This document shows, in pieces, positions 1 through 64,000 of a stretch of DNA of 64,000 bases. Source of the DNA: Steromphala cineraria (taxonomy: Eukaryota; Mollusca; Gastropoda; Trochida; Trochidae); NCBI GenBank assembly GCA_916613615.1, contig OU744723.1:29278296-29342295 (forward strand), in the 5' to 3' direction. Position numbers and translations under genes: made by a program. A model generated the notes under the pieces. The model had not been told where the DNA came from. It made no database searches and saw nothing but the letters and a program-made list of their open reading frames with translations. Numbering within the stretch: the stretch's first letter is position 1; the number at the start of each line of letters is the position of its first letter.

Positions 1-911
1 AAAGCCCAGACATACGTTCTAATAGAATCGTTCAATCTTTGAACACCTGGTTTAGTGAACCCACACGATGTATCCAAAACAAAGGATTGCCAATGCTCGT
101 GAATTTGTTGAAATTTTACAACTTGACGTTTATCGGGATACACGTATTCGCGTTTAATATGCTTACTTAATCCTCCGTACTTCATGGCGTACGCATCCCT
201 TATATTATATTTTGATTTAGGTTTGGGTTGGGGTGAAAAGGACCATTTAGAAGGTGAGTAAACATCAGAAACTTGTGAGGTATGATTAGGATCGTTATCA
301 AAACCTTCGCTGTGTACAAATATGTATCCCATTCCATTATTATTTCCCCGCGTACGCCAATCGGTAGTAGTTGAGACATTAAATTTGTTACAGATACGTT
401 CGTAAACTCTGACATTGTACGGGTTATTATTGGCTTTCCACGCTTTATCTTGAGGTAAGGGAACCTCTATCACGCTTAAAAAATGCCTAATTTGATAATA
501 TATGTGAAATAAAAATATTGCCTTCGTTAGCCCTCTTTTCGAAGAGAGATGATCTTTATAAGATACCCCACACCCTGTAGTAGCACACCACACAGCGAAA
601 TGAAGTTGGTTTAGCCAACATTGCATGGGTTTATTTTTCCAATTTTCTATTTCGCCTTCGTTAGAAATAATAACATAATAATTTTCGAATATATCGGTAA
701 ATTTTACCGCGAAATTAGAACCCTTAGCATCTACCCATATAGATTGTTTTATTAGGTTTATGTCTTTTTTAGGTACGGTAAATTCGGGTTTATAATGAGG
801 ATGATGAGAAAGAAACTTATAACTACGTTGAATTACTTCACTTTTATTATAGGAATCGTATACGTCGTCAGCTTTATAACTTGCCTTATCGTTATACTTG
901 TAGGCTGCCAT
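1..911 (-). CDS. Uncharacterised Polinton-element protein, possibly structural, C-terminus outside window
   Basis: Reading the minus strand from the ATG at 909-911, the frame stays open for 303 codons to the window edge. It starts MAAYKYNDKASYKADD. The middle contains a distinctive WLNQLHFAVWCATTGCGVS stretch, and the visible end reads QRLNDSIRTYVWA. Composition is rich in Tyr, Asn and Lys with no obvious signal peptide or membrane segment. It is the only gene on this strand and starts 38 bp from the opposite gene, implying a shared divergent control region. Similar uncharacterised proteins occur beside viral-type DNA polymerase genes in invertebrate genomes, so a virion role is plausible but inferred. 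It is undamaged over 911 bases although its neighbours are broken. Confidence 0.75.
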   Translation of the reverse strand, partial: MAAYKYNDKASYKADDVYDSYNKSEVIQRSYKFLSHHPHYKPEFTVPKKDINLIKQSIWVDAKGSNFAVKFTDIFENYYVIISNEGEIENWKNKPMQCWLNQLHFAVWCATTGCGVSYKDHLSSKRGLTKAIFLFHIYYQIRHFLSVIEVPLPQDKAWKANNNPYNVRVYERICNKFNVSTTTDWRTRGNNNGMGYIFVHSEGFDNDPNHTSQVSDVYSPSKWSFSPQPKPKSKYNIRDAYAMKYGGLSKHIKREYVYPDKRQVVKFQQIHEHWQSFVLDTSCGFTKPGVQRLNDSIRTYVWA

Positions 912-949
912 TTTTTTATTATTTAAAAGTTTATTCCTTAAATAATAAA
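912..949. promoter_or_regulatory. Divergent intergenic control region
   Basis: Only 38 bases separate two outward-facing start codons (911 minus, 950 plus). The spacer is almost pure A/T, and the plus-strand start is preceded by AATAATAAA directly abutting the ATG. The start at 3648 has a very similar lead-in (AATATAATAAA), and the starts at 1680 and 2726 have related A/T runs. A viral-type A/T-rich promoter is inferred from position and composition only. Confidence 0.4.
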
Positions 950-1619
950 ATGAAGCCAGAGTTATATTTAACTATATCCAATTTTGAGAATGGACAATCC
1001 TTCGAACTTACATGAGCTATAGATAACACTAATGGAGAGATGCGAGTAGGATTATGCGAAATTTTATACTATCCTAATTGGTATAACATAAGCGAAGATA
1101 AGTTTAATAATAAGTTTACGAAGGGAGAAACAACTATAACTATTCCGGATGGTTATTATAATGTTTGTATGCTAAACGATTACTTTAAAGAGCATGGTTG
1201 TAAAGTATCCAAAAATATGGCTAATGGAAAACTAACGATAGAAAAGATTGGAACTGAGGAAATTACCTTATCAACTTCATTATCTAAAACTTTCGGGTTT
1301 GATTCTTCGATAAATATTATGGGCATTCATAGCGCAAACTCTTTACCTAAATTGACACCATACAAAGAACTTTGCGTTCATTTAGACTGTATTAGCACTA
1401 GCGATAATATTTTCTGAGAAAAACCTTCGTCCATATTGAGAATTATTCCGATGGGGAAATGAAATTTTAAACAGCGGAAAATACGTTTCATTTACTAATC
1501 TTCAGTATAAAAGACTTAAGCTCGGGCAAATACCTAACTTGACAGTCTCAATATTAGACACAGAAAACCGAATAATGAATTTAGGTTATATGACTTTAAC
1601 ATTGCATGTCTTGGGTTGA
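950..1619 (+). pseudogene. Putative Polinton structural-type protein, broken
   Basis: The frame opens at ATG 950 but meets TGA at 1013-1015, continues open in the same frame from 1040 to 1417 (stop TGA), and carries on readably to 1460. The remaining C-terminal part is one frame over at 1461-1619 and ends in TLHVLG. Visible hallmarks are GLCEILYYPNWYNI near the N-terminus and the closing segment with SILDTENRIMNLGYM. This pattern belongs to a family of uncharacterised proteins that accompany viral-type polymerase genes in invertebrate genomes. I infer a capsid- or penton-associated role but cannot prove it. At least two nonsense changes and one frameshift are needed to explain the present sequence. 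Confidence 0.7.
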
Positions 1620-1679
1620 ATAACCTAATTTCTTAAGTGGAATAAATGAAGTTAAGAGAATAAATAATTAATAATATAG

Positions 1680-2437
1680 TTGATGGATTCAAACGAATTG
1701 CGCCAAACAATTGAAAGATGCTTGAATACGGGGTTGTCCGACCTGGGTGATATCGAGGGATTTGACACCCCAGGCGAGGCGAGTAAAACGTATGCACTTC
1801 AGTTAACTGATCTTGGAGTTTACAAACGAAAAGAAATTGATAAAGGAATTTCTATAAACCCTCCTAGTTCGAAGAGGGAACTGTCTAAATGCTCTATTAT
1901 ATATGCAGATGGAGAATATAAACTGGCTGAAAAAAATAGCGGAGAAAAACTTAGTGAATTAGAAGATGTTACAATAACAGATACAGAACAGTATCCTGGT
2001 CATCCAATTTATAGAGAGGGGGTATATACAATTTATAAAAACCCAGACGAACCACATTACAGGATTAGCTACTTACCTAGGTGGTTTTTGAATATTAGGG
2101 TTACTCCGAGGAATACAATACTGACTACAAAACACTGTTTTCTAAAGAAGATTTCAAATGAAGGTCTACTGATGGTATCGTATAAACCGGCAATTTTGAA
2201 GACTGTTGCAGCTATAGTCATGGATTTATCTCCCGCCTCGAAAAACATTCTTACGTAAAAATATTGCAGAGAAGTAAAAAACTTAATTTTCGTGGACCAG
2301 TTTTTCTATCTCTTGTAGAAGAATATGAAGAATTATTAGAACCTGAAGTCTATAAATTTGGTACCCATTTTTTACTAGAATTAGTATTAGGGGAGGAGCC
2401 TGATGATTTTGTTACAGTTTTACCCGGATTAAAATAA
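1680..2437 (+). pseudogene. Duplicated module, first copy, gene A1 (frameshifted)
   Basis: Open from ATG 1680 to the stop at 2256-2258, then continued in another frame to TAA 2435-2437 (ending PDDFVTVLPGLK). It is a paralogue of the gene at 2726: both begin with a RQTI-(E/D)-RCLN motif followed by SDLGD, share QLT(D/N)-x-GVYKRKE, and finish with PDDFVT-x-LPGL. The frame change falls between about 2215 and 2270. There is no recognised domain; the protein is soluble-looking and acidic, with no signal peptide. It is followed after one base by gene B1, as A2 is by B2, so the whole unit was duplicated in tandem. Function unknown; a virion component is possible. Confidence 0.7.
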
Positions 2438-2438
2438 A

Positions 2439-2679
2439 ATGGAAACCCAAAGGATATTGTTGGTTGTATATAGTATATGATATAGATCACTTTATGTGGC
2501 GGGTTAACTTTGGTGGTAACGACTCTGTGCATGTTAGTAACCCCATTAACTTTGAATACGAAATAGGTCCGCTTACGTTTGATAAAATTTACTTACATAA
2601 TAATGTAACATTTGTAGGGTTAACGTCTGCTTTGGAGCATTTTGATCCACGATTAGCTATTACCGCCAATAGCTATTAA
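2439..2679 (+). pseudogene. Duplicated module, first copy, gene B1 (frameshifted near start)
   Basis: An ATG at 2439 directly follows the stop of A1, but the frame carrying the conserved protein (LYIVYDIDHFMWRVNFGG onward) is a different one, open through the stop at 2677-2679. A frameshift within the first 25 bases is implied. The protein is about 75 residues and resembles the product after A2 in its LYI start, its middle (FDKIYLHNNVTFVGLTS compared with MYTNVVFKRLMTTS) and its length. No known domain. The tight A-B coupling suggests co-expression. Confidence 0.55.
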
Positions 2680-2725
2680 TGATCGGTATAATCGAATTAA
2701 AAGAATAAATAATAATTAATAAAAG

Positions 2726-3433
2726 ATGACAGAATCAAGTGGACCGCGCCAAACAATTGATAGATGTTTAAATATATCAATATCCGACCTAGGGGATGTA
2801 GAGGAATTTGGCAGCCCAGGCGTGGCGGGTCAGACGAATGCACTTCAATTAACTAATTTTGGAGTTTATAAAAGAAAAGAAGTTGATATAGGAGAAGGTT
2901 CTGTAGATATTTTTAAGGGTGATGGTGTCGAGGATAAAACTTACGGATTTTTATTCAAAAATGGTAATTATAATAAGAAGGAACTAAAGGATACCCCTGA
3001 GACTTTGGAGGAATTAACCGATGTTGATATTACAGCTCTCAAGACGTTGACTGAACCAAAGAAGGTAATACAATATTACACCGATAATCCGAGAAAACTT
3101 GTATTTATCATAGAACCGAAATGGGAATTAGATATTTGGTTAAACCCCGGAAATACAATAATTGGAAGACGGCACTTCCTCAATAAAATCATAAACAGTG
3201 GAACCGCTTTGGTTTCTTATTCACCTAATAAAAAGAAAAGCGTACACGTTGTTGATTATGAAGGGCTTGGTTTAATTAAAAATCCCACCGTCGGTATTGA
3301 CATACCGGTTTTTCTTTCCATATTCGAAGAATTTACTCAAAAGGATTACGGCGAATATATTTACATAGAGATATTTATAGGGACTATACCCGATGATTTT
3401 GTAACTATATTACCCGGACTAAATATAAAATAG
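2726..3433 (+). CDS. Duplicated module, second copy, gene A2, unknown Polinton protein
   Basis: Intact 235-codon frame from ATG 2726 to TAG 3431-3433, starting MTESSGPRQTIDRCLN and ending FVTILPGLNIK. It is the better preserved paralogue of the gene at 1680. It is preceded by an A/T leader (AATAATAATTAATAAAAG) matching the leader of the first copy. Residues 70-110 are Lys/Glu-rich, and the C-terminal third is beta-like with alternating hydrophobics (YIYIEIFIGTIP). No membrane segment and no catalytic motif I can name. The last codons differ from the first copy: an extra A appears to have replaced the A1 stop and the next start, joining NIK to the end. Confidence 0.65.
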   Translation: MTESSGPRQTIDRCLNISISDLGDVEEFGSPGVAGQTNALQLTNFGVYKRKEVDIGEGSVDIFKGDGVEDKTYGFLFKNGNYNKKELKDTPETLEELTDVDITALKTLTEPKKVIQYYTDNPRKLVFIIEPKWELDIWLNPGNTIIGRRHFLNKIINSGTALVSYSPNKKKSVHVVDYEGLGLIKNPTVGIDIPVFLSIFEEFTQKDYGEYIYIEIFIGTIPDDFVTILPGLNIK

Positions 3434-3631
3434 ACTACACTGAGTAAACTTCTATATATATTTATAACACCCGATAATAACGTAACACATAATTTAGAAG
3501 GTGTGGAACGCCCTAGTGGGATTAGGATCAAAGTCACTAAAATACCTATGTATACTAACGTGGTTTTTAAAAGATTAATGACTACTTCTCAACCAATTTC
3601 AAAAGACTATCTACGGGCCTTTAAGGATTAG
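3434..3631 (+). pseudogene. Duplicated module, second copy, gene B2 (start codon lost)
   Basis: The frame beginning ACT ACA CTG at 3434 is open to TAG 3629-3631 and encodes a 65-residue B-type protein (LLYIFITPDNNVTHNLEG and onward, ending YLRAFKD). Compared with the A1/B1 junction, the expected ATG here reads ATAG. A single inserted A therefore destroyed the start codon and created the stop of A2. No other in-frame ATG is near the start. Homology to B1 is visible in order and length. Function unknown. Confidence 0.5.
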
Positions 3632-3647
3632 TTCCTAATATAATAAA

Positions 3648-4169
3648 ATGAGGTCCGTATTAACAAACGACGTGGATAAATTTCGCTTGAATAGGATAAG
3701 CGAAATTAAGGATGAGATTATTAAAGAGTACGACTTTCACATGACTAAAAGTAAGTCCATTAAGAAAGCTTTAAATGTAACGGAAACACTGGATACCACA
3801 CTAATTACTTGTAGTGTCGCATTAGCCGCCAGCGGCGTAGGTATTTTGGCAACTGTAATTTTGACGCCAGTTAGTATTGGAATTACTTCTGCTGCGACTA
3901 TCGCCGGTCTTATTGGAACAACAATGAAAGTTGCGTCCAAGAGGCTACGTTCTAAACTTAAAAAACACGAAGATATCTGTATTATCGCGAATTCTAAATT
4001 AAATACCATTTCTAGCCTTATTTCTAAAGCTTTAGACAATGATTGTATCTCTAATGAAGAATTTAATCTTATTACGGCTGAACATTCAAACTTTTATGAA
4101 ATGATAAGCAAAATTAAGTCTCAAAAGATTGACAGAGAAAATATTATCGAAATGTTCAAGAAAGACTAA
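3648..4169 (+). CDS. Glycine/alanine-rich membrane hairpin protein of Polinton-like element
   Basis: Intact 173-codon frame. Residues about 48-85 form two hydrophobic stretches rich in small residues (TCSVALAASGVGILATVI, then a second stretch IGITSAATIAGLIGTTM), consistent with a membrane hairpin. They are followed by a basic segment RLRSKLKKHEDI and a helical tail with NSKLNTISSLISKALDN. This layout matches a common uncharacterised protein found beside viral-type polymerases in cnidarian and molluscan genomes. Membrane remodelling or virion membrane association is an inference. The ATG has the AATATAATAAA lead-in seen at other starts here. Confidence 0.65.
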   Translation: MRSVLTNDVDKFRLNRISEIKDEIIKEYDFHMTKSKSIKKALNVTETLDTTLITCSVALAASGVGILATVILTPVSIGITSAATIAGLIGTTMKVASKRLRSKLKKHEDICIIANSKLNTISSLISKALDNDCISNEEFNLITAEHSNFYEMISKIKSQKIDRENIIEMFKKD

Positions 4170-4247
4170 ACCTTGTATGATATTTGGTTTATCTCCAATG
4201 AGAATCCTCATTAGATTTACTCCATTCAAAAAATATTTTAGGAAAAA

Positions 4248-4271
4248 AATATTATTTAAAAAAATAATATT
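4248..4271. other. Perfect A/T hairpin before polymerase gene
   Basis: AATATTATTT at 4248-4257 is mirrored by AAATAATATT at 4262-4271 with a 4-base loop. It lies in the 115-base gap between the membrane-protein stop and the polymerase. It could be a terminator, promoter element or chance A/T symmetry. Confidence 0.35.
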
Positions 4272-4284
4272 ATAGATTATAAAA

Positions 4285-7200
4285 TTGAGGCGAGTCGAAG
4301 AATTAAAAAGTTTGACTAATATTAAATATCAGTTAGCTATTAAAATTCAGCTCAGTAAGGATGAGGGGAAAACTGTTATGCATGCTTATTTTAGAAGTGA
4401 ACCGGATACATTAACCGACTCGAGTGATATTCCTACATCTTTATCCAAAGCAAAAGAAGTGATAAACGAAAGATTGGAAAAATGGACGCATCAAGGGTCT
4501 GGGTGGGTTGTAAATCGTATCGAAACAATGTGGTTAGACGTAGCAAAATATGATCCGACGAAGGGTGGATCCTACATAGATTTGCCCCCATATTATAAGA
4601 ATAAGAAGGCCATCATTAATGTAAAGAATAAGGATGATAACTGTTAAGATGGGCTTTGAGATCTGCCTTATTCCAAGCAACAAAAAATTCAGGCAGGGCA
4701 TCGTCATATCCTATTAATGATGGACTTAAATTTGATGGTATAGACACTCCTACTCAAATTTCACAAATTACGAGGGTAGAAAAAATGAATGATTTGGCTA
4801 TTAATATATTCGGGAATAATAAAAAAAATAATGGTTTCATTGTTCAAAGGGTTAGTTCCGCTAATAAAAATATTCCTAGAATTAATGTGTTTCTATTAGA
4901 AGAAGAAGCTCAAATTGATAAGAAAGAAGATAAGGTTAAAAAACAGCTGAACAAGGGCAAAACCAAAATTGATAAGAAAACATATAAAATTGATAAGGAT
5001 GACATTAAATATCATTATATGTGGATAAAGAATTTGAATAGACTTCTATTCGACCAATCTAAACATAAGGAGAAAAAATATTTTTTCGAAAGATGTCTTC
5101 ACGGGTATTCTAGAGAGGACCTACTGGAAAAACATAAAGTTGACTGCAGGGGTGTCAGTAAAGCTGCTGTTAGAATTGATATGCCTGAAGAGAAGGATAA
5201 AATACTCAAGTTTAAAAATGATCAAAACCAGATGCTCGCGCCTTATGTTATTTACGGAGATTTTGAGAGTATCAATAAAAAAGTTCATAATGTACAACCA
5301 AGTAATAACGATCAAAGTTTTACTCATAAAATAGAAGAACACGAAGCGTGCAGCTTTGGTTTTATAGCGGTTAGGTGTGATGGAAAAACGATGAAGCCAG
5401 TCATTTATAGGGGGTCAAATGCGGCGGAGACATTCTTAATACGCCTTCAGGCAGTTGAAAAAAATATTAGGGAACAATTAAAAGATATAAAACCTATGAC
5501 TATGACTAAGGACGAATCGAGTAAATTTAATAAAGCTAGAAATTGTTGGATTTGTGGTGGGTGGTTTAATAATACTAAAAAAAGATGATAAAGAGTGGAA
5601 AAAAGTATGAGATCACTGTCATATTACAGGAAACTATCGTGGTGCGGCTCATAACAAATGCATCTTAAAACTTGGAATAAAACCCGAAAAGATTAAGATC
5701 CGCGTAGTATTTCACAATCTGAAATTTTAAGATGCAAACCTTATTATGCAGGCTATTTCTAAGGTTGATGGCAATATAGAATGTATACCTTATAATATGG
5801 AAAGATATATATCATTTTCTTTAGGCGGCCTTCGTTTTATAGATAGTTTTCAGTTTCTTCTAATGTCGTTAGATTCTTTGGTAAAGGCTAATGGTAACTT
5901 CCCTATAACCGAACAATATACTCAGGAACTCACGCGGCATTTATTATTGAAAAAAGGAATATATCCATACTCGTATATGGATAGTTGGGATAGGTTTGAA
6001 GAAACCGAACTACCGCCTAAAGAATATTTCTATAACAATTTAGTCGAAAGTCATATAAGCGATGATGATTATAATCACACTAAAAATATGTGGAATTCAT
6101 TCGGTTGTAAAAATTTAGGCGATTATCACGATCTGTATCCGATGTATTATTACTGGCTGATATATTCGAAACTTTCAGAAAGACTTGTTTAAAGCAATAC
6201 AAGTTAGATCCCGCGCATTATTTGACTGGTCCATCTCTATCCTGGGACGCTTTACTTATGAAAACTGGAGTAAAACTAGAGCTACTAACCGACTATGACA
6301 TGCACTTGTTTATGGAGAAAGGGCTTAGAGGTGGAATATCCATGGTGTCCAAAGGGACATGCCAAGGCTAACAATAAATATGTAGAGGGATATGATTCGA
6401 GTAAGCAATCGAGTCATATACTTTACTTAGACGCGAATAATCTTTACGGGTGGGCGATGAGTCAATATTTACCTACGGGTGGGTTTAAGTGGGTAGAATA
6501 CGAGGATCTCGATATTATGAATATACCTAAAGATTCGAAGAAGGGTTTAATCCCGAAGTAGACTTAGAATATCCGAAAGAAATCCATTGTAATCATAATA
6601 CCTATCCATTAGCCCCCGAAAGACTTAAGGTGAAACAAGAATGGTTCTCCGATTATCAAAATAAATTATTAAGCGGAGAAAAAATACCCGATGTGGAGAA
6701 ATTGGTGCCCAACTTAATGAATACAAGTAAATACGTAATCCATTACAGAAATCTCCAATTATATCTTTCATTGGGCATGAAGTTAACTAAAATACACAGA
6801 ATTCTAGAATTCGATCAGAGCCCTTGGATGGAGCCATATATTAGAATGAATACAGATTTGAGGACGAAAGCTACTAGTGATTTTGAGAAAAACCTTTACA
6901 AATTAATGAATAATGCTGTATACGGTGAAACTATGGAAAATGTAAGGAATAGGGTAAACGTAAGATTATTCAGGACAAATGATAAAGAAGAACCATTAAG
7001 AAAGGCTATCGCTAATCCCGCTTTTAAGGAATTCAAAATCTTCGATCACAATTTAGCCGCTGTTCATACGAATAAGGTGAGTGTAAAATTAAACAAACCG
7101 ATATTCGTAGGCATGAGTATTCTGGATTTATCGAAGCATTTAATGTATAATTTTTATTATAATGAGATAAAGAAACAATATGGAAATAAATGCGAAGTTT

Positions 7201-7685
7201 TATATACCGATACGGATTCTTTGTTATTAGAGATACAAACCGATGATGTCTACGAAGACATGAAAGAAAAAATTGACTTGTACGATACTAGTGATTTTGA
7301 TAAAGCCCACCAATTGCACAGCGTAAAAAATAAGAAGGTTTTAGGTAAATTTAAGGACGAATGTTCGGGTGTTCCTATTTCTCAATACGTCGGATTAAGA
7401 CCGAAGATGTATTGTATTAAAAAATCTGAAACAGAAATTAAGAAAGCTAAAGGAATTAAAAAGTATGTAGTAAAGAATCATACCAACCTTGAGCAGTATA
7501 AAGAGGCATTATTCGATAAGACGACTTTTAAACACGAAATGAATACTTTGAGAATTGAAGGACATAACATGTACGCAATGCGACTTAAAAAGACATCATT
7601 ATCTCTATTAGATACGAAAAGATGGATTGCCGATGGTGTAAATACATACGCATATGGGTTTTTTAATACCCATATGCAAATTTAA
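4285..7685 (+). pseudogene. polB: Family B DNA polymerase, viral/Polinton type, multiply broken
   Basis: A protein of roughly 1,100 residues can be followed through several frames: 4285-4647, 4656-5588, about 5590-6192, about 6193-6561, and 6562-7685. Motifs in order are the N-terminal GSGWVVNRIETMWLD, an exonuclease I motif YGDFES (5252-5269), a Cys/His patch with CWIC then DHCHITGNYRGAAHNKC (about 5540-5660, recombination-endonuclease-VII-like), palm motif A DANNLYGWAM (about 6430), motif B KLMNNAVYGETMEN (about 6900), motif C YTDTDSLLLE (about 7204) and GLRPKMY (about 7395). Breaks seen are a 1-base loss at 4644-4647, stops at 5586-5591, TGA at 5608-5610 where the family has Arg, TAA at 5728-5730, TAA at 6190-6192 and TAG at 6559-6561. 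The start is TTG preceded by A, as if a T was inserted into ATG. It would replicate the element; it is now dead. Confidence 0.88.
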
Positions 7686-7710
7686 AAACATAATCCTTCT
7701 TATATAAGAG

Positions 7711-8665
7711 ATGTCTTCTTTGAAGATAGAAAAGATTTATTATAGTCCCAAGGGATATTGGAAAGGCCTAGCAGCTGTAGATAAACCCGCAAAGGCTGCA
7801 AAGGTCACTAAGGCAGAAGCGAAGAGTTGGTTAATGAACAAGCCATTTGGCAAATATATTTACCCCGGCCTAAATATGTACCGAGACAAAAATTTGATAT
7901 ATCCGGGCCAAATCAAGTTCATCAAGCGGACCTACTATTTCTACCTCATGACCGAGTAAAAAGAAAGACTTATAAGTATGCATTAACTGTGGTAGACGTT
8001 GCCAGTCGATATAAGGAAGCAGAGGCATTAACTACTAAGAACTCCATAGAAGTAGCTAAAGCTTTAGAGAAAATATATAGAAGAAGTCCTTTGAACTGGC
8101 CGAGTATATTTCAAGTAGACCCTGGACGTGAGTTTATGGGAGATGTAACACAACTTTAATCGAGACATAACGTTAGAATTAGGAGAGGTGGAAAAGAAGC
8201 GCACAGAAGTCAAGTCCTCGTAGAGAGATTTAACGCTTATTCGGATATCAGTATGCTCAAGAATTAAAGAATCCAAAGACAAGATCTACCGAGTGGGTAA
8301 CTAGATTACCCGGGGTTATATCGGCAATAAATAATGAAGAGACTCGACTTATAAATAAGAAACCTATAAAAGCTATTAAATTGAAATCAGTTGTAGCTGA
8401 ATCTTCCGCACCTTTATTGAAAGATACAAAAATCATACCCGATAGAGTTAACGTAAAATATTTATATCAACCGGGTGAACTCGAGAGTGGTCAAAGATTT
8501 AGAGCAACTGATCCTATATGGTCTCTCAAGATGTATCGAATTAGTCGATATGTTTCTAAAAAAGGTGAACCGACACTTTATTACTTACAAGATGGCCCAG
8601 GGAGAGGCTTTGTTACAGAAGAATTATTAATCGTGCCATCGGATACTGTTCTGCCACCAAAATAA
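7711..8665 (+). pseudogene. Retroviral-type (rve/DDE) integrase of Polinton-like element, broken
   Basis: Starts at ATG 7711. The frame changes near 7850-7900 and the core continues in the 7827-8159 frame. Catalytic residues are visible: first Asp in HQADLLFLP, second Asp in QVDPGREFMG, and Glu in SQVLVERFN (about 8204-8235, another frame). The C-terminal part at 8381-8665 is intact and has PDRVNVKYLYQPGELESGQR and ATDPIWSLKMYRISR, an SH3-like tail usual for this integrase group. Stops and shifts lie near 7959, 8157-8159 and 8260-8380. Such an integrase inserts the linear element into the genome. The start follows the polymerase stop by 28 bases. Confidence 0.8.
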
Positions 8666-8735
8666 CAAACAAAATACCTTTCTGCTTCCCCAGTTTTTTC
8701 TTTTAAGGGATAAAATATATATATAAAAAAGAAAA

Positions 8736-9245
8736 ATGAACAATATATTATCAGATACTAGTTATGATGTTATGAATATGGTATTTAGTAAACCGAAAAT
8801 TGTTAAATATGATAATATAATATATAAAACCATAGATATTACGACTAATGGAGGCAGTAGTTTGCTGTTTCTCGTCAAAGATATAAATAATTATATCAAA
8901 AGGCAAATTATGGGTGGTTATAGTGTTGCATTAAACTTATCAGAAGAATTGAATAATACACTGTCGAATATTTTTGATCGATGTAAAAAGCATTTGACTG
9001 AAAACTACACGGAGGAAATACAACGATTAAATAAAAATATATCACAGGAAGTCTTGCATAATTTATGTAAAAGCTATAAATCCGACGAAAATTTATTATT
9101 TGCGAGGATAGGACGTTACTCAAGACTTTTCATCGTGAGGAGTACGTTTGATGATTTTATTGCAGAATTAGATGAACATTCCCCAACTCTCATAATTGGA
9201 GCCATTATAAAAATTATTCAATTTGTATTGGGCCAACTAGTGTAA
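8736..9245 (+). CDS. Unknown 169-residue protein at right end of Polinton-like element
   Basis: Intact frame from ATG 8736, preceded by an A/T run (TATATATAAAAAAGAAAA). The protein is lysine- and asparagine-rich, mostly helical-looking, with a hydrophobic C-terminus (LIIGAIIKIIQFVLGQLV) that could be a membrane anchor. I do not recognise it. It is not obviously one of the standard capsid, ATPase or protease genes. Position after the integrase and an undamaged frame suggest it belongs to the element. Confidence 0.5.
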   Translation: MNNILSDTSYDVMNMVFSKPKIVKYDNIIYKTIDITTNGGSSLLFLVKDINNYIKRQIMGGYSVALNLSEELNNTLSNIFDRCKKHLTENYTEEIQRLNKNISQEVLHNLCKSYKSDENLLFARIGRYSRLFIVRSTFDDFIAELDEHSPTLIIGAIIKIIQFVLGQLV

Positions 9246-9569
9246 ACATAAGAATAAATATTCACGAAGGATATTGTAAAGATATATATCATCCAGAATT
9301 TAAGGACCAAGTTTTATAAAAAGAAATATATCAATTTCATATTCAAAAACTGAATATGAATAGTAAAAACTGAAAAAAGAACCGTAAAAATACGTTAAGC
9401 CTTTATTACCCCTTTATTTACATTATTTATAATTATTTACATTATTTTTTAACATATTTTATACATTAAAATATGTGTGTGTCTAAAAAGGTGTTTTTTA
9501 ATGTATTTCATACATTAAAAACATGTTAAAAAAATCCTCATGAAATAACAACCCCTTTCTATATCTACT
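9246..9569. other. A/T-rich tail with nested palindromes, no gene
   Basis: No coding signal. Two adjacent palindromes occur: ACATATTTTA/TAAAATATGT around 9451-9475 and TTTTAATGTA/TACATTAAAA around 9496-9520. The outer sequences ATTTTTTAACAT and ATGTTAAAAAAAT (about 9444-9534) are also complementary, giving a nested cruciform-like structure of about 90 bp. It may be a tiny MITE or the residual end of the Polinton-like element. Confidence 0.4.
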
Positions 9570-10117
9570 TCCCAATACCCGGGCCTAAAGCTCTTCAGGG
9601 CATCCTGATCCTCGTCCTCCTGCTCCTCCCTGCTCCGACGGCGAGGCATGCTGAACTCTTGTTAGTAAGCGGGACCCATTACCCAGGATAGATGAGACAC
9701 TTGAGACACTTGGTGGCGCACAGTGGTTCTGTACTTTAGTCTTGGCTAGTGACTGTCTGACTCCCAAGTTTTTATGATATGGTCGTCTCCTGGACCATTG
9801 GATCCGCCGGCACCAGAACAACGTTCGCCTCTTCTCCTATGAGACCTGCAAGAAGATCTTTGAGCGACGGAGATCGGCTGAGGAACATACCGCCATGCAC
9901 CAGCCTCCAGGAGGAATCGCCATTTCTTGGACCCCGGAGACACCATTCTGCCACGTCGTCCCATCCAGTCGGAGTCGTTTTCCCTTTCCCCGAGAAGACA
10001 AGCGACAAAGGAAGAAGCTGCCAGGAGGCGCCGGTCCATGCCTCGCCGTGGGAGCAGGGAGGAGCAGGAGGACGAGGATCAGGATGCCCTGAAGAGCTTT
10101 AGGCCCGGGTATTGGGA
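9570..10117. repeat. 81-bp inverted repeat flanking a GC-rich 386-bp core
   Basis: Bases 9570-9650 and 10037-10117 are reverse complements with a single visible mismatch near the inner end. Right-arm reading on the plus strand gives an acidic peptide (MPRRGSREEQEDEDQDALKS). The core, about 9780-10030, contains on the plus strand a degenerate C2H2-like finger (ETCKKIFERRRSAEEHTAMH, with Tyr in place of the first Cys). GC content is far above that of the flanking DNA. Reading frames in both directions across it are short and partly mirror each other, so I do not call a gene. It may be a snap-back or duplicated end of a retroelement. Confidence 0.6.
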
Positions 10118-10318
10118 CCTTCTGTATCCTCATGCCTTCTCATGAACACATGTGACTGTCCATTGTCCTATTTCACTTTCGCGTGTTTCGCATTTTCGCA
10201 TTTTGTTTGTATACTGTTATGTTTGAGAGATTTTTGTTGTATCATTATTCAGCCATTTTTCCTTTTCTAGGGGGATAAAGTAATTTCAGGGAAATCACTT
10301 CACTTAAGGGGGAAGGAA
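10118..10318. other. Non-coding stretch before candidate LTR
   Basis: No open frame of note. It ends in a purine run CTTAAGGGGGAAGGAA (10303-10318) that resembles a polypurine tract. Confidence 0.3.
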
Positions 10319-10449
10319 TGTAGGAAAACTTGTTTAGAGGTTATTCTAGAGTGCTATATATAAGTGACCTGTTTCCCGTATTCAGTTGTCTCAGTCTTGG
10401 TGATCCAAGCAACATCAAAAGTAGCTCTTTGTAGTACTGATGTCCCACA
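10319..10449 (+). mobile_element. Candidate short LTR (3' or solo)
   Basis: Starts TGTAGGAAAACTTG immediately after a polypurine tract, contains a TATA box (GCTATATATAAGTG, about 10353-10366), and has a plausible CA end near 10449. TG...CA ends, an adjacent purine tract and the TATA box are the normal signs of an LTR, here on the plus strand. No second copy is present, so the right boundary is uncertain. The following gag remnant is on the other strand and belongs to another insertion. Confidence 0.4.
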
Positions 10450-10466
10450 CAGATCCTGGTTCAGGG

Positions 10467-10830
10467 TCACCCCACCCTGTTATACAGTAGGATGCTAGGT
10501 GTTATATAGGGGGATGTAGTGTTAGGTCGGGCAGGGGGAACATTCTTGATGGCAAAATAGTTGCTAAGCTGACACATTGTCAAACTACTGAGTAACCTCT
10601 GAGCATCACCCCTGAGACACATGGTCAACTGCTGAGCCTTCTCATTATCAGTCCATCCATTCCAACTAGCAACTTGTTCAAAATGTACCACATAATCTTG
10701 CCAGTCACATGTTCTACCATCAAAGTAATCAGGTCTAACCTCCCTTACAAGTTTACCCGATAAACAATCAACCCAGCTACGGTAATTATGATAAAAATCC
10801 CCCTCTATGATACCCTAACCCACCTACACT
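10467..10830 (-). pseudogene. Ty3/Gypsy-type gag fragment
   Basis: Minus-strand reading from about 10780 gives YRSWVDCLSGKLV, then PDYFDGRTCDWQDYVVHFEQ and ASWNGWTDNEKAQQLTMCLRG, ending at a stop at 10467. The spacing of FEQ, NGWTDNEKA, QL and LRGDA is characteristic of retrotransposon gag domains. Only about 100 residues remain, with no nucleocapsid knuckle or protease. It directly abuts the truncated 3' end of the LINE at 10837. Confidence 0.65.
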
Positions 10831-10836
10831 ATGAAT

Positions 10837-13305
10837 TTACCCCAGTTTTCCTACAATACTATAAAAAAGAATGAATGGAACATGCAAGTTATACATTTGT
10901 ACAAATTCACTAAAGGACATGAAATGATTATCACTGTTTATGAGATCAAAGATTTGACCAACACCTTTGTTACACCACCTTTTGCTATAGAAATATTGCC
11001 TGCCAATAATAATGTTGCTGTTGTTAAAAAGACTCTCCGCTAGAAATTCTTCATAATTTGAAGGTGGACATTTAGAGTACAAAGACCCAAAGGAAGTCAA
11101 ATAATCTTTCCAAAAAGCATTACTTACTTTTTTGGCTAAAAATGCTGGGAACAAGTCGCCAAATTCATTTAAGTGTATGGTATCAGGATGTTGAGTCCTA
11201 AATAACTTTTTCCACTTGGATTTGCTGTCAGCAAAAATTTCCTTATTCAAGTTATTTTCATGGAATTTAAAATATGCAAAGGTATCAATCATTCCTAAAT
11301 TTCCTTCTGACACTGGTTTACATAAAAGTTCACGTTTAACTCTATCTGGTTCCATATGAAACCAAAGAAAATCTTGTTCAGCTGTTGAAATAACCAGGTG
11401 GATTGGGGAGAGTCAAAAAAAGATAATTAAGTTTGGATATCAAGAGATTTAATAATGGCAATTTTACCAAGAGGGGTAATACTACGTCTCGTCCATTTGT
11501 TGATAATTGTTTGTATCTCATAGATCTTACCCTTGTAGTTAAGATCCTGAATGTCACTAATTGATGTAGAGAAGTTAATTCCAAGAATCTTAAAACTTTC
11601 AGGATTCCACTTAATATGCAAATCAGGCATGAATCTTTTGCTGCTTCCTTTTTCAGACCCAATCCAAACAACTTGAGACTTCTCATAATTAATCCTGAGG
11701 CCAGAGATTGATGCAAAGAGATCTAACATCTTAACTGTAGCTTCAAATTATGACCGACTACCATCCAACCGAAACTCTGTATCATCAGCATATTGAGCAA
11801 TAAGATATTCAACATTGTCAATAGTGATTCCCTTTATGTCTTGATTTGATCGAACAAGAGATGCCAAGATCTCAGAGCACAGTAAGAAGATATAGGTAAA
11901 GAGAGAGGGTCACCTTGTCTGCATCCTCTTTCAATTGGTATTTGTGAAGACATTTTCACATTAATAATGAATGACCAAGACACCGAATCAAAGGCTTTTC
12001 AAAGCCAACTAAGAAAAGCAGCCCTGGAGTCTTATGCTGTTCCGTAAGACCAAACACATCATATATTGTTCTGATATTCTCTCCAATGTACCTTCCAGTC
12101 ATGAAATCTGTCTGATCCTCGTTGAGGAGGAAAGGCAAAACAGTCTTAATTCTTTCTGCTATGACTGATGACATAAGTTTGTAAGAAGAATTAAGCAATG
12201 AAATAGGACGCCAGTTCTTAATGAAGCGTTTAGGTTTGTTCCCCTTAGGAATGCAAGTAATTATGCCCTGTTTCTGAGTAACTGAGAGTTCTCCATTTGT
12301 AAAACCAAAGTTAATAGACCTCAGCAAAAAGCCTCCAATATCCATCCAAAAGAATTTGTAGAACTCATAACTTAAACCATCTGAACCAGGCCTTTTATTG
12401 TTTTTAGTCTTTTTTTAAAACCTTGAGAAGTTCATCTTTTATTATAGGACCTTCAAGAGAGTTGGCAGTATCCTGGTCAAGTTTGGGAACATCTTCAGGA
12501 AGTAAAGAGTGAAGGTTAACACTAGGAGGTGTCTTTGCTGAGTAAAGACTTTGATAAAAAGATTCAGCTTCATTCATTCTATTGTCAGGGTTTGATAATA
12601 AAGTTCCATCCTGAGCCTCCAGACTGGGCATTACCTTACTCACAAAATTTCTATTTTCAAGATTACAAAAATATTTGGTTATTTTTTCTCCTTCGTCTAT
12701 CAACTGAGCTCTAGATCTGACAAGTACCCCTTCCATCTTTTTTTGACGGAGATCCTGCACTCTTTGCGTTTCGAAGTACGAATTTCAAAGTTTTCATCAG
12801 ATTCCAATGAGTCAATTTCATCAATAAGGCATTTTTCTTGTTTAGCTTTCTGTTTGTTTACAAATGAAGCATAAGAAATGATCTTACCTCTTATTTCTAG
12901 TAAAAGAGTTTTAAAAAATAACTGATCGCTGATAGTAAGATCAATATCGACATTAGGAACTTCCTCTATTCCAACATTGTCATCAAGCCTAGATGCACAT
13001 TGCTTCTTAATCTGAGCTATAACTGATTTAACTTCAGCAACATATTTGTGATCACGAAGCAGAGAATTGTTGAATTTCCAGTATGTTCTGCTTTTACTGC
13101 TTTCTGTCAAATTTAGGCTAAGGGTTATTAATGAGTGATCTGATCTATAGCCAGCTGTTATGTCAGTATCAGCAACAAAGGGACATAAGTTTTCTGAAAC
13201 TAGAAAAAAGTATAGTCTCGCCTGTTTAACTGGTGATTTTCTTCTCCAAGTAAACTTACAAAGTTCTGGGTTAAAGTCCCGCCAAATGTCTATAATGCCC
13301 CCCCG
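10837..13305 (-). pseudogene. LINE ORF2 (endonuclease end plus reverse transcriptase), L1/Tx1-like, decayed
   Basis: From 13305 downward on the minus strand: end of an EEP endonuclease (IIDIWRDFNPELCKFTWRR, AGYRSDHSLITLSL); linker with LIDEGEKITKYFCNLENRNF (about 12.7 kb); RT fingers GIITCIPKGNKPKRFIKNWR (about 12.25 kb); palm A region LFLVGFEK (about 12.0 kb), where the usual Asp is Gly and a frameshift follows; palm C AQYADDTEFRLDG (about 11.79 kb); thumb; and a C-terminal segment at 11355-10837. Frames change at least five times. The endonuclease N-terminus and 3' tail are missing. The 5' side is interrupted by the Harbinger element at 13.3 kb. Confidence 0.85.
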
Positions 13306-13825
13306 TCCACCGAGCCGCAACTTATATGCGACAGTACGCGACTTTCGCGATCAAGTTGGTTGCAGCGGTCGTACCCATTTTTTACATTTTTGAGTTTGCG
13401 GTTCCACCAAGCTGGCTATGCGATCGCATTACGACCAAATTCTGGGCATGTGTGACTTTTTATGGCGAGCACGTTGAGACAGAGGTGATACTGATGATAT
13501 TAGTCGCATAGATCGCAAATCTGTCTCCACAGGGTCTTACTTAGGTACGACCGAATTTGCTATTTTCTATGCGAGTGGCTACGATCATGCTGAGACCACC
13601 GTGACAGCTTCTGCAATTGCCTTGCGATCAAATTGCGACCGACTTGAGAGGTCAGCGACACTTTGTGCGAGCAATTGTACGATCATTGCGACATCTTAAA
13701 CGACTGCATTGAGACATATGCGACCTCATCACAACTTTTTGCAAGACTGGTCGGGTCCAAAGTATAAATATAACTGCGAGCGGCTGATACCATGTCATTC
13801 TGAATCTGACTAGCATGCAGAGAAG

Positions 13826-14749
13826 ATGGAAAATGAAATGGCCCTGATTGTTGCTTTGCTTCTTGGAACTAACCAAGAACTGCAGTATATAGGCGATTGC
13901 ACCTTGGCTATTATGAGACACTGTCGAGGAAGAAGGAGAACGCGTCGACGGCATGCAGTGTGGGTACGAGTGTGGCTCACTCCTTTGGAGAGACAAGAAC
14001 ACTGTCAGTACTATCATCTCGTCCAAAAGTTGAAGCAAGAAGATCCACAATTGTTTAGGAACTACATGAGGATGCATTGTATTAGGTTCATGGCGACAAA
14101 ACATCTCTCTAGATGAATGTGTTCCTCAAAGTGTGATCATAAAGCAGCCAAAGATCAGAGACAGTATCTCCAGGACTACTTCAATGACACAGCTAGAGGG
14201 GCAGTGCCGTGGCAGGTAGGGGTAGGTATTGCAGGAAATTTTCATATTGCGATATACTGCGATATGCACACTAGTATTGCGATAAGCATTGCAATATATT
14301 GCAAGATGTTTTTTGGCACACATACTTGCCAAAAACTCACCTTATGAGTTAACTTTTGATTCTTAAATGATGAAAAAAACATCAAAAGTTTCAATTCTTG
14401 TTAATTTTTCAATAAAACCATGAAAAATGAACAGATTTCAAGACTTGTCATTAAATAAAACCTGGAAATGAAATAGTTTCTCAACAGAAAAACTCTCTCG
14501 TGTCGTCTGCTGTAGCCATGTTGAAACAAACGCATGACTTCCGTTGTGAAAAACGGAAATACATGAAGATTTCCGAGTGTAACGAACTTTTCTGAATGCT
14601 TATAAAAAAACGGTTTTCAACAATCGTATCGCAATACGTACCAATCTCATGTTTGAAGCGGTTAATACCGGTAAACCGGTTATATTGCGCACCCCTAGTG
14701 GCAGGACAGGATGGTGACCCTCAGACGGACACCAGCACAGGAAGACTAA
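13826..14749 (+). pseudogene. PIF/Harbinger transposase, N- and C-terminal ends only
   Basis: The ATG at 13826 opens a frame with RRRTRRRHAVWVRVWLTPLE and a region ending EDPQLFRNYMRM, the standard N-terminal region of Harbinger transposases. After TGA 14114-14116 the same frame resumes with KDQRQYLQDYFND and AVPWQ, the family's C-terminal end. The DDE catalytic core between them is absent, so the gene has a large internal deletion. The last codons are split by a hAT-type MITE (14217-14697). Beyond it the frame continues and ends at TAA 14747-14749 (TPAQED). Confidence 0.75.
14217..14697. mobile_element. hAT-type MITE with perfect 8-bp target duplication
   Basis: The element starts TAGGGGTAGG and ends CACCCCTA. 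It is bounded by GTGGCAGG at 14209-14216 and again at 14698-14705. An 8-bp duplication and TAGGGG termini are hallmarks of hAT elements. The 481-bp interior is A/T-rich and non-coding. It sits in the coding sequence for the last residues of the Harbinger transposase, so it is younger than that element. Confidence 0.85.
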
Positions 14750-15270
14750 GATATGTCATGAACATTCTAGCATGTGGTGTGATAAACACATCGTCCCATT
14801 AATGACTAATAAATGTCTGTCTATGGGATATATATCTTTGCCCTGGTTAATGCTTACATTAAGAAATACTGAAATTTATTGTGGGCTTGTTTGTAATTTA
14901 TTGTAAAACTGAGTGAATCTTGGTGAATAATGTGGCTGTAGTAGTCGTCTTTCAGTTTAATGATGCAATCGCTTTCGAAATTGAACTTCGAAATTGACAA
15001 GAATAAGTATGTTGCATATCATTTTCAGGAGTAGTACAAAGTCAAATATGATATGACTTAATAAAGAAGTTATAACCCATATTTTATGTGTATTTTATAA
15101 TACTACTAAAACTGATATTAGATTTGCCAGTACTCGTATTGGTTACGACAAGCAAAGATTAAGAAAGCAAATAACATCTTTAATTGTGAATAGATGTAGA
15201 GTTAAACTAATAATAAAATTATTGTACCATTTCGATCGAGTCCTTTGCCGGGTTACACCCAAACAATAAT
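14750..15270. other. Non-coding interior of Harbinger remnant
   Basis: A/T-rich sequence between the convergent genes. I see no open frame, repeat array or regulatory motif that I can support. Confidence 0.4.
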
Positions 15271-15468
15271 TCAGCAAATCTCTTGCCTGATATTACAGTC
15301 AAGCGTATCAATTTCAATGAACATTAAAGGGACAATTCTTTCAGGGTAAGGTGTAAAATACAATGCACTTCTATAATAGAATGAATAAACAAGAATGTCT
15401 TTTCTATCTTTGATATAACTATCCTTTTTATATAAGAAGATTCTTGAAGATCTTTTCGTTGGTGCCAT
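15271..15468 (-). CDS. Small basic protein, candidate Harbinger accessory gene
   Basis: ATG at 15466-15468 on the minus strand gives 65 residues starting MAPTKRSSRIFLYKKDSYIK. A TATA box lies about 70 bases upstream. Harbinger elements usually carry a second, MYB/SANT-like gene in divergent or convergent position. The basic start would suit that role, but the rest is not recognisably MYB, so decay or misassignment is possible. Confidence 0.35.
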   Translation of the reverse strand: MAPTKRSSRIFLYKKDSYIKDRKDILVYSFYYRSALYFTPYPERIVPLMFIEIDTLDCNIRQEIC

Positions 15469-15724
15469 AATCACAGCACTCTTATTTGCAGCTAGGCGAT
15501 TCTTCTGCGACTGCTAAAAAACTGCTACATGTGGGTTTTTATAGAGCTGACGTCGCTCGTGGTGCGCTCACAGAAGTGCTCGCAATTGGTCACTCATAAG
15601 CGCGGGAACGCTCGTCATTGGTCGCATCAAAAGACGGATCGAAATTCGTAGTTGCCTTGTGATCTCACTGGATGTTGACGGGATCGCACTGGGTCTTGGT
15701 GGGATGGGACTGAATAGATCTCTG

Positions 15725-16000
15725 TAGCTCCAACCGAATCAGGAACCCCGTACACAAGGAGGTTGCATTTTCTTGAGTAGATTTCTGCCATTATGAGTTT
15801 TTCTCGAAGTTTATCAAGATCTTCCTGCGTTCTGAGAGTTCATTTTCAAAATGTTTTTGGATTCAAATTCCAAAGTAGATTCCACATTTTCTACCCTTTT
15901 GGTTAGTTCAGCAACATCTTCTTTTATAGAGTCTATCCTAGCACAAACTTCCGTGGTGTGTTTTTTCAATTCTGCCTAAGAGTTCCCGATATCGATAATG
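15725..16000 (-). pseudogene. LINE ORF1 fragment (coiled coil plus start of RRM-like domain)
   Basis: Minus-strand reading gives a heptad-rich coiled coil (ARIDSIKEDVAELTKRVENV, about 15.95-15.88 kb). After a frameshift near 15.84 kb it gives EDLDKLREKLIMAEIYSRKC followed by NLLVYGVPDSVGATE, the typical junction of L1-type ORF1 proteins. It stops where Harbinger subterminal sequence begins. It may belong to the same kind of LINE as 10.8-13.3 kb, but the intervening ORF1/endonuclease sequence is missing. Confidence 0.6.
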
Positions 16001-16074
16001 AACAGGACACCATAACAGATAACCATCCCACATCATACATACTGGGCCCCGTTAGGAGTAGAAGTACAAACCCA

Positions 16075-17701
16075 TCATACATTTGCCGCTTCTGAAATTT
16101 CTGAATACTTTGGTGTAACTGGTTTAAGGAGAAAAACACCTTTCAAGAATCTGGTAACCAATGGATGCTCTCCAATAGTTCGATTTCCACATTGCACAAT
16201 AACAGAAATGGCACTTCGTGCCGTATTTAAAGTACTGTAACTCAATCCAGTCTGAAAGAGTGATAAAAGAAAATCTAGAACAATGTTCACTTCAGCAAAA
16301 ACTGGATCAGTCTGTCTCTCAACACAAAAATGGAACCATCTGTCCCAATAGCACTGGTACTGTTTCTTCGTACTAGGCTTAAAGGAAGCCCAGAGAATCT
16401 TGGCAGCCTCCGCTGAAATGCCAGTCTTCTCCCAGGTGTCCCAGATACTGGATATACTCCGAGTTGGAGGCTCTTCATGCTGGGATATGTCGTCTTGTCC
16501 CATGGTAGGTGGAGAACTGCTCTTTTCTCTTCCAGTGACCATCTCCCATTGGCCATATTGCCAAGGCAACAAACACCCCAACCCTGGGTGCTAGCGTCAG
16601 TTTGAATCTGAACTTCGGGCAAAGGTGTCATGATATCTCTAACGCTACCATGGATATGAGCAATCCACCACTTAATCTCGAAAAAAACTTGTTCAGACAA
16701 TAACATCTTTTTGTCAAAATCCCAATGATGGTGTTGTAATGCAGAAATTTTTTCTCTTTCTAATGTTCTGTAATGCAGCTTACCAAACTTAACTGCTGGC
16801 TTGGACGCAACTATCATTCCAATGAACTGTGCTAGTTTTCTGATTTGAATAGCCTGGCCCTTTTTTGAGATTAACTCTCTCCCTAAATTCTGAATTCCAA
16901 TAGATTTGTCACTGTCCATCATAATAGACATTGTTTTTGAATTTAACCAGAATCCAAGAAATTTCATACACTGTGTTGGATCTAATTGAGATTTTGCTCT
17001 GTTGACAGTAAAGCCAAGCTTTTACATGTGTTTAACACCAAACTCTGTGTGTTCTCTAAGTAGGTCAGCACTCTCATTAGTGAAAAAACTATCATCAATT
17101 TACCCTAGACAGGTTATTCCTGCAATACTCAATGAGGAAAACACTGGCTTCATGACCTTAGTGAAAAATCGTGGCCCTGAACTCAAACCATTAGGAAGGC
17201 AGGTGAATTGAAACAATTTATTTTCCCATCGGAATTTTAAATATTTTCTGTGTTCTGTATTAACATTCACAGTGTAGTAGGCATCTTTGAGATCAACACT
17301 CGTCATGTAAGAGTCTTTCTTTATAAGATTCATAGCCATTTCCAAATTATCCATTTTAAAATGTTTGTATTCAACCTCAAGATTGAGTTTTGACAGATTT
17401 AGAATTAATCTGTAACTACCTGATTTCTTTTTCTCTAATAAAAATGTTTGACACAAATTGTCCAGATTCTTCATTGCAAAGTTCTACAATGTTCCGAATT
17501 GAGAAGATCATGGATAATATCTGCGACAATGTCATTTTCTGACTCAGAAAATTGTATAGGTTTTGGCTCAAATAATTGAGTTGGCTGATTATTGACAAAC
17601 TCTATCTTCATTCCTGCAATTGTTTCAAGTATATGAGGATCAGACGTAATTTCACGCCAATATTCAACACATTGTTTCAATTTACCTGCCTGACAAAATT
17701 T
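16075..17701 (-). pseudogene. DIRS pol: reverse transcriptase, RNase H, partial tyrosine recombinase
   Basis: Starts by overlapping the gag end (CVEYWREITSDPHILE). A frameshift near 17.47 kb leads to KKKSGSYRLILNLSKLN, RT motif A VDLKDAYYTV and motif B LPNGLSSGPRFF. The motif C IDD is preceded directly by a stop (TAA) where the family has the active-site tyrosine or equivalent (about 17100). RNase H begins VQIQTDASTQGWGV (about 16.6 kb), then an internal frame change leads to the recombinase N-terminal helical domain (SFKPSTKKQYQCYWDRWFHF, TARSAISVIV). It ends at 16075 before the catalytic Arg-His-Arg-Tyr residues. Clearly inactive. Confidence 0.85.
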
Positions 17702-18822
17702 GTATTTGAGGAAGATAATGTAAACAACTCACCCACCGGGTTTACTGTTTTGCCCGGCCTGGGCCTGGCTTCTGTTCGAAGTGGACCCGTCTCTGTTGGT
17801 TCCATGCTCTCCCTAAAAAAACTCTTGGTCCACGGGATCTCCCTCCACGAAACGTGCTGTAAGGGTGATAGCGGTTTCCGTACTGTGCCTGGAAATATCC
17901 TCCATGTGACACACGTGTTCCCTGCCCCGCTTTCTTTCATGTTTTTGACAACGTACTCTCCAAACAAGAATTCTGGAGTCGAGTTAGACGAGGCCGAACA
18001 GAGTGCTCGAAATTCATGCTTCATCTCGCTTCTCAAAGCGTCTTTTCGTCTAGTGACAATGTCCATGTTAGCATGCCCAAACATTGAAAAAGTATCTCCA
18101 AGTAATTTTTTGACTTCCTGCGTAGGGATCTCGTCCTTATCTTTTCGAAAGAGAAAGTTCAAAGCACGTCCGACGGCCACAGAACTCTTGTTAATTCCAG
18201 TTTCAATTCGCTGTAAAGATTTGTCAATATTTCGTGCTCGCCCCGAAATGTTATCCCACATTACTTTATTCAGTTCCGGGACATTCAAAGTTGAACAGTT
18301 CTGTGGTTTCTTGTACTGTTTGACTCGCTCTTCAAAATGTCTGTCATAATCTCGTGACAGTTTCAGACCAAAAATGTTGTTAAGAATTCCAGCTAACTTG
18401 TCGTCAAAGGGGTCGCCATGTCCCGCTGACATACCCAGACTTTCTCTGAAGTTATCAAATTCATCATCTTCGAGGTTCACATTACTCTCGTTAGGCCTAT
18501 TCCCGTCTTCGACATCATTAAATGGGTCGACAGTGGACAAGATATCGCCTTGTCCTGACGGAAAGTCAAAATCGCTGTCGCCATTTTCCTCCTCAGGGAA
18601 AGTCACAAGTTTAGATTCAAGTTTGCCAAACGACGAGGTGACATTTGCAAAACCTTGGGTAATTCCATCGTTCATTTTCTTGAGTTCATTAATCATCACT
18701 GACATGTCAGAACTATTGTCACTCGAAGTCGAAGAACTAGCGCTACCAGACTTCGTGCTAGATTTTGAAGTTTTACGTTTCTTCGCCATGTCCACCTCAG
18801 GGATGGGTTGTTCGTCAGCCAT
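17677..18822 (-). CDS. DIRS ORF1 (gag-like protein), intact
   Basis: 381-codon frame from ATG 18822 to the stop at 17677. N-terminus is Ser/Lys-rich (MAKKRKTSKSSTKSG) with an acidic middle (GDSDFDFPSGQGDILSTVDP), then a helical domain (FFR and LNFLFRKDKDEIP; FSMFGHANMDIVTRRKDALR) and a C-terminus rich in Pro/Arg. It is undamaged although the following RT is broken. It overlaps the RT frame by a few codons, typical for DIRS. It would package the RNA intermediate. Confidence 0.75.
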   Translation of the reverse strand: MADEQPIPEVDMAKKRKTSKSSTKSGSASSSTSSDNSSDMSVMINELKKMNDGITQGFANVTSSFGKLESKLVTFPEEENGDSDFDFPSGQGDILSTVDPFNDVEDGNRPNESNVNLEDDEFDNFRESLGMSAGHGDPFDDKLAGILNNIFGLKLSRDYDRHFEERVKQYKKPQNCSTLNVPELNKVMWDNISGRARNIDKSLQRIETGINKSSVAVGRALNFLFRKDKDEIPTQEVKKLLGDTFSMFGHANMDIVTRRKDALRSEMKHEFRALCSASSNSTPEFLFGEYVVKNMKESGAGNTCVTWRIFPGTVRKPLSPLQHVSWREIPWTKSFFRESMEPTETGPLRTEARPRPGKTVNPVGELFTLSSSNTNFVRQVN

Positions 18823-19139
18823 AATTTAGGCAGATATAGCAAAGCAAAGAACAGTAAATGTAGATAGCAAGACTGCAGGTTGACCAATGTTCAATTAAAA
18901 CACTGTAATAGTAAATTCCGTAACTTGCCGTAATAAAGTTTCCGAGAGCTCAAAACACGTGTGATCTCTGCACGCGCTAATCATGCACTGATACGCATGC
19001 GCAATCTGAAATCTCATGGGACCTCTTAATCACGGTACTGATTGAGTAGAATTCCGTTACAGATGTAACCTATAACAAAATAACACTTTTTGGCTGGCTT
19101 CTTCTCAAGCTTATGTCTTTCTATGAAAAAGGTTCTTAA

Positions 19140-19495
19140 AGGGGCAGTAGCACGTTTTTAGGAGGAATATAAGGTGATGTCAGGAAAATGAAAATAAATG
19201 GTTTCAAATGAAAGACAATGCATTTAAACTAAATGGAGCAGTAATAATTCAAATATATAACGTAAGGTTCAGCCATGCGATTCCTTTTTCTTACAAAAAT
19301 GAATTAAAGGTGTTCACACAAAAATGGCCGCCAATGGATTTTATGTAAATCCTCATACTTTGTCCTCTGATTATGGTTGATTGGCTTGTGTAATGTGATT
19401 GTTGACACTGTCAATATAATACATTAGGCATTTACTTACCATTATAAGTGCAATTTTTAAAATATATAATTATCAAAAAACGTGCTACTGCCCCT
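19140..19495. mobile_element. TTAA-type MITE (Kolobok/piggyBac-like)
   Basis: Terminal inverted repeats AGGGGCAGTAGCACGTTTTT and the complementary right end, flanked by TTAA at 19136-19139 and 19496-19499. The 356-bp interior is non-coding. TTAA duplications are shared by Kolobok and piggyBac; the AGGGG start fits Kolobok better. Confidence 0.8.
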
Positions 19496-19504
19496 TTAAA
19501 CGTG

Positions 19505-20705
19505 TTCCTGTAAACATCAATATGAAAATCAATAAATGTAATGAACATTGATTAATTTTATTGGTCAAATTGTTGAATCATCATTCAATTCCTTTCATTT
19601 TTTTTTATTACGTCAATTATGTACAGGATTAAAGTATTGGTTTTTATACAATATATTTGAAAATTTTCGTGAGCATATATATTTTGTCAGCGTGAAAATC
19701 AAATTGAGAACATTATATCTTTTTTCTTTAAATCCAAGAAATATTGTTTCCGCATTCATTCTCAAACTAGTATCTGTTTTGCTTTCAATCCATTTAAGTA
19801 AATCTTTCCACAGCCTTTTGACAATTATACAATCATAAAGTAAATGATAACTTGATTCTATTTCAACATTACAAAATGTACAAATTGGAGAACCTTTCAA
19901 TATGTATTTATACATGTCTTTCGTAAGGATTCTATGGAGAACTCTATATTGGAACCACCTCTGTTTGATACTAAAAGCTGTTTGGAAAGGTATAGAATGA
20001 TAAGTCTTTGACACTTTGGAGCTGATGTCTACATCTAGTTCATTTTCTCACGGAAGTTGATAGTTAAGTTTTTGGTTTGAGTAATCCTTGCAAAATTTTG
20101 AATAAATATACTGCATACTTTCTTTGTTCTATAGAGAATTTCTAAGTTTGGAGGAATAAAGGTCAGTTCTGCTTTTAGATAGTATTTAAACAACGTTTTG
20201 AATAGTTTTTCCTTGATGAAATTAAATCTGCATATTCAAGAAGGTTTGTTTACGAATTCATGTAGGATAGAAATGTGATGTCATCTTTTAGAAAAGCGTT
20301 TTTCGAATCAAAAATTGAATTGCAAATAGGGGCAATTTATCACAGTTTTACTTGCAAGTGTTATATCATCGTTTGCTCAAATGTATTGCCTGCCGAGTTT
20401 GTCACTGTCATATGTATTTCTTTCTTGTTAATCAGACCAAGCAAAGAAAACATATGCTTAGGGATAAATTGTGTTCTAAGATAAGTTGGTCCCATTTCTA
20501 CAGGAGAAAATATATTTTGGTTAAATGTATGTAAGATATGTTTTATGTTTGAATCTTGTACAAATAGTCTTCTTGTCCATGTAAACATCTATATGAAAAT
20601 CAATAAATGAACATAGATTTATTAGATGGTTGGTCAAATCGTTGAATCATTTAATTCTTTCATTTATTTTTCATTACGTCCATAATGTACAGGATTAAAG
20701 TATTG
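19505..20705 (-). pseudogene. Two overlapping LINE 3'-end remnants
   Basis: 19613-20014 on the minus strand is open and encodes the LINE C-terminal domain: KQRWFQYRVLHRILTKDMYKY then a Cys/His cluster CTFCNVEIESSYHLLYDC. The 3' tail at about 19505-19635 is repeated in direct orientation at about 20578-20705 (ATGAAAATCAATAAATG ... ATGTACAGGATTAAAGTATTG). A second minus-strand coding scrap, TWTRRLFVQDSNIKHIL (20361-20588), precedes it. This suggests two insertions or a local duplication of one LINE tail. Confidence 0.6.
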
Positions 20706-22189
20706 TTACCGAATCAGTGAAATAAAGTTTTTCCGAGCATCATTGTTAGCCAAACTGGTATTAAACCAATGGTATTGTCCTTAGATAGTCAAACAACTCT
20801 TTTCTCAACTGGGTTACTGTGACAGAAATCAGCGAGTATTAAGCAAAAACCATGCATTCATTGACGACCATTTTTGTATGAACACCTTTTATTAGTTTGA
20901 GGTAAAGAAATAGATTCGTATTGCTAAACTGAATATGGTAAAACTACTTTCTTTGATTGAATACATTGTATTTTAATTTGTCAGATTTATTTTCATTTTT
21001 GTGCGATCACTATTTCGAAATAACCCAATGTGCTCCTGGGCCTTTGGAAGCTTTAGACGATTTTCAAAAGGTTCGACAGGTTAGAAAACTATTGTAGTAG
21101 CACCTGTTAATGACAACACAATCATCATGTTTTGAAATGTGTACCTTCTCCTTCTAATTTGAGCAGTGTATGAGGAACCCTTTATGTAAAGGATTGTCAG
21201 ATTTTTCAATACCTATATATTTTTTTCTTGAATTTCTCACTTTTTTCAAATTTCTTTATTGAAAAGTCTTCATTCCCATGAACGGCAACAGTGTAATTGA
21301 TCTAATATACTTGAAAATCACTAAAGAACACGGCTCCTGGACAAAAACAACATTGATAATTAATAGTCCATTTTCTCAAATAGGAAAAAGCCCAAATTAT
21401 AAATGCAAACACAGAAGTTTGTACAGTCAAGACAGCGTACAGTAGAATTAACTTTTAACATAAAGACGGTGTACAAATTGTAATTGAGGGTAATGTATCT
21501 TTTGATATTTTAGTGGAAATAAGCTAAAACTTGCTCGAGTTCATATCAGAATACATATCTATCTATCAACACACAAATCTTATAAAATCTTCTAACATAG
21601 ACAGGACTATTTGAGCTATTTTGCTGAACTTTCATCGCAAATGTTAGACAACAGCACTGAAAAGCTTTTGGACAAAAACTATTTAAACATGCCCTTAGAA
21701 AACAGCATACAGTTATTCCCGGACATATTTGGAACTTTATGTTTGAAGTTTATAATAGCCTAATGTCGATTTTTCTTTGCAACCATGTGCAAAAACTGAA
21801 GACACCGTATGGAACTTCCGCTCAAGACACTTTTTGGGAGTACAGTTTAGTCACCTGATGCTACAGCATGTATATAGTCGAAGTGTCTGCCAACTTGTGA
21901 ACCTAGCCTCTCTTGTGGGCTACCGCAAGTACTTCACAAGACTTCATTCCAGCAACTAAGAAAATCATCCTGTGAGGTAGTATCTACAACGCTTACACTG
22001 AAACATTCGGCATGCTCAGATTTTGTGCCCAGAAGGTTACTCAGTACTCGCCCATTATGTGTGTGCAGTAGAATTTAATGTCATGCCAAAAAATTGTATA
22101 TACCTCAGAAGTAACCAAGTAATTTCAGCATGAGTAACATTAGCTATAATATCAATTGTCTCCCCTTAGACCACAAATGCATGTGTGTT
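20706..22189. other. A/T-rich stretch without recognisable features
   Basis: I see only short open frames without motif content, and no repeat or TIR signature. Confidence 0.4.
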
Positions 22190-22312
22190 AAGGATTGTTT
22201 TACATGTTTTGTGCCTCTATCGATGTATAACAGCAACAAATTGTATAACATTGTGTAGCGTAGTGTTGCTGTTAAACATCGATAGAGGCACAAAACATGT
22301 AAAACAATCCTT
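22190..22312. repeat. 49-bp inverted repeat (stem-loop / miniature foldback)
   Basis: 22190-22238 and 22264-22312 are reverse complements with one mismatch, around a 25-base loop. The arms start AAGGATTGTTTTACATG. It lies about 85 bases before the 40-bp minisatellite. No target duplication beyond A/T bases is evident. Confidence 0.75.
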
Positions 22313-22396
22313 ATAATTACGAAATTTAACGTTAAAAATATTATTTACGAAGCAAATCGTGTCATTTAGCTCTGATACACCAACATGTTGATCGAG

Positions 22397-23949
22397 CCCT
22401 TTGGTTGTTTCTGCTTCCTTCTCCCACTGTCTACCAGCCGTCTGTTTGTGCTGCTTCCTTCTCTCACTGTCTACCAGCTGTCTGGTTGTGCTGCTTCCTT
22501 CTCCCACTGTCTACCAGCCGTCTGGTTGTGCTGGTTCCTTCTCCCACTGTCTACCAGCCGTCTGGTTGTGCTGGTTCCTTCTCCCACTGTCTACCAGCGG
22601 TCTGGTTGTGCTGGTTCCTTCTCCCACTGTCTACCAGCCGTCTGGTTGTGCTGGTTCCTTCTCCCACTGTCTACCAGCCGTCTGGTTGTGCTGCTTCCTT
22701 CTCCCACTGTCTACCAGCCGTCTGGTTGTGCTGCTTCCTTCTCCCACTGTCTACCAGCGGTCTGGTTGTGCTGGTTCCTTCTCCCACTGTCTACCAGCCG
22801 TCTGGTTGTTTCTGCTTCCTTCTCCCACTGTCAACCAGCCATCTGGTTGTGCTGCTTCCTTCTCCCACTGTCTACCAGCCGTCTGGTTGTGCTGGTTCCT
22901 TCTCCCACTGTCTACCAGCCGTCTGGTTGTGCTGGTTCCTTCTCCCACTGTCTACCAGTCGTCTGGTTGTGCTGCTTCCTTCTCCCACTGTCTACCAGCC
23001 GTCTGGTTGTGCTGGTTCCTTCTCACACTGTCTACCAGCCGTCTGGTTGTGCTGGTTCCTTCTCCCACTGTCTACCAGCCGTCTGGTTGTGCTGCTTCCT
23101 TCTCCCACTGTCTACCAGCCGTCTGGTTGTGCTGCTTCCTTCTCCCACTGTCTACCAGCGGTCTGGTTGTGCTGCTTCCTTCTCCCACTGTCTACCAGCG
23201 GTCTGGTTGTGCTGCTTCCTTCTCCCACTGTCTACCAGCCGTCTGGTTGTGCTGCTTCCTTTTCTCACTGTCTACCAGCCGTCTGGTTGTGCTGCTTCCT
23301 TCTCCCACTGTCTACCAGCGGTCTGGTTGTGCTGGTTCCTTCTCCCACTGTCTACCAGCCGTCTGGTTGTTTCTGCTTCCTTCTCCCACTGTCAACCAGC
23401 CATCTGGTTGTGCTGCTTCCTTCTCCCACTGTCTACCAGCCGTCTGGTTGTGCTGGTTTCTTCTCCCACTGTCTACCAGCCGTCTGGTTGTGCTGGTTCC
23501 TTCTCCCACTGTCTACCAGCCGTCTAGTTGTGCTGCTTCCTTCTCCCACTGTCTACCAGCCGTCTGGTTGTGCTGGTTCCTTCTCCCACTGTCTACCAGC
23601 CGTCTGGTTGTGCTGGTTTCTTCTCCCACTGTCTACCAGCCGTCTGGTTGTGCTGGTTCCTTCTCCCACTGTCTACCAGCCGTCTAGTTGTGCTGCTTCC
23701 TTCTCCCACTGTCTACCAGCCGTCTGGTTGTGCTGGTTCCTTCTCCCACTGTCTACCAGCCGTCTGGTTGTGCTGGTTTCTTCTCCCACTGTCTACCAGC
23801 CGTCTGGTTCCTTCTCCCACTGTCTACCAGCCGTCTGGTTCCTTCTCCCACTGTCTACCAGCCGTCTGGTTGTGCTGCTTCCTTCTCCCACTGTCTACCA
23901 GCCGTCTGGTTGTTTCTGCTTCCTTCTCCCACTGTCTACCAGCCGTCTG
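22397..23949. repeat. 40-bp minisatellite, array 1 (about 39 copies)
   Basis: The unit is TCTGGTTGTGCTGGTTCCTT followed by CTCCCACTGTCTACCAGCCG. Main variants are GCTGC for GCTGG, a 41-bp unit with GTTGTTTCTGC, and a 31-bp unit lacking 9 bases. Because 40 is not a multiple of 3 and the unit lacks plus-strand stops, all three plus frames stay open for hundreds of codons. These are not credible genes. Confidence 0.95.
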
Positions 23950-24487
23950 GACCGGAGTTCAATCAACAGCGGCGTAGTAATACATGGTGGAGTGATCTAG
24001 GTCATACCGCGTAACCACTTTAACATTACGCCCCATATTCCATTCTAACATAACATAAACACAACAAAAACACTTTAAAACATTTGAACATCATTTTATT
24101 TGCAAGATTTTCGCAAATTATGAGGTAACACAGTAACACAAATGTTTCATTTGGCAAAATTCATTTTCTTACATGACACAACATGTATTTTGTGATGTCA
24201 TTTGACCATAGCGGAAGTGCAGTGTTACGTTTGAACATCGAAAGCGTTAAGCTTGTGGCATGTAGATTGAAAACTGGCAATTTTCAACGGAGGAGTTGTT
24301 AAGGATACCATGAGAGGCCAAAAGGGATTTAGATGCATTTATGTTGACTGCCGTGTTGGATACTGGGGCAACAGGCGACTGCAATGACACGGCATTGTTT
24401 TCAGGGTTGGGGTATGTGGCGGCAGGTACTCGTTTTTGAATGTCAAAGACTTGAGAAGACGGGACAAGCGAGAGAGCGCTAGATGGA
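23950..24487. other. Unique spacer between minisatellite arrays
   Basis: 538 bases of non-repetitive DNA. The right half contains a candidate minus-strand terminal exon (separate entry). TTTATT at 24095-24100 would be an AATAAA poly(A) signal on the minus strand. Confidence 0.5.
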
Positions 24488-24490
24488 TTC
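24247..24490 (-). CDS. Candidate terminal exon of an unknown spliced gene
   Basis: On the minus strand, sequence after a CAG at the repeat boundary reads NPSSALSLVPSSQVFDIQKR and continues open for about 80 codons (PENNAVSLQSPVAPVSN; ending FSIYMPQA stop). It is Ser/Pro/Asn-rich and unlike the repeat translation. About 150 bases downstream is AATAAA. A 3'-terminal exon preceded by a long repeat-filled intron would explain this, but no upstream exon was located and no family is recognised. Confidence 0.25.
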
Positions 24491-26765
24491 TGGTTGTGCT
24501 GGTTCCTTCTCCCACTGTCTACCAGCCGTCTGGTTGTGCTGCTTCCTTCTCCCACTGTCTACCAGCCGTCTGGTTGTGCTGGTTCCTTCTCCCACTGTCT
24601 ACCAGCCCTTTGGTTGTTTCTGCTTCCTTCTCCCACTGTCTACCAGCCGTCTGGTTGTGCTGGTTCCTTCTCCCACTGTCTACCAGCCGTCTGGTTGTGC
24701 TGGTTCCTTCTCCCACTGTCTACCAGCAGTCTGGTTGTGCTGGTTCCTTCTCCCACTGTCTACCAGCTGTCTGGTTGTGCTGGTTCCTTCTCCCACTGTC
24801 TACCAGCCGTCTGGTTGTGCTGCTTCCTTCTCCCACTGTCTACCAGCCGTCTGGTTGTGCTGCTTCCTTCTCCCACTGTCTACCAGCGGTCTGGTTGTGC
24901 TGGTTCCTTCTCCCACTGTCTACCAGCCGTCTGGTTGTTTCTGCTTCCTTCTCCCACTGTCAACCAGCCATCTGGTTGTGCTGCTTCCTTCTCCCACTGT
25001 CTACCAGCCGTCTGGTTGTGCTGGTTTCTTCTCCCACTGTCTACCAGCCGTCTGGTTGTGCTGGTTCCTTCTCCCACTGTCTACCAGCCGTCTGGTTGTG
25101 CTGCTTCCTTCTCCCACTGTCTACCAGCCGTCTGGTTGTGCTGGTTCCTTCTCCCACTGTCTACCAGCCGTCTGGTTCCTTCTCCCACTGTCTACCAGCC
25201 GTCTGGTTGTGCTGCTTCCTTCTCCCACTGTCTACCAGCGGTCTGGTTGTGCTGGTTCCCTCTCCCACTGTCTACCAGCCGTCTGGTTGTGCTGCTTCCT
25301 TCTCCCACTGTCTACCAGCCGTCTGGTTGTGCTGGTTTCTTCTCCCACTGTCTACCAGCCGTCTGGTTGTGCTGGTTCCTTCTCCCACTGTCTACCAGCC
25401 CTTTGGTTGTTTCTGCTTCCTTCTCCCACTGTCTACCAGCCATCTGTTTGTGCTGCTTCCTTCTCCCAATGTCTACCAGCCGTCTGTTTGTGCTGGTTCC
25501 TTCTCCCACTGTCAACCAGCCGTCTGGTTGTGCTGCTTCCTTCTCCCACTGTCTACCAGCCGTCTGTTTGTGCTGGTTCCTTCTCCCACTGTCTACCAGC
25601 AGTCTGGTTGTGCTGGTTCCTTCTCCCACTGTCTACCAGCCGTCTGGTTGTGCTGCTTCCTTCTCCCACTGTCTACCAGCCGTCTGGTTGTGCTGGTTCC
25701 TTCTCTCACTGTCTACCAGCCGTCTGGTTGTGCTGGTTCCTTCTCCCACTGTCTACCAGCCGTCTGGTTCCTTCTCCCATTGTCTACCAGCCGTCTGGTT
25801 GTTTCTGCTTCCTTCTCCCACTGTCAACCAGCCATCTGGTTGTGCTGGTTCCTTCTCCCACTGTCTACCAGCCGTCTGGTTGTGCTGGTTTCTTCTCCCA
25901 CTGTCTACCAGCCGTCTGGTTGTGCTGGTTCCTTCTCCCACTGTCTACCAGCCGTCTGTATGTGCTGGTTCCTTCTCCCACTGTCTACCAGCCGTCTGGT
26001 TGTGCTGGTTCCTTCTCCCACTGTCTACCAGCCCTTTGGTTGTTTCTGCTTCCTTCTCCCACTGTCTACATGCCGTCTGGTTGTGCTGCTTCCTTCTCCC
26101 ACTGTCTACCAGCCGTCTGGTTGTGCTGGTTCCTTCTCCCACTGTCTAACAGCCGTCTGGTTCCTTCTCCCACTGTCTACCAGCCGTCTGGTTCCTTCTC
26201 CCACTGTCTACCAGCCGTCTGGTTGTGCTGCTTCCTTCTCCCACTGTCTACCAGCCGTCTGGTTGTTTCTGCTTCCTTCTCCCACTGTCTACCAGCCGTC
26301 TGGTTGTGCTGCTTCCTTCTCCCACTGTCTACCAGCCGTCTGGTTGTGCTGCTTCCTTCTCCCACTGTCTACCAGCCGTCTGGTTGTGCTGGTTCCTTCT
26401 CCCACTGTCTACCAGCCGTCTGGTTGTGCTGCTTCCTTCTCCCACTGTCTACCAGCCGTCTGGTTGTGCTGCTTCCTTCTCCCACTGTCTACCAGCGGTC
26501 TGGTTGTGCTGGTTCCTTCTCCCACTGTCTACCAGCCGTCTGGTTGTGCTGCTTCCTTCTCCCACTGTCTACCAGCCGTCTGGTTGTGCTGCTTCCTTCT
26601 CCCACTGTCTACCAGCCGTCTGGTTGTGCTGCTTCCTTCTCCCACTGTCTACCAGCCGTCTGGTTGTGCTGCTTCCTTCTCCCACTGTCTACCAGCCGTC
26701 TGGTTGTGCTGCTTCCTTCTCCCACTGTCTACCAGCCGTCTGGTTGTGCTGCTTCCTTCTCCCAT
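24488..26765. repeat. 40-bp minisatellite, array 2 (about 57 copies)
   Basis: Same unit as array 1. The last six or so copies (about 26.53-26.76 kb) are identical, showing recent homogenisation at the right edge. A variant block of about 200 bp containing CAACCAGCCATC occurs in identical form at about 22751, 23312 and 24880, so both arrays share higher-order segments. Confidence 0.95.
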
Positions 26766-27139
26766 CTCCTGAGTTAATTATTGTTATAAACTCCTAGCTT
26801 CAGCGAGGAGTTTGACACAATAATTCACGAGGGACAACCGTAATTCCGAGCATCGAGTTGGTTATTCTTTTTCTTACCCAAGATAATTTTGATGCGTAAA
26901 AACGGGGGAAAAAGAGAAATGTTAAGAAAACTACGCTTGGCCGGTAAAGTACAAATTGTACTCGTAAACCATTCATAATTTTCGTCACTACTTCAGGATG
27001 GGCGGCTCTAAGTAGTTCGCAACTCAGGACCTAATTTGAAATAGTTTATTATATGGTTGTGACATTATATCAAAAACATTTTGTCTCATATCATAAATAA
27101 ATCGTTTTAATTGACTGCGCAAAACCAGAAAGAAAAAGT
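26766..27139. other. No recognisable feature
   Basis: Short open frames only; no motif, repeat or TIR signature that I can support. Confidence 0.35.
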
Positions 27140-27188
27140 AAGACGTCGTTAGCTTTCGTTACATTTGACAAACCTAGTGAGGAATGTA

Positions 27189-27240
27189 TGACGTCACTGT
27201 TTGACGTCATGATTAATGACATCATAGAGCTATGACGTAA
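27189..27240. promoter_or_regulatory. Cluster of four CRE/ATF-like sites
   Basis: TGACGTCA at 27189-27196 and 27202-27209, TGACATCA at 27217-27224 and TGACGTAA at 27233-27240. TGACGTCA is the CREB/ATF palindrome. The steps are 13-16 bases. A related group lies after the coding remnant near 28.76-28.81 kb. Confidence 0.5.
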
Positions 27241-27836
27241 CGACAGTTCGGCCGGTGACTCTCCCGTCTAGCCGCCTTGAAGTTTTAAACTTGTATTTAT
27301 GGCAAAGAAAACATCAGAAAGTCTTGATTTCCCATTAAAAATGTTGTAGTAATGTGTGACTTTCGCAATTTAAGTATAAGCTCTTTCATCTATATCTCTC
27401 AACTTAATTAGAAGATCCAACCGAATCATGAATGGACGCAAATAGTTCCGTCAACCAAGCAAAATGTGAGTTATTTTTAGAAAAACTGTAATTCCCATGA
27501 CCATTATGCAAACTTTAATACCCGGCATATCCTTGCCCGCTTGGGTAAGATATCCAACATCACAACACCCATCTCTCAGGCTCATTATTCAGCGCAATAA
27601 AGCTGTGATGACTTTAGATGACAGAGGATGGTTTTAAGTAATATATGTCTTTATATTTTCAGCTCATCAGGTCTGAAAGACCCGATGGGCTTATGGCATG
27701 GCATGGCGTCCACTTTTCACTTTTTCGACTACTTCTCCAGAACCAATGACTCTAGAGAGCTGAAATTTGATGCGCAGACTCCTTGGCAAAAGGGGATTCT
27801 AAATTGTAGATTTTGTGACCCCATGACCCCAAATAC

Positions 27837-28695
27837 TTGGATTTTTCATCTTGTCATCCTTCACATGCAAAGAGGAGAATCCCATACAACTTGTCAAGAC
27901 GTATTTGCATGATCTGTTCAAATGAAGATACAAGAGATATCAGACTCGGGGAACTCAAAGTGTTACTACAGAGACGAGGATACCTGACATCTCTTGTCGA
28001 GGATGGAATCAATAAATCTTTATCCATCGATAGAAGAGAACTCTTAAAAGTACGAAAGAAAGAAAAACATCAGAATGTGGATATTGCTTATGTCTCAACT
28101 CATAACCCCCTCAATCCAGATTTGTTTCAGAGTATAAGGCAAAATGTACCTATTCTAATGTGTGATAAAAAAATGTGCCAAATTGTTGATAATGTAAATT
28201 TTATCAAGAGTAAACGCCAAAGTAAAAGTTTAAAACAATGTTTAACTAGAGCAAGGTTTGACATAAGCAGTACACCAAAAGAATGTAGAGTTACTAAATG
28301 TAACAGAGGTAACTGTGGAACATGTCCATATATACTTGACAATTCAAGTATACAATTCATTAACAGAAGTGGGAGATTTTATGTGCGCTTTGATATTGAC
28401 TGTGCAGCTAAATACATAATTTATGTCATTATATGCCAAGGATGTTGTGCTGAATAGTGCCTGAATAGACCGAGTGCCTGAGAGACAGGGTCCGTGTTCA
28501 TAAAAGCAAATAAAATGTCCTGAGACACGCTGTATACCACTGAGTGCTCACTTGGATACATGTGCAAAAGACAAATTAAGGACATTAAATTCAAGATATT
28601 TCTGTTTTACAAAATGGACACAAATAATAGAATAATGCGGCAATTAAAAGAAGACTATTTCATTAAAATGTTAAAACCACAACTTAATGCTTAAT
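27837..28695 (+). pseudogene. Penelope-like RT C-terminus and GIY-YIG endonuclease remnant
   Basis: The frame 27837-28457 reads SSCHPSHAKRRIPYNLSRRI, GELKVLLQRRGYLTSL, KSKRQSKSLKQCLTRARFD, CNRGNCGTCPYI and KYIIYVIICQGC. This order (RT thumb, linker with CxxxxCxxC, then the Y-x-x-Y-x-I-x-C start of the nuclease) is diagnostic for Penelope-like elements. After TAG 28455-28457 the same frame, with further stops, shows the end of the nuclease region (QIKDIKFKIFLFYKMDTN, LKEDYFIKMLKPQLN). Upstream open sequence at 27628-27912 is not recognisable. Confidence 0.8.
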
Positions 28696-28825
28696 AGTAG
28701 CCTCTCTTATTCTATCAAATTCTTATAATTATTGTGTCCATCTTACCGCTTGCCTGATTGTGACGTCATACCATTGTTTTGTCAAATTCATTGTGACATC
28801 AAAACGTCATAACTGTATTTTGTTA

Positions 28826-28856
28826 GACTCCCTGATGATACCATTGAAACATGTTG
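28826..28856 (+). ncRNA. Degenerate hammerhead-ribozyme-like core
   Basis: CTGATGA (28832-28838), seven bases, then GAAAC (28846-28850), placed downstream of a Penelope-like coding remnant, where such elements are known to carry minimal hammerhead motifs. The intervening stem II cannot pair well here (TACCATT), so an active ribozyme is doubtful. Confidence 0.3.
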
Positions 28857-28923
28857 GAGTTTTGATTGGCTTCGTGTCATTTTTTCATCTTTTCATTATG
28901 TAAAACTGTATACTGTTATTTTT

Positions 28924-30148
28924 ATCCCACCGGTATGTAATACCGTGGGATATAGTCATCGCCCTGTCCGTCTGTATGTCGGTCCATCCGTCCGTCCGTC
29001 TGTCCGTCCGTCCGTAATCGTTTCGTTTCCGGAGCAGAACTCAAAAAACGGTCCACATATCTTTCTGAAACTTTACATGTGTATTGCCCACCTACTGAAG
29101 TGGTGCCTTTTGATATTTTCATATTTCTAAAAAATTTATTTTTTATTATTTCCATGGAAACGGCTCTTATGTGGACTCTGTTCATGAAAGGTTTCGTTTC
29201 CGGAGCAGAACTAAAAAACCGGTCCACATATCTTTCTGAAACTTTACATGTGTATTGCCCACCTACTGAAGTGGTGCCTTTTGAAATTTTCACATTTCTG
29301 AAAATTTTATTTTTTTATTATTTCCATGGAAACAGCTCTTATATGGACTCTGTTCATGAAAGGTTTCGTTTCCGGAGCAGAACTAAAAAACCGGTCCACA
29401 TATCTTCCTGAAACTTTACATGTGTATTGCCCACCTACTGAAGTGGTGCCTTTTGATATTTTCAAATTTCTGAAAATTTTATTTTTTATTATTTCCATGG
29501 AAACGGCTCTTATTTGGACTCTGTTCATGAAAGGTTTCGTTTCCGGAGCAGAACTAAAAAACCGGTCCACATATCTTTCTGAAACTTTACATGTGTATTG
29601 CCCACCTACTGAAGTGGTGCCTTTTGAAATTTTCACATTTCTGAAAATTTTATTTTTTTATTATTTCCATGGAAACAGCTCTTATATGGACTCTGTTCAT
29701 GAAAGGTTTCGTTTCCGGAGCAGAACTAAAAAACCGGTCCACATATCTTCCTGAAACTTTACATGTGTATTGCCCACCTACTGAAGTGGTGCCTTTTGAT
29801 ATTTTCAAATTTCTGAAAATTTTATTTTTTATTATTTCCATGGAAACGGCTCTTATTTGGACTCTGTTCATGAAAGGTTTCGTTTCCGGAGCAGAACTAA
29901 AAAACCGGTCCACATATCTTTCTGAAACTTTACATGTGTATTGCCAACCTTCCTTAAGTGGTGCCTTTTGATATTTTCACATTTCTGAAAATTTTATTTT
30001 TTATTATTTCCATGGAAACGGCTCTTATTTGGACTCTGTTCATGAAAGGTTTCGTTTATATTAGCTTATACTATTATGAACCTTGCTTGAAAAATTTACA
30101 ATTATCTTTCAAAGGTTTACATCTTACGATCATGTGGAACCGGTGGGA
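28924..30148. mobile_element. Non-coding element with about 172-bp tandem core and inverted ends
   Basis: Ends are ATCCCACCGGT (28925-28935) and ACCGGTGGGAT (30138-30148). After a (GTCC)n-like stretch (28968-29013) come about 6.5 units of about 172 bp beginning near GGTTTCGTTTCCGGAGCAGA. Alternate units are more alike, giving a two-unit period. Short-TIR elements with a tandem core are common in molluscs. Open frames here in both strands are repeat artefacts. Confidence 0.7.
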
Positions 30149-30735
30149 TATGTCATCTTCTGATGACTCTTGTTACACAACACTAAATGTGAGCATTGTA
30201 AATTCGTATTATTGCCATAAATCAGCCAAAAACTTTGTGCTTTGTTTTATATTTTACTAATCATAAAAGTATTTTTTTTCTCTGCATGCCAAACAGTGAA
30301 AAGTGAAAATGGGAGCTCTAAACAAAAATCGTTGTATTGATGGGAACACGTGAGTTCGATGTAGATTGTCACATTGCTCTCTTTGACCTAACACAGAGGG
30401 TCAATTTGGCTTGGAACGATCAATGTGATTGAAATTTGTCTACGGAGACTTCATCAGGATATATTCTAGGACAGTTGACAGTAACACAATGATATGACAT
30501 ACCGTTAATCGCTTGGAAAATGCAGAACTACGGATTTCGCCTATCATTTTCCATATAAGCAGGCGAACGCTTCACCTACTGCCACGTCATTTCCGGTATC
30601 CCCTTCCCGTGGCCTTTTGCCGCGTTTTGGTTTGTCGCTGGACAAGCAGACGCCTTAATTGTTACGCAATGTTTACTTAGCTGTAGTTTCATTGAGAAAC
30701 TGTGTATTGTTGCTGTTTTGGTCTAATACTTATGT
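30149..30735. other. No recognisable gene; pre-insertion flank
   Basis: Non-coding flank left of the LINE remnant and the 22.3-kb element. No structure I can support. Confidence 0.35.
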
Positions 30736-30753
30736 TATATATAGTTATCTGAC
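30736..30753. repeat. Left 18-bp target duplication of the LINE remnant
   Basis: TATATATAGTTATCTGAC; matches 53450-53467 with one C/T difference. It brackets the LINE tail that is itself split by the 22.3-kb element. Confidence 0.7.
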
Positions 30754-30781
30754 TTTGGCAAAGAAAGAACAGGTCCAGCTA
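30754..30781 (+). pseudogene. LINE C-terminus, left fragment (28 bp)
   Basis: This short stretch encodes LAKKEQVQL in the frame that resumes at 53127 (with the duplicated 9 bp counted once). It is the 5'-truncated start of a LINE tail. Confidence 0.65.
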
Positions 30782-32372
30782 GGGTCTGTGAAGTTAGCTC
30801 CGAGTTCACGGTTCCCGGTTCCTTATTCAAATTATGACGTTAGCTCCCAGTTCATGGTTCCCGGTTCCTTATTCAAATTGTGAAGTTGGCTCCCAGTTCA
30901 CGGTTCCTGGTTCCTTATTCAAATTGTGAAGTTAGCTCCCAGTTCACGGTTCCTGGTTCCTTATTCAAATTGTGAAGTTAGCTCCCAGTTCACGGTTCCT
31001 GGTTCCTTATTCAAATTGTGAAGTTAGCTCCCAGTTCATGGTTCCTGGTTCATTATTCAAATTGTGATGTTGGCTCCCAGTTCACGGTTCCCGGTTCCTT
31101 ATTCAAATTGTGAAGTTGGCTCCCAGTTCACGGTTCCTGGTTCTTTATTCAAATTGTGAAGTTGGCTCCCAGTTTTCGGTTCCTGGTTCATTATTCAAAT
31201 TGTGAAGTTGGCTCCCAGTTCACGGTTCCCGGTTCATTATTCAAATTGTGAAGTTGGCTCCCAGTTCACGGTTCCTGGTTCATTATTCAAATTGTGCAGT
31301 TGGCTCCCAGTTCACGGTTCCTGGTTCATTATTCGAATAGGAAGTAATAGCTCCTGGTTCTTTGTTCAGTTATAATACCCGTTTACCCGTTAAAATAACA
31401 TGTTTATCATTGTCCAAGTATTAGGAATATGCCGAGTCTACTTCTGTACCTGAGCAAATGGCAATATACGCTCGCAAATGTAATGCACGGCTATCTATAG
31501 CATTTTGATTCTAATATACAAAATCGCAGTATCACCCACACTTTTGTTATGCACGGTTCCTTATTCGACTCGCTCACACCCGTTTCGTTAAAGATGATGT
31601 TGAACAAGCATATATTAGGTCTATGTCCAGTCTACCTCTGTACATATAAGCAAAGTGCAAAATACGCTCGTACATTAACGTACAGGGCTATTAGATAGAT
31701 GCAAGGTGCCAGCTCCCAGTTCCCTATTCAAGGTGTGAAGTTGGCGCCGGGTTCATTATTTGACTTTAGACTCGCTCACACCCGTTTCAAGAAAGTTATG
31801 TTTATCATTGAATAAGCATATATTAAGTCTATGTCCAGTCTACCTCTGTACATAAGCAAAGTGCAAAATATGCTAGTACATTTACGCACATGGCTATTAG
31901 ATAGATTCAAGGTGCCAGCTCCCAGTTCCCTATTCAAGGTGTGAAGTTGGCGCCGGGTTCATTATTTGACTTTAGACTCGCTCACACCCGTTTCAAGAAA
32001 GTTATGTTTATCATTGAATAAGCATATATTAGGTCTATGTCCAGTCTACCTCTGTACATAAGCAAAGTGCAAAATATGCTCGTACATTTACGTACAGTAC
32101 TACTAGATAGATGCAATGTGCCAGCTCCCTGTTCCCTATTCAAAGTGTCTATGTCCAGTCTACCTCTGTACATAACTAAAGTGTGTCATTGAATAAGCAT
32201 ATATTAGGTCTATGTCAGGTCTTGCTCTGTACATAAGCAAAGTGCAAAATATGCTCTACATTAACGTATAGGACTATTACATAGATGCAAGGAGTTCCCT
32301 ATTCAAAGTGTGAAGTTGGCACCGGGATCCTTATTCAACTTAAGACTCGGTCACACCCGTTTCAAGAAAGAA
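30782..32372. repeat. Left inverted arm with 46-bp and about 208-bp subrepeats
   Basis: About 12 copies of a 46-bp unit (GAAGTTGGCTCCCAGTTCAC then GGTTCCTGGTTCCTTATTCA) occupy 30790-31345. They are followed by about four copies of a longer unit marked by CGCTCACACCCGTTTC (31570, 31781, 31978, 32346) and containing AAGCATATATTAGGTCTATG. The long unit embeds a diverged 46-bp unit. All are found in reverse complement at 51.47-53.13 kb. Confidence 0.9.
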
Positions 32373-34690
32373 GAAATAAAATAATATATATTAGCTCTAC
32401 CTCTTTTAATAAAAAGCTGAAATTTTTAGAAATAAAAATTTCTTAAATATCCAATCGATAATTCATAGTATAGGATCCATAGGTTCACAAGGCCCTGTTA
32501 GGGACCATATGGTCATCAAAACTTTCAATTATTATCCTCAATAAAAGTAGTCAGTAGACAACATTTCAGCTTTGAGGCCTTTTACGTCTGGAAAAAAACA
32601 TTAAAATTAGTTAGGGATTGGCCCTTTTATGGGGCCAAATGACCATCAAAGCTATAAATTATAATCCTCACTTGTCAAGGAGTCTGAACACAAGGTATCA
32701 GCTTTCTAGACCTTATGCTTCAGGAGAAGAACATGAAAATTGGGCCCAAAGAGCCATAAATAATAATCCCCACTAGTCAAGGAGTCTGTACAAACAGTTT
32801 CAGCTTTCTAGGCCTTATGTTTCTGGAGATGAGGATGAACAGTTATAATGTGTGGCCCCTGTGACCCTTATTAGGGGTCACAGGGTCACAGGGTCACAGG
32901 GCCACCAACATTTTAGTACCAACCTTTTTGTGTACAGTCAACTTATGATCCCATTTGAAATATTATGGATATGAAGTACATATCGATCTTGAAACGATAA
33001 TATAAACATTATACATTTTCCTGCAATTATTTTATTCAGTAATGCCTTAAATGTAAAATTCCATATACATGTACATCATATGAAAAAATAACATTATTTG
33101 TTGTTAGATAAATATCAATACTAGCTAGGAAATGATTACTTGGTATTTCAAAAAGTTTTGATGCTTTAATTAACCACTGTTGATGCACTTTTTCTTCAAA
33201 ACCTCGGTAAGCAATACAAAAAACACAAAAATAATAAATGTCAGGCAAAACTACAGAAAAAGATAACACTACATTTTCTTTCTTTTTTTAAAACATAATA
33301 AAAAGATAATTTCAGAAGTCATGACTTTGAACTTTGACATCAAATGTCAACAGGGCAAACAAATTCCGAGGGGTATTTTAAACAATACTATTCCCAGGCT
33401 GCGTTATGAACAAGCAAATTAAATTAGTTTGAAACTTTCAAAATTTGATTAATATGGGGGTAGAGAAGCAATAACCCATATCTAAGTGACCATGACCTAA
33501 AATTCAAGGTTAAATAATCCATGACCATTTTTCTTTTATTATTAGAATCATGAAAGATAAAAAGTGTTAATAGTTCTTTTTATGCAATACCCTACTTCTG
33601 TTGACTTTGTGACCATGACCTTTGGCCAATTGCAACCTGTTTTTGGTACTTTTCAAACTTTGATATAGAGCTCTTCAGCACAGGTTATCATGTCCTAAAA
33701 ACCTTAATGGGGTAATATGCTGAGTTTAATTAAATACAGGTCTTACTGTTTCGAATTCTGGATTCCATAAGGGAAATCAATCTTAAAATTGGTATACCCC
33801 TTATTTATTCCCTTATTTAATCAATATCAGAAATGATATGATGTTAACCTTGATTATTAAAAATTAGGTATATTTAGAGCTGATATGAATAATGTCTCTT
33901 GTCAACATATTTAAGAACTTGAAATAAGTGCATGTGGTGCATGTGGTTTCCATGGAAACCAGAAAAATAGAGCCATTGGCTCTGTAGCTCATCAGGCTTC
34001 ATATTTGATTTTACTGTAGGGTGTGGCCAATGGGGTTTCGCCCTTTGTTAGGACCACAGGGTCACAAAAGCTAGAAATAATTATACATGTGATTTTAGAT
34101 AACTGTAATCAATACAGAAATGAATATTGATAATTCAATTAATAGTTTAAGGTACAGAATCCAAAAGTTCACCAAGCCCTTTTAGGGAAGGGTTAATTGC
34201 AGGAGTCTGTTCACAAGATTTCAGCTCTCTGGACCTTTTGCAAGTAAAAATAACTTTTAAAGGCATGGCCCTTTTCGCCCTTATAATCCTTTCTAGTCAA
34301 GGAGTCTTTAAACAAAGTTTCAGGTTTTACGGCCACACGTTTCAAGAGAAGAAGATGAAAATATGTTTACGGGTATGGCCTATAAATCCTCACTAATCAA
34401 GGAGTATACACACAAGGTTTCAGCTTTTTAGGCATTATGTTCGTGGAGAAGAAGATGAAAATAGGTTTTAAATCAATGGCCTTTGTGGCCCGTATGAGGG
34501 GTAACAGGGTCACCAAAACTATAACTTATAATCCTCACTAGTCATGGAGTATGTACACAAAATTTCAGCTTACCTGGCCTTATGCTTCTGGAGAAGAAGA
34601 TGAATAAGGGGCCACATGGCCACCAAAATTTACAATGACAACCTTTAGTCAGGTTCATTATGTATTTTTGTTAAACTTTTTTGGAGATTA
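32373..34690. repeat. Degenerate interspersed repeat field
   Basis: Repeated phrases such as TCACTAGTCAAGGAGTCTG, TTTCAGCTTTCTAGGCCTTA, GGAGAAGAAGATGA and GGGGTCACAGGGTCACC recur at roughly 100-200-base spacing (32.5-32.9, 34.1-34.6 kb). I read these as diverged tandem or nested copies of one non-coding molluscan-type repeat. A related tail appears at 47.33-47.45 kb. No gene supported. Confidence 0.55.
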
Positions 34691-34739
34691 GCAAAACTAT
34701 ACATTTTTGGAAAGATGAAAGCACAGAAAATCAAAAAAC

Positions 34740-35065
34740 AAACGTTGGCATTTTCGTTGACACCGTTATGGCGGCCATTTTTTATTTTCAAAATGGCCGC
34801 CATAAATCACAAATTTTGCTATAAATCGGCTTCTTGTCAATTTAGAAACTAAAATTAACATTGTAATTCCATGTTTTTGTGGTCAAGGATGCTAATGGTG
34901 ATAGCATAAATAGGACCAGAGGCATGAAAAGGGTTTTATGTGACTATTTTTAATTTTAACTCTTTACTGCTTGACATTGCCATGCCTCAACCCCTTTCCT
35001 GCTTGCCTGACAAGCACCTGCACTGCCCCTTACTGCTCGCAAATTTAAAAAAAAAAAAAAAAATT
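34740..35065. repeat. Dispersed repeat copy 1 with poly(A)-like run
   Basis: AAATGGCCGCCAT ... CTTCTTGTCAATTTAGAAACT ... CATGTTTTTGTGGTC (about 34790-34935) is repeated in the same orientation at about 44517-44650. A-rich run at 35048-35063. Non-coding. Confidence 0.55.
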
Positions 35066-36792
35066 AAAATTCAATTAATTCAACTGTTTAAGAAATGTTC
35101 ATGCCCTTGAATGACCCTTTTGTCAATTCAGAGGTATTTGTTTGCAATTTTGATATTCAAATTGCTCATTACTATTCATTACTTAAAAGGTACAATACTG
35201 CAAAGCGGAAAAACATACATCAGTCATAAAAAAGAATAAACCATAGGTAATATATTGATAATGATTTTATTTAATCTCTTTTATGAATTTTATCAATACT
35301 GTCACCAAAATTCCACATATATTCCTGAAGAAAATGACACTTATTAGGATAAATTTGATGTTTAACCAATAATTCAGGGGAGATAATCCGGGTCAACTCA
35401 AATCAACAAGTTCAATCAGAAGGTGATCTTCAGTTTCCACAAAGTAAATCACAATATGAAAGATTACATAACAATAATGTTAGGCACTTTTACATTATAT
35501 ACAATTCTAAATCATCAATTTCACCAAATTCAAAAGTCTACTGCAATCATGGTAATGTAAATTCTAGACTAGTCTGTTATCCAGACCCTAAAGCGAAAAA
35601 ATTAAACGAGCCTTCTTAAGTCTAGACAATGTTGGCAAGTCTAGATGCCTCAGCCTCAGCTGAAATTAAGAATTGTTCAGGGCTCCTTTTTATTTTAATA
35701 TCAAATATTTTAAATTAAATAATGTTTTTGAAGATGAAAATAACCAGAGTTTCATTTTTTTCATTATTAGCAAAAATTCATGATATCTATGACACTTGAT
35801 GATCAAGATATCTTTCAAGTCAAATTGAACAAACTTACAAACTCCAGTTTAGTGAAAATCATTCAACAACTTGTCTTTATTTGACAATTCTATCTCAAAA
35901 TTAAAAATTGTCCAGGATTATCTCCCTTGGCAATGAAATCTGTAGACCTCTTTCATGTCATAAAAGAAATGAAAGTCAACCAGAATTGAACCTGATTTCC
36001 TTATTTAAATGTTAACAAATAACAAAAATATGAACTTTACTAGATCCAATGAAACAAAATCCCTTTACTGGCTTGTAATGAGAGCTCATTGTGATGGTAA
36101 ATGTACTGGTATATGTGTTATTGGCAGATTCTATTACAGACCTTACCTATATTATTTGTTTACATTAGTAATACAAACAAGGGCCGATCAACACATTTAC
36201 TTTCAAATAACAAAATTTTGCCTTTTAAAATATTGAATCACACAATTACAAAAACATTTTCAAGTTCCTTTCTTGTTTTGCTGATTAAGTTTCCTTAAAT
36301 TTAGATATGGTTATCTTGGTCAAATCGTTGAATTTAATTTGTTTTACTGTCTGGCTGTATAATAAAAACCGGATCATAACATAAGTCATCATAGACATGG
36401 AATATAATTTTTCAAATTTAATCCAGTGCACTGGTAAAACAATCTTTCACCATCCATGCCATCAGGATATTTATACCTATTTGACACTACATGAAAAAGT
36501 ATACTGGATATTATTAACGACTCATAATCTTGCATATTCCTAAAAGTTAAAACTATGAATTATCAACTGGCTTGAACTGAACCTGCATTTACATAACTAA
36601 ATCACCATTATTAATATAATCCACAACAGCATAAATTGTTGTTAGATTGTGTCAAAGATTCTGATGGCTCCATATTGTTCACATTATACCTGAATCAAAC
36701 AGGTATATTTTTTTTTCTGTGTTTTTTCTTCTAAAGTTGACTCCATAAATCTTCTGAGTTAGATAACCCGGCACTGGACTGCATGTGGAATA
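35066..36792. other. A/T-rich interior, no recognised feature
   Basis: Short open frames without motif content. One box-like sequence (ATCAATACTGTCACC near 35292) resembles the type B box described for 40.4-43.6 kb. Sequence just left of the last candidate exon would be its 3' untranslated region. Confidence 0.35.
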
Positions 36793-39700
36793 TCACAGAC
36801 TGTTCTCAACTCCAGCAGTGGTCACAAACTCTCCATCCTGGATAAGCTTCCACTTTGAATAGTTCCTGCAATAGAAAGTATAAATAAATGATATTGACGG
36901 CTCAACACAAATAATGAATAATAATCAGATTTAATATACATGCATTTGACTGATATATTGAAACATTAGGCTTTGTACTGAATGATTCAATTAAATCCAA
37001 ATTGTATCAAAATAAACAGTGAAATCTAAAATCAATTTCAAGTATTTTCACAGATACTTGGTGAATTTGTTCTATGAAATTTCTCTAAAACAACTGTGAA
37101 ATTTCTGTTTTTCTCATCAAATTATTGCTTTCTTAAAATTGGACAGTTGGCCCTCCATGTATCACACAGTTTGCAATATTAGAGTGAGTTGTTGTATATC
37201 ATCTCTTAGGAAATATTGCATGTATTTGTAAGGATTTAGTTGTATCTATCATATTCTTATCCCTAGTTAAATTCAGCTAATAAAATCACAATGACAGCAA
37301 TATAAAAACATATATGGGTGGAATTCAAAATTGGTAGGATTTTCAATTTCTCATAATGGTCAAAATAAACTCCTCAAAAAGGATTATTTTTTTATTCAAA
37401 TAAATTGGCAAACACTTGATTATGAGAAAATACAAACAGTCAGGCTCAAGTGTACCAATTAAAATTTTAGTGGAAATATAATTAATTAAACGGGAGGAAA
37501 ACGTCCTGACCGTTACCGTTTCTTAATCAGAAAAAAGAATTTTAACTAAAATTAAGAAAAATCTTTCAACGATGGCATTTACATCTTTTACATTGTATAA
37601 ATGACACTTGAAGGTAAAAACTGTTGCAATTAATCTTTAAAGTCCTTTTTTTGTATCTTTTCATTGTTTAACACAATTTAATAGCATTTTTCTCAGAAAC
37701 TTTTGTGTTTATAGTTTTCAATAGGTGAAATTATCTCAAAAAAGCATCTGCTGCTAATCCGAGAACACGTTTTGATGACATCTACGTAAAGAAGAGAGCT
37801 TCGTGTATTATCATGAATTAATTAGAGAAGTCAATTAGCTCCAGTAACGGCTGGGACAGAACTGATAACGGCCGGGACATGTATGGTAACGGGCTGGACA
37901 TAAGTCTTCTTCAATTCAATTCACTATAGAGACAAAACATGAAAGATAAAAATAAATATTCTTTAACTTTATTGTTAACTCTATTTTGAACAAAAAGTGA
38001 AATGTGAATTAGAAATGGTAAATTTTAGATTGTATTGCATATTTTATTCACTGCCATGGTAACGGTATGGACATTTGTTATGAAATCAACAACAAAACTT
38101 ATAAATAAATTTGTACTTTTTAATATTAACAGATTAAAGCTTGTAAAGAATACAAATACACATTGTCTTGATTTTGACACCTAATTATTATTGAAAGAAA
38201 AGTGTTTTTGGCAATCAAGTAAATGAGGGGTAACGGTCAGGACATTTTTGGTAACGGTCAGGACATCTGTGTAAATACCAAGATTTTTTTTCCATTGTAT
38301 AACTTGTAAAGAATAGAATTCTGAAAGATACTGCAACAACTATCAAACTGCACACTGTGACAAATGATTAAGCTACACAGGCAACTGCAAATTATTGCTG
38401 ATATTGTTCCATACATTTTGCACATTTTGTCCAAACCGTTACCATAGTTTTCTTTGTCAATTATCTCATAAAAATTAAGACATCTATCAGAAATATATGC
38501 AGTGGTTTCTGCTATTAATATTCAATAGATAACTAAAAATTCACTTACTAACCTCAGAAAATATTCTTCAAAAAGAAAATTTATTTGACATATGTCCATA
38601 CCGTTACTGTTTATTTGTCCTGACCATTACTTCAAACTTTTATTTTAAAACCACTTCATTAAAACTACTCTGAACAGTAAACTCCCAAGCCTAAACAATT
38701 TATGATCTTAAAATAATTTCATTATTGATATTTCTTAAAATATTTATGAATAACTAAGTTAGTTTCTCCAAATAAAAATGTGTTTGTCCTGACTGTTACC
38801 AGAACTGTCCTGACCGTTACTTTGTAAAAAGGTAACGGTCAGGACCGGTAATGGTCAGGACAATTTGTAAATAATTTAAAATAACACAATGAATGATCCC
38901 TTAAAGATGTCAAAGGACATGCCTTCCACGTCTTCCAGTTCTGAGCAACAAAGCTCATTATTATTGAGACAAAGGGAGAATACAAATGCACAAAATCCAA
39001 CGGTCTGGACATTTAAGGGTGACACATCATATTTATACCTGCTTGTTGGTGTCATATTTCTGCAAAATGTACCGAATCCTTTTATTTCACTAACTGTCAT
39101 ATGCAAAGAGCATTTGTCAATCAGACACAGCAAATATAATTCCAATCCAGTTCCAGGGGGAAATTATTGAAGGAAATATCTACATGGTAACGGTCAGGAC
39201 ACAAAATCTCAGGACAGGCATGTTTCAATTTGTAGAATTTTTATTTTTGAAATCAATACAAAATTTAATGCAGTTTGTACATGCATGATCAATGATTATA
39301 AGAATAAAATATATTTTTTTGTTTGATTATGTTTATTTGTACTCGTTGACCAGGGGTAATATATCACTCAGCGCTTTGAGCATGCAATGTGCATGGATAT
39401 ATGCGCTATATAAATGGACTATTATTATTATTATTATTATTATTATTTGTATGATATTTTGGCAAAGTTGTATGAGGACCGTCACCTCAGGACAGAGTAA
39501 ATATGCCAAATTTGACCCTAAAATGTTATTAGATTAAAAAATTTAAATGGAAAAATTAATGGTTGATCACGAAAATGTACTTGTCAATAGCTAAATATGT
39601 TTTCTAGAACAAAAAATCCCTAAAAGACACACTATGTTTTTTAAAAATTGGACCGGACAGAAAAACCTACCAATTTTGAATTCCACCCATATATGTTTGT

Positions 39701-42700
39701 GAATTTTTACAGACAGAAAAGAAACTTAATATAGCAACAGAATTGAACAAGCACATAGTTCACCTTTGTTTAGCTTGAACAATCAAATTGCAGCCCAGGC
39801 AGTTTGGTTGATCCTTCCTCTGGAAATTTATTCACTGCAAAAAAAATAAGATTTCAATATAAATTCATAAACAATATAAATATACATACTAGTATGATAT
39901 TTTAAAGCTTTGGAGTATTACATGAACAATCATGGGTGATTGATAAAAATAATACTGGCTCAGTTTGTGCTCTCTTGCAATATATTCACAAATTTGATAA
40001 AATTGAAAAAGAGTTTCATGAAAGGAATATTTTATCACAACAATCTTTCAGTTTAAAAACATGCACATTTTGCTTCTTCTTTAAAGTTTAAGAAAACTTC
40101 ATAGTTTTCTTTCATTTATGTTTTTTTGTTTTGGTAATCATTTTGTAGATTCTTGAAGAAGTACCAGTTTGCATGCTCATGTTTTGTCTCACTTTCCAAC
40201 ATAACAATAAATATGTTCAATAAAATAATTTGATTTTGATATTCTGAAAATTCAAAACTCAAACATTTATAAGGGCAATGATATCACAGCGAATAATAAC
40301 ACATTTAAATGATCTCCTTAGATCTATATGAATAAAATCATGTTATAATTACATAACTTGTTGCAATAAATAAGTTATATGAGTCAAAATCCTGGAGAGT
40401 CTGATTATTAGGACATAAGAAAATGAATTTCAAAATATTATTAAACTCTTTTTATTTTACCATGTTGTGTTGATTAAACATTGAAAATTCTGAACAAAAA
40501 TGATGCAAGCTTAACTCTAATTATTAATTATGTAATTTAAAGAACTTTGACAGCCATAATTACAAGATGTCAATACTGCTACCGAAATTTATGCTAAAAT
40601 TACCAAAAATGTAACTTTATCAAAGGCATATTTGATTATGGGATTAACTTACATTAACAAATTGTTGAATTTGGATAAATAAAAATCAACATTTTTTGTT
40701 ATTCATTATTTTCATCAAAGTTTCATGTTCAAATAATGAAAAAATATAGTTTGAAATGATTGAACTTTTCAACTATCTTCAGAAAAACAACTTTTCTTTC
40801 ATAAAATTTGATATGTCATAACTCTTATAGTTAATCATTTATATTCTAAATTAGTTAAATTATTATATCTGGTTATTTGTTTGAAAAAATAACATTTTTG
40901 TGTAGGTGACAGTGTTTGACATCATCAGTAGCAGTATTGACTTAAGTGGTGACAGTTTTGACAATCAAACTTATCCTAAATGATTAAAAGAAAGATAACT
41001 GAAAATGTTGAATTCATAACAGATTAGCAAAAGCACATCTTAGAAATTGTTGTTAATAACAACATAATACACTTTTACAACTATATCCTTTTTTCATTAC
41101 AATGAAAAAGGGACCTAGTTGGTGGCCTTATTGACTTCAATGGTGGCAGTCTTGACTTTTATGGGTTCAAATCCTCATAATTGCCTAGTATTCAGTGATA
41201 AGTTATACATAACTCGGGGACATGGTTGAATATCAAAATACATTCAATAGCATACTGGTAACATTTGACAGCAAATTTTTTTATTTACTTTTCATCATTG
41301 ATGGAAGCAGTATTAACAACTATGGTAGCAGTATGGACAAACACAATTATCCTTTCGTTAACTAGATAAAAACACAATTAAACCAATACATATAAAAGAA
41401 CAATTCAAAGTTTAAAACCATGAAACATCTGCAACTGGAACAATTAGAACATTAGGTGTTTTTCATTACTTTTCTTTGTTTATACTATCCATGGTAGCAG
41501 TATTGTCAACCACGGTGGCAGTATTGACAAACACAATTATCCTTTTGGTTGAACACATTGGAATAAGATCAAAGCTAACTTTAAACCCATACATGCATGA
41601 AAAACAGTTAAAGTTTAAAACTATCAACATTGGCATTGGGAACAAATTGGACAGAATCTGTTTTGACATTATAACAATCGATGGTAGCAGTATTGACATA
41701 CATGGTATGGACTCACAACAATCATTTTTGTGAGTGACATGAAACATTCTCATTCACATATGTATATAATGTATATACCTGAGCAGTTTCTGATCTCTTC
41801 TGTTGTATCGTGAGCATTTGAGTATAATTTAATTCATCTAATTCAAGATCATTAGCTTCTGATACTGTAACTTATGATGAATGGATAGGACCAAAATCTA
41901 TTGTTGAATTTTAGACTGTTAATACATTTATCAGGAATTTCCAAACATCATTCCTACATGTAAAATACCAAGTTGATTATTCTATGTGAATGCGGTGTAC
42001 TTTCATAAAATTGTTATCAATATAAATTGCATCAACAAATATATTACTTATCAAGGAAACATTTTGTCAATTCTGATAAAAAGGTTGTCACAACTGCTAC
42101 TATGTTAGATGACAAAAAAGCTACAAAGAGTGTGAAAACAAATTTATAAAAAATTTACAAAACATCTAAAGACATTTCAGCTCAAGAAAAGGTGTTTTAC
42201 CAGAACATTTATTATATCCATGTCATATTAAAGTGAAAATTTAAGATTAGCCAGTGATCACTGCAACCGGATATGTCAATACTGCTACTGCTATAACAAT
42301 AACAAAGGATATCTTCCCTCAATAAATGTTACATTTTCTTTTTTAATATTTTCAATTTAACTTCTTTTATCACATTGGAATTTATGAAATTGAAACCCCC
42401 GAGTTTGATCAGGAACCAGTTGTAATTTGCATTATCTGAGGAATTGTCAACTACTGTCACCACTTTAGTCATTACTGCTACCAAAATGTTTTTCACATTT
42501 AAAACAAATTCGAAGAGGCTTTCAAATTAAAAAACCCAGTGAAAATTATCCCCATTAAAAATATTTCAAAAATAATAGATTTGCATTTATTTATTTCAGG
42601 ACAGGTAAGTTATTTATTGATTATTTGATGAACTTGTCCATACTGTCACTATTCGTGTCAATACTGCTACCTGTCAAGATGAGTTTCAACCCTTTCACAC

Positions 42701-44050
42701 TAATTTTGAGTATATTCACTCAAAAATATATATGTGCTTAATTCTGTCTTATAAAGGCCACATATAAACATACAATAAGAGAAATCATCAAATTTCTGTT
42801 ACTACTATTAACAAATTTGAAATAAATAGTCAATACTGCCACCATAAATGTCAAAACTGTCACTTTTCATCCGGAAGCAGTATTGACAGTAGCAGTTTTG
42901 ACATCCTTAGATGTAAATAAACAATAAAATGATAAATGATCTCTCAACACAGAAAAGCACATATCATGATAAGCATGTTCTTAACACATTTTAAACTATT
43001 CTAAGATTGAACTTCACATATATTCCTTTACCCCTGAAATGTTGGTGACACTGTTGACGCAAATAATTTATAGATCGATAGTTGTGTACACTTGATGTTT
43101 GATTTTGATGAAACTTGGCAGGAACTGAAATTCAATGTCATGCCATTTTAAAGACATGAAGTTGAAGGTCCAGAAAAGGAAGTTACCTTTGTGACAGACT
43201 AAATGAGTGTTTATTGTTTTCCAAACATTGGTCATGGTAGCAGTATTGACACATACTACTGTGACAGGTGTTCTAAACTACAAACACAAAAATGGAAAAG
43301 TTATTTTTCAGTTTTCAACTGTATATACTAAACCCTTTTTGTTACTGAATAACTTCACACAAAAAGAATTTTTGAATTTTATAGCAATTTGTCAGAAACT
43401 ATATGTAAAAGTTGTCTTTCTTGCTTTGGGACAGGCAAAATTCGATAAAATCACATCAAAAGTGATCTCTCAAAGTCGATATTTTTTATGAACAAATAAA
43501 AAAGGATATGTGCTCTACTCAATTAATCTTGTTCCACATATTAGATTAAAAAAATTATACTAAAACCAAATTAAAAGTGAAAATTTATCATTGGACGGAA
43601 AAATTTGACTATTCAGGATGTTGACTCATATATCTTTCAAAAAAATGAATGACAGGTGAAGAAAATCATTTGTCTGATATTTATTCTGTCAACTCACATT
43701 CAATACGTGATTACGCATCATTGACTAAAACTGACGCATTTGGTTGATTGAAGACAGATTAAATCATAAATGCATGCATGACTCGAATGACTCAAAATGT
43801 GTTGATATTTTTACAGGGATAAATTAACTTCCCTTCATTCGACTGTATAACAGTTATAATAAAATTATTTACAGAAAGGTTGATACTCACTGTCACCAAA
43901 TGAAGTGTTATGTCTGATGGCTATAGTGTCGATTTGATTGTCCTGTTGACGGCGACGACATGATTCTCGTTTTCGATGTAAACAAACCGGGTCCACTTCC
44001 GGGTCGCTCACACCGGTAACAATATTACTGTCACATATGCTATTTGCCAA
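36793..44050 (-). CDS. Candidate four-exon gene inside the 22.3-kb element, unknown function
   Basis: Minus-strand exons: exon 1 ending 43891 at donor A/GTGAGT; exon 2 41864-41779 (acceptor TTACAG, donor CAG/GTATAT); exon 3 39834 or 39819 to 39764 (acceptor TTTTTTTTGCAG or CCAG, donor AAAG/GTGAAC); exon 4 36865-36793 (acceptor TTCTATTGCAG, stop TGA 36795-36793). Phases agree at all three joins. Exon peptides include SEANDLELDELNYTQMLTIQ, DQPNCLGCNLIVQAK (a CxxC pair) and NYSKWKLIQDGEFVTTAG. Weak points: the exon 1 frame that fits has no ATG, while ATG 43961 (MSSPSTGQSNRHYS) is one frame off, and the stronger exon 3 acceptor puts TGA first. Probably a recently damaged gene; family not recognised. 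Confidence 0.45.
37503..39201. repeat. Type A box array (GGTAACGGTCAGGACA)
   Basis: Box starts: 37503(-), 37843(+), 37864(+), 37885(+), 38058(+), 38229(+), 38250(+), 38428(-), 38593(-), 38616(-), 38785(-), 38806(-), 38831(+), 38847(+), 39186(+), plus a partial near 38998(+). Pairs step by 21 bases in several cases, and loci recur at roughly 165-215 bases. Sequence between boxes is much less conserved. Confidence 0.85.
39419..39448. repeat. (ATT)n microsatellite
   Basis: About nine ATT triplets in domain A, right of the box array. Confidence 0.9.
40381..43627. mobile_element. Domain B: sister element with type B 16-bp box array
   Basis: Left end GAGTCAAAATCCTGGAGAGTC; the right end in reverse complement reads GAGTCAACATCCTGAATAGTC. 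They match at most positions. Flanks are TTATAT and ATATAT. It contains 22 boxes of the GGTAGCAGTATTGACA type. Candidate exon 2 (41779-41864) lies in the middle, where box orientation switches from plus to minus. Whether B is a mobile element or an expanded array around the exon is open. Confidence 0.6.
40568..43251. repeat. Type B box array (GGTAGCAGTATTGACA) on a roughly 190-bp period
   Basis: Box starts: 40568(-), 40927, 40948, 41121, 41142, 41303, 41324, 41493, 41514, 41683 (+), 42086, 42274, 42445, 42467, 42635, 42656, 42828, 42849 (-), 42873, 42888, 43043, 43236 (+). Doublets are stepped 21-22 bases; loci are mostly 182-194 bases apart. Some units also share AATTATCCTTT after the box and AAAGTTTAAAAC further on, showing an old tandem unit. 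Confidence 0.88.
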
Positions 44051-44240
44051 AATAACTACAAATTTATTTAGAAAAGGTTTCGGTCACCTAATCAAAATAC
44101 TCCTTAACGAGAAATGTAAATTTCTTAACCTGGACGAAATATAATTTAAGGTGCAGCGTGACCAATCGTCAGTTAGCGATCGCTCGTCCCTGATTGGCTG
44201 GAATGACCTAAAACTTTGTTTTCCGGTGATCACCGATTTT
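44051..44240 (-). promoter_or_regulatory. CpG-richer upstream region with inverted CCAAT box
   Basis: ATTGG at about 44193 is a CCAAT box on the minus strand (CCAGCCAATC), about 230 bases upstream of ATG 43961. The segment 43.92-44.20 kb has many CpGs (GGCGACGACAT, CCGGGTCGCTCACACCGG, GCGATCGCTCG) in otherwise A/T-rich DNA. This supports a minus-strand transcription start near 44.1 kb. Confidence 0.4.
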
Positions 44241-44404
44241 GCCGACAATATCTTTATCTCAAGATTTTCATTATTTTAAAATTGTTGTTTGATATTGAAT
44301 ATGGACAGGAATAACAAAACATACCCTGAAGTATACATTTCAAACACAATTTGAGAATATTTCAGCAGGATAACTTTGAAATATTGCATCTTTTCCGATG
44401 GTTA

Positions 44405-44655
44405 GAAAAGGCGTAGAATCGCGTAGAAAAGCAGTAAAGGGCAGAAGCGTAGAATCGCGTAGAAAAGCAGTAAAGGGCAGAAGCGTAGAATCGCGTATAT
44501 AAGCAGTATAGGGTTAAAATGGCCGCCATCAAATTTTGCAATATCACGGTTTCTTGTCAGCTTAGAAACTAGAATAAAAATGATAATTCTATGTTTTTAT
44601 GGTCCACGACTGTAATGGTGACAACACAAAAATGATCAGAAGCATTGAATAAAAG
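44405..44655. repeat. 36-bp tandem units and dispersed repeat copy 2
   Basis: GCGTAGAATCGCGTAGAAAA then GCAGTAAAGGGCAGAA repeats about 2.7 times (44409-44510). It is followed by AAATGGCCGCCAT ... GTTTCTTGTCAGCTTAGAAACT, a diverged direct copy of 34.79-34.93 kb. Confidence 0.65.
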
Positions 44656-44821
44656 AAAAAAGGGTATCTGACATTATTATCTTTACATGTATGTACTCAT
44701 TATTCTATAACATATTAGACGGGAATGCAGTCAATGTAGTGTTCATATGAATCTCAAAAGAAAGATGACAGGCAGTTCCTGCCGGAGTATCTTCAAGATC
44801 TATATCATTCAGAAAGTGCTA

Positions 44822-47330
44822 CTACAGATCTTCATCACCGTCCTGGGTGTCATATTCGGCATTATAGTCAAAATCATTTTCACAGTCGGTTCCACACAAA
44901 CAGAGCTCTGTGCAAGGCATGTTGTGACTCTGGCATGAACACCTTTGGATTGTGCAATGGGTTTGCACTGGCATCTGACCAGTTCTACAATGGCTTGTGG
45001 CAGAGGTGGCCCCTTTGTGGTGGTAGGGAGTACATCACCATTTCCACTTTGTTAATAGCCATGTTTGAGGGGATCTAACAGATGCTGCCACATCACTGTG
45101 CTTTGAGACCACACCCTAGCTTGTCAGGAGCACGTTCAATATGCTCCTCTTCCAACATTATCTGCACTAGAAAAGGCATGGCAAACATGTAATGCTGTTG
45201 CTTTTTCTCTTCCCAGGGCACTCCAGATTGGCCCAATCTCGACAATACATGAGACCATCGATATTGCTGTGTTTTTGGAGAGCTTATCATAGTGTGCAAC
45301 AGCTAAAACTAAGACCATATAGGTCTTTGGTTTCTTTCAGATCCAAGGCTGGTCACAGATTTTGACTGTTTGTGTCTTGTTTCCCGACAGAAACAAAACA
45401 TTGTTCTGCTTCTTGACTGGTGCCCATAGACTTACATCTCCATAGATTCTTTCGGCTACATAGTCTTCATATAATTTCTGACCAACTTCATTGATGTTTA
45501 GAATCTGTGGAACATATCTTTGGGGAACATATGCATGTGTCATGAAGTTGAAAAGCTGATCTCCCTCTGCTTCGAAGGGATTTCTATGATTCATGAATAA
45601 CAGTCTTGATTTCTTGACATCTTCATGCTCTTTCTTTACAGCCCTTGCTTGTACATCATGGTGCCTGTGTTGTTTCTGAGCAGTGATACCTAATTGGCCC
45701 TTAAATTTTGAGAAAGGTGTGACATCTCTGGTTGTGCTAGGAAGAATCGCTGCCGTGCATTGGCATTATTGGAAATACCAATCAAACCTGAGTGTATCTT
45801 CATCACATGCATGATCTGCTCCAAACGAAAGCTATCTCACTCTTAGTGACAGATATGTTCCCATCCTGAAGTTCCTGCCAGGTTTCCGAATGACTTTGCT
45901 CCAAATCTTGCATGTCCGCAAGGTACCGTGACCAAAGGAGCTTATATTTTATCCGATCTATGGCAAAGAAGAGCTTGCTTAGTGCCTCTCCAGCTTGTAG
46001 ATGGAGAAGAAGATCAAAATTTCTTGAAGCTTCAACAAAGCGGAGGATGGTTTCAACGTGATGTTTCTACCAACTGCACAGCCTTCTCATATAAGGCCAT
46101 GTCAAAGGTGATCACTGTTGGGTGTTCTTCACTAGTGACTAGACTTTTCAGTTTTGATGCTTGTTGAATAACAGTCAACATTGTAGACCATTCGTGCGCA
46201 ATTTCAGGCAACATTGGCGGTGCACCAACTTGGGTCAAAGGCATGGGAGATGACAAAAGGGACTTGAATCCAGCCCAGCCAGGACATTTCTCTCGAAAGT
46301 GCAGATGCTATGATCCAGCCAAGGGTAGTCAGTTCATAAGACTTTGAAATCCCTGTCGTGCCAATTTGGAATTCTTGTCTTCTCTTTGTCACCCGAGGTC
46401 TTGGTTTGCTGCATGGCCTGCTTAAGACACTGTTTGGAGCAACTGTTAGAGATTTTGTCTCACAAAGTTTAAAATTGAGTGCAATTACTTCTCCTGGAGC
46501 ATTTTCCTTTTGATAAATCACAGTGATAGTCCCATGTGTTGTGCCTTTCCCCATCTGCTGTATCCTCTGCAAAGTCTGTGTTATCAACTGCAAAGAACAC
46601 AAATGTTCCTTTCTTTAGAAAGGGTGGTACATACAGACCATCAAACTGTAGTGTATTTTCCACAACAGCATTTGCTATTGCTGTTTCAAAGAGCAGTGAC
46701 ACACAATAGTTCTGTGAATGGAGAAGGTCTACCAGTGTCTTGTTCCTGGTGTCGTGGTGAACAGTAAGTGCTAGGCCCACAACCTTCTCGGGCATGTTGT
46801 GTTCTGAAAGTGGCTGTTGCTTCTTTAGATTGGTGCTGTACTTGCCTTTTGGTTTTGAAGGCATACATCATGCTCTGACATAGTGTTAGTGCTGATTGGT
46901 CGACTGTCCTGCGCCTCATTTCGGTTTGCAACTCCTCTTCAGGTCCTACCAAAATCCAACGCATAAGGCTATACAGTTCTGTTGGAATGTTGTCTGTAGT
47001 GCTCAATACGGAAATCATGTCTGACTGTTTCTTTACATCAATGAAGTCTTCGATGCATCTGCGTATTAGCCTGGCTGTTTTATATAAAAGTTTTATATTG
47101 TCCAATTCATTCTCATATTGCATGATAGAAGTGTGAACCATATCTTCTTCACAAACTTCAGGACAATAAAACCGAGGGCTTTCTCCTGTCCTTTTGATTC
47201 ACAGATTTCAAACTTGGTAATTCTTGAAGAATTCTATCATTGTGTTGTCAGTGTTGGCTTGTGTTTTGTACCTCTTCAGTACCACCAAGTATGGATACGT
47301 GTGTGGCATCAATCTTGTCCATGGGTAGAT
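44822..47330 (-). pseudogene. Large Cys-rich (tesmin/TSO1-like CXC tail) protein, candidate transposase of the 22.3-kb element
   Basis: A protein of about 800 residues can be traced downward from about 47330 through shifting frames. Landmarks: KLLYKTARLIRRCIEDFIDV-like start (47.1 kb), PPFLKKGTFVFFAVDNTDFA (46.6 kb), GKGTTHGTITVIYQ (46.55 kb), VITFDMALYEKAVQL (46.1 kb), YVPQILNINEVGQKLYEDYV (45.5 kb), VLVLAVAHYDKLSKNTA (45.3 kb), HVCHAFSSADNVGR (45.17 kb). The cysteine cluster runs VRCQCK, then CTIQRCSCQSHNMPCTELCL and CGTDCEND, before TAG 44824-44822. Such proteins are abundant, uncharacterised and multicopy in molluscs and cnidarians. The VLVLA block recalls PIN/XPG-type nucleases (weak). 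At least six frameshifts; inactive. Confidence 0.6.
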
Positions 47331-47464
47331 ATTTAAAACAAAGCTTCAGCTTTCTACGCCTTTTGGTTCTTGACTAGAAGTCAAAAGTGCACAAAATTTA
47401 TGGACAGATGGACAGACGCGGGACACCAGGCTAGATGAGCTAAAAGTGCATTTTGTAACTCAAA

Positions 47465-50400
47465 ACTGCAGCAGCAGTCAAGTTGATCATTCAAAGTCAA
47501 CATCAAAATGCATAGTTAAACTTAAAACTGCAGCAGCAGTCAAGTTGATCATTCAAAGTCAACATCAAAATGCATAGTTAAACTTAAAAATGCAGCAGCA
47601 GTCAAGTTGATCATACAGAGTCAACATCAAAATGCATAGTTAAACTTAAAACTGCAGCAGCAGTCAAGTGGATCATTCAAAGTCAACATCAAAATGCATA
47701 GTTTAACTTAAAACTGCAGCAGCAGTCAAGTTGATCATACAAAGTCAACATCAAAATGCCTAGTTTAACTTAAAACTGCAGCAGCAGTCAAGTTGATCAT
47801 ACAAAGTCAACATCAAAATGCATAGTTAAACTTAAAACTGCAGCAGCAGTCAAGTTGATCATACAAAGTCAACATCAAAATGCATAGTTAAACTTAAAAA
47901 TGCAGCAGCAGTCAAGTTGATCATACAAAGTCAACATCAAAATGCATAGTTAAACTTAAAAATGCAGCAGCAGTCAAGTTGATCATACAAAGTCAACATC
48001 AAAATGCATAGTTAAACTTAAAACTGTTGCAGCAGTCAAGTGGATCATTCAAAGTCAACATCAAAATGCATTGTTTAAATTAAAACTGCAGCAGCAGTCA
48101 AGTGGATCATACAAAGTCAACATAAAAATGCATCTTGTAACCTAGAACTGCAGCAGCAGTCAAGTTGATCATTAAAAGTCAACATCAAAATGCCTAGTTT
48201 AACTTAAAACTGCAGCAGCAGTCAAGCGGATTATTCAAAGTCATCATCAAAATGCATCTTGTAACCTAGAACTGCAGCAGCAGTCAAGTGGATCATTCAA
48301 AGTCATCACCAAAATGCATCTTGTAACCTAGAACTGCAGCAGCAGTCAAGTGGATCATTCAAAGTCATCACCAAAATGCATAGTTTAACTTAAAACTGCA
48401 GTAGCAGTCAAGTGGATCATTCAAAGTCAACATCAAAATGCATAGTTTAACTTAAAACTGCAGCAGCAGTCAAATTGATCATACAAAGTCAACATCAAAA
48501 TGCATCTTGTAACGTAGAACTGCAGCAGCAGTCAAGTGGATCATACAAAGTCAACATCAAAATGCATAGTTTAACTTAAAACTGCAGCAGCAGTCAAGTG
48601 GATCATTCAAAGTCATCACCAAAATGCATCTTGTAACGTAGAACTGCAGCAGCAGTCAAGTTGATCATTCAAAGTCATCACCAAAATGCATAGTTTAACT
48701 TAAAACTGCAGCAGCAGTCAAATTGATCATACAAAGTCAACATCAAAATGCATCTTGTAACGTAGAACTGCAGCAGCAGTCAAGTGGATCATTCAAAGTC
48801 ATCACCAAAATGCATAGTTTAACTTAAAACTGCAGCAGCAGTCAAGTTGATCATACAAAGTCATCACCAAAATGCATAGTTTAACTTAAAACTGCAGTAG
48901 CAGTCAAGTGGATCATTCAAAGTCAACATCAAAATGCATAGTTTAACTTAAAACTGCAGCAGCAGTCAAGTGGATCATACAAAGTCATCACCAAAATGCA
49001 TAGTTTAACTTAAAACTGCAATAGCAGTCAAGTGGATCATACAAAGTCATCACCAAAATGCATAGTTTAACTTAAAACTGCAGTAGCAGTCAAGTGGATC
49101 ATTCAAAGTCAACATCAAAATGCATAGTTTAACTTAAAAATGCAGCAGCAGTCAAGTGGATCATACAAAGTCAACATCAAAATGCATCTTGTAACAAAGA
49201 ACTGCAGCAGCAGTCAAGTTGATCATTCAAAGTCATCACCAAAATGCATAGTTTAACTTAAAACTGCAGCAGCAGTCAAGTTGATCATACAAAGTCAACA
49301 TCAAAATGCATCTTGTAACGTAGAACTGCAGCAGCAGTCAAGTGGATCATTCAAAGTCATCACCAAAATGCATAGTTTAACTTAAAACTGCAGCAGCAGT
49401 CAAGTTGATCATACAAAGTCAACATCAAAATGCATCTTGTAACGTAGAACTGCAGCAGCAGTCAAGTGGATCATTCAAAGTCAACATCAAAATGCATAGT
49501 TTAATTTAAAACTGCAGCAGCAGTCAAGTGGATCATTCAAAGTCATCATCAAAATGCATAGTTTAACTTAAAACTGCAGCAGCAGTCAAGTGGATCATAC
49601 CAAGTGATCATCAAAATGCATTTTGTAACCTAGAACTGCAGCAGCAGTCAAATAGATCATACAAAGTCAACATCTAAATGCATAGTTTAACTTAAAACTG
49701 CAGCAGCAGTCAAGTGGATCATACAAAGTCAGTACCAAAATGCATTGTTAACTTAAAACTGCAGCAGCAGTCAAGTGGATCATTCAAAGTCATCACCAAA
49801 ATGCATAGTTTAACTTAAAACTGCAGCAGCAGTCAAGTGGATCATACCAAGTGATCATCAAAATGCATCTTGTAACCTAGAACTGCAGCAGCAGTCAAAT
49901 AGATCATACAAAGTCAACATCTAAATGCATAGTTTAACTTAAAACTGCAGCAGCAGTCAAGTGGATCATTCAAAGTCATCACCAAAATGCATAGTTTAAC
50001 TTAAAACTGCAGCAGCAGTCAAGTGGATCATACCAAGTCATCATCAAAATGCATCTTGTAACCTAGAACTGCAGCAGCAGTCAAATAGATCATACAAAGT
50101 CAACATCTAAATGCATAGTTTAACTTAAAACTGCAGCAGCAGTCAAGTGGATTATTCAAAGTCATTACCAAAATGCATAGTTTAACTTAAAACTGCAGCA
50201 GCAGTCAAGTTGATCATTCAAAGTCAACATCAAAATGCCTAGTTTAACTTAAAACTGCAGCAGCAGTCAAGTGGATTATTCAAAGTCATTACCAAAATGC
50301 ATAGTTTAACTTAAATCTGAGCAGCAGTCAAGTTGATCATTCAAAGTCAACATCAAAATGCATAGTTTAGCTTAAAACTGCAGCAGCAGTCAAGTGGATT

Positions 50401-50510
50401 ATTCAAAGTCATTACCAAAATGCATAGTTTAACTTAAATCTGAGCAGCAGTCAAGAGGATCAAACAAAGTCAACATCACAATGCATCTTGTAATGTAGAA
50501 CTTCAGTGGC
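47465..50510. repeat. About 62-bp satellite, roughly 50 copies
   Basis: The core ACTGCAGCAGCAGTCAAGT is followed by GATCATACAAAGTCAACATC and AAAATGCAT. Units end in one of two alternative linkers, AGTTTAACTTAAA or CTTGTAACCTAGA, and secondary variants (TTGATC/GGATC, CAACATC/CATCACC) assort into higher-order blocks. A three- to four-unit block containing TACCAAGT recurs near 49598, 49845 and 50031. Non-coding. Confidence 0.95.
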
Positions 50511-51469
50511 AGTGGAATTATACACAATCTTACACTTATGGCACTCTTTGCAGCATTTTACAAACAGTTGATGAAATTTTTCAAAAATGTGAAAATTCAA
50601 AACTTTTAAAAATGACAAATCTTAGCATGAATGAAATATGCATGGCTCATATACAACGCACTCTGGTATAGACTTTGCATCGTGAGTCAATAAAAGTCAT
50701 CATTTCTTAAATGAATTTCAATTTATTTATAATATAAATATTTGATTATTCATCTGACATCATTTACTCATCTATGTGTAAATCGCTTCCATCTTATTCT
50801 AGTATAGAAATGTTAATTGCAAAAAACTCAGGGACAAAAACTCAATTAACAAATTATTTTGGAAAATAATTTTAAATTCGATCAAGTGCATCATGAGGTC
50901 AACTCAAAAAAAATTCCACTCATAAACCTGTGCCAATTGTACACCATTTAACTTCGTCCGAAATGTAAAGTTTCCCTAAACGCAAAAGAAAATTCAATCC
51001 GAAACAAAATTGAATTTGGCCTAAACTCTAGTGAAGGTTATTGCTAACAAATAACAAGTGTGTAATGTAAGCTTGATATAGACCTTACAGGTCATGAGAA
51101 AACTGACAGCAGAAAACCACATTATGATGTAGGGAATGGCCACCATATACCCCTGCTTACTTTATAGCAGGATATAAATATACAGAAACCCCTAAGGATG
51201 TGCTCATGTAAGCAGACATTTAGTGGCAGAAAGGAAAAATTAACTTGGTCAAACAAGGGATGATCAATGGATGATTTTCTGTGGGATTTATCCTAGGGAT
51301 GTCAGACTAAAATGAGACAAATGAACTGTTTGCTAGGAAAGTATTACGAGAGCATTGGCCTCAAAGCTAATAATTCTGATTGAAAATAATGTCAAGGTCA
51401 ATTGAAGAGACTGATGTCTTTGCAATCCTCCAATGTAGGCTGTGACTAAATTTGAAGACATTTTCACAG
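50511..51469. other. A/T-rich interior, no recognised feature
   Basis: Between satellite and right arm. No open frame, repeat or palindrome I can support. Confidence 0.4.
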
Positions 51470-53126
51470 TTTGAATAATGAACTGAGAGCTGGCACCTTG
51501 CATCTATCTAATAGCCCTGTGCATAAAAGTATGTGCTTATATTGCACTTTGCTTACGTACAGAGGTAGACTTGACATAGACCTAATATATGCTTATACAA
51601 TGATAAACATAACTTTCTTGAAACCGGTGTGAGCGAGTCTAGAGTCGAATAATGAACCTGGTGCCAACTTCACACTTTGAATAGGGAACTGGGAGCTGAC
51701 ACCTTGCATCTATCTAATAGCCATGTACGTAAATGTACGAGCATATTTTGCACTTGGCTTATGTACAGAGGTAGACTGGACATAGACCTTATATATGCTT
51801 ATACAATGATAAACATATCTATTTTGAAACGGGTGTGAGCGAGTCTAAAGTTGAATAATGAACCCAGTGCCAACTTCACACTTTGAATAGGGAACTGGGA
51901 GCTGACACCTTGCATTTATCTAATAGCAATGTACGTAAATGTACGAGCGTATATTGCACTTTGTAGACTGGACTACCTCTGTACATAAGCATAGACCTAA
52001 TATATGCTTATACAATGATAAACATTACTTTCTTGAAATGGGTGTGAGCGAGTCTAAACTCGAATAATGAACCCAGTGCCAACTTCACACTTTGAATAGG
52101 GAACTGGGAGCTGACACCTTGCATCTATCTAATAGCCCTGTGCATAAATGTTTGAGCGTATAGTGCACTTTGCTTACGTACAGAGGTAGACTGGACATAG
52201 ACCTAATATATGTTTATACAATGATAAACATATCTTTTTTTTAAACGGGTGTGAGCGAGTCTAAAGTTGAATAATGAACCCGGTGCCGACTTCACACTTT
52301 GAATAGGGAACTGGGAGCTGGCACCTTGCATCTATCTAATAGTCCTGTACGTTAATGTATGAGCGTATATTGCACTTTGCTTATGTACAGAGGTAGACTT
52401 GACATAGACTTCATATATGCTTATACAATGATAAACATAACTTTCTTGAAACGGGTGTGAGCGAGTCTAGAGTCGAATAACGAACCCGGTGCCAACTTCA
52501 CACTTTGAATAGGGAACTGAGAGCTGGCACCTTGCATCTATCTAATAGCCCTGTGCATAAATGTAAGAGCGTATATTGCACTTTGTAGACTGGACATAGA
52601 CCTAATATCTGCTTATTCAATGATAAACTTATCTATTTTGAAACGGGTGTGAGCGAGTCGAATAAGGAACCGGGTACAGCGAAAGTGTGGCTGATACTGC
52701 GACTTTGTATATTAGAATCAAAATGCTATAGATAGCCGTGCATAACATTTGCGAGCGTATATTGCCATTTGCTCAGGTACAGAAGTAGCTAGACTCGGCA
52801 TATTGCTAATACTTGGATAATGATAAACATGTTATTTTAACGGGTAAACGGGTATTATAACTGAACAAAGAACCAGGAGCTATTACTTCTTATTTGAATA
52901 AGGAACCAGGAACCGTGAACTGGGAGCCAACATCACAATTTGAATAAGGAACTGGGAACCGTGAACTGGGAGCCAACTTCACAATTTGAATAAGGAACCG
53001 GGAACCATGAACTGGGAGCTAACTTCACAATTTGAATAATGAACCAGGAACCATGAACTGGGAGCTAACTTCACAATTTGAATAAGGAACCGGGAACCGT
53101 GAACCTGGAGCTAACTTCACAGACCC
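51470..53126. repeat. Right inverted arm with about six 208-bp and five 46-bp subrepeats
   Basis: Reverse complement of the left arm. GGTGTGAGCGAGTC marks six long units (near 51625, 51832, 52040, 52246, 52454, 52644). Five 46-bp units (AACTGGGAGCCAACTTCACA type) run from about 52890 to the end. Copy numbers differ from the left arm (about 4 long, 12 short), so the arms evolve by unequal exchange while the outermost 20 bases stay identical. Confidence 0.9.
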
Positions 53127-53135
53127 GTCCAGCTA

Positions 53136-53449
53136 ACAAGATTGAAATTCAGCCACTTCCCATGTCAGTCATATCTACACTGTTTCAACTTGGTGGATGA
53201 ACCAATCTGTCAACTATGTCAGGAACCAGACGAAACAGTAGAACACATCATTCTGAAGTGCTCGGCACTGAGCCATGTCAGAACTTTCCCACCTACGGAT
53301 AGTCTATTAGCCATGTTTCAGAACAAAAACAATGAATGGAAAGTTGTAATAAACATTATAGAAGAAAGGAAGGAAAGGATGTGTGCAAGGGCCACTGTTG
53401 TCGGAAGCACGATCTAACAGAAGTAACAGAAGTAACAGAAGTAAGTAAG
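53136..53449 (+). pseudogene. LINE C-terminus and 3' tail, right fragment
   Basis: Continues the frame interrupted at 30781: FSHFPCQSYLHCFNLVDEP, then a Cys/His cluster CQLCQEPDETVEHIILKCSA, to the stop at 53415-53417. It is followed by a short ACAGAAGTA-type repeat tail (53417-53449), usual at LINE 3' ends, and by the 18-bp target duplication 53450-53467. Confidence 0.75.
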
Positions 53450-53467
53450 TATATATAGTTATTTGAC
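53450..53467. repeat. Right 18-bp target duplication of the LINE remnant
   Basis: TATATATAGTTATTTGAC, one transition different from 30736-30753. Confidence 0.7.
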
Positions 53468-53510
53468 CAATATCTAATGAAAAATATATTTAAAAAAGGT
53501 TATACAGCGT

Positions 53511-53873
53511 CTCTTTAACATTTTCCAAAACTTTTTATACATCTGTCGTCGAATTGGACTGTTTGTTAGTCTAGCACTCTGTCCAAAACCTAGCCATTTC
53601 TGCCTGTTTGTTGTCACACAAGGTGAACAGAAACACTTAATGCATTGTCCCACATTCAGTGGTTCAGGTGAAGAGTTTTCTCTTCCACTAACTCTTGCTT
53701 TATGTTGTCAATGCTGTTCAAGTTCTGCTGCATGTTCTGCTTCTGTTTCGTCATCATTCATTAAAGATTCCTCTTTGTTTTCAAACCTTTCACTTATATC
53801 TAGTTCCCACTTTTTTAGCTTCAAGTTGCTCCTCTGTTAATCTCAAAGACACAAATTTCTTTCTTTGCTCCAT
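53511..53873 (-). pseudogene. Unrecognised Cys-containing mobile-family fragment
   Basis: From ATG 53873 (MEQRKKFVSLRLTEEQLE) a frameshift leads to WELDISERFENKEESLMNDD, a stop, then in the same frame CIKCFCSPCVTTNRQKWLGF and SPIRRQMYKKFWKML. The Cys cluster followed by WLG, KKFWKML and basic residues looks like a multicopy uncharacterised protein family I have seen in cnidarian and molluscan genomes. No function assigned. Confidence 0.4.
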
Positions 53874-54379
53874 GGTATCTTTATATAATGTGAGTATAGT
53901 CACATATGGAAGCTAAGGAAGTGACTAATTTGGAGGGAATGGTTCAGCTATTATATTACTGAATGGTGACAGACATTTATAAACTTGCTCTTGTTGTCAG
54001 TGACACTGATATTCTAAGTATTTTTACAAATAGTTTGGCTGGATCCAATGTTTCTAGCATTCAGTGTGATTTTGCTGGCCAACATTGTCACAATGGAGAG
54101 CAAAGATGTGAATGTAGATGGAGACAAACCACAGCATCGTGTACGTGAAATTAACAGACAGCAGAATCAAAGGTTGAAATCACAGATCCCACTGTAGAGG
54201 CTTGTCTCAAAACGTTTCTCCATAGTCTGCCAGTATATAAACATGCTTAACTTTATGCCCTTTGCCGAAACACTCATTATGTTGAATCCTTCAACAACGC
54301 CATTCTACAATATGTTGACAAATGCATTGCATATGGCAAATGTTCTTACAAGATGAGAATCAGCCTTGGTATCCTCGAA
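53874..54379. other. No recognised feature
   Basis: Short frames only. Confidence 0.35.
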
Positions 54380-54655
54380 CGAAAATGTTGATCGGCCCAT
54401 AACATCACGGCAGATGGATCGGCCCATAACATCACGGCAGATGGATCGGCCCATAACATCACGGCAGATGGATACACCAAAATGTTGATCGGCCCATAAC
54501 ATCACGGCAGATGGATACACCAAAATGTTGATCGGCCCATAACATCACGGCAGATGGATACACCAAAATGTTGATCGGCCCATAACATCACGGCAGATGG
54601 ATACACCAAAATGTTGATCGGCCCATAACATCACGGCAGATGGATACACCAATAT
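54380..54655. repeat. 27/43-bp minisatellite
   Basis: Three 27-bp units (ATCGGCCCATAACATCACGG CAGATGG) are followed by about four 43-bp units that add ATACACCAAAATGTTG. The longer unit is the shorter one plus a 16-base insert. Confidence 0.9.
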
Positions 54656-55786
54656 TAATGTCAATTTGGAATCAAACAAACACTGTTATATACCACAACT
54701 GGAAATGCATAGTTTTGTTAACTTGCTCACCTAGTGAACAAAATGCTGACAATCATAAATACTTTTCAGACAGACTTGTTATGTTAATGTTAATTTTACA
54801 TTATTTCAGAATAAACAGCCTATTGATAAAAGTATTGACAAAAGGTCTTGATAATTGAGGACGTTGTTGTACGTGACACTGAAAACTGAAAAACACATAT
54901 CAGAATAAAACATCAGAAATTAATAATTAGATATTTGACATTAAAATTTAGATAAATAACTGTGGGAAATCACTCTTATGTTTTTTCTCATTACTGGACA
55001 CAATGTTTGGCAATTCAACTTTGGTGAAATGTACATCACTGGGCCAGAAGAGTTTTGACATGTTCATTGACACTTTCTTTCAAATTTTACGTAAACAAAC
55101 AAGACAGTATTACAGGTGCCTGTCTGGCCAATGATAACAACAGAATGTGTAATTTCTAATAAAGACAAAGCACTCTTCTGATTAAAAATTGATAGTGAAA
55201 TCATTACCGAAACATTGCACTGTCCAAACCAAGCCGGTTTGTTTGTTAGGCGAATTTATTTTAACCATCGCTTAACGGACCAATTTAGATCGGCCTAAAG
55301 GCATTTGGTGCGGAGTAATGTTCACCCCAAGGTTTTTTAGGTCGTTTTGCGAATTTGAATAGGTATAAAAGTTATTCGAAGGGTGACATGTGTTGGAAAT
55401 AAGCCAAGTTATGGGGGAAAATGTATAACTGAGAGGTTCTTGTGCATATGTATGAGATGTCACCAATTTGAAGCGATAATTTTGACTTTACTCGGAAGCG
55501 AGTCGAGATCGGCAAGATGGATGCCTTTATTCCTTTACTCTATTTCATAAAGGGGACGGGTCTTTCTTACCCACGTTTTACCTACATTTTATTTACGATA
55601 TCGGGTTCCTGTGGTTCCACTCTTATAGATGGTCTCTTCTCTGACTGACTTTCAGTTCTATACAGTTCATATGAACCTTATAAAAACAACTCATATATGC
55701 AGCAACAGTGCAGCGATGTTTTCACTCACCGTTTCACATAGTTGCGGCTGAAATTTCGAATTTACCAAGCAAATGAGCGTGCGGCA
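54656..55786. other. No recognised feature
   Basis: A/T-rich, short frames only. Confidence 0.35.
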
Positions 55787-55890
55787 CTCAAGTGATCCGC
55801 AAGCGTTGCGCTCAAGTGATCCGCAAGCGTTGCGCTCAAGTGATCCACAAGCGTTGCGCTCAAGTGATCCGCAAGCGTTGCATTCAAGCG
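55787..55890. repeat. 24-bp minisatellite (about four copies)
   Basis: Unit GCGTTGCGCTCAAGTGATCC GCAA. Being a multiple of three it gives the repeated peptide SSDPQALR, but no gene context supports translation. Confidence 0.85.
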
Positions 55891-57575
55891 ATATATATAT
55901 AATATATTCATGTATCGAAAGTAGCTCACATTGTTTCTCTTATGATGGCACCTGTATAAAAGATACAAACACATCTTATTCATTTTAATATTTTATTTTG
56001 ATTATTCACTTGTGCATAAAATAATTTGAAACAAATATATGCCAACAGTTGCATTCTAAAATAAATTACATATTCAACTGTTAAGAACTCCAATATCAAA
56101 GAATTCATTCACTGATTAACCTTTATAGCTATTTAATGAAGTCCTTACAATAACAGGGCCATTTATAGATTATTACAATTTCTGTTGAAAAATGTCACAT
56201 CACTAAGTTATGAATGACAATTTTTGGGGAAACTTATGCTAAATGTGATACATTCAAGTATATAAAGTGAAGAAAATGAAAACATTTTTGTTCAAATTAA
56301 TTTGTCTGTGAGTTGTGGCTTGGTCTTTATTCTGAAACAATAAACAAATGTTTGTACAATCAATTAGGATGCCCGCCAGTGAAAATAAAACAATAGTTTC
56401 TCTTATACATGAATCACACTTTTAGTGCATACATAGATATGAATTAAGAACAGAATTGCAATGTGGCTCTAATCTGTAACTAAATTTTGCACTTCAGTTT
56501 ACTTTAATGACACTGCTTTGCTATTCCTGTTAGTTCCCTTATGTTGTGAGGTTTGTGTATTGTAAGCCTCAGTGATCACCTTAAATAAACAATTTGAATA
56601 CATTTCCTTCAATGTATGGAAAGAGAAAAAAGACAACAACTGAACGTGCTCACTCAGTTACAAAAAGATGAAATAACAAGCAAAAAAAAGTATGTGACAC
56701 CTGGAGCACTTTAATTACTATTTATTATAATTAATCTATAAAACAGATAGAATTTGACCTAATAATTGACATTTGAATGTGTAAATGTTTTTTATACTTA
56801 TTTATGATTATTGTATTTACATTTATTTGGCCCCAAAAATAAATGTAAAGAAATGAATGAAAAATAGTGAAAAGATTTTGAATCATTTGAATTTCAATTA
56901 TTACTACCTTCAAGACTATGTCTACAACTGTCAAGCTTGTTTATTACTATCATAATCGTGTTTAGTAATTAAAAAATCTTATCAAAGGAATATCTTCAGG
57001 TGTCAGGATTTTAAAATCTAGACTACTTTATGATCAAAAATAAATAATGAAAAATTATATATATCTAGATAATTTGGAGAATAAAAACATTTGAATAAAA
57101 AAAATGAAAGAATACACAATAATTTAAGAATTGAACAGAAAGACTTTCATTGAAAATCTATATGATCAAACTTTAAAAATTGTATTAAAACTGAATGTGT
57201 CCTGAACTAATGACAAAAATTAGTTGTTTTTTATTCATTTCATTTCAGTAGGTGTACAACATGGTAATACAGAATACATGTTTCAGTGAAGCATTCATAA
57301 AATGTAGGCATTTAGTCACTGTTGTAAAATATACATGAGAGCTTTCCATTTAGCATAGAAAGAGGACAAAGTATTATTTTTACAAGCTATAATTTTTTCC
57401 ACATTGAAAACATCCTTGACAATGCTAACAAAACTGTCAATTGATAACTTGGTTTTCTTGATACTTGAGGCATGTATATATTTTTTCGCCATGAGGATGA
57501 TATGTGATGCCAGAAGGCTGACAGAACTGTTGCAAAATAAAATATTTAACTCTGAAATGGCAATATTAGCATGTG
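55891..57575. other. A/T-rich, no recognised feature; 3' flank of LINE
   Basis: The last 200-300 bases may be the 3' untranslated region of the minus-strand LINE that follows. Confidence 0.35.
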
Positions 57576-60130
57576 TTATATGTTCATAAAGTTTTCAACT
57601 TTTCTCCAGAAGTCATTGCATTTAATAAAAACATGCTGTAGACTTTCGGGTTCAGATTCACAAAAAGAGCAAATATTAGTTTGAATTAAATTCATTTTCA
57701 ACAACTCCTTTCTAGTGTAAATTGCTCTGTTAATAAATCTATACTGAAAATCCAAGAGTTTTACATCTTTAGTACAATTTCTATATCTTGTAAACACTAC
57801 ATTCCATTCAATATTTAAATCAAGTTCATTTTGCCATTTTTGACACACTTTTAGTGAGGTGTCATTAGCAATCAATTTATCATCGAAATTTCTACATCCT
57901 TTTTGTTGAGAAAGTAAGTCTTGAAGAGTTTGGCTTAACAAAAGGTTTTGTTTCTGCTGTTGATTAGATAAAAGAGTGTTTTCCCATATTTTGGGGATGT
58001 TCAATATTATCTTATTGTACTCAAGAATTGTTCCCTTGATACGATATAGGTTTTTAACTTCATTAAAAGTCCAAAATTCATTATAACCCCAAATATCTCT
58101 TACTGTGTGAATACCTCTGTTAAACCAACTCTCAATTAGAAAATTTCTATGTCTTAGATGATGATTTAACCATAAAGGTTCAGCTAATATATCTTCTACC
58201 TGAGATGTGTCTACGTCATGATATTGTTTATAATATTTACCCCAGATTGTTAAAATTTCATTCCAAAAAGGGTTATCAATAGATACATGCTTATCTATGT
58301 GTGCCCCTAGAAGAAATATTTTAATAAATGGAAATGAGCTTAGATTGTGAGTTGTTTGTTTTTTTATATACCTTCTAAGGCAAGATAGTTTAAGTGCATT
58401 TATAAAGGAACTTATATCAATCATTCTTAATCCACCCTCTTCATGTTTTCTACATATAGTTGTCCTTTGGATTTTATCCTTCTTGCCATCCCATATGAAG
58501 TTATACATAATTTTATTCAATTGGTCAAGAAATTGCTTAGGAGGGGATGGTAATACAGAAAAAATATGAACTAAAGTTGATATTGCAAGAGTTTTTAGAA
58601 CAGTAATTTTCCCTTGTATAGTAAGTTTTCTCTTTTTCCATCCAGCAAGAAGTCTGTTTATTGTTTCTAATCTTTTTCTAGTATTGATTATCCATAGGTC
58701 CTCCAAAGTGGGATTGAGATGAATACCAAGGATGTTGAAGTCAATCTAAACCACTGCCTGAGCACAATTTCACACTGCTTCCAATCATTGAACCAATTCA
58801 AATAGCTTTAGTTTTTTCAATGTTTATCTTAAGTCCCGACATCTTAAAGATCAGTCTGTTAGTAATACAAGAACTAAGTATCTTATACAAGGTATTTAAA
58901 AGTGATACCGGTATAGGGCGCCAATTTTTCATATATCTTTTATCTTTGTTTTGTTTGGGGACACAAGCAATTATGCCTCTGTTTATGGTATAAGATAAGT
59001 GATCTTTGTCCAAAATTTCATGAATATATCTATATACCCAAAACTTTAGGTCTTTCCAAAACCATTTAAAAAATTCAACTGGAAAGCCATCCAAACCTGG
59101 GCTCTTATTATTTTTCATGGCTTTTACAGTTTCAGATAGTTCTTTCATTTCAATGGGTTTGTCTAGCTTCATTGCAAAAGAGCTATTAAGTGAAGGAGTG
59201 TTAATGGTATTTAAAATTTCATCTGTATTATATTAAATGTCATCAGCAGCGTAGAGACTATGATAAAAGTGTTCTTGTTCCTGTAAAATGGCTCTACCAT
59301 CAGTCAAAAGTTCATCCTTTTCATTTATCAAAGAATTTATAAGTTTGCTGGTATAATTTCTATTTTCTAAGTGGCAAAAATATTTTGTTGGTTTTTCTCC
59401 TTCAAACCATTGGATTCTATTTCTTATTTGTCTACCTTTTTCTTCCTCCTCTTTAATTTGTTCAAGTTTTGACATATTTTTAGAAAGTTTTGCAAACATA
59501 GCTTTATCAACATTTTGAAAATTTTCTCTTATTTCATCTTCTAACTTTTTTATTTCACTTTCCAGATAATTTGTTTTTTTTCTGTTTTCATTTTTTTTAG
59601 ATATGATGCAAATGTGATTGATTTTCTTCTGACTTTCATGAGAAAATTTTCCATAAAGAGCTCAGCAGAGATAGTTAGATTTAAGTTAAGATCATCTATT
59701 TCTCTTGTGTCATCATTTTCAGCTGAGTATTCATCTTTTGTTTCCATTAATATTTCCTTCACAAGTTTATTATAGTCCTTATTGTAAAGAAGAGAAGTGT
59801 TTAGTTTCAAGTATCCTTTCCCTTTCTCCTTACTGTGTGCATTGGAGAAAGTTAATGTAATTGCAGAGTGGTCCGATTTATATCCTGCTAGAATTGAAGT
59901 TTCTATGGTTAAATTGGATATATCATCAGATACAAGAAAGAAATCTAACCTGGCTTGTTGCCTAGGTTTTTTTTTCCACCAAGTCAATTTTCTAATATTT
60001 GAGTTTCTGGTTCTCCATAAATCTGTCAAGTTATTTGACTCTATATTATCTAATACAATTTTCCTGGCTTTAGGATTATTTATGTGCTTATAATTCTCTA
60101 AATCGATATCAGCATTAAGGACAAAAATTA
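57576..60130 (-). pseudogene. LINE ORF2, L1/Tx1-like, with RT palm deleted
   Basis: Minus strand from about 60.13 kb: endonuclease end (LTDLWRTRNSNIRKLTWW, AGYKSDHSAITLTF); linker RIQWFEGEKPTKYFCHLENR; RT fingers KNNKSPGLDGFPVEFFKW and GIIACVPKQNKDKRYMKNWR. It then jumps from SSCITNRL directly to SGLKINIEKTKAI: motifs A, B and YADD have been deleted (near 58.85 kb). A long open C-terminal part (58706-57576) has GWKKRKLTIQGKITVLKTLA, and the zinc cluster CSFCESEPESLQHVFIKC. 5' truncated inside the endonuclease. Same broad clade as 10.8-13.3 kb. Confidence 0.85.
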
Positions 60131-60544
60131 GTTAATTGATATATCAAAAGTCTTCAAATTGATTTACAGCTCATAAGCATTTGGAATCAAGTGTTCCCTC
60201 ATGTATTTACAGCATACGATCAACCTGTCTGGGTGTTTACAAATTAAAATGTTATTAATCAAGTCCATTTATTTGCAAATTAGGTTGCAATTGTCCAAGC
60301 TGCACATGAAAACTGCAGCTCCCGGTAATTCTAACAAAAAAGTGACAACAAAGCATCAAAAGAGACATTTTTTGTTCTGCAAGTATACGTCTTGGTATTA
60401 TTGATATTACGGTGTACAAAAACTTATCCACATACTTCGAGTTTATGTTAAAACGCTGGAAAAACGTTCAACTGGTGATTGATCGATCTGCATGGTGGTT
60501 GACATTTTGTTTGATTAAAGCGTCGTCATAGCAAAATCAACAAT
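60131..60544. other. Probable 5' region of the following LINE
   Basis: Non-coding 414 bases between the truncated LINE and ORF1; likely includes the internal promoter/5' UTR of the plus-strand LINE. No motif verified. Confidence 0.35.
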
Positions 60545-61423
60545 ATGGATACGGCACAAGAAGCTACAAACTATGTTGAAAGTGTTTTCTCTCAGCCTAA
60601 CCTTGTGCATATCCATGATGACATCTGTGAACCAACTGCGCCAAAGAAATTGAAGTTATGTGGTGAAATTGACACTGTGAATGTACATGACGTCAATGTC
60701 AACAAAAACAACACGGGGACAACAGCCCCATCGAAAGCTGCAACCACTAATGAAGATCTCCTTACTGCAATCAACTCGATGAGAAGTGAATTCAAGTACC
60801 AAATCAGTGAAGTTTCCAGAAGTTTAACTGAGCTGGTAAAGGTAGAAAACGCAAAGCTGAAAAGTCATTTTGAAAGTGAAATCAAGCATATCAACGAGAA
60901 AGTAAGTCAACTCGAAAGTCAGCAATCGGATGGTAAAGAACACTGCACAAGGGTATGTGAAGATCTTAGTGATAAATGCCGAACATTAGAAGCAAAATTT
61001 TCCGATGTTGTTAAAAAGTGTGACAAACAGGGAGCTGAATTCGATTTCGTGATGATGAACCTGCCATTACATAAACATGAAATTGACAACCCGAATCAAG
61101 TCTGTCAATCAGTGAGCAAGGTGATTCGTGATGGATTGAAATTGACAGATGTCCGGGTCGCACGTGCAGTTCGCAAGAAGCGCTCAGACAACAAACCGGG
61201 TGTTGTGTTGTTTACAGTGGAAACCACTGAGCAGAAGAAAAATCTCTTGGAAACTAAAAAGTGTCTTAAAAAAAGCAAAGACTATCAAAATGTGTATATA
61301 AATAAAGCCCTTACCCAAAGCGAGCTGGTTTCCAGATCTAACATGAACACTCTGATAAAGGAAATTGGAAAACAGGGTTCATTCCGTTTCCAAGGCAAAA
61401 AACTTGTTGTTTCTAAGGATTAG
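60545..61423 (+). CDS. LINE ORF1 protein (coiled coil plus RRM/FP-like nucleic-acid-binding domain)
   Basis: 292 codons from ATG 60545 to TAG 61421-61423. N-terminal low-complexity region; heptad-rich coiled coil about residues 80-165 (INEKVSQLESQQSDGKEH within it); then a folded domain with VMMNLPLHKHEIDNP, VARAVRKKRSDNKPGVVLFT and the ending GSFRFQGKKLVVSKD. This layout matches LINE-encoded RNA-binding ORF1 proteins. The stop is followed, in the same frame and without a gap, by the endonuclease of ORF2, so the two may form one product by stop-codon readthrough. Confidence 0.8.
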   Translation: MDTAQEATNYVESVFSQPNLVHIHDDICEPTAPKKLKLCGEIDTVNVHDVNVNKNNTGTTAPSKAATTNEDLLTAINSMRSEFKYQISEVSRSLTELVKVENAKLKSHFESEIKHINEKVSQLESQQSDGKEHCTRVCEDLSDKCRTLEAKFSDVVKKCDKQGAEFDFVMMNLPLHKHEIDNPNQVCQSVSKVIRDGLKLTDVRVARAVRKKRSDNKPGVVLFTVETTEQKKNLLETKKCLKKSKDYQNVYINKALTQSELVSRSNMNTLIKEIGKQGSFRFQGKKLVVSKD

Positions 61424-64000
61424 GGGAACTTGCGGTTAGGGTTTTGGAATTTAGGAGGATGGTCTAAAGAAGTTAACTGTAATAGTAAATTTAGAGAATC
61501 TGTTATTTGTGATCTAAACTTTGACATATTTGGGGTTTGCGAAACGTTTTTGACAAACCAAAATGGACTGAACATAAATGGATACACATGGTACGGCAAC
61601 AATCGACGCAGAAAACATGCGCGCGCAAAACGAGGCTCTGGCGGTGTTGGTGCATTCTTTAAGAACTCATTAGTGGATGATTTCCTTATTAGTGTCTTAG
61701 ATAAAGATACCGATGACATTATATGGTATAAACTGACTTCAAAACACGACACAGAATTTTCAATTGTCTTATGTGTTTGCTACTTACCGCCTGTGGGTTC
61801 GAGCCGTACCAACGATGGTGAAAAATTCTTTGAAAAACTATTGAATGATATTTATGTATACCAAAATGAAGGTATTTTATGTCTATGTGGTGATTTTAAC
61901 TCTCGGCTTGGAGCTGAACAGGATTTTATCCAAGGTGTTGACCATATAAGTGAAAGAGAAATCATTGACACTTCTGAAAATGTTTATGGTGCTCTATTTT
62001 TAAATTTTTTGACTGATTGTAATTGCTGTGTTTTGAACGGGAGAGTGGGTGAGCAAGATTTTACTTATGTAAAGAATGGCTCGTCTGTGGTAGATTATGT
62101 TATAACTGCTCATGAACAATTGTCTTTTTTTCAGTCATTTAATGTTTTGTGTATGTCTTCCTTAGTTAACGCTGGTAACATGCCCGACTCCATCCCCGAC
62201 CATTCAGTTCTAGCATGGGAGATAACTGTGCCTTCAAGTCACACTCGGGTGGAATCCACGAAGCAAGATTGTAATGGATTAAAACCAAAACGCTACCGAG
62301 CTGAAGCAATAAATAGCAATTTTTTACAGGATGAGAGCTCCAATCGACTTTTAATAGAAACCATTGCAAAATTGGAGAACTCGTTGCTGTGTGAAAGAAA
62401 CGTAAATATGGCATATGATGAATTTGTGAATTTCATGCATTCTGAACTAGATAGAACGGTTGGTGTGGCAAGCAAATCAGTTCACCATGGGAACAAAAGC
62501 AAGTTTATACGCAAACCCTACTGGTGTGAAGAATTACAGCGTCTTTGGGATGCATGTCGCAAGGCAGAACGTGAATGGCTAAAAGCTAAATCAACATCTA
62601 AAGGGAAAGGTCTAAAACATGTTTTTACTGCATCTAGAAAGACTTTTGATAGATCTCTAAGAAAGTATAAACGTGAGTACCAATTGAATGAACAGCAAAA
62701 TCTTCTAGATAAATACAAAAATAGTGACAGTAGAGATTTCTGGAGATGCATAGGCAAAATCGGTGTAGCTTCAGACAGGATGAATAGGATCCCATGGGAA
62801 GTGCGCTGTGGCGAGGAAGTGGTGAGCGGTAGAGAGCAGGTGCTCGACGTGTGGCGGGACAGCTATAGCAAACTCTTCATGGCGGATGATAACGCTAGCT
62901 TTGACAAGGACTTTCTAAGTGACGTTCAGCTTGAATTGAGTTCTAATAACACGGTGGATAACTTTGATGCAACCCCTCTGGATTCTCCTATCTCCATATC
63001 TGAAGTAGAGGACGCTGTGTATAGGGCAAAACGAGGCAAAGCTACGGGTATAGATCTTATACCAGCAGAAGCTCTGAAAAACAGTGAATCCATTAATATG
63101 CTACACAAGCTTTTCACATACTGCTTTGAAAACAACACTTGCCCTGACCAGTGGAAGACGAGCATTATTCTTCCACTCGAGAAACCAGGAATGGATGTCA
63201 AAGACCCTCTTGGTTACAGGGGTATCTCACTGCTGTCGGTTTCTTGCAAGATATTCGCAGACATACTTAATAGGAGATTCACAGATTGGTTGGAACGGAA
63301 CAACATCCTAGCAGAGGAACAAAACGGCTTCCGTAAAAACAGAAGTACTCTGGATCATCTCTATACCCTCTACTCTGTCATCCACAACCGAAAACAGTCG
63401 AGACAGTCAACGTTTGTCTGTTTTATTGACGCCATGAAGGCATTTGACAAAGTTAATCGTGACTGTTTGTGGTACAAGCTGAAGTGTCTTGGAGTGTCCG
63501 GAAAGTTCTTCAACTCTGTGAAATCCATGTATGAAAATACATCCAGCTGTGTTAGTGTGAACGGATATCATACAGACATATTCAAAGTGGACAGCGGAGT
63601 CAGGCAAGGTTGTGTGCTATCTCCAACACTTTTTTCTGTATTCATCAATGACCTTGCCCAGTCTATAAACAGTCTCAACTGTGGTGTTAAAGTCGGAGAT
63701 GAACTTTTGAGCATTCTTCTCTACGCTGATGATGTAGCACTGATAGCGCCGGATGAGCAAAGTCTACAGCGTATGCTCAATGTTGTGAGAGACTGGTGTT
63801 CAAAATGGAGAATATTGGTTAACATTAAGAAGACCAAGGTCATTCACTTCCGAACAGCTTCAACAACGAGATCAACTGCAACGTTTACGATCGGTAACGA
63901 GCCTCTGGAGAACTCACATGCATATAAATATCTCGGTTTATGGTTCCAAGAACACCTCGATCTTAACTTCACAGCTGGAGAACTAGCCAAGTCTGCAAAC
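61424..64000 (+). CDS. LINE ORF2: AP-like endonuclease and reverse transcriptase, intact to window edge
   Basis: Open without a stop for 859 codons to base 64000. Endonuclease motifs: GFWNLGGW, VCETF, CLCGDFNSRLG, SSVVDYVI, PDHSVLAW. RT motifs: KATGIDLIPAEAL, GYRGISLLSVSCKIFADILN, EEQNGFRKNRSTLDHL, motif A CFIDAMKAFDKV, motif B SGVRQGCVLSPTLFSVFIND, motif C LLYADDVAL, then KWRILVNIKKTK and YKYLGLWF. All key acidic residues are present. The first in-frame ATG is 62153, after most of the endonuclease, so the natural start is not a normal ATG. The family is a CR1/L2/Jockey-like group; I cannot place it more finely. One of the best preserved elements here. Confidence 0.9.

Follow-up and report, generated by a model that had tools for sequence, protein, structure and literature searches.

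Several described systems offer points of comparison for the box-bearing elements reported here. The nearest described case is provided by the VANC targets of Arabidopsis VANDAL transposons, in which short motifs are densely distributed in non-coding transposon DNA (PMC5735166). These motifs differ between related VANDAL families, and co-evolution with the VANC protein has been proposed (PMC5735166; PMC10398659). For a box of comparable size, the nearest case is the 17-bp CENP-B box, CTTCGTTGGAAACGGGA, which recurs at nucleosome-scale intervals (PMC8122249). CENP-B itself derives from a pogo-like transposase (PMC8122249), and it distorts linker DNA and thereby opens chromatin (PMC10716449). 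Bivalve HINEs, which are associated with Helentrons, are non-autonomous elements that contain repeat units of nucleosome scale (PMC7492417). Another type of structure is found in Foldback/Mutator-like elements and in Rehavkus, which have 9-bp target duplications and ends made of minisatellites or tandem repeats (PMC6446971; PMC4079207). Word searches of the open-access literature returned no published description of an element like those considered below.

The window analyzed is a 64,000-nucleotide stretch of DNA from the gastropod Steromphala cineraria, and it contains two copies, the related elements A and B. Element A (37306-39698) is bounded by 39-nt terminal inverted repeats (TIRs) that agree at 97% (left, 37306-37344, plus strand; right, 39660-39698, minus strand), with TATATG ends at 37311 and 39693. 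Element B (40380-43630) has 30-nt TIRs at 80% (left, 40380-40409, plus; right, 43599-43628, minus), which another estimate puts at 38 nt and 82%, and its TATATG ends lie at 40376 and 43632. The motif TATATGRGT followed by G or C is present at all four ends and nowhere else in the window, and TTTTTCYGTCC is common to the two right ends. An earlier note on this DNA had credited both domains with short terminal inverted repeats, and both indeed have them. Each element may have duplicated its target as TA or TATA, but this sequence is palindromic and inseparable from the TIR. In both elements, the 9 bp flanking the left TATATG end are unlike those flanking the right one, and thus neither has a 9-bp target duplication. 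No open reading frame of at least 100 amino acids from a start codon is present between 30,261 and 46,203, and hence there is none in A or B. The simplest view is that both are non-autonomous DNA transposons belonging to a single group.

Domain A carries 16 boxes near GGTAACGGTCAGGACA, and domain B about 22 boxes near GGTAGCAGTATTGACA. When the whole window is searched for GGTANCNGTNNNGACA with at most one mismatch, 27 matches are found against 0.53 expected, a number reached in 0 of 100 shuffles, and 25 of the 27 fall inside the domains, with A accounting for 12 and B for 13. When at most three mismatches to the domain's own consensus are allowed, A has 14 sites and B has 17, compared to shuffle means of 0.003 and 0.013, respectively, and a maximum of 1 in 300 shuffles per domain. 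Chance and an A/T-rich background can therefore be rejected as the source of the boxes, since shuffles yield almost none. The earlier note had described the boxes in two domains and had named equal box density in shuffled A/T-rich sequence as a refutation; the clustering is borne out, and shuffled sequence does not reproduce the box density.

Certain details of the counts deserve attention. For A, an iterated weight matrix recovers 16 sites, and for B it recovers 24. The count of 22 for B leaves out the sites at 41653 (score 13.7) and 42110 (11.5), which are weak and off the grid, but retains the equally weak box at 42253 (13.6, where shuffles reach up to 15.1), since a strong box is located at a distance of exactly 21 bp. 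Direct reading also reveals a 17-bp box variant, GGTGACAGTAGTTGACA, at about 42446, which was used solely to mark the edge of a unit when spacings were calculated and is outside the list of 22. With tandem arrays and low-complexity words masked, a scan of the window revealed no third box domain. The 16-mers that cluster next most strongly, at 32.7-34.5 kb, occur no more than five times and were rejected as a third domain. The sequence has no match to a known RNA family at the gathering threshold. Searches for the box pair returned nothing from viral or prokaryote contigs, and neither TIR was found in the viral contigs, although these collections are not animal and have no bearing on copy number. 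Protein searches did not name a box-binding protein. All results reported here rest on two elements in one window.

The weight-matrix sites agree with the earlier description of two different 16-bp boxes that share GGTA-C-GT---GACA, and the commonest letter differs between A and B at box positions 5, 7, 10, 11 and 12. Read from sequence, this difference spans the whole array, at nearly every putative site. Three box variants bridge the two forms, at 38058 (GGTAACGGTATGGACA), 38593 (AGTAACGGTATGGACA) and 41324 (GGTAGCAGTATGGACA), which would favor a single ancestral box. Beyond the 16 bp of the A boxes, only flanking column -14 passes the 99% null level, and information is otherwise at background. 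For B, this level is passed by 15 flanking columns, most of them at the position of the partner box, and those off the partner box are position 0 and two further upstream. The CG at positions 6-7 is kept in 13 of 16 A boxes, and CpG outside the boxes of A is depleted (14 observed versus 40.3 expected). Under the assumptions that all A boxes began with CG and that they are independent, the probability that at least 13 of 16 would retain CG had the boxes decayed to that same ratio of 0.35 is 0.0002. As the earlier note suggested, it can reasonably be inferred that binding specificity for the putative sites has diversified between A and B.

A protein of the host might be responsible for such sites if a CENP-B-like or Myb-like factor packages, silences or regulates the elements via the boxes. 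Box A contains TAACGG, which we take to be a Myb-type core and count in favor of this reading. However, box B is without this core, two box sequences in sister elements fit one conserved host protein poorly, and elements are not expected to retain sites that silence them. The size of the CENP-B box and the origin of CENP-B from a transposase (PMC8122249) give some encouragement to this explanation, but overall it appears quite improbable. Direct comparison of the CENP-B box (PMC8122249) with boxes A and B gave no match. CENP-B box satellites are homogeneous head-to-tail arrays, whereas A and B are presumably dispersed TIR elements with dissimilar spacers and an inverted plan, and no homogeneous head-to-tail monomer array is present in 37.3-43.6 kb. 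The same distinction separates A and B from HINEs, whose central repeats are described as head-to-tail and recognizably tandem (PMC7492417), whereas A and B have TIRs and no such array.

The boxes of A and B follow one orientation plan, consisting of one minus box, a plus series, a minus series and a last plus series. The first single box was located by GGTANCNGTNNNGACA matches and the weight matrix, and the series by the weight matrix. In A, the first minus box (37502-37517) is followed by the plus series at 37843-38265 (boxes at 37843, 37864, 37885, 38058, 38229 and 38250), the minus series at 38428-38821 (38428, 38593, 38616, 38785 and 38806) and the last plus series at 38831-39201 (38831, 38847, 38996 and 39186). 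In B, the corresponding parts are the first minus box (40568-40583), the plus series at 40927-41698 (40927, 40948, 41121, 41142, 41303, 41324, 41493, 41514 and 41683), the minus series at 42086-42864 (42086, the weak 42253, 42274, 42467, 42635, 42656, 42828 and 42849) and the last plus series at 42873-43251 (42873, 42888, 43044 and 43236). At the second change from minus to plus, four boxes, two minus and then two plus, are crowded together in both elements (38785-38862 in A; 42828-42903 in B), with gaps at the switch of 9 bp (38822-38830) and 8 bp (42865-42872), respectively. When unit orientations were shuffled 200,000 times, the plan appeared in both elements at once 9 times (4753 for A alone and 433 for B alone). 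The earlier note had described this plan, including the single first minus box and the tight second switch, and each part of that description is upheld. Its claim of an identical layout holds only as a similarity of plan, since A has 10 units and B has 14, with inner plus and minus series of 3 and 3 units in A and of 5 and 5 in B.

Distances between units agree as well. Unit-centre distances (A/B) counted from the left are 362/369.5, 194/194 and 181.5/182 bp, and those counted from the right are 190/192, 157/163.5, 43.5/42, 191/193 and 176.5/189 bp. Across these 8 matched gaps, the mean difference is 4.1 bp, which was equalled by 5 of 100,000 gap-order permutations and by 0 of 100,000 random placements, with the two-ended matching picked post hoc and without the gaps in the middle, of which A has 1 and B has 5. 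Shared TIR ends, the orientation plan, these matching distances and the lack of significant spacer similarity (see below) give good support to the proposal that A and B are related elements with a common architecture and changed boxes. Overall, the interpretation in the earlier note is upheld in part.

Another explanation holds that the elements' own transposase binds the boxes, as happens with subterminal repeats in other transposon groups, such that the array would function in transposition and not in shaping chromatin. In its favor, the window has boxes nowhere but in the two TIR elements, and the difference in boxes accompanies a difference in TIRs. However, the boxes run throughout each element and are absent from the TIRs, where the best matrix scores are negative, and some 190 bp separate the left end from the first box (counted from the TATATG end, 191 bp for A and 192 bp for B). 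Subterminal repeats usually lie near transposon ends. Binding by the transposase is judged improbable.

The regularity of the units invites yet another explanation, in which a satellite-like unit of about 190 bp, comparable to the central repeats of bivalve HINEs, was copied in tandem and inverted and then decayed. The spacing would then be a relic of unit length, the boxes would be the slowest-changing or latest-homogenized part, and no dedicated protein would be needed. Consistent with this, unit centres in A recur best with a period of 188 bp, a fit equalled by 1 of 3000 random placements, and those in B with one of 191.5 bp, which 0 of 3000 equalled; the random sets were run on a coarser period grid. 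Satellite-like units of 160-180 bp are also common inside oyster non-autonomous elements (PMC7492417). Close same-strand box pairs are exactly 21 bp apart in 11 of 14 cases (A 4 of 6, B 7 of 8). The 13 spacers of the inner series and the A centre measure 145-162 bp, with 2 of the 13 contingent on the weak box at 42253 and the 17-bp variant near 42446, and the 12 spacers without the A centre have a mean of 153.1 bp and an SD of 3.6. Units in A comprise one to three boxes, and there the gap varies less (SD 4.8) than the centre-to-centre period (7.2) or the start-to-start distance (20.5), which speaks against a relic of unit length. The corresponding values for the B minus series are 2.6, 7.3 and 12.5, and in the B plus series the gap and start-to-start SDs are equal, at 5.0. 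Neither the 21-bp pairing, the spacer of about 153 bp nor the larger element enclosing A and B (see below) was mentioned in the earlier note.

Some intervals depart from 153 bp (A/B). The first box is followed by one of 325/343, the centre of B has one of 366, the last series contains 133/140 and 174/176, and 457/339 precedes the right TIR. Certain of these off-size intervals equal two spacers plus a missing unit. A matrix scan for decayed boxes at the empty grid positions found none scoring well.

In sequence, most spacers are not significantly alike. Comparison of A with B by blastn gave short matches only, of which the best has an E value of 0.002 and several coincide with boxes. Ten corresponding A-B spacer pairs have alignment z values from -0.8 to 2.5, and 60 A-B combinations have a mean of 0.16 and a maximum of 2.7. 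Spacer pairs within A do not exceed 1.8. Within B, one neighboring pair is clearly a duplicate (z 10.3), and the remaining pairs do not exceed 2.9. The duplicate pair favors a satellite origin, but both copies are 153 bp long despite 16 gap columns per side. Recent tandem duplication as the sole cause of the regularity is rejected, with spacers dissimilar save for that one pair. Because boxes and regular spacers are kept while spacer sequences are not alike, it seems that box and distance were retained and the intervening DNA replaced, and neutral decay of a satellite would need to have spared both 16 bp and a length. Neutral decay to this degree of divergence was simulated under indel rates assumed to lie between 0.03 and 0.2 per substitution, and the SD of length differences came to about 9 to 36, versus 5.3 observed in six A-B pairs, although the contrast is modest at the lowest indel rate. 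For these six pairs and an assumed host indel rate, a constraint on spacer length beyond neutral decay is suggestive only. Overall, the satellite explanation is considered somewhat unlikely.

With the spacing in hand, the relation to the VANDAL system can be stated more fully. A and B resemble VANC targets in carrying clustered short motifs in non-coding element DNA. In contrast, VANC21 motifs (PMC5735166; PMC10398659) have one orientation and are tied to tandem repeats, whereas the boxes of A and B occur in two orientations at fixed spacing, with dissimilar spacers and without a 9-bp target duplication. No VANC protein is present in the window as far as could be seen. A and B are members of neither the VANDAL/VANC system nor the CENP-B box satellites.

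Both A and B lie inside a larger element of 22,345 bp (30782-53126), whose TIRs of about 1.6 kb consist largely of 46-bp and 206-bp tandem arrays. A target duplication of 9 bp without any mismatch, GTCCAGCTA, flanks it on both sides (30773-30781 and 53127-53135). By structure, the enclosing element would be of Foldback/Mutator type, with the target duplication and repetitive ends expected of this type and of Rehavkus; its length of 22.3 kb and its long TIRs set it apart from those elements (PMC6446971; PMC4079207). No Mutator-type transposase was detected in a coding-like stretch at 44.8-47.2 kb, all 8 pieces of which gave zero Pfam families. This stretch is a frame-broken gene on the minus strand with 125 relatives, of which those named are mostly uncharacterized proteins from fish and other animals. 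In the one copy at hand, A and B may have inserted into the enclosing element or may belong to it.

The best overall explanation, to which we assign a probability of roughly 0.45, is that A and B contain putative operator arrays for a trans-acting protein in two non-autonomous transposons between which specificity has changed. According to this proposal, the two TIR elements would descend from one ancestor, and each array would provide sites for a sequence-specific DNA-binding protein acting in trans. The 21-bp pairing corresponds to two helical turns and would place paired sites on the same face of the DNA. A nucleosome core comprises 147 bp, and units separated by about 153 bp would leave one core between site-bearing linkers. 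This fit is judged from spacer length, because the spacers lack a nucleosome-positioning signal (AT-dinucleotide periodicity z at most 1.5 over seven periods, and flat GC). Protein bound along the entire element might keep chromatin open or transposition-ready, somewhat like VANC on VANDAL, a role that is proposed on the grounds that no described case comes closer than the VANC targets. When specificity changed between lineages, the sites would have followed by co-evolution with the protein, and pairing, spacing and orientation would have persisted. Most likely, site and geometry are under selection, and specificity has switched between A and B. This explanation is favored by the box density, the common plan and unit distances, the nearly equal position of the first box, the 21-bp pairs, the steady length of spacers that differ in sequence, the CpG retained in A boxes and the bridging variants. 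The off-size intervals, the lack of a positioning signal, the two spacers that hinge on weak or variant boxes, the modest contrast at the lowest simulated indel rate and the small number of elements weigh against it.

A more ambitious version, which must be considered doubtful at present, is that A and B represent an animal transposon lineage with a nucleosome-gauged operator array, consisting of paired 16-bp sites in successive linkers, a fixed orientation plan and a divergent four-site core. Its protein would co-evolve with the array, and in sister lineages the geometry would stay the same as the recognition sequence switched at nearly all sites, forming an animal counterpart of sequence-specific anti-silencing.

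Even if the arrays prove to be a satellite relic only, boxes and spacing still outlast all other detectable similarity. If the operator explanation is true, selection on geometry (helical phase, nucleosome-sized gaps and orientation) would be separable from selection on sequence, with two specificities available side by side. It would also become possible to test directly how a DNA-binding protein co-evolves with about twenty dispersed sites. Moreover, these elements would provide an animal candidate for sequence-specific anti-silencing, which in the papers cited here is a plant system.

Domains A and B, the neighboring related elements with terminal inverted repeats (TIRs) and repeated 16-bp boxes, both lie inside an enclosing element of 22.3 kb, which is bounded by TIRs and a perfect 9-bp target duplication (30773-53135 with the duplication included). 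The TIRs of this larger element are approximately 1.6 kb in length, and most of their sequence is made up of 46-bp and 206-bp tandem arrays. The enclosing element also carries a tandem array of approximately 49 copies of a 62-bp unit (47456-50486), and the A-B region within it is flanked by a direct repeat of approximately 136 bp with 76% identity (34790-34925 and 44516-44645). Outside the two domains, an isolated box resembling those of B, GGTGACAGTATTGATA, is present on the minus strand at 35291-35306, and its weight-matrix score of 17.9 exceeds the maximum obtained for B in shuffled sequence.

The minus strand carries a frame-broken gene at 44800-47200. Eight pieces of this gene were scanned and matched no Pfam family, and its 125 relatives, from fish and other animals, are mostly unnamed or uncharacterized.

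Other repeats and sequences resembling mobile elements are present in the window. An ORF run on the plus strand (1000-9300) may represent a Maverick/Polinton-type element; its segment at 7812-8159 encodes an integrase core domain, and no polymerase family was among its matches. Approximately 111 tandem copies of a 40-bp unit span 22395-26764, where A-T skew is strong and open reading frames run through the array. LINE-like reading frames are found on the minus strand at 57576-60131, among which 57576-58745 encodes a zinc-binding domain of reverse transcriptase.
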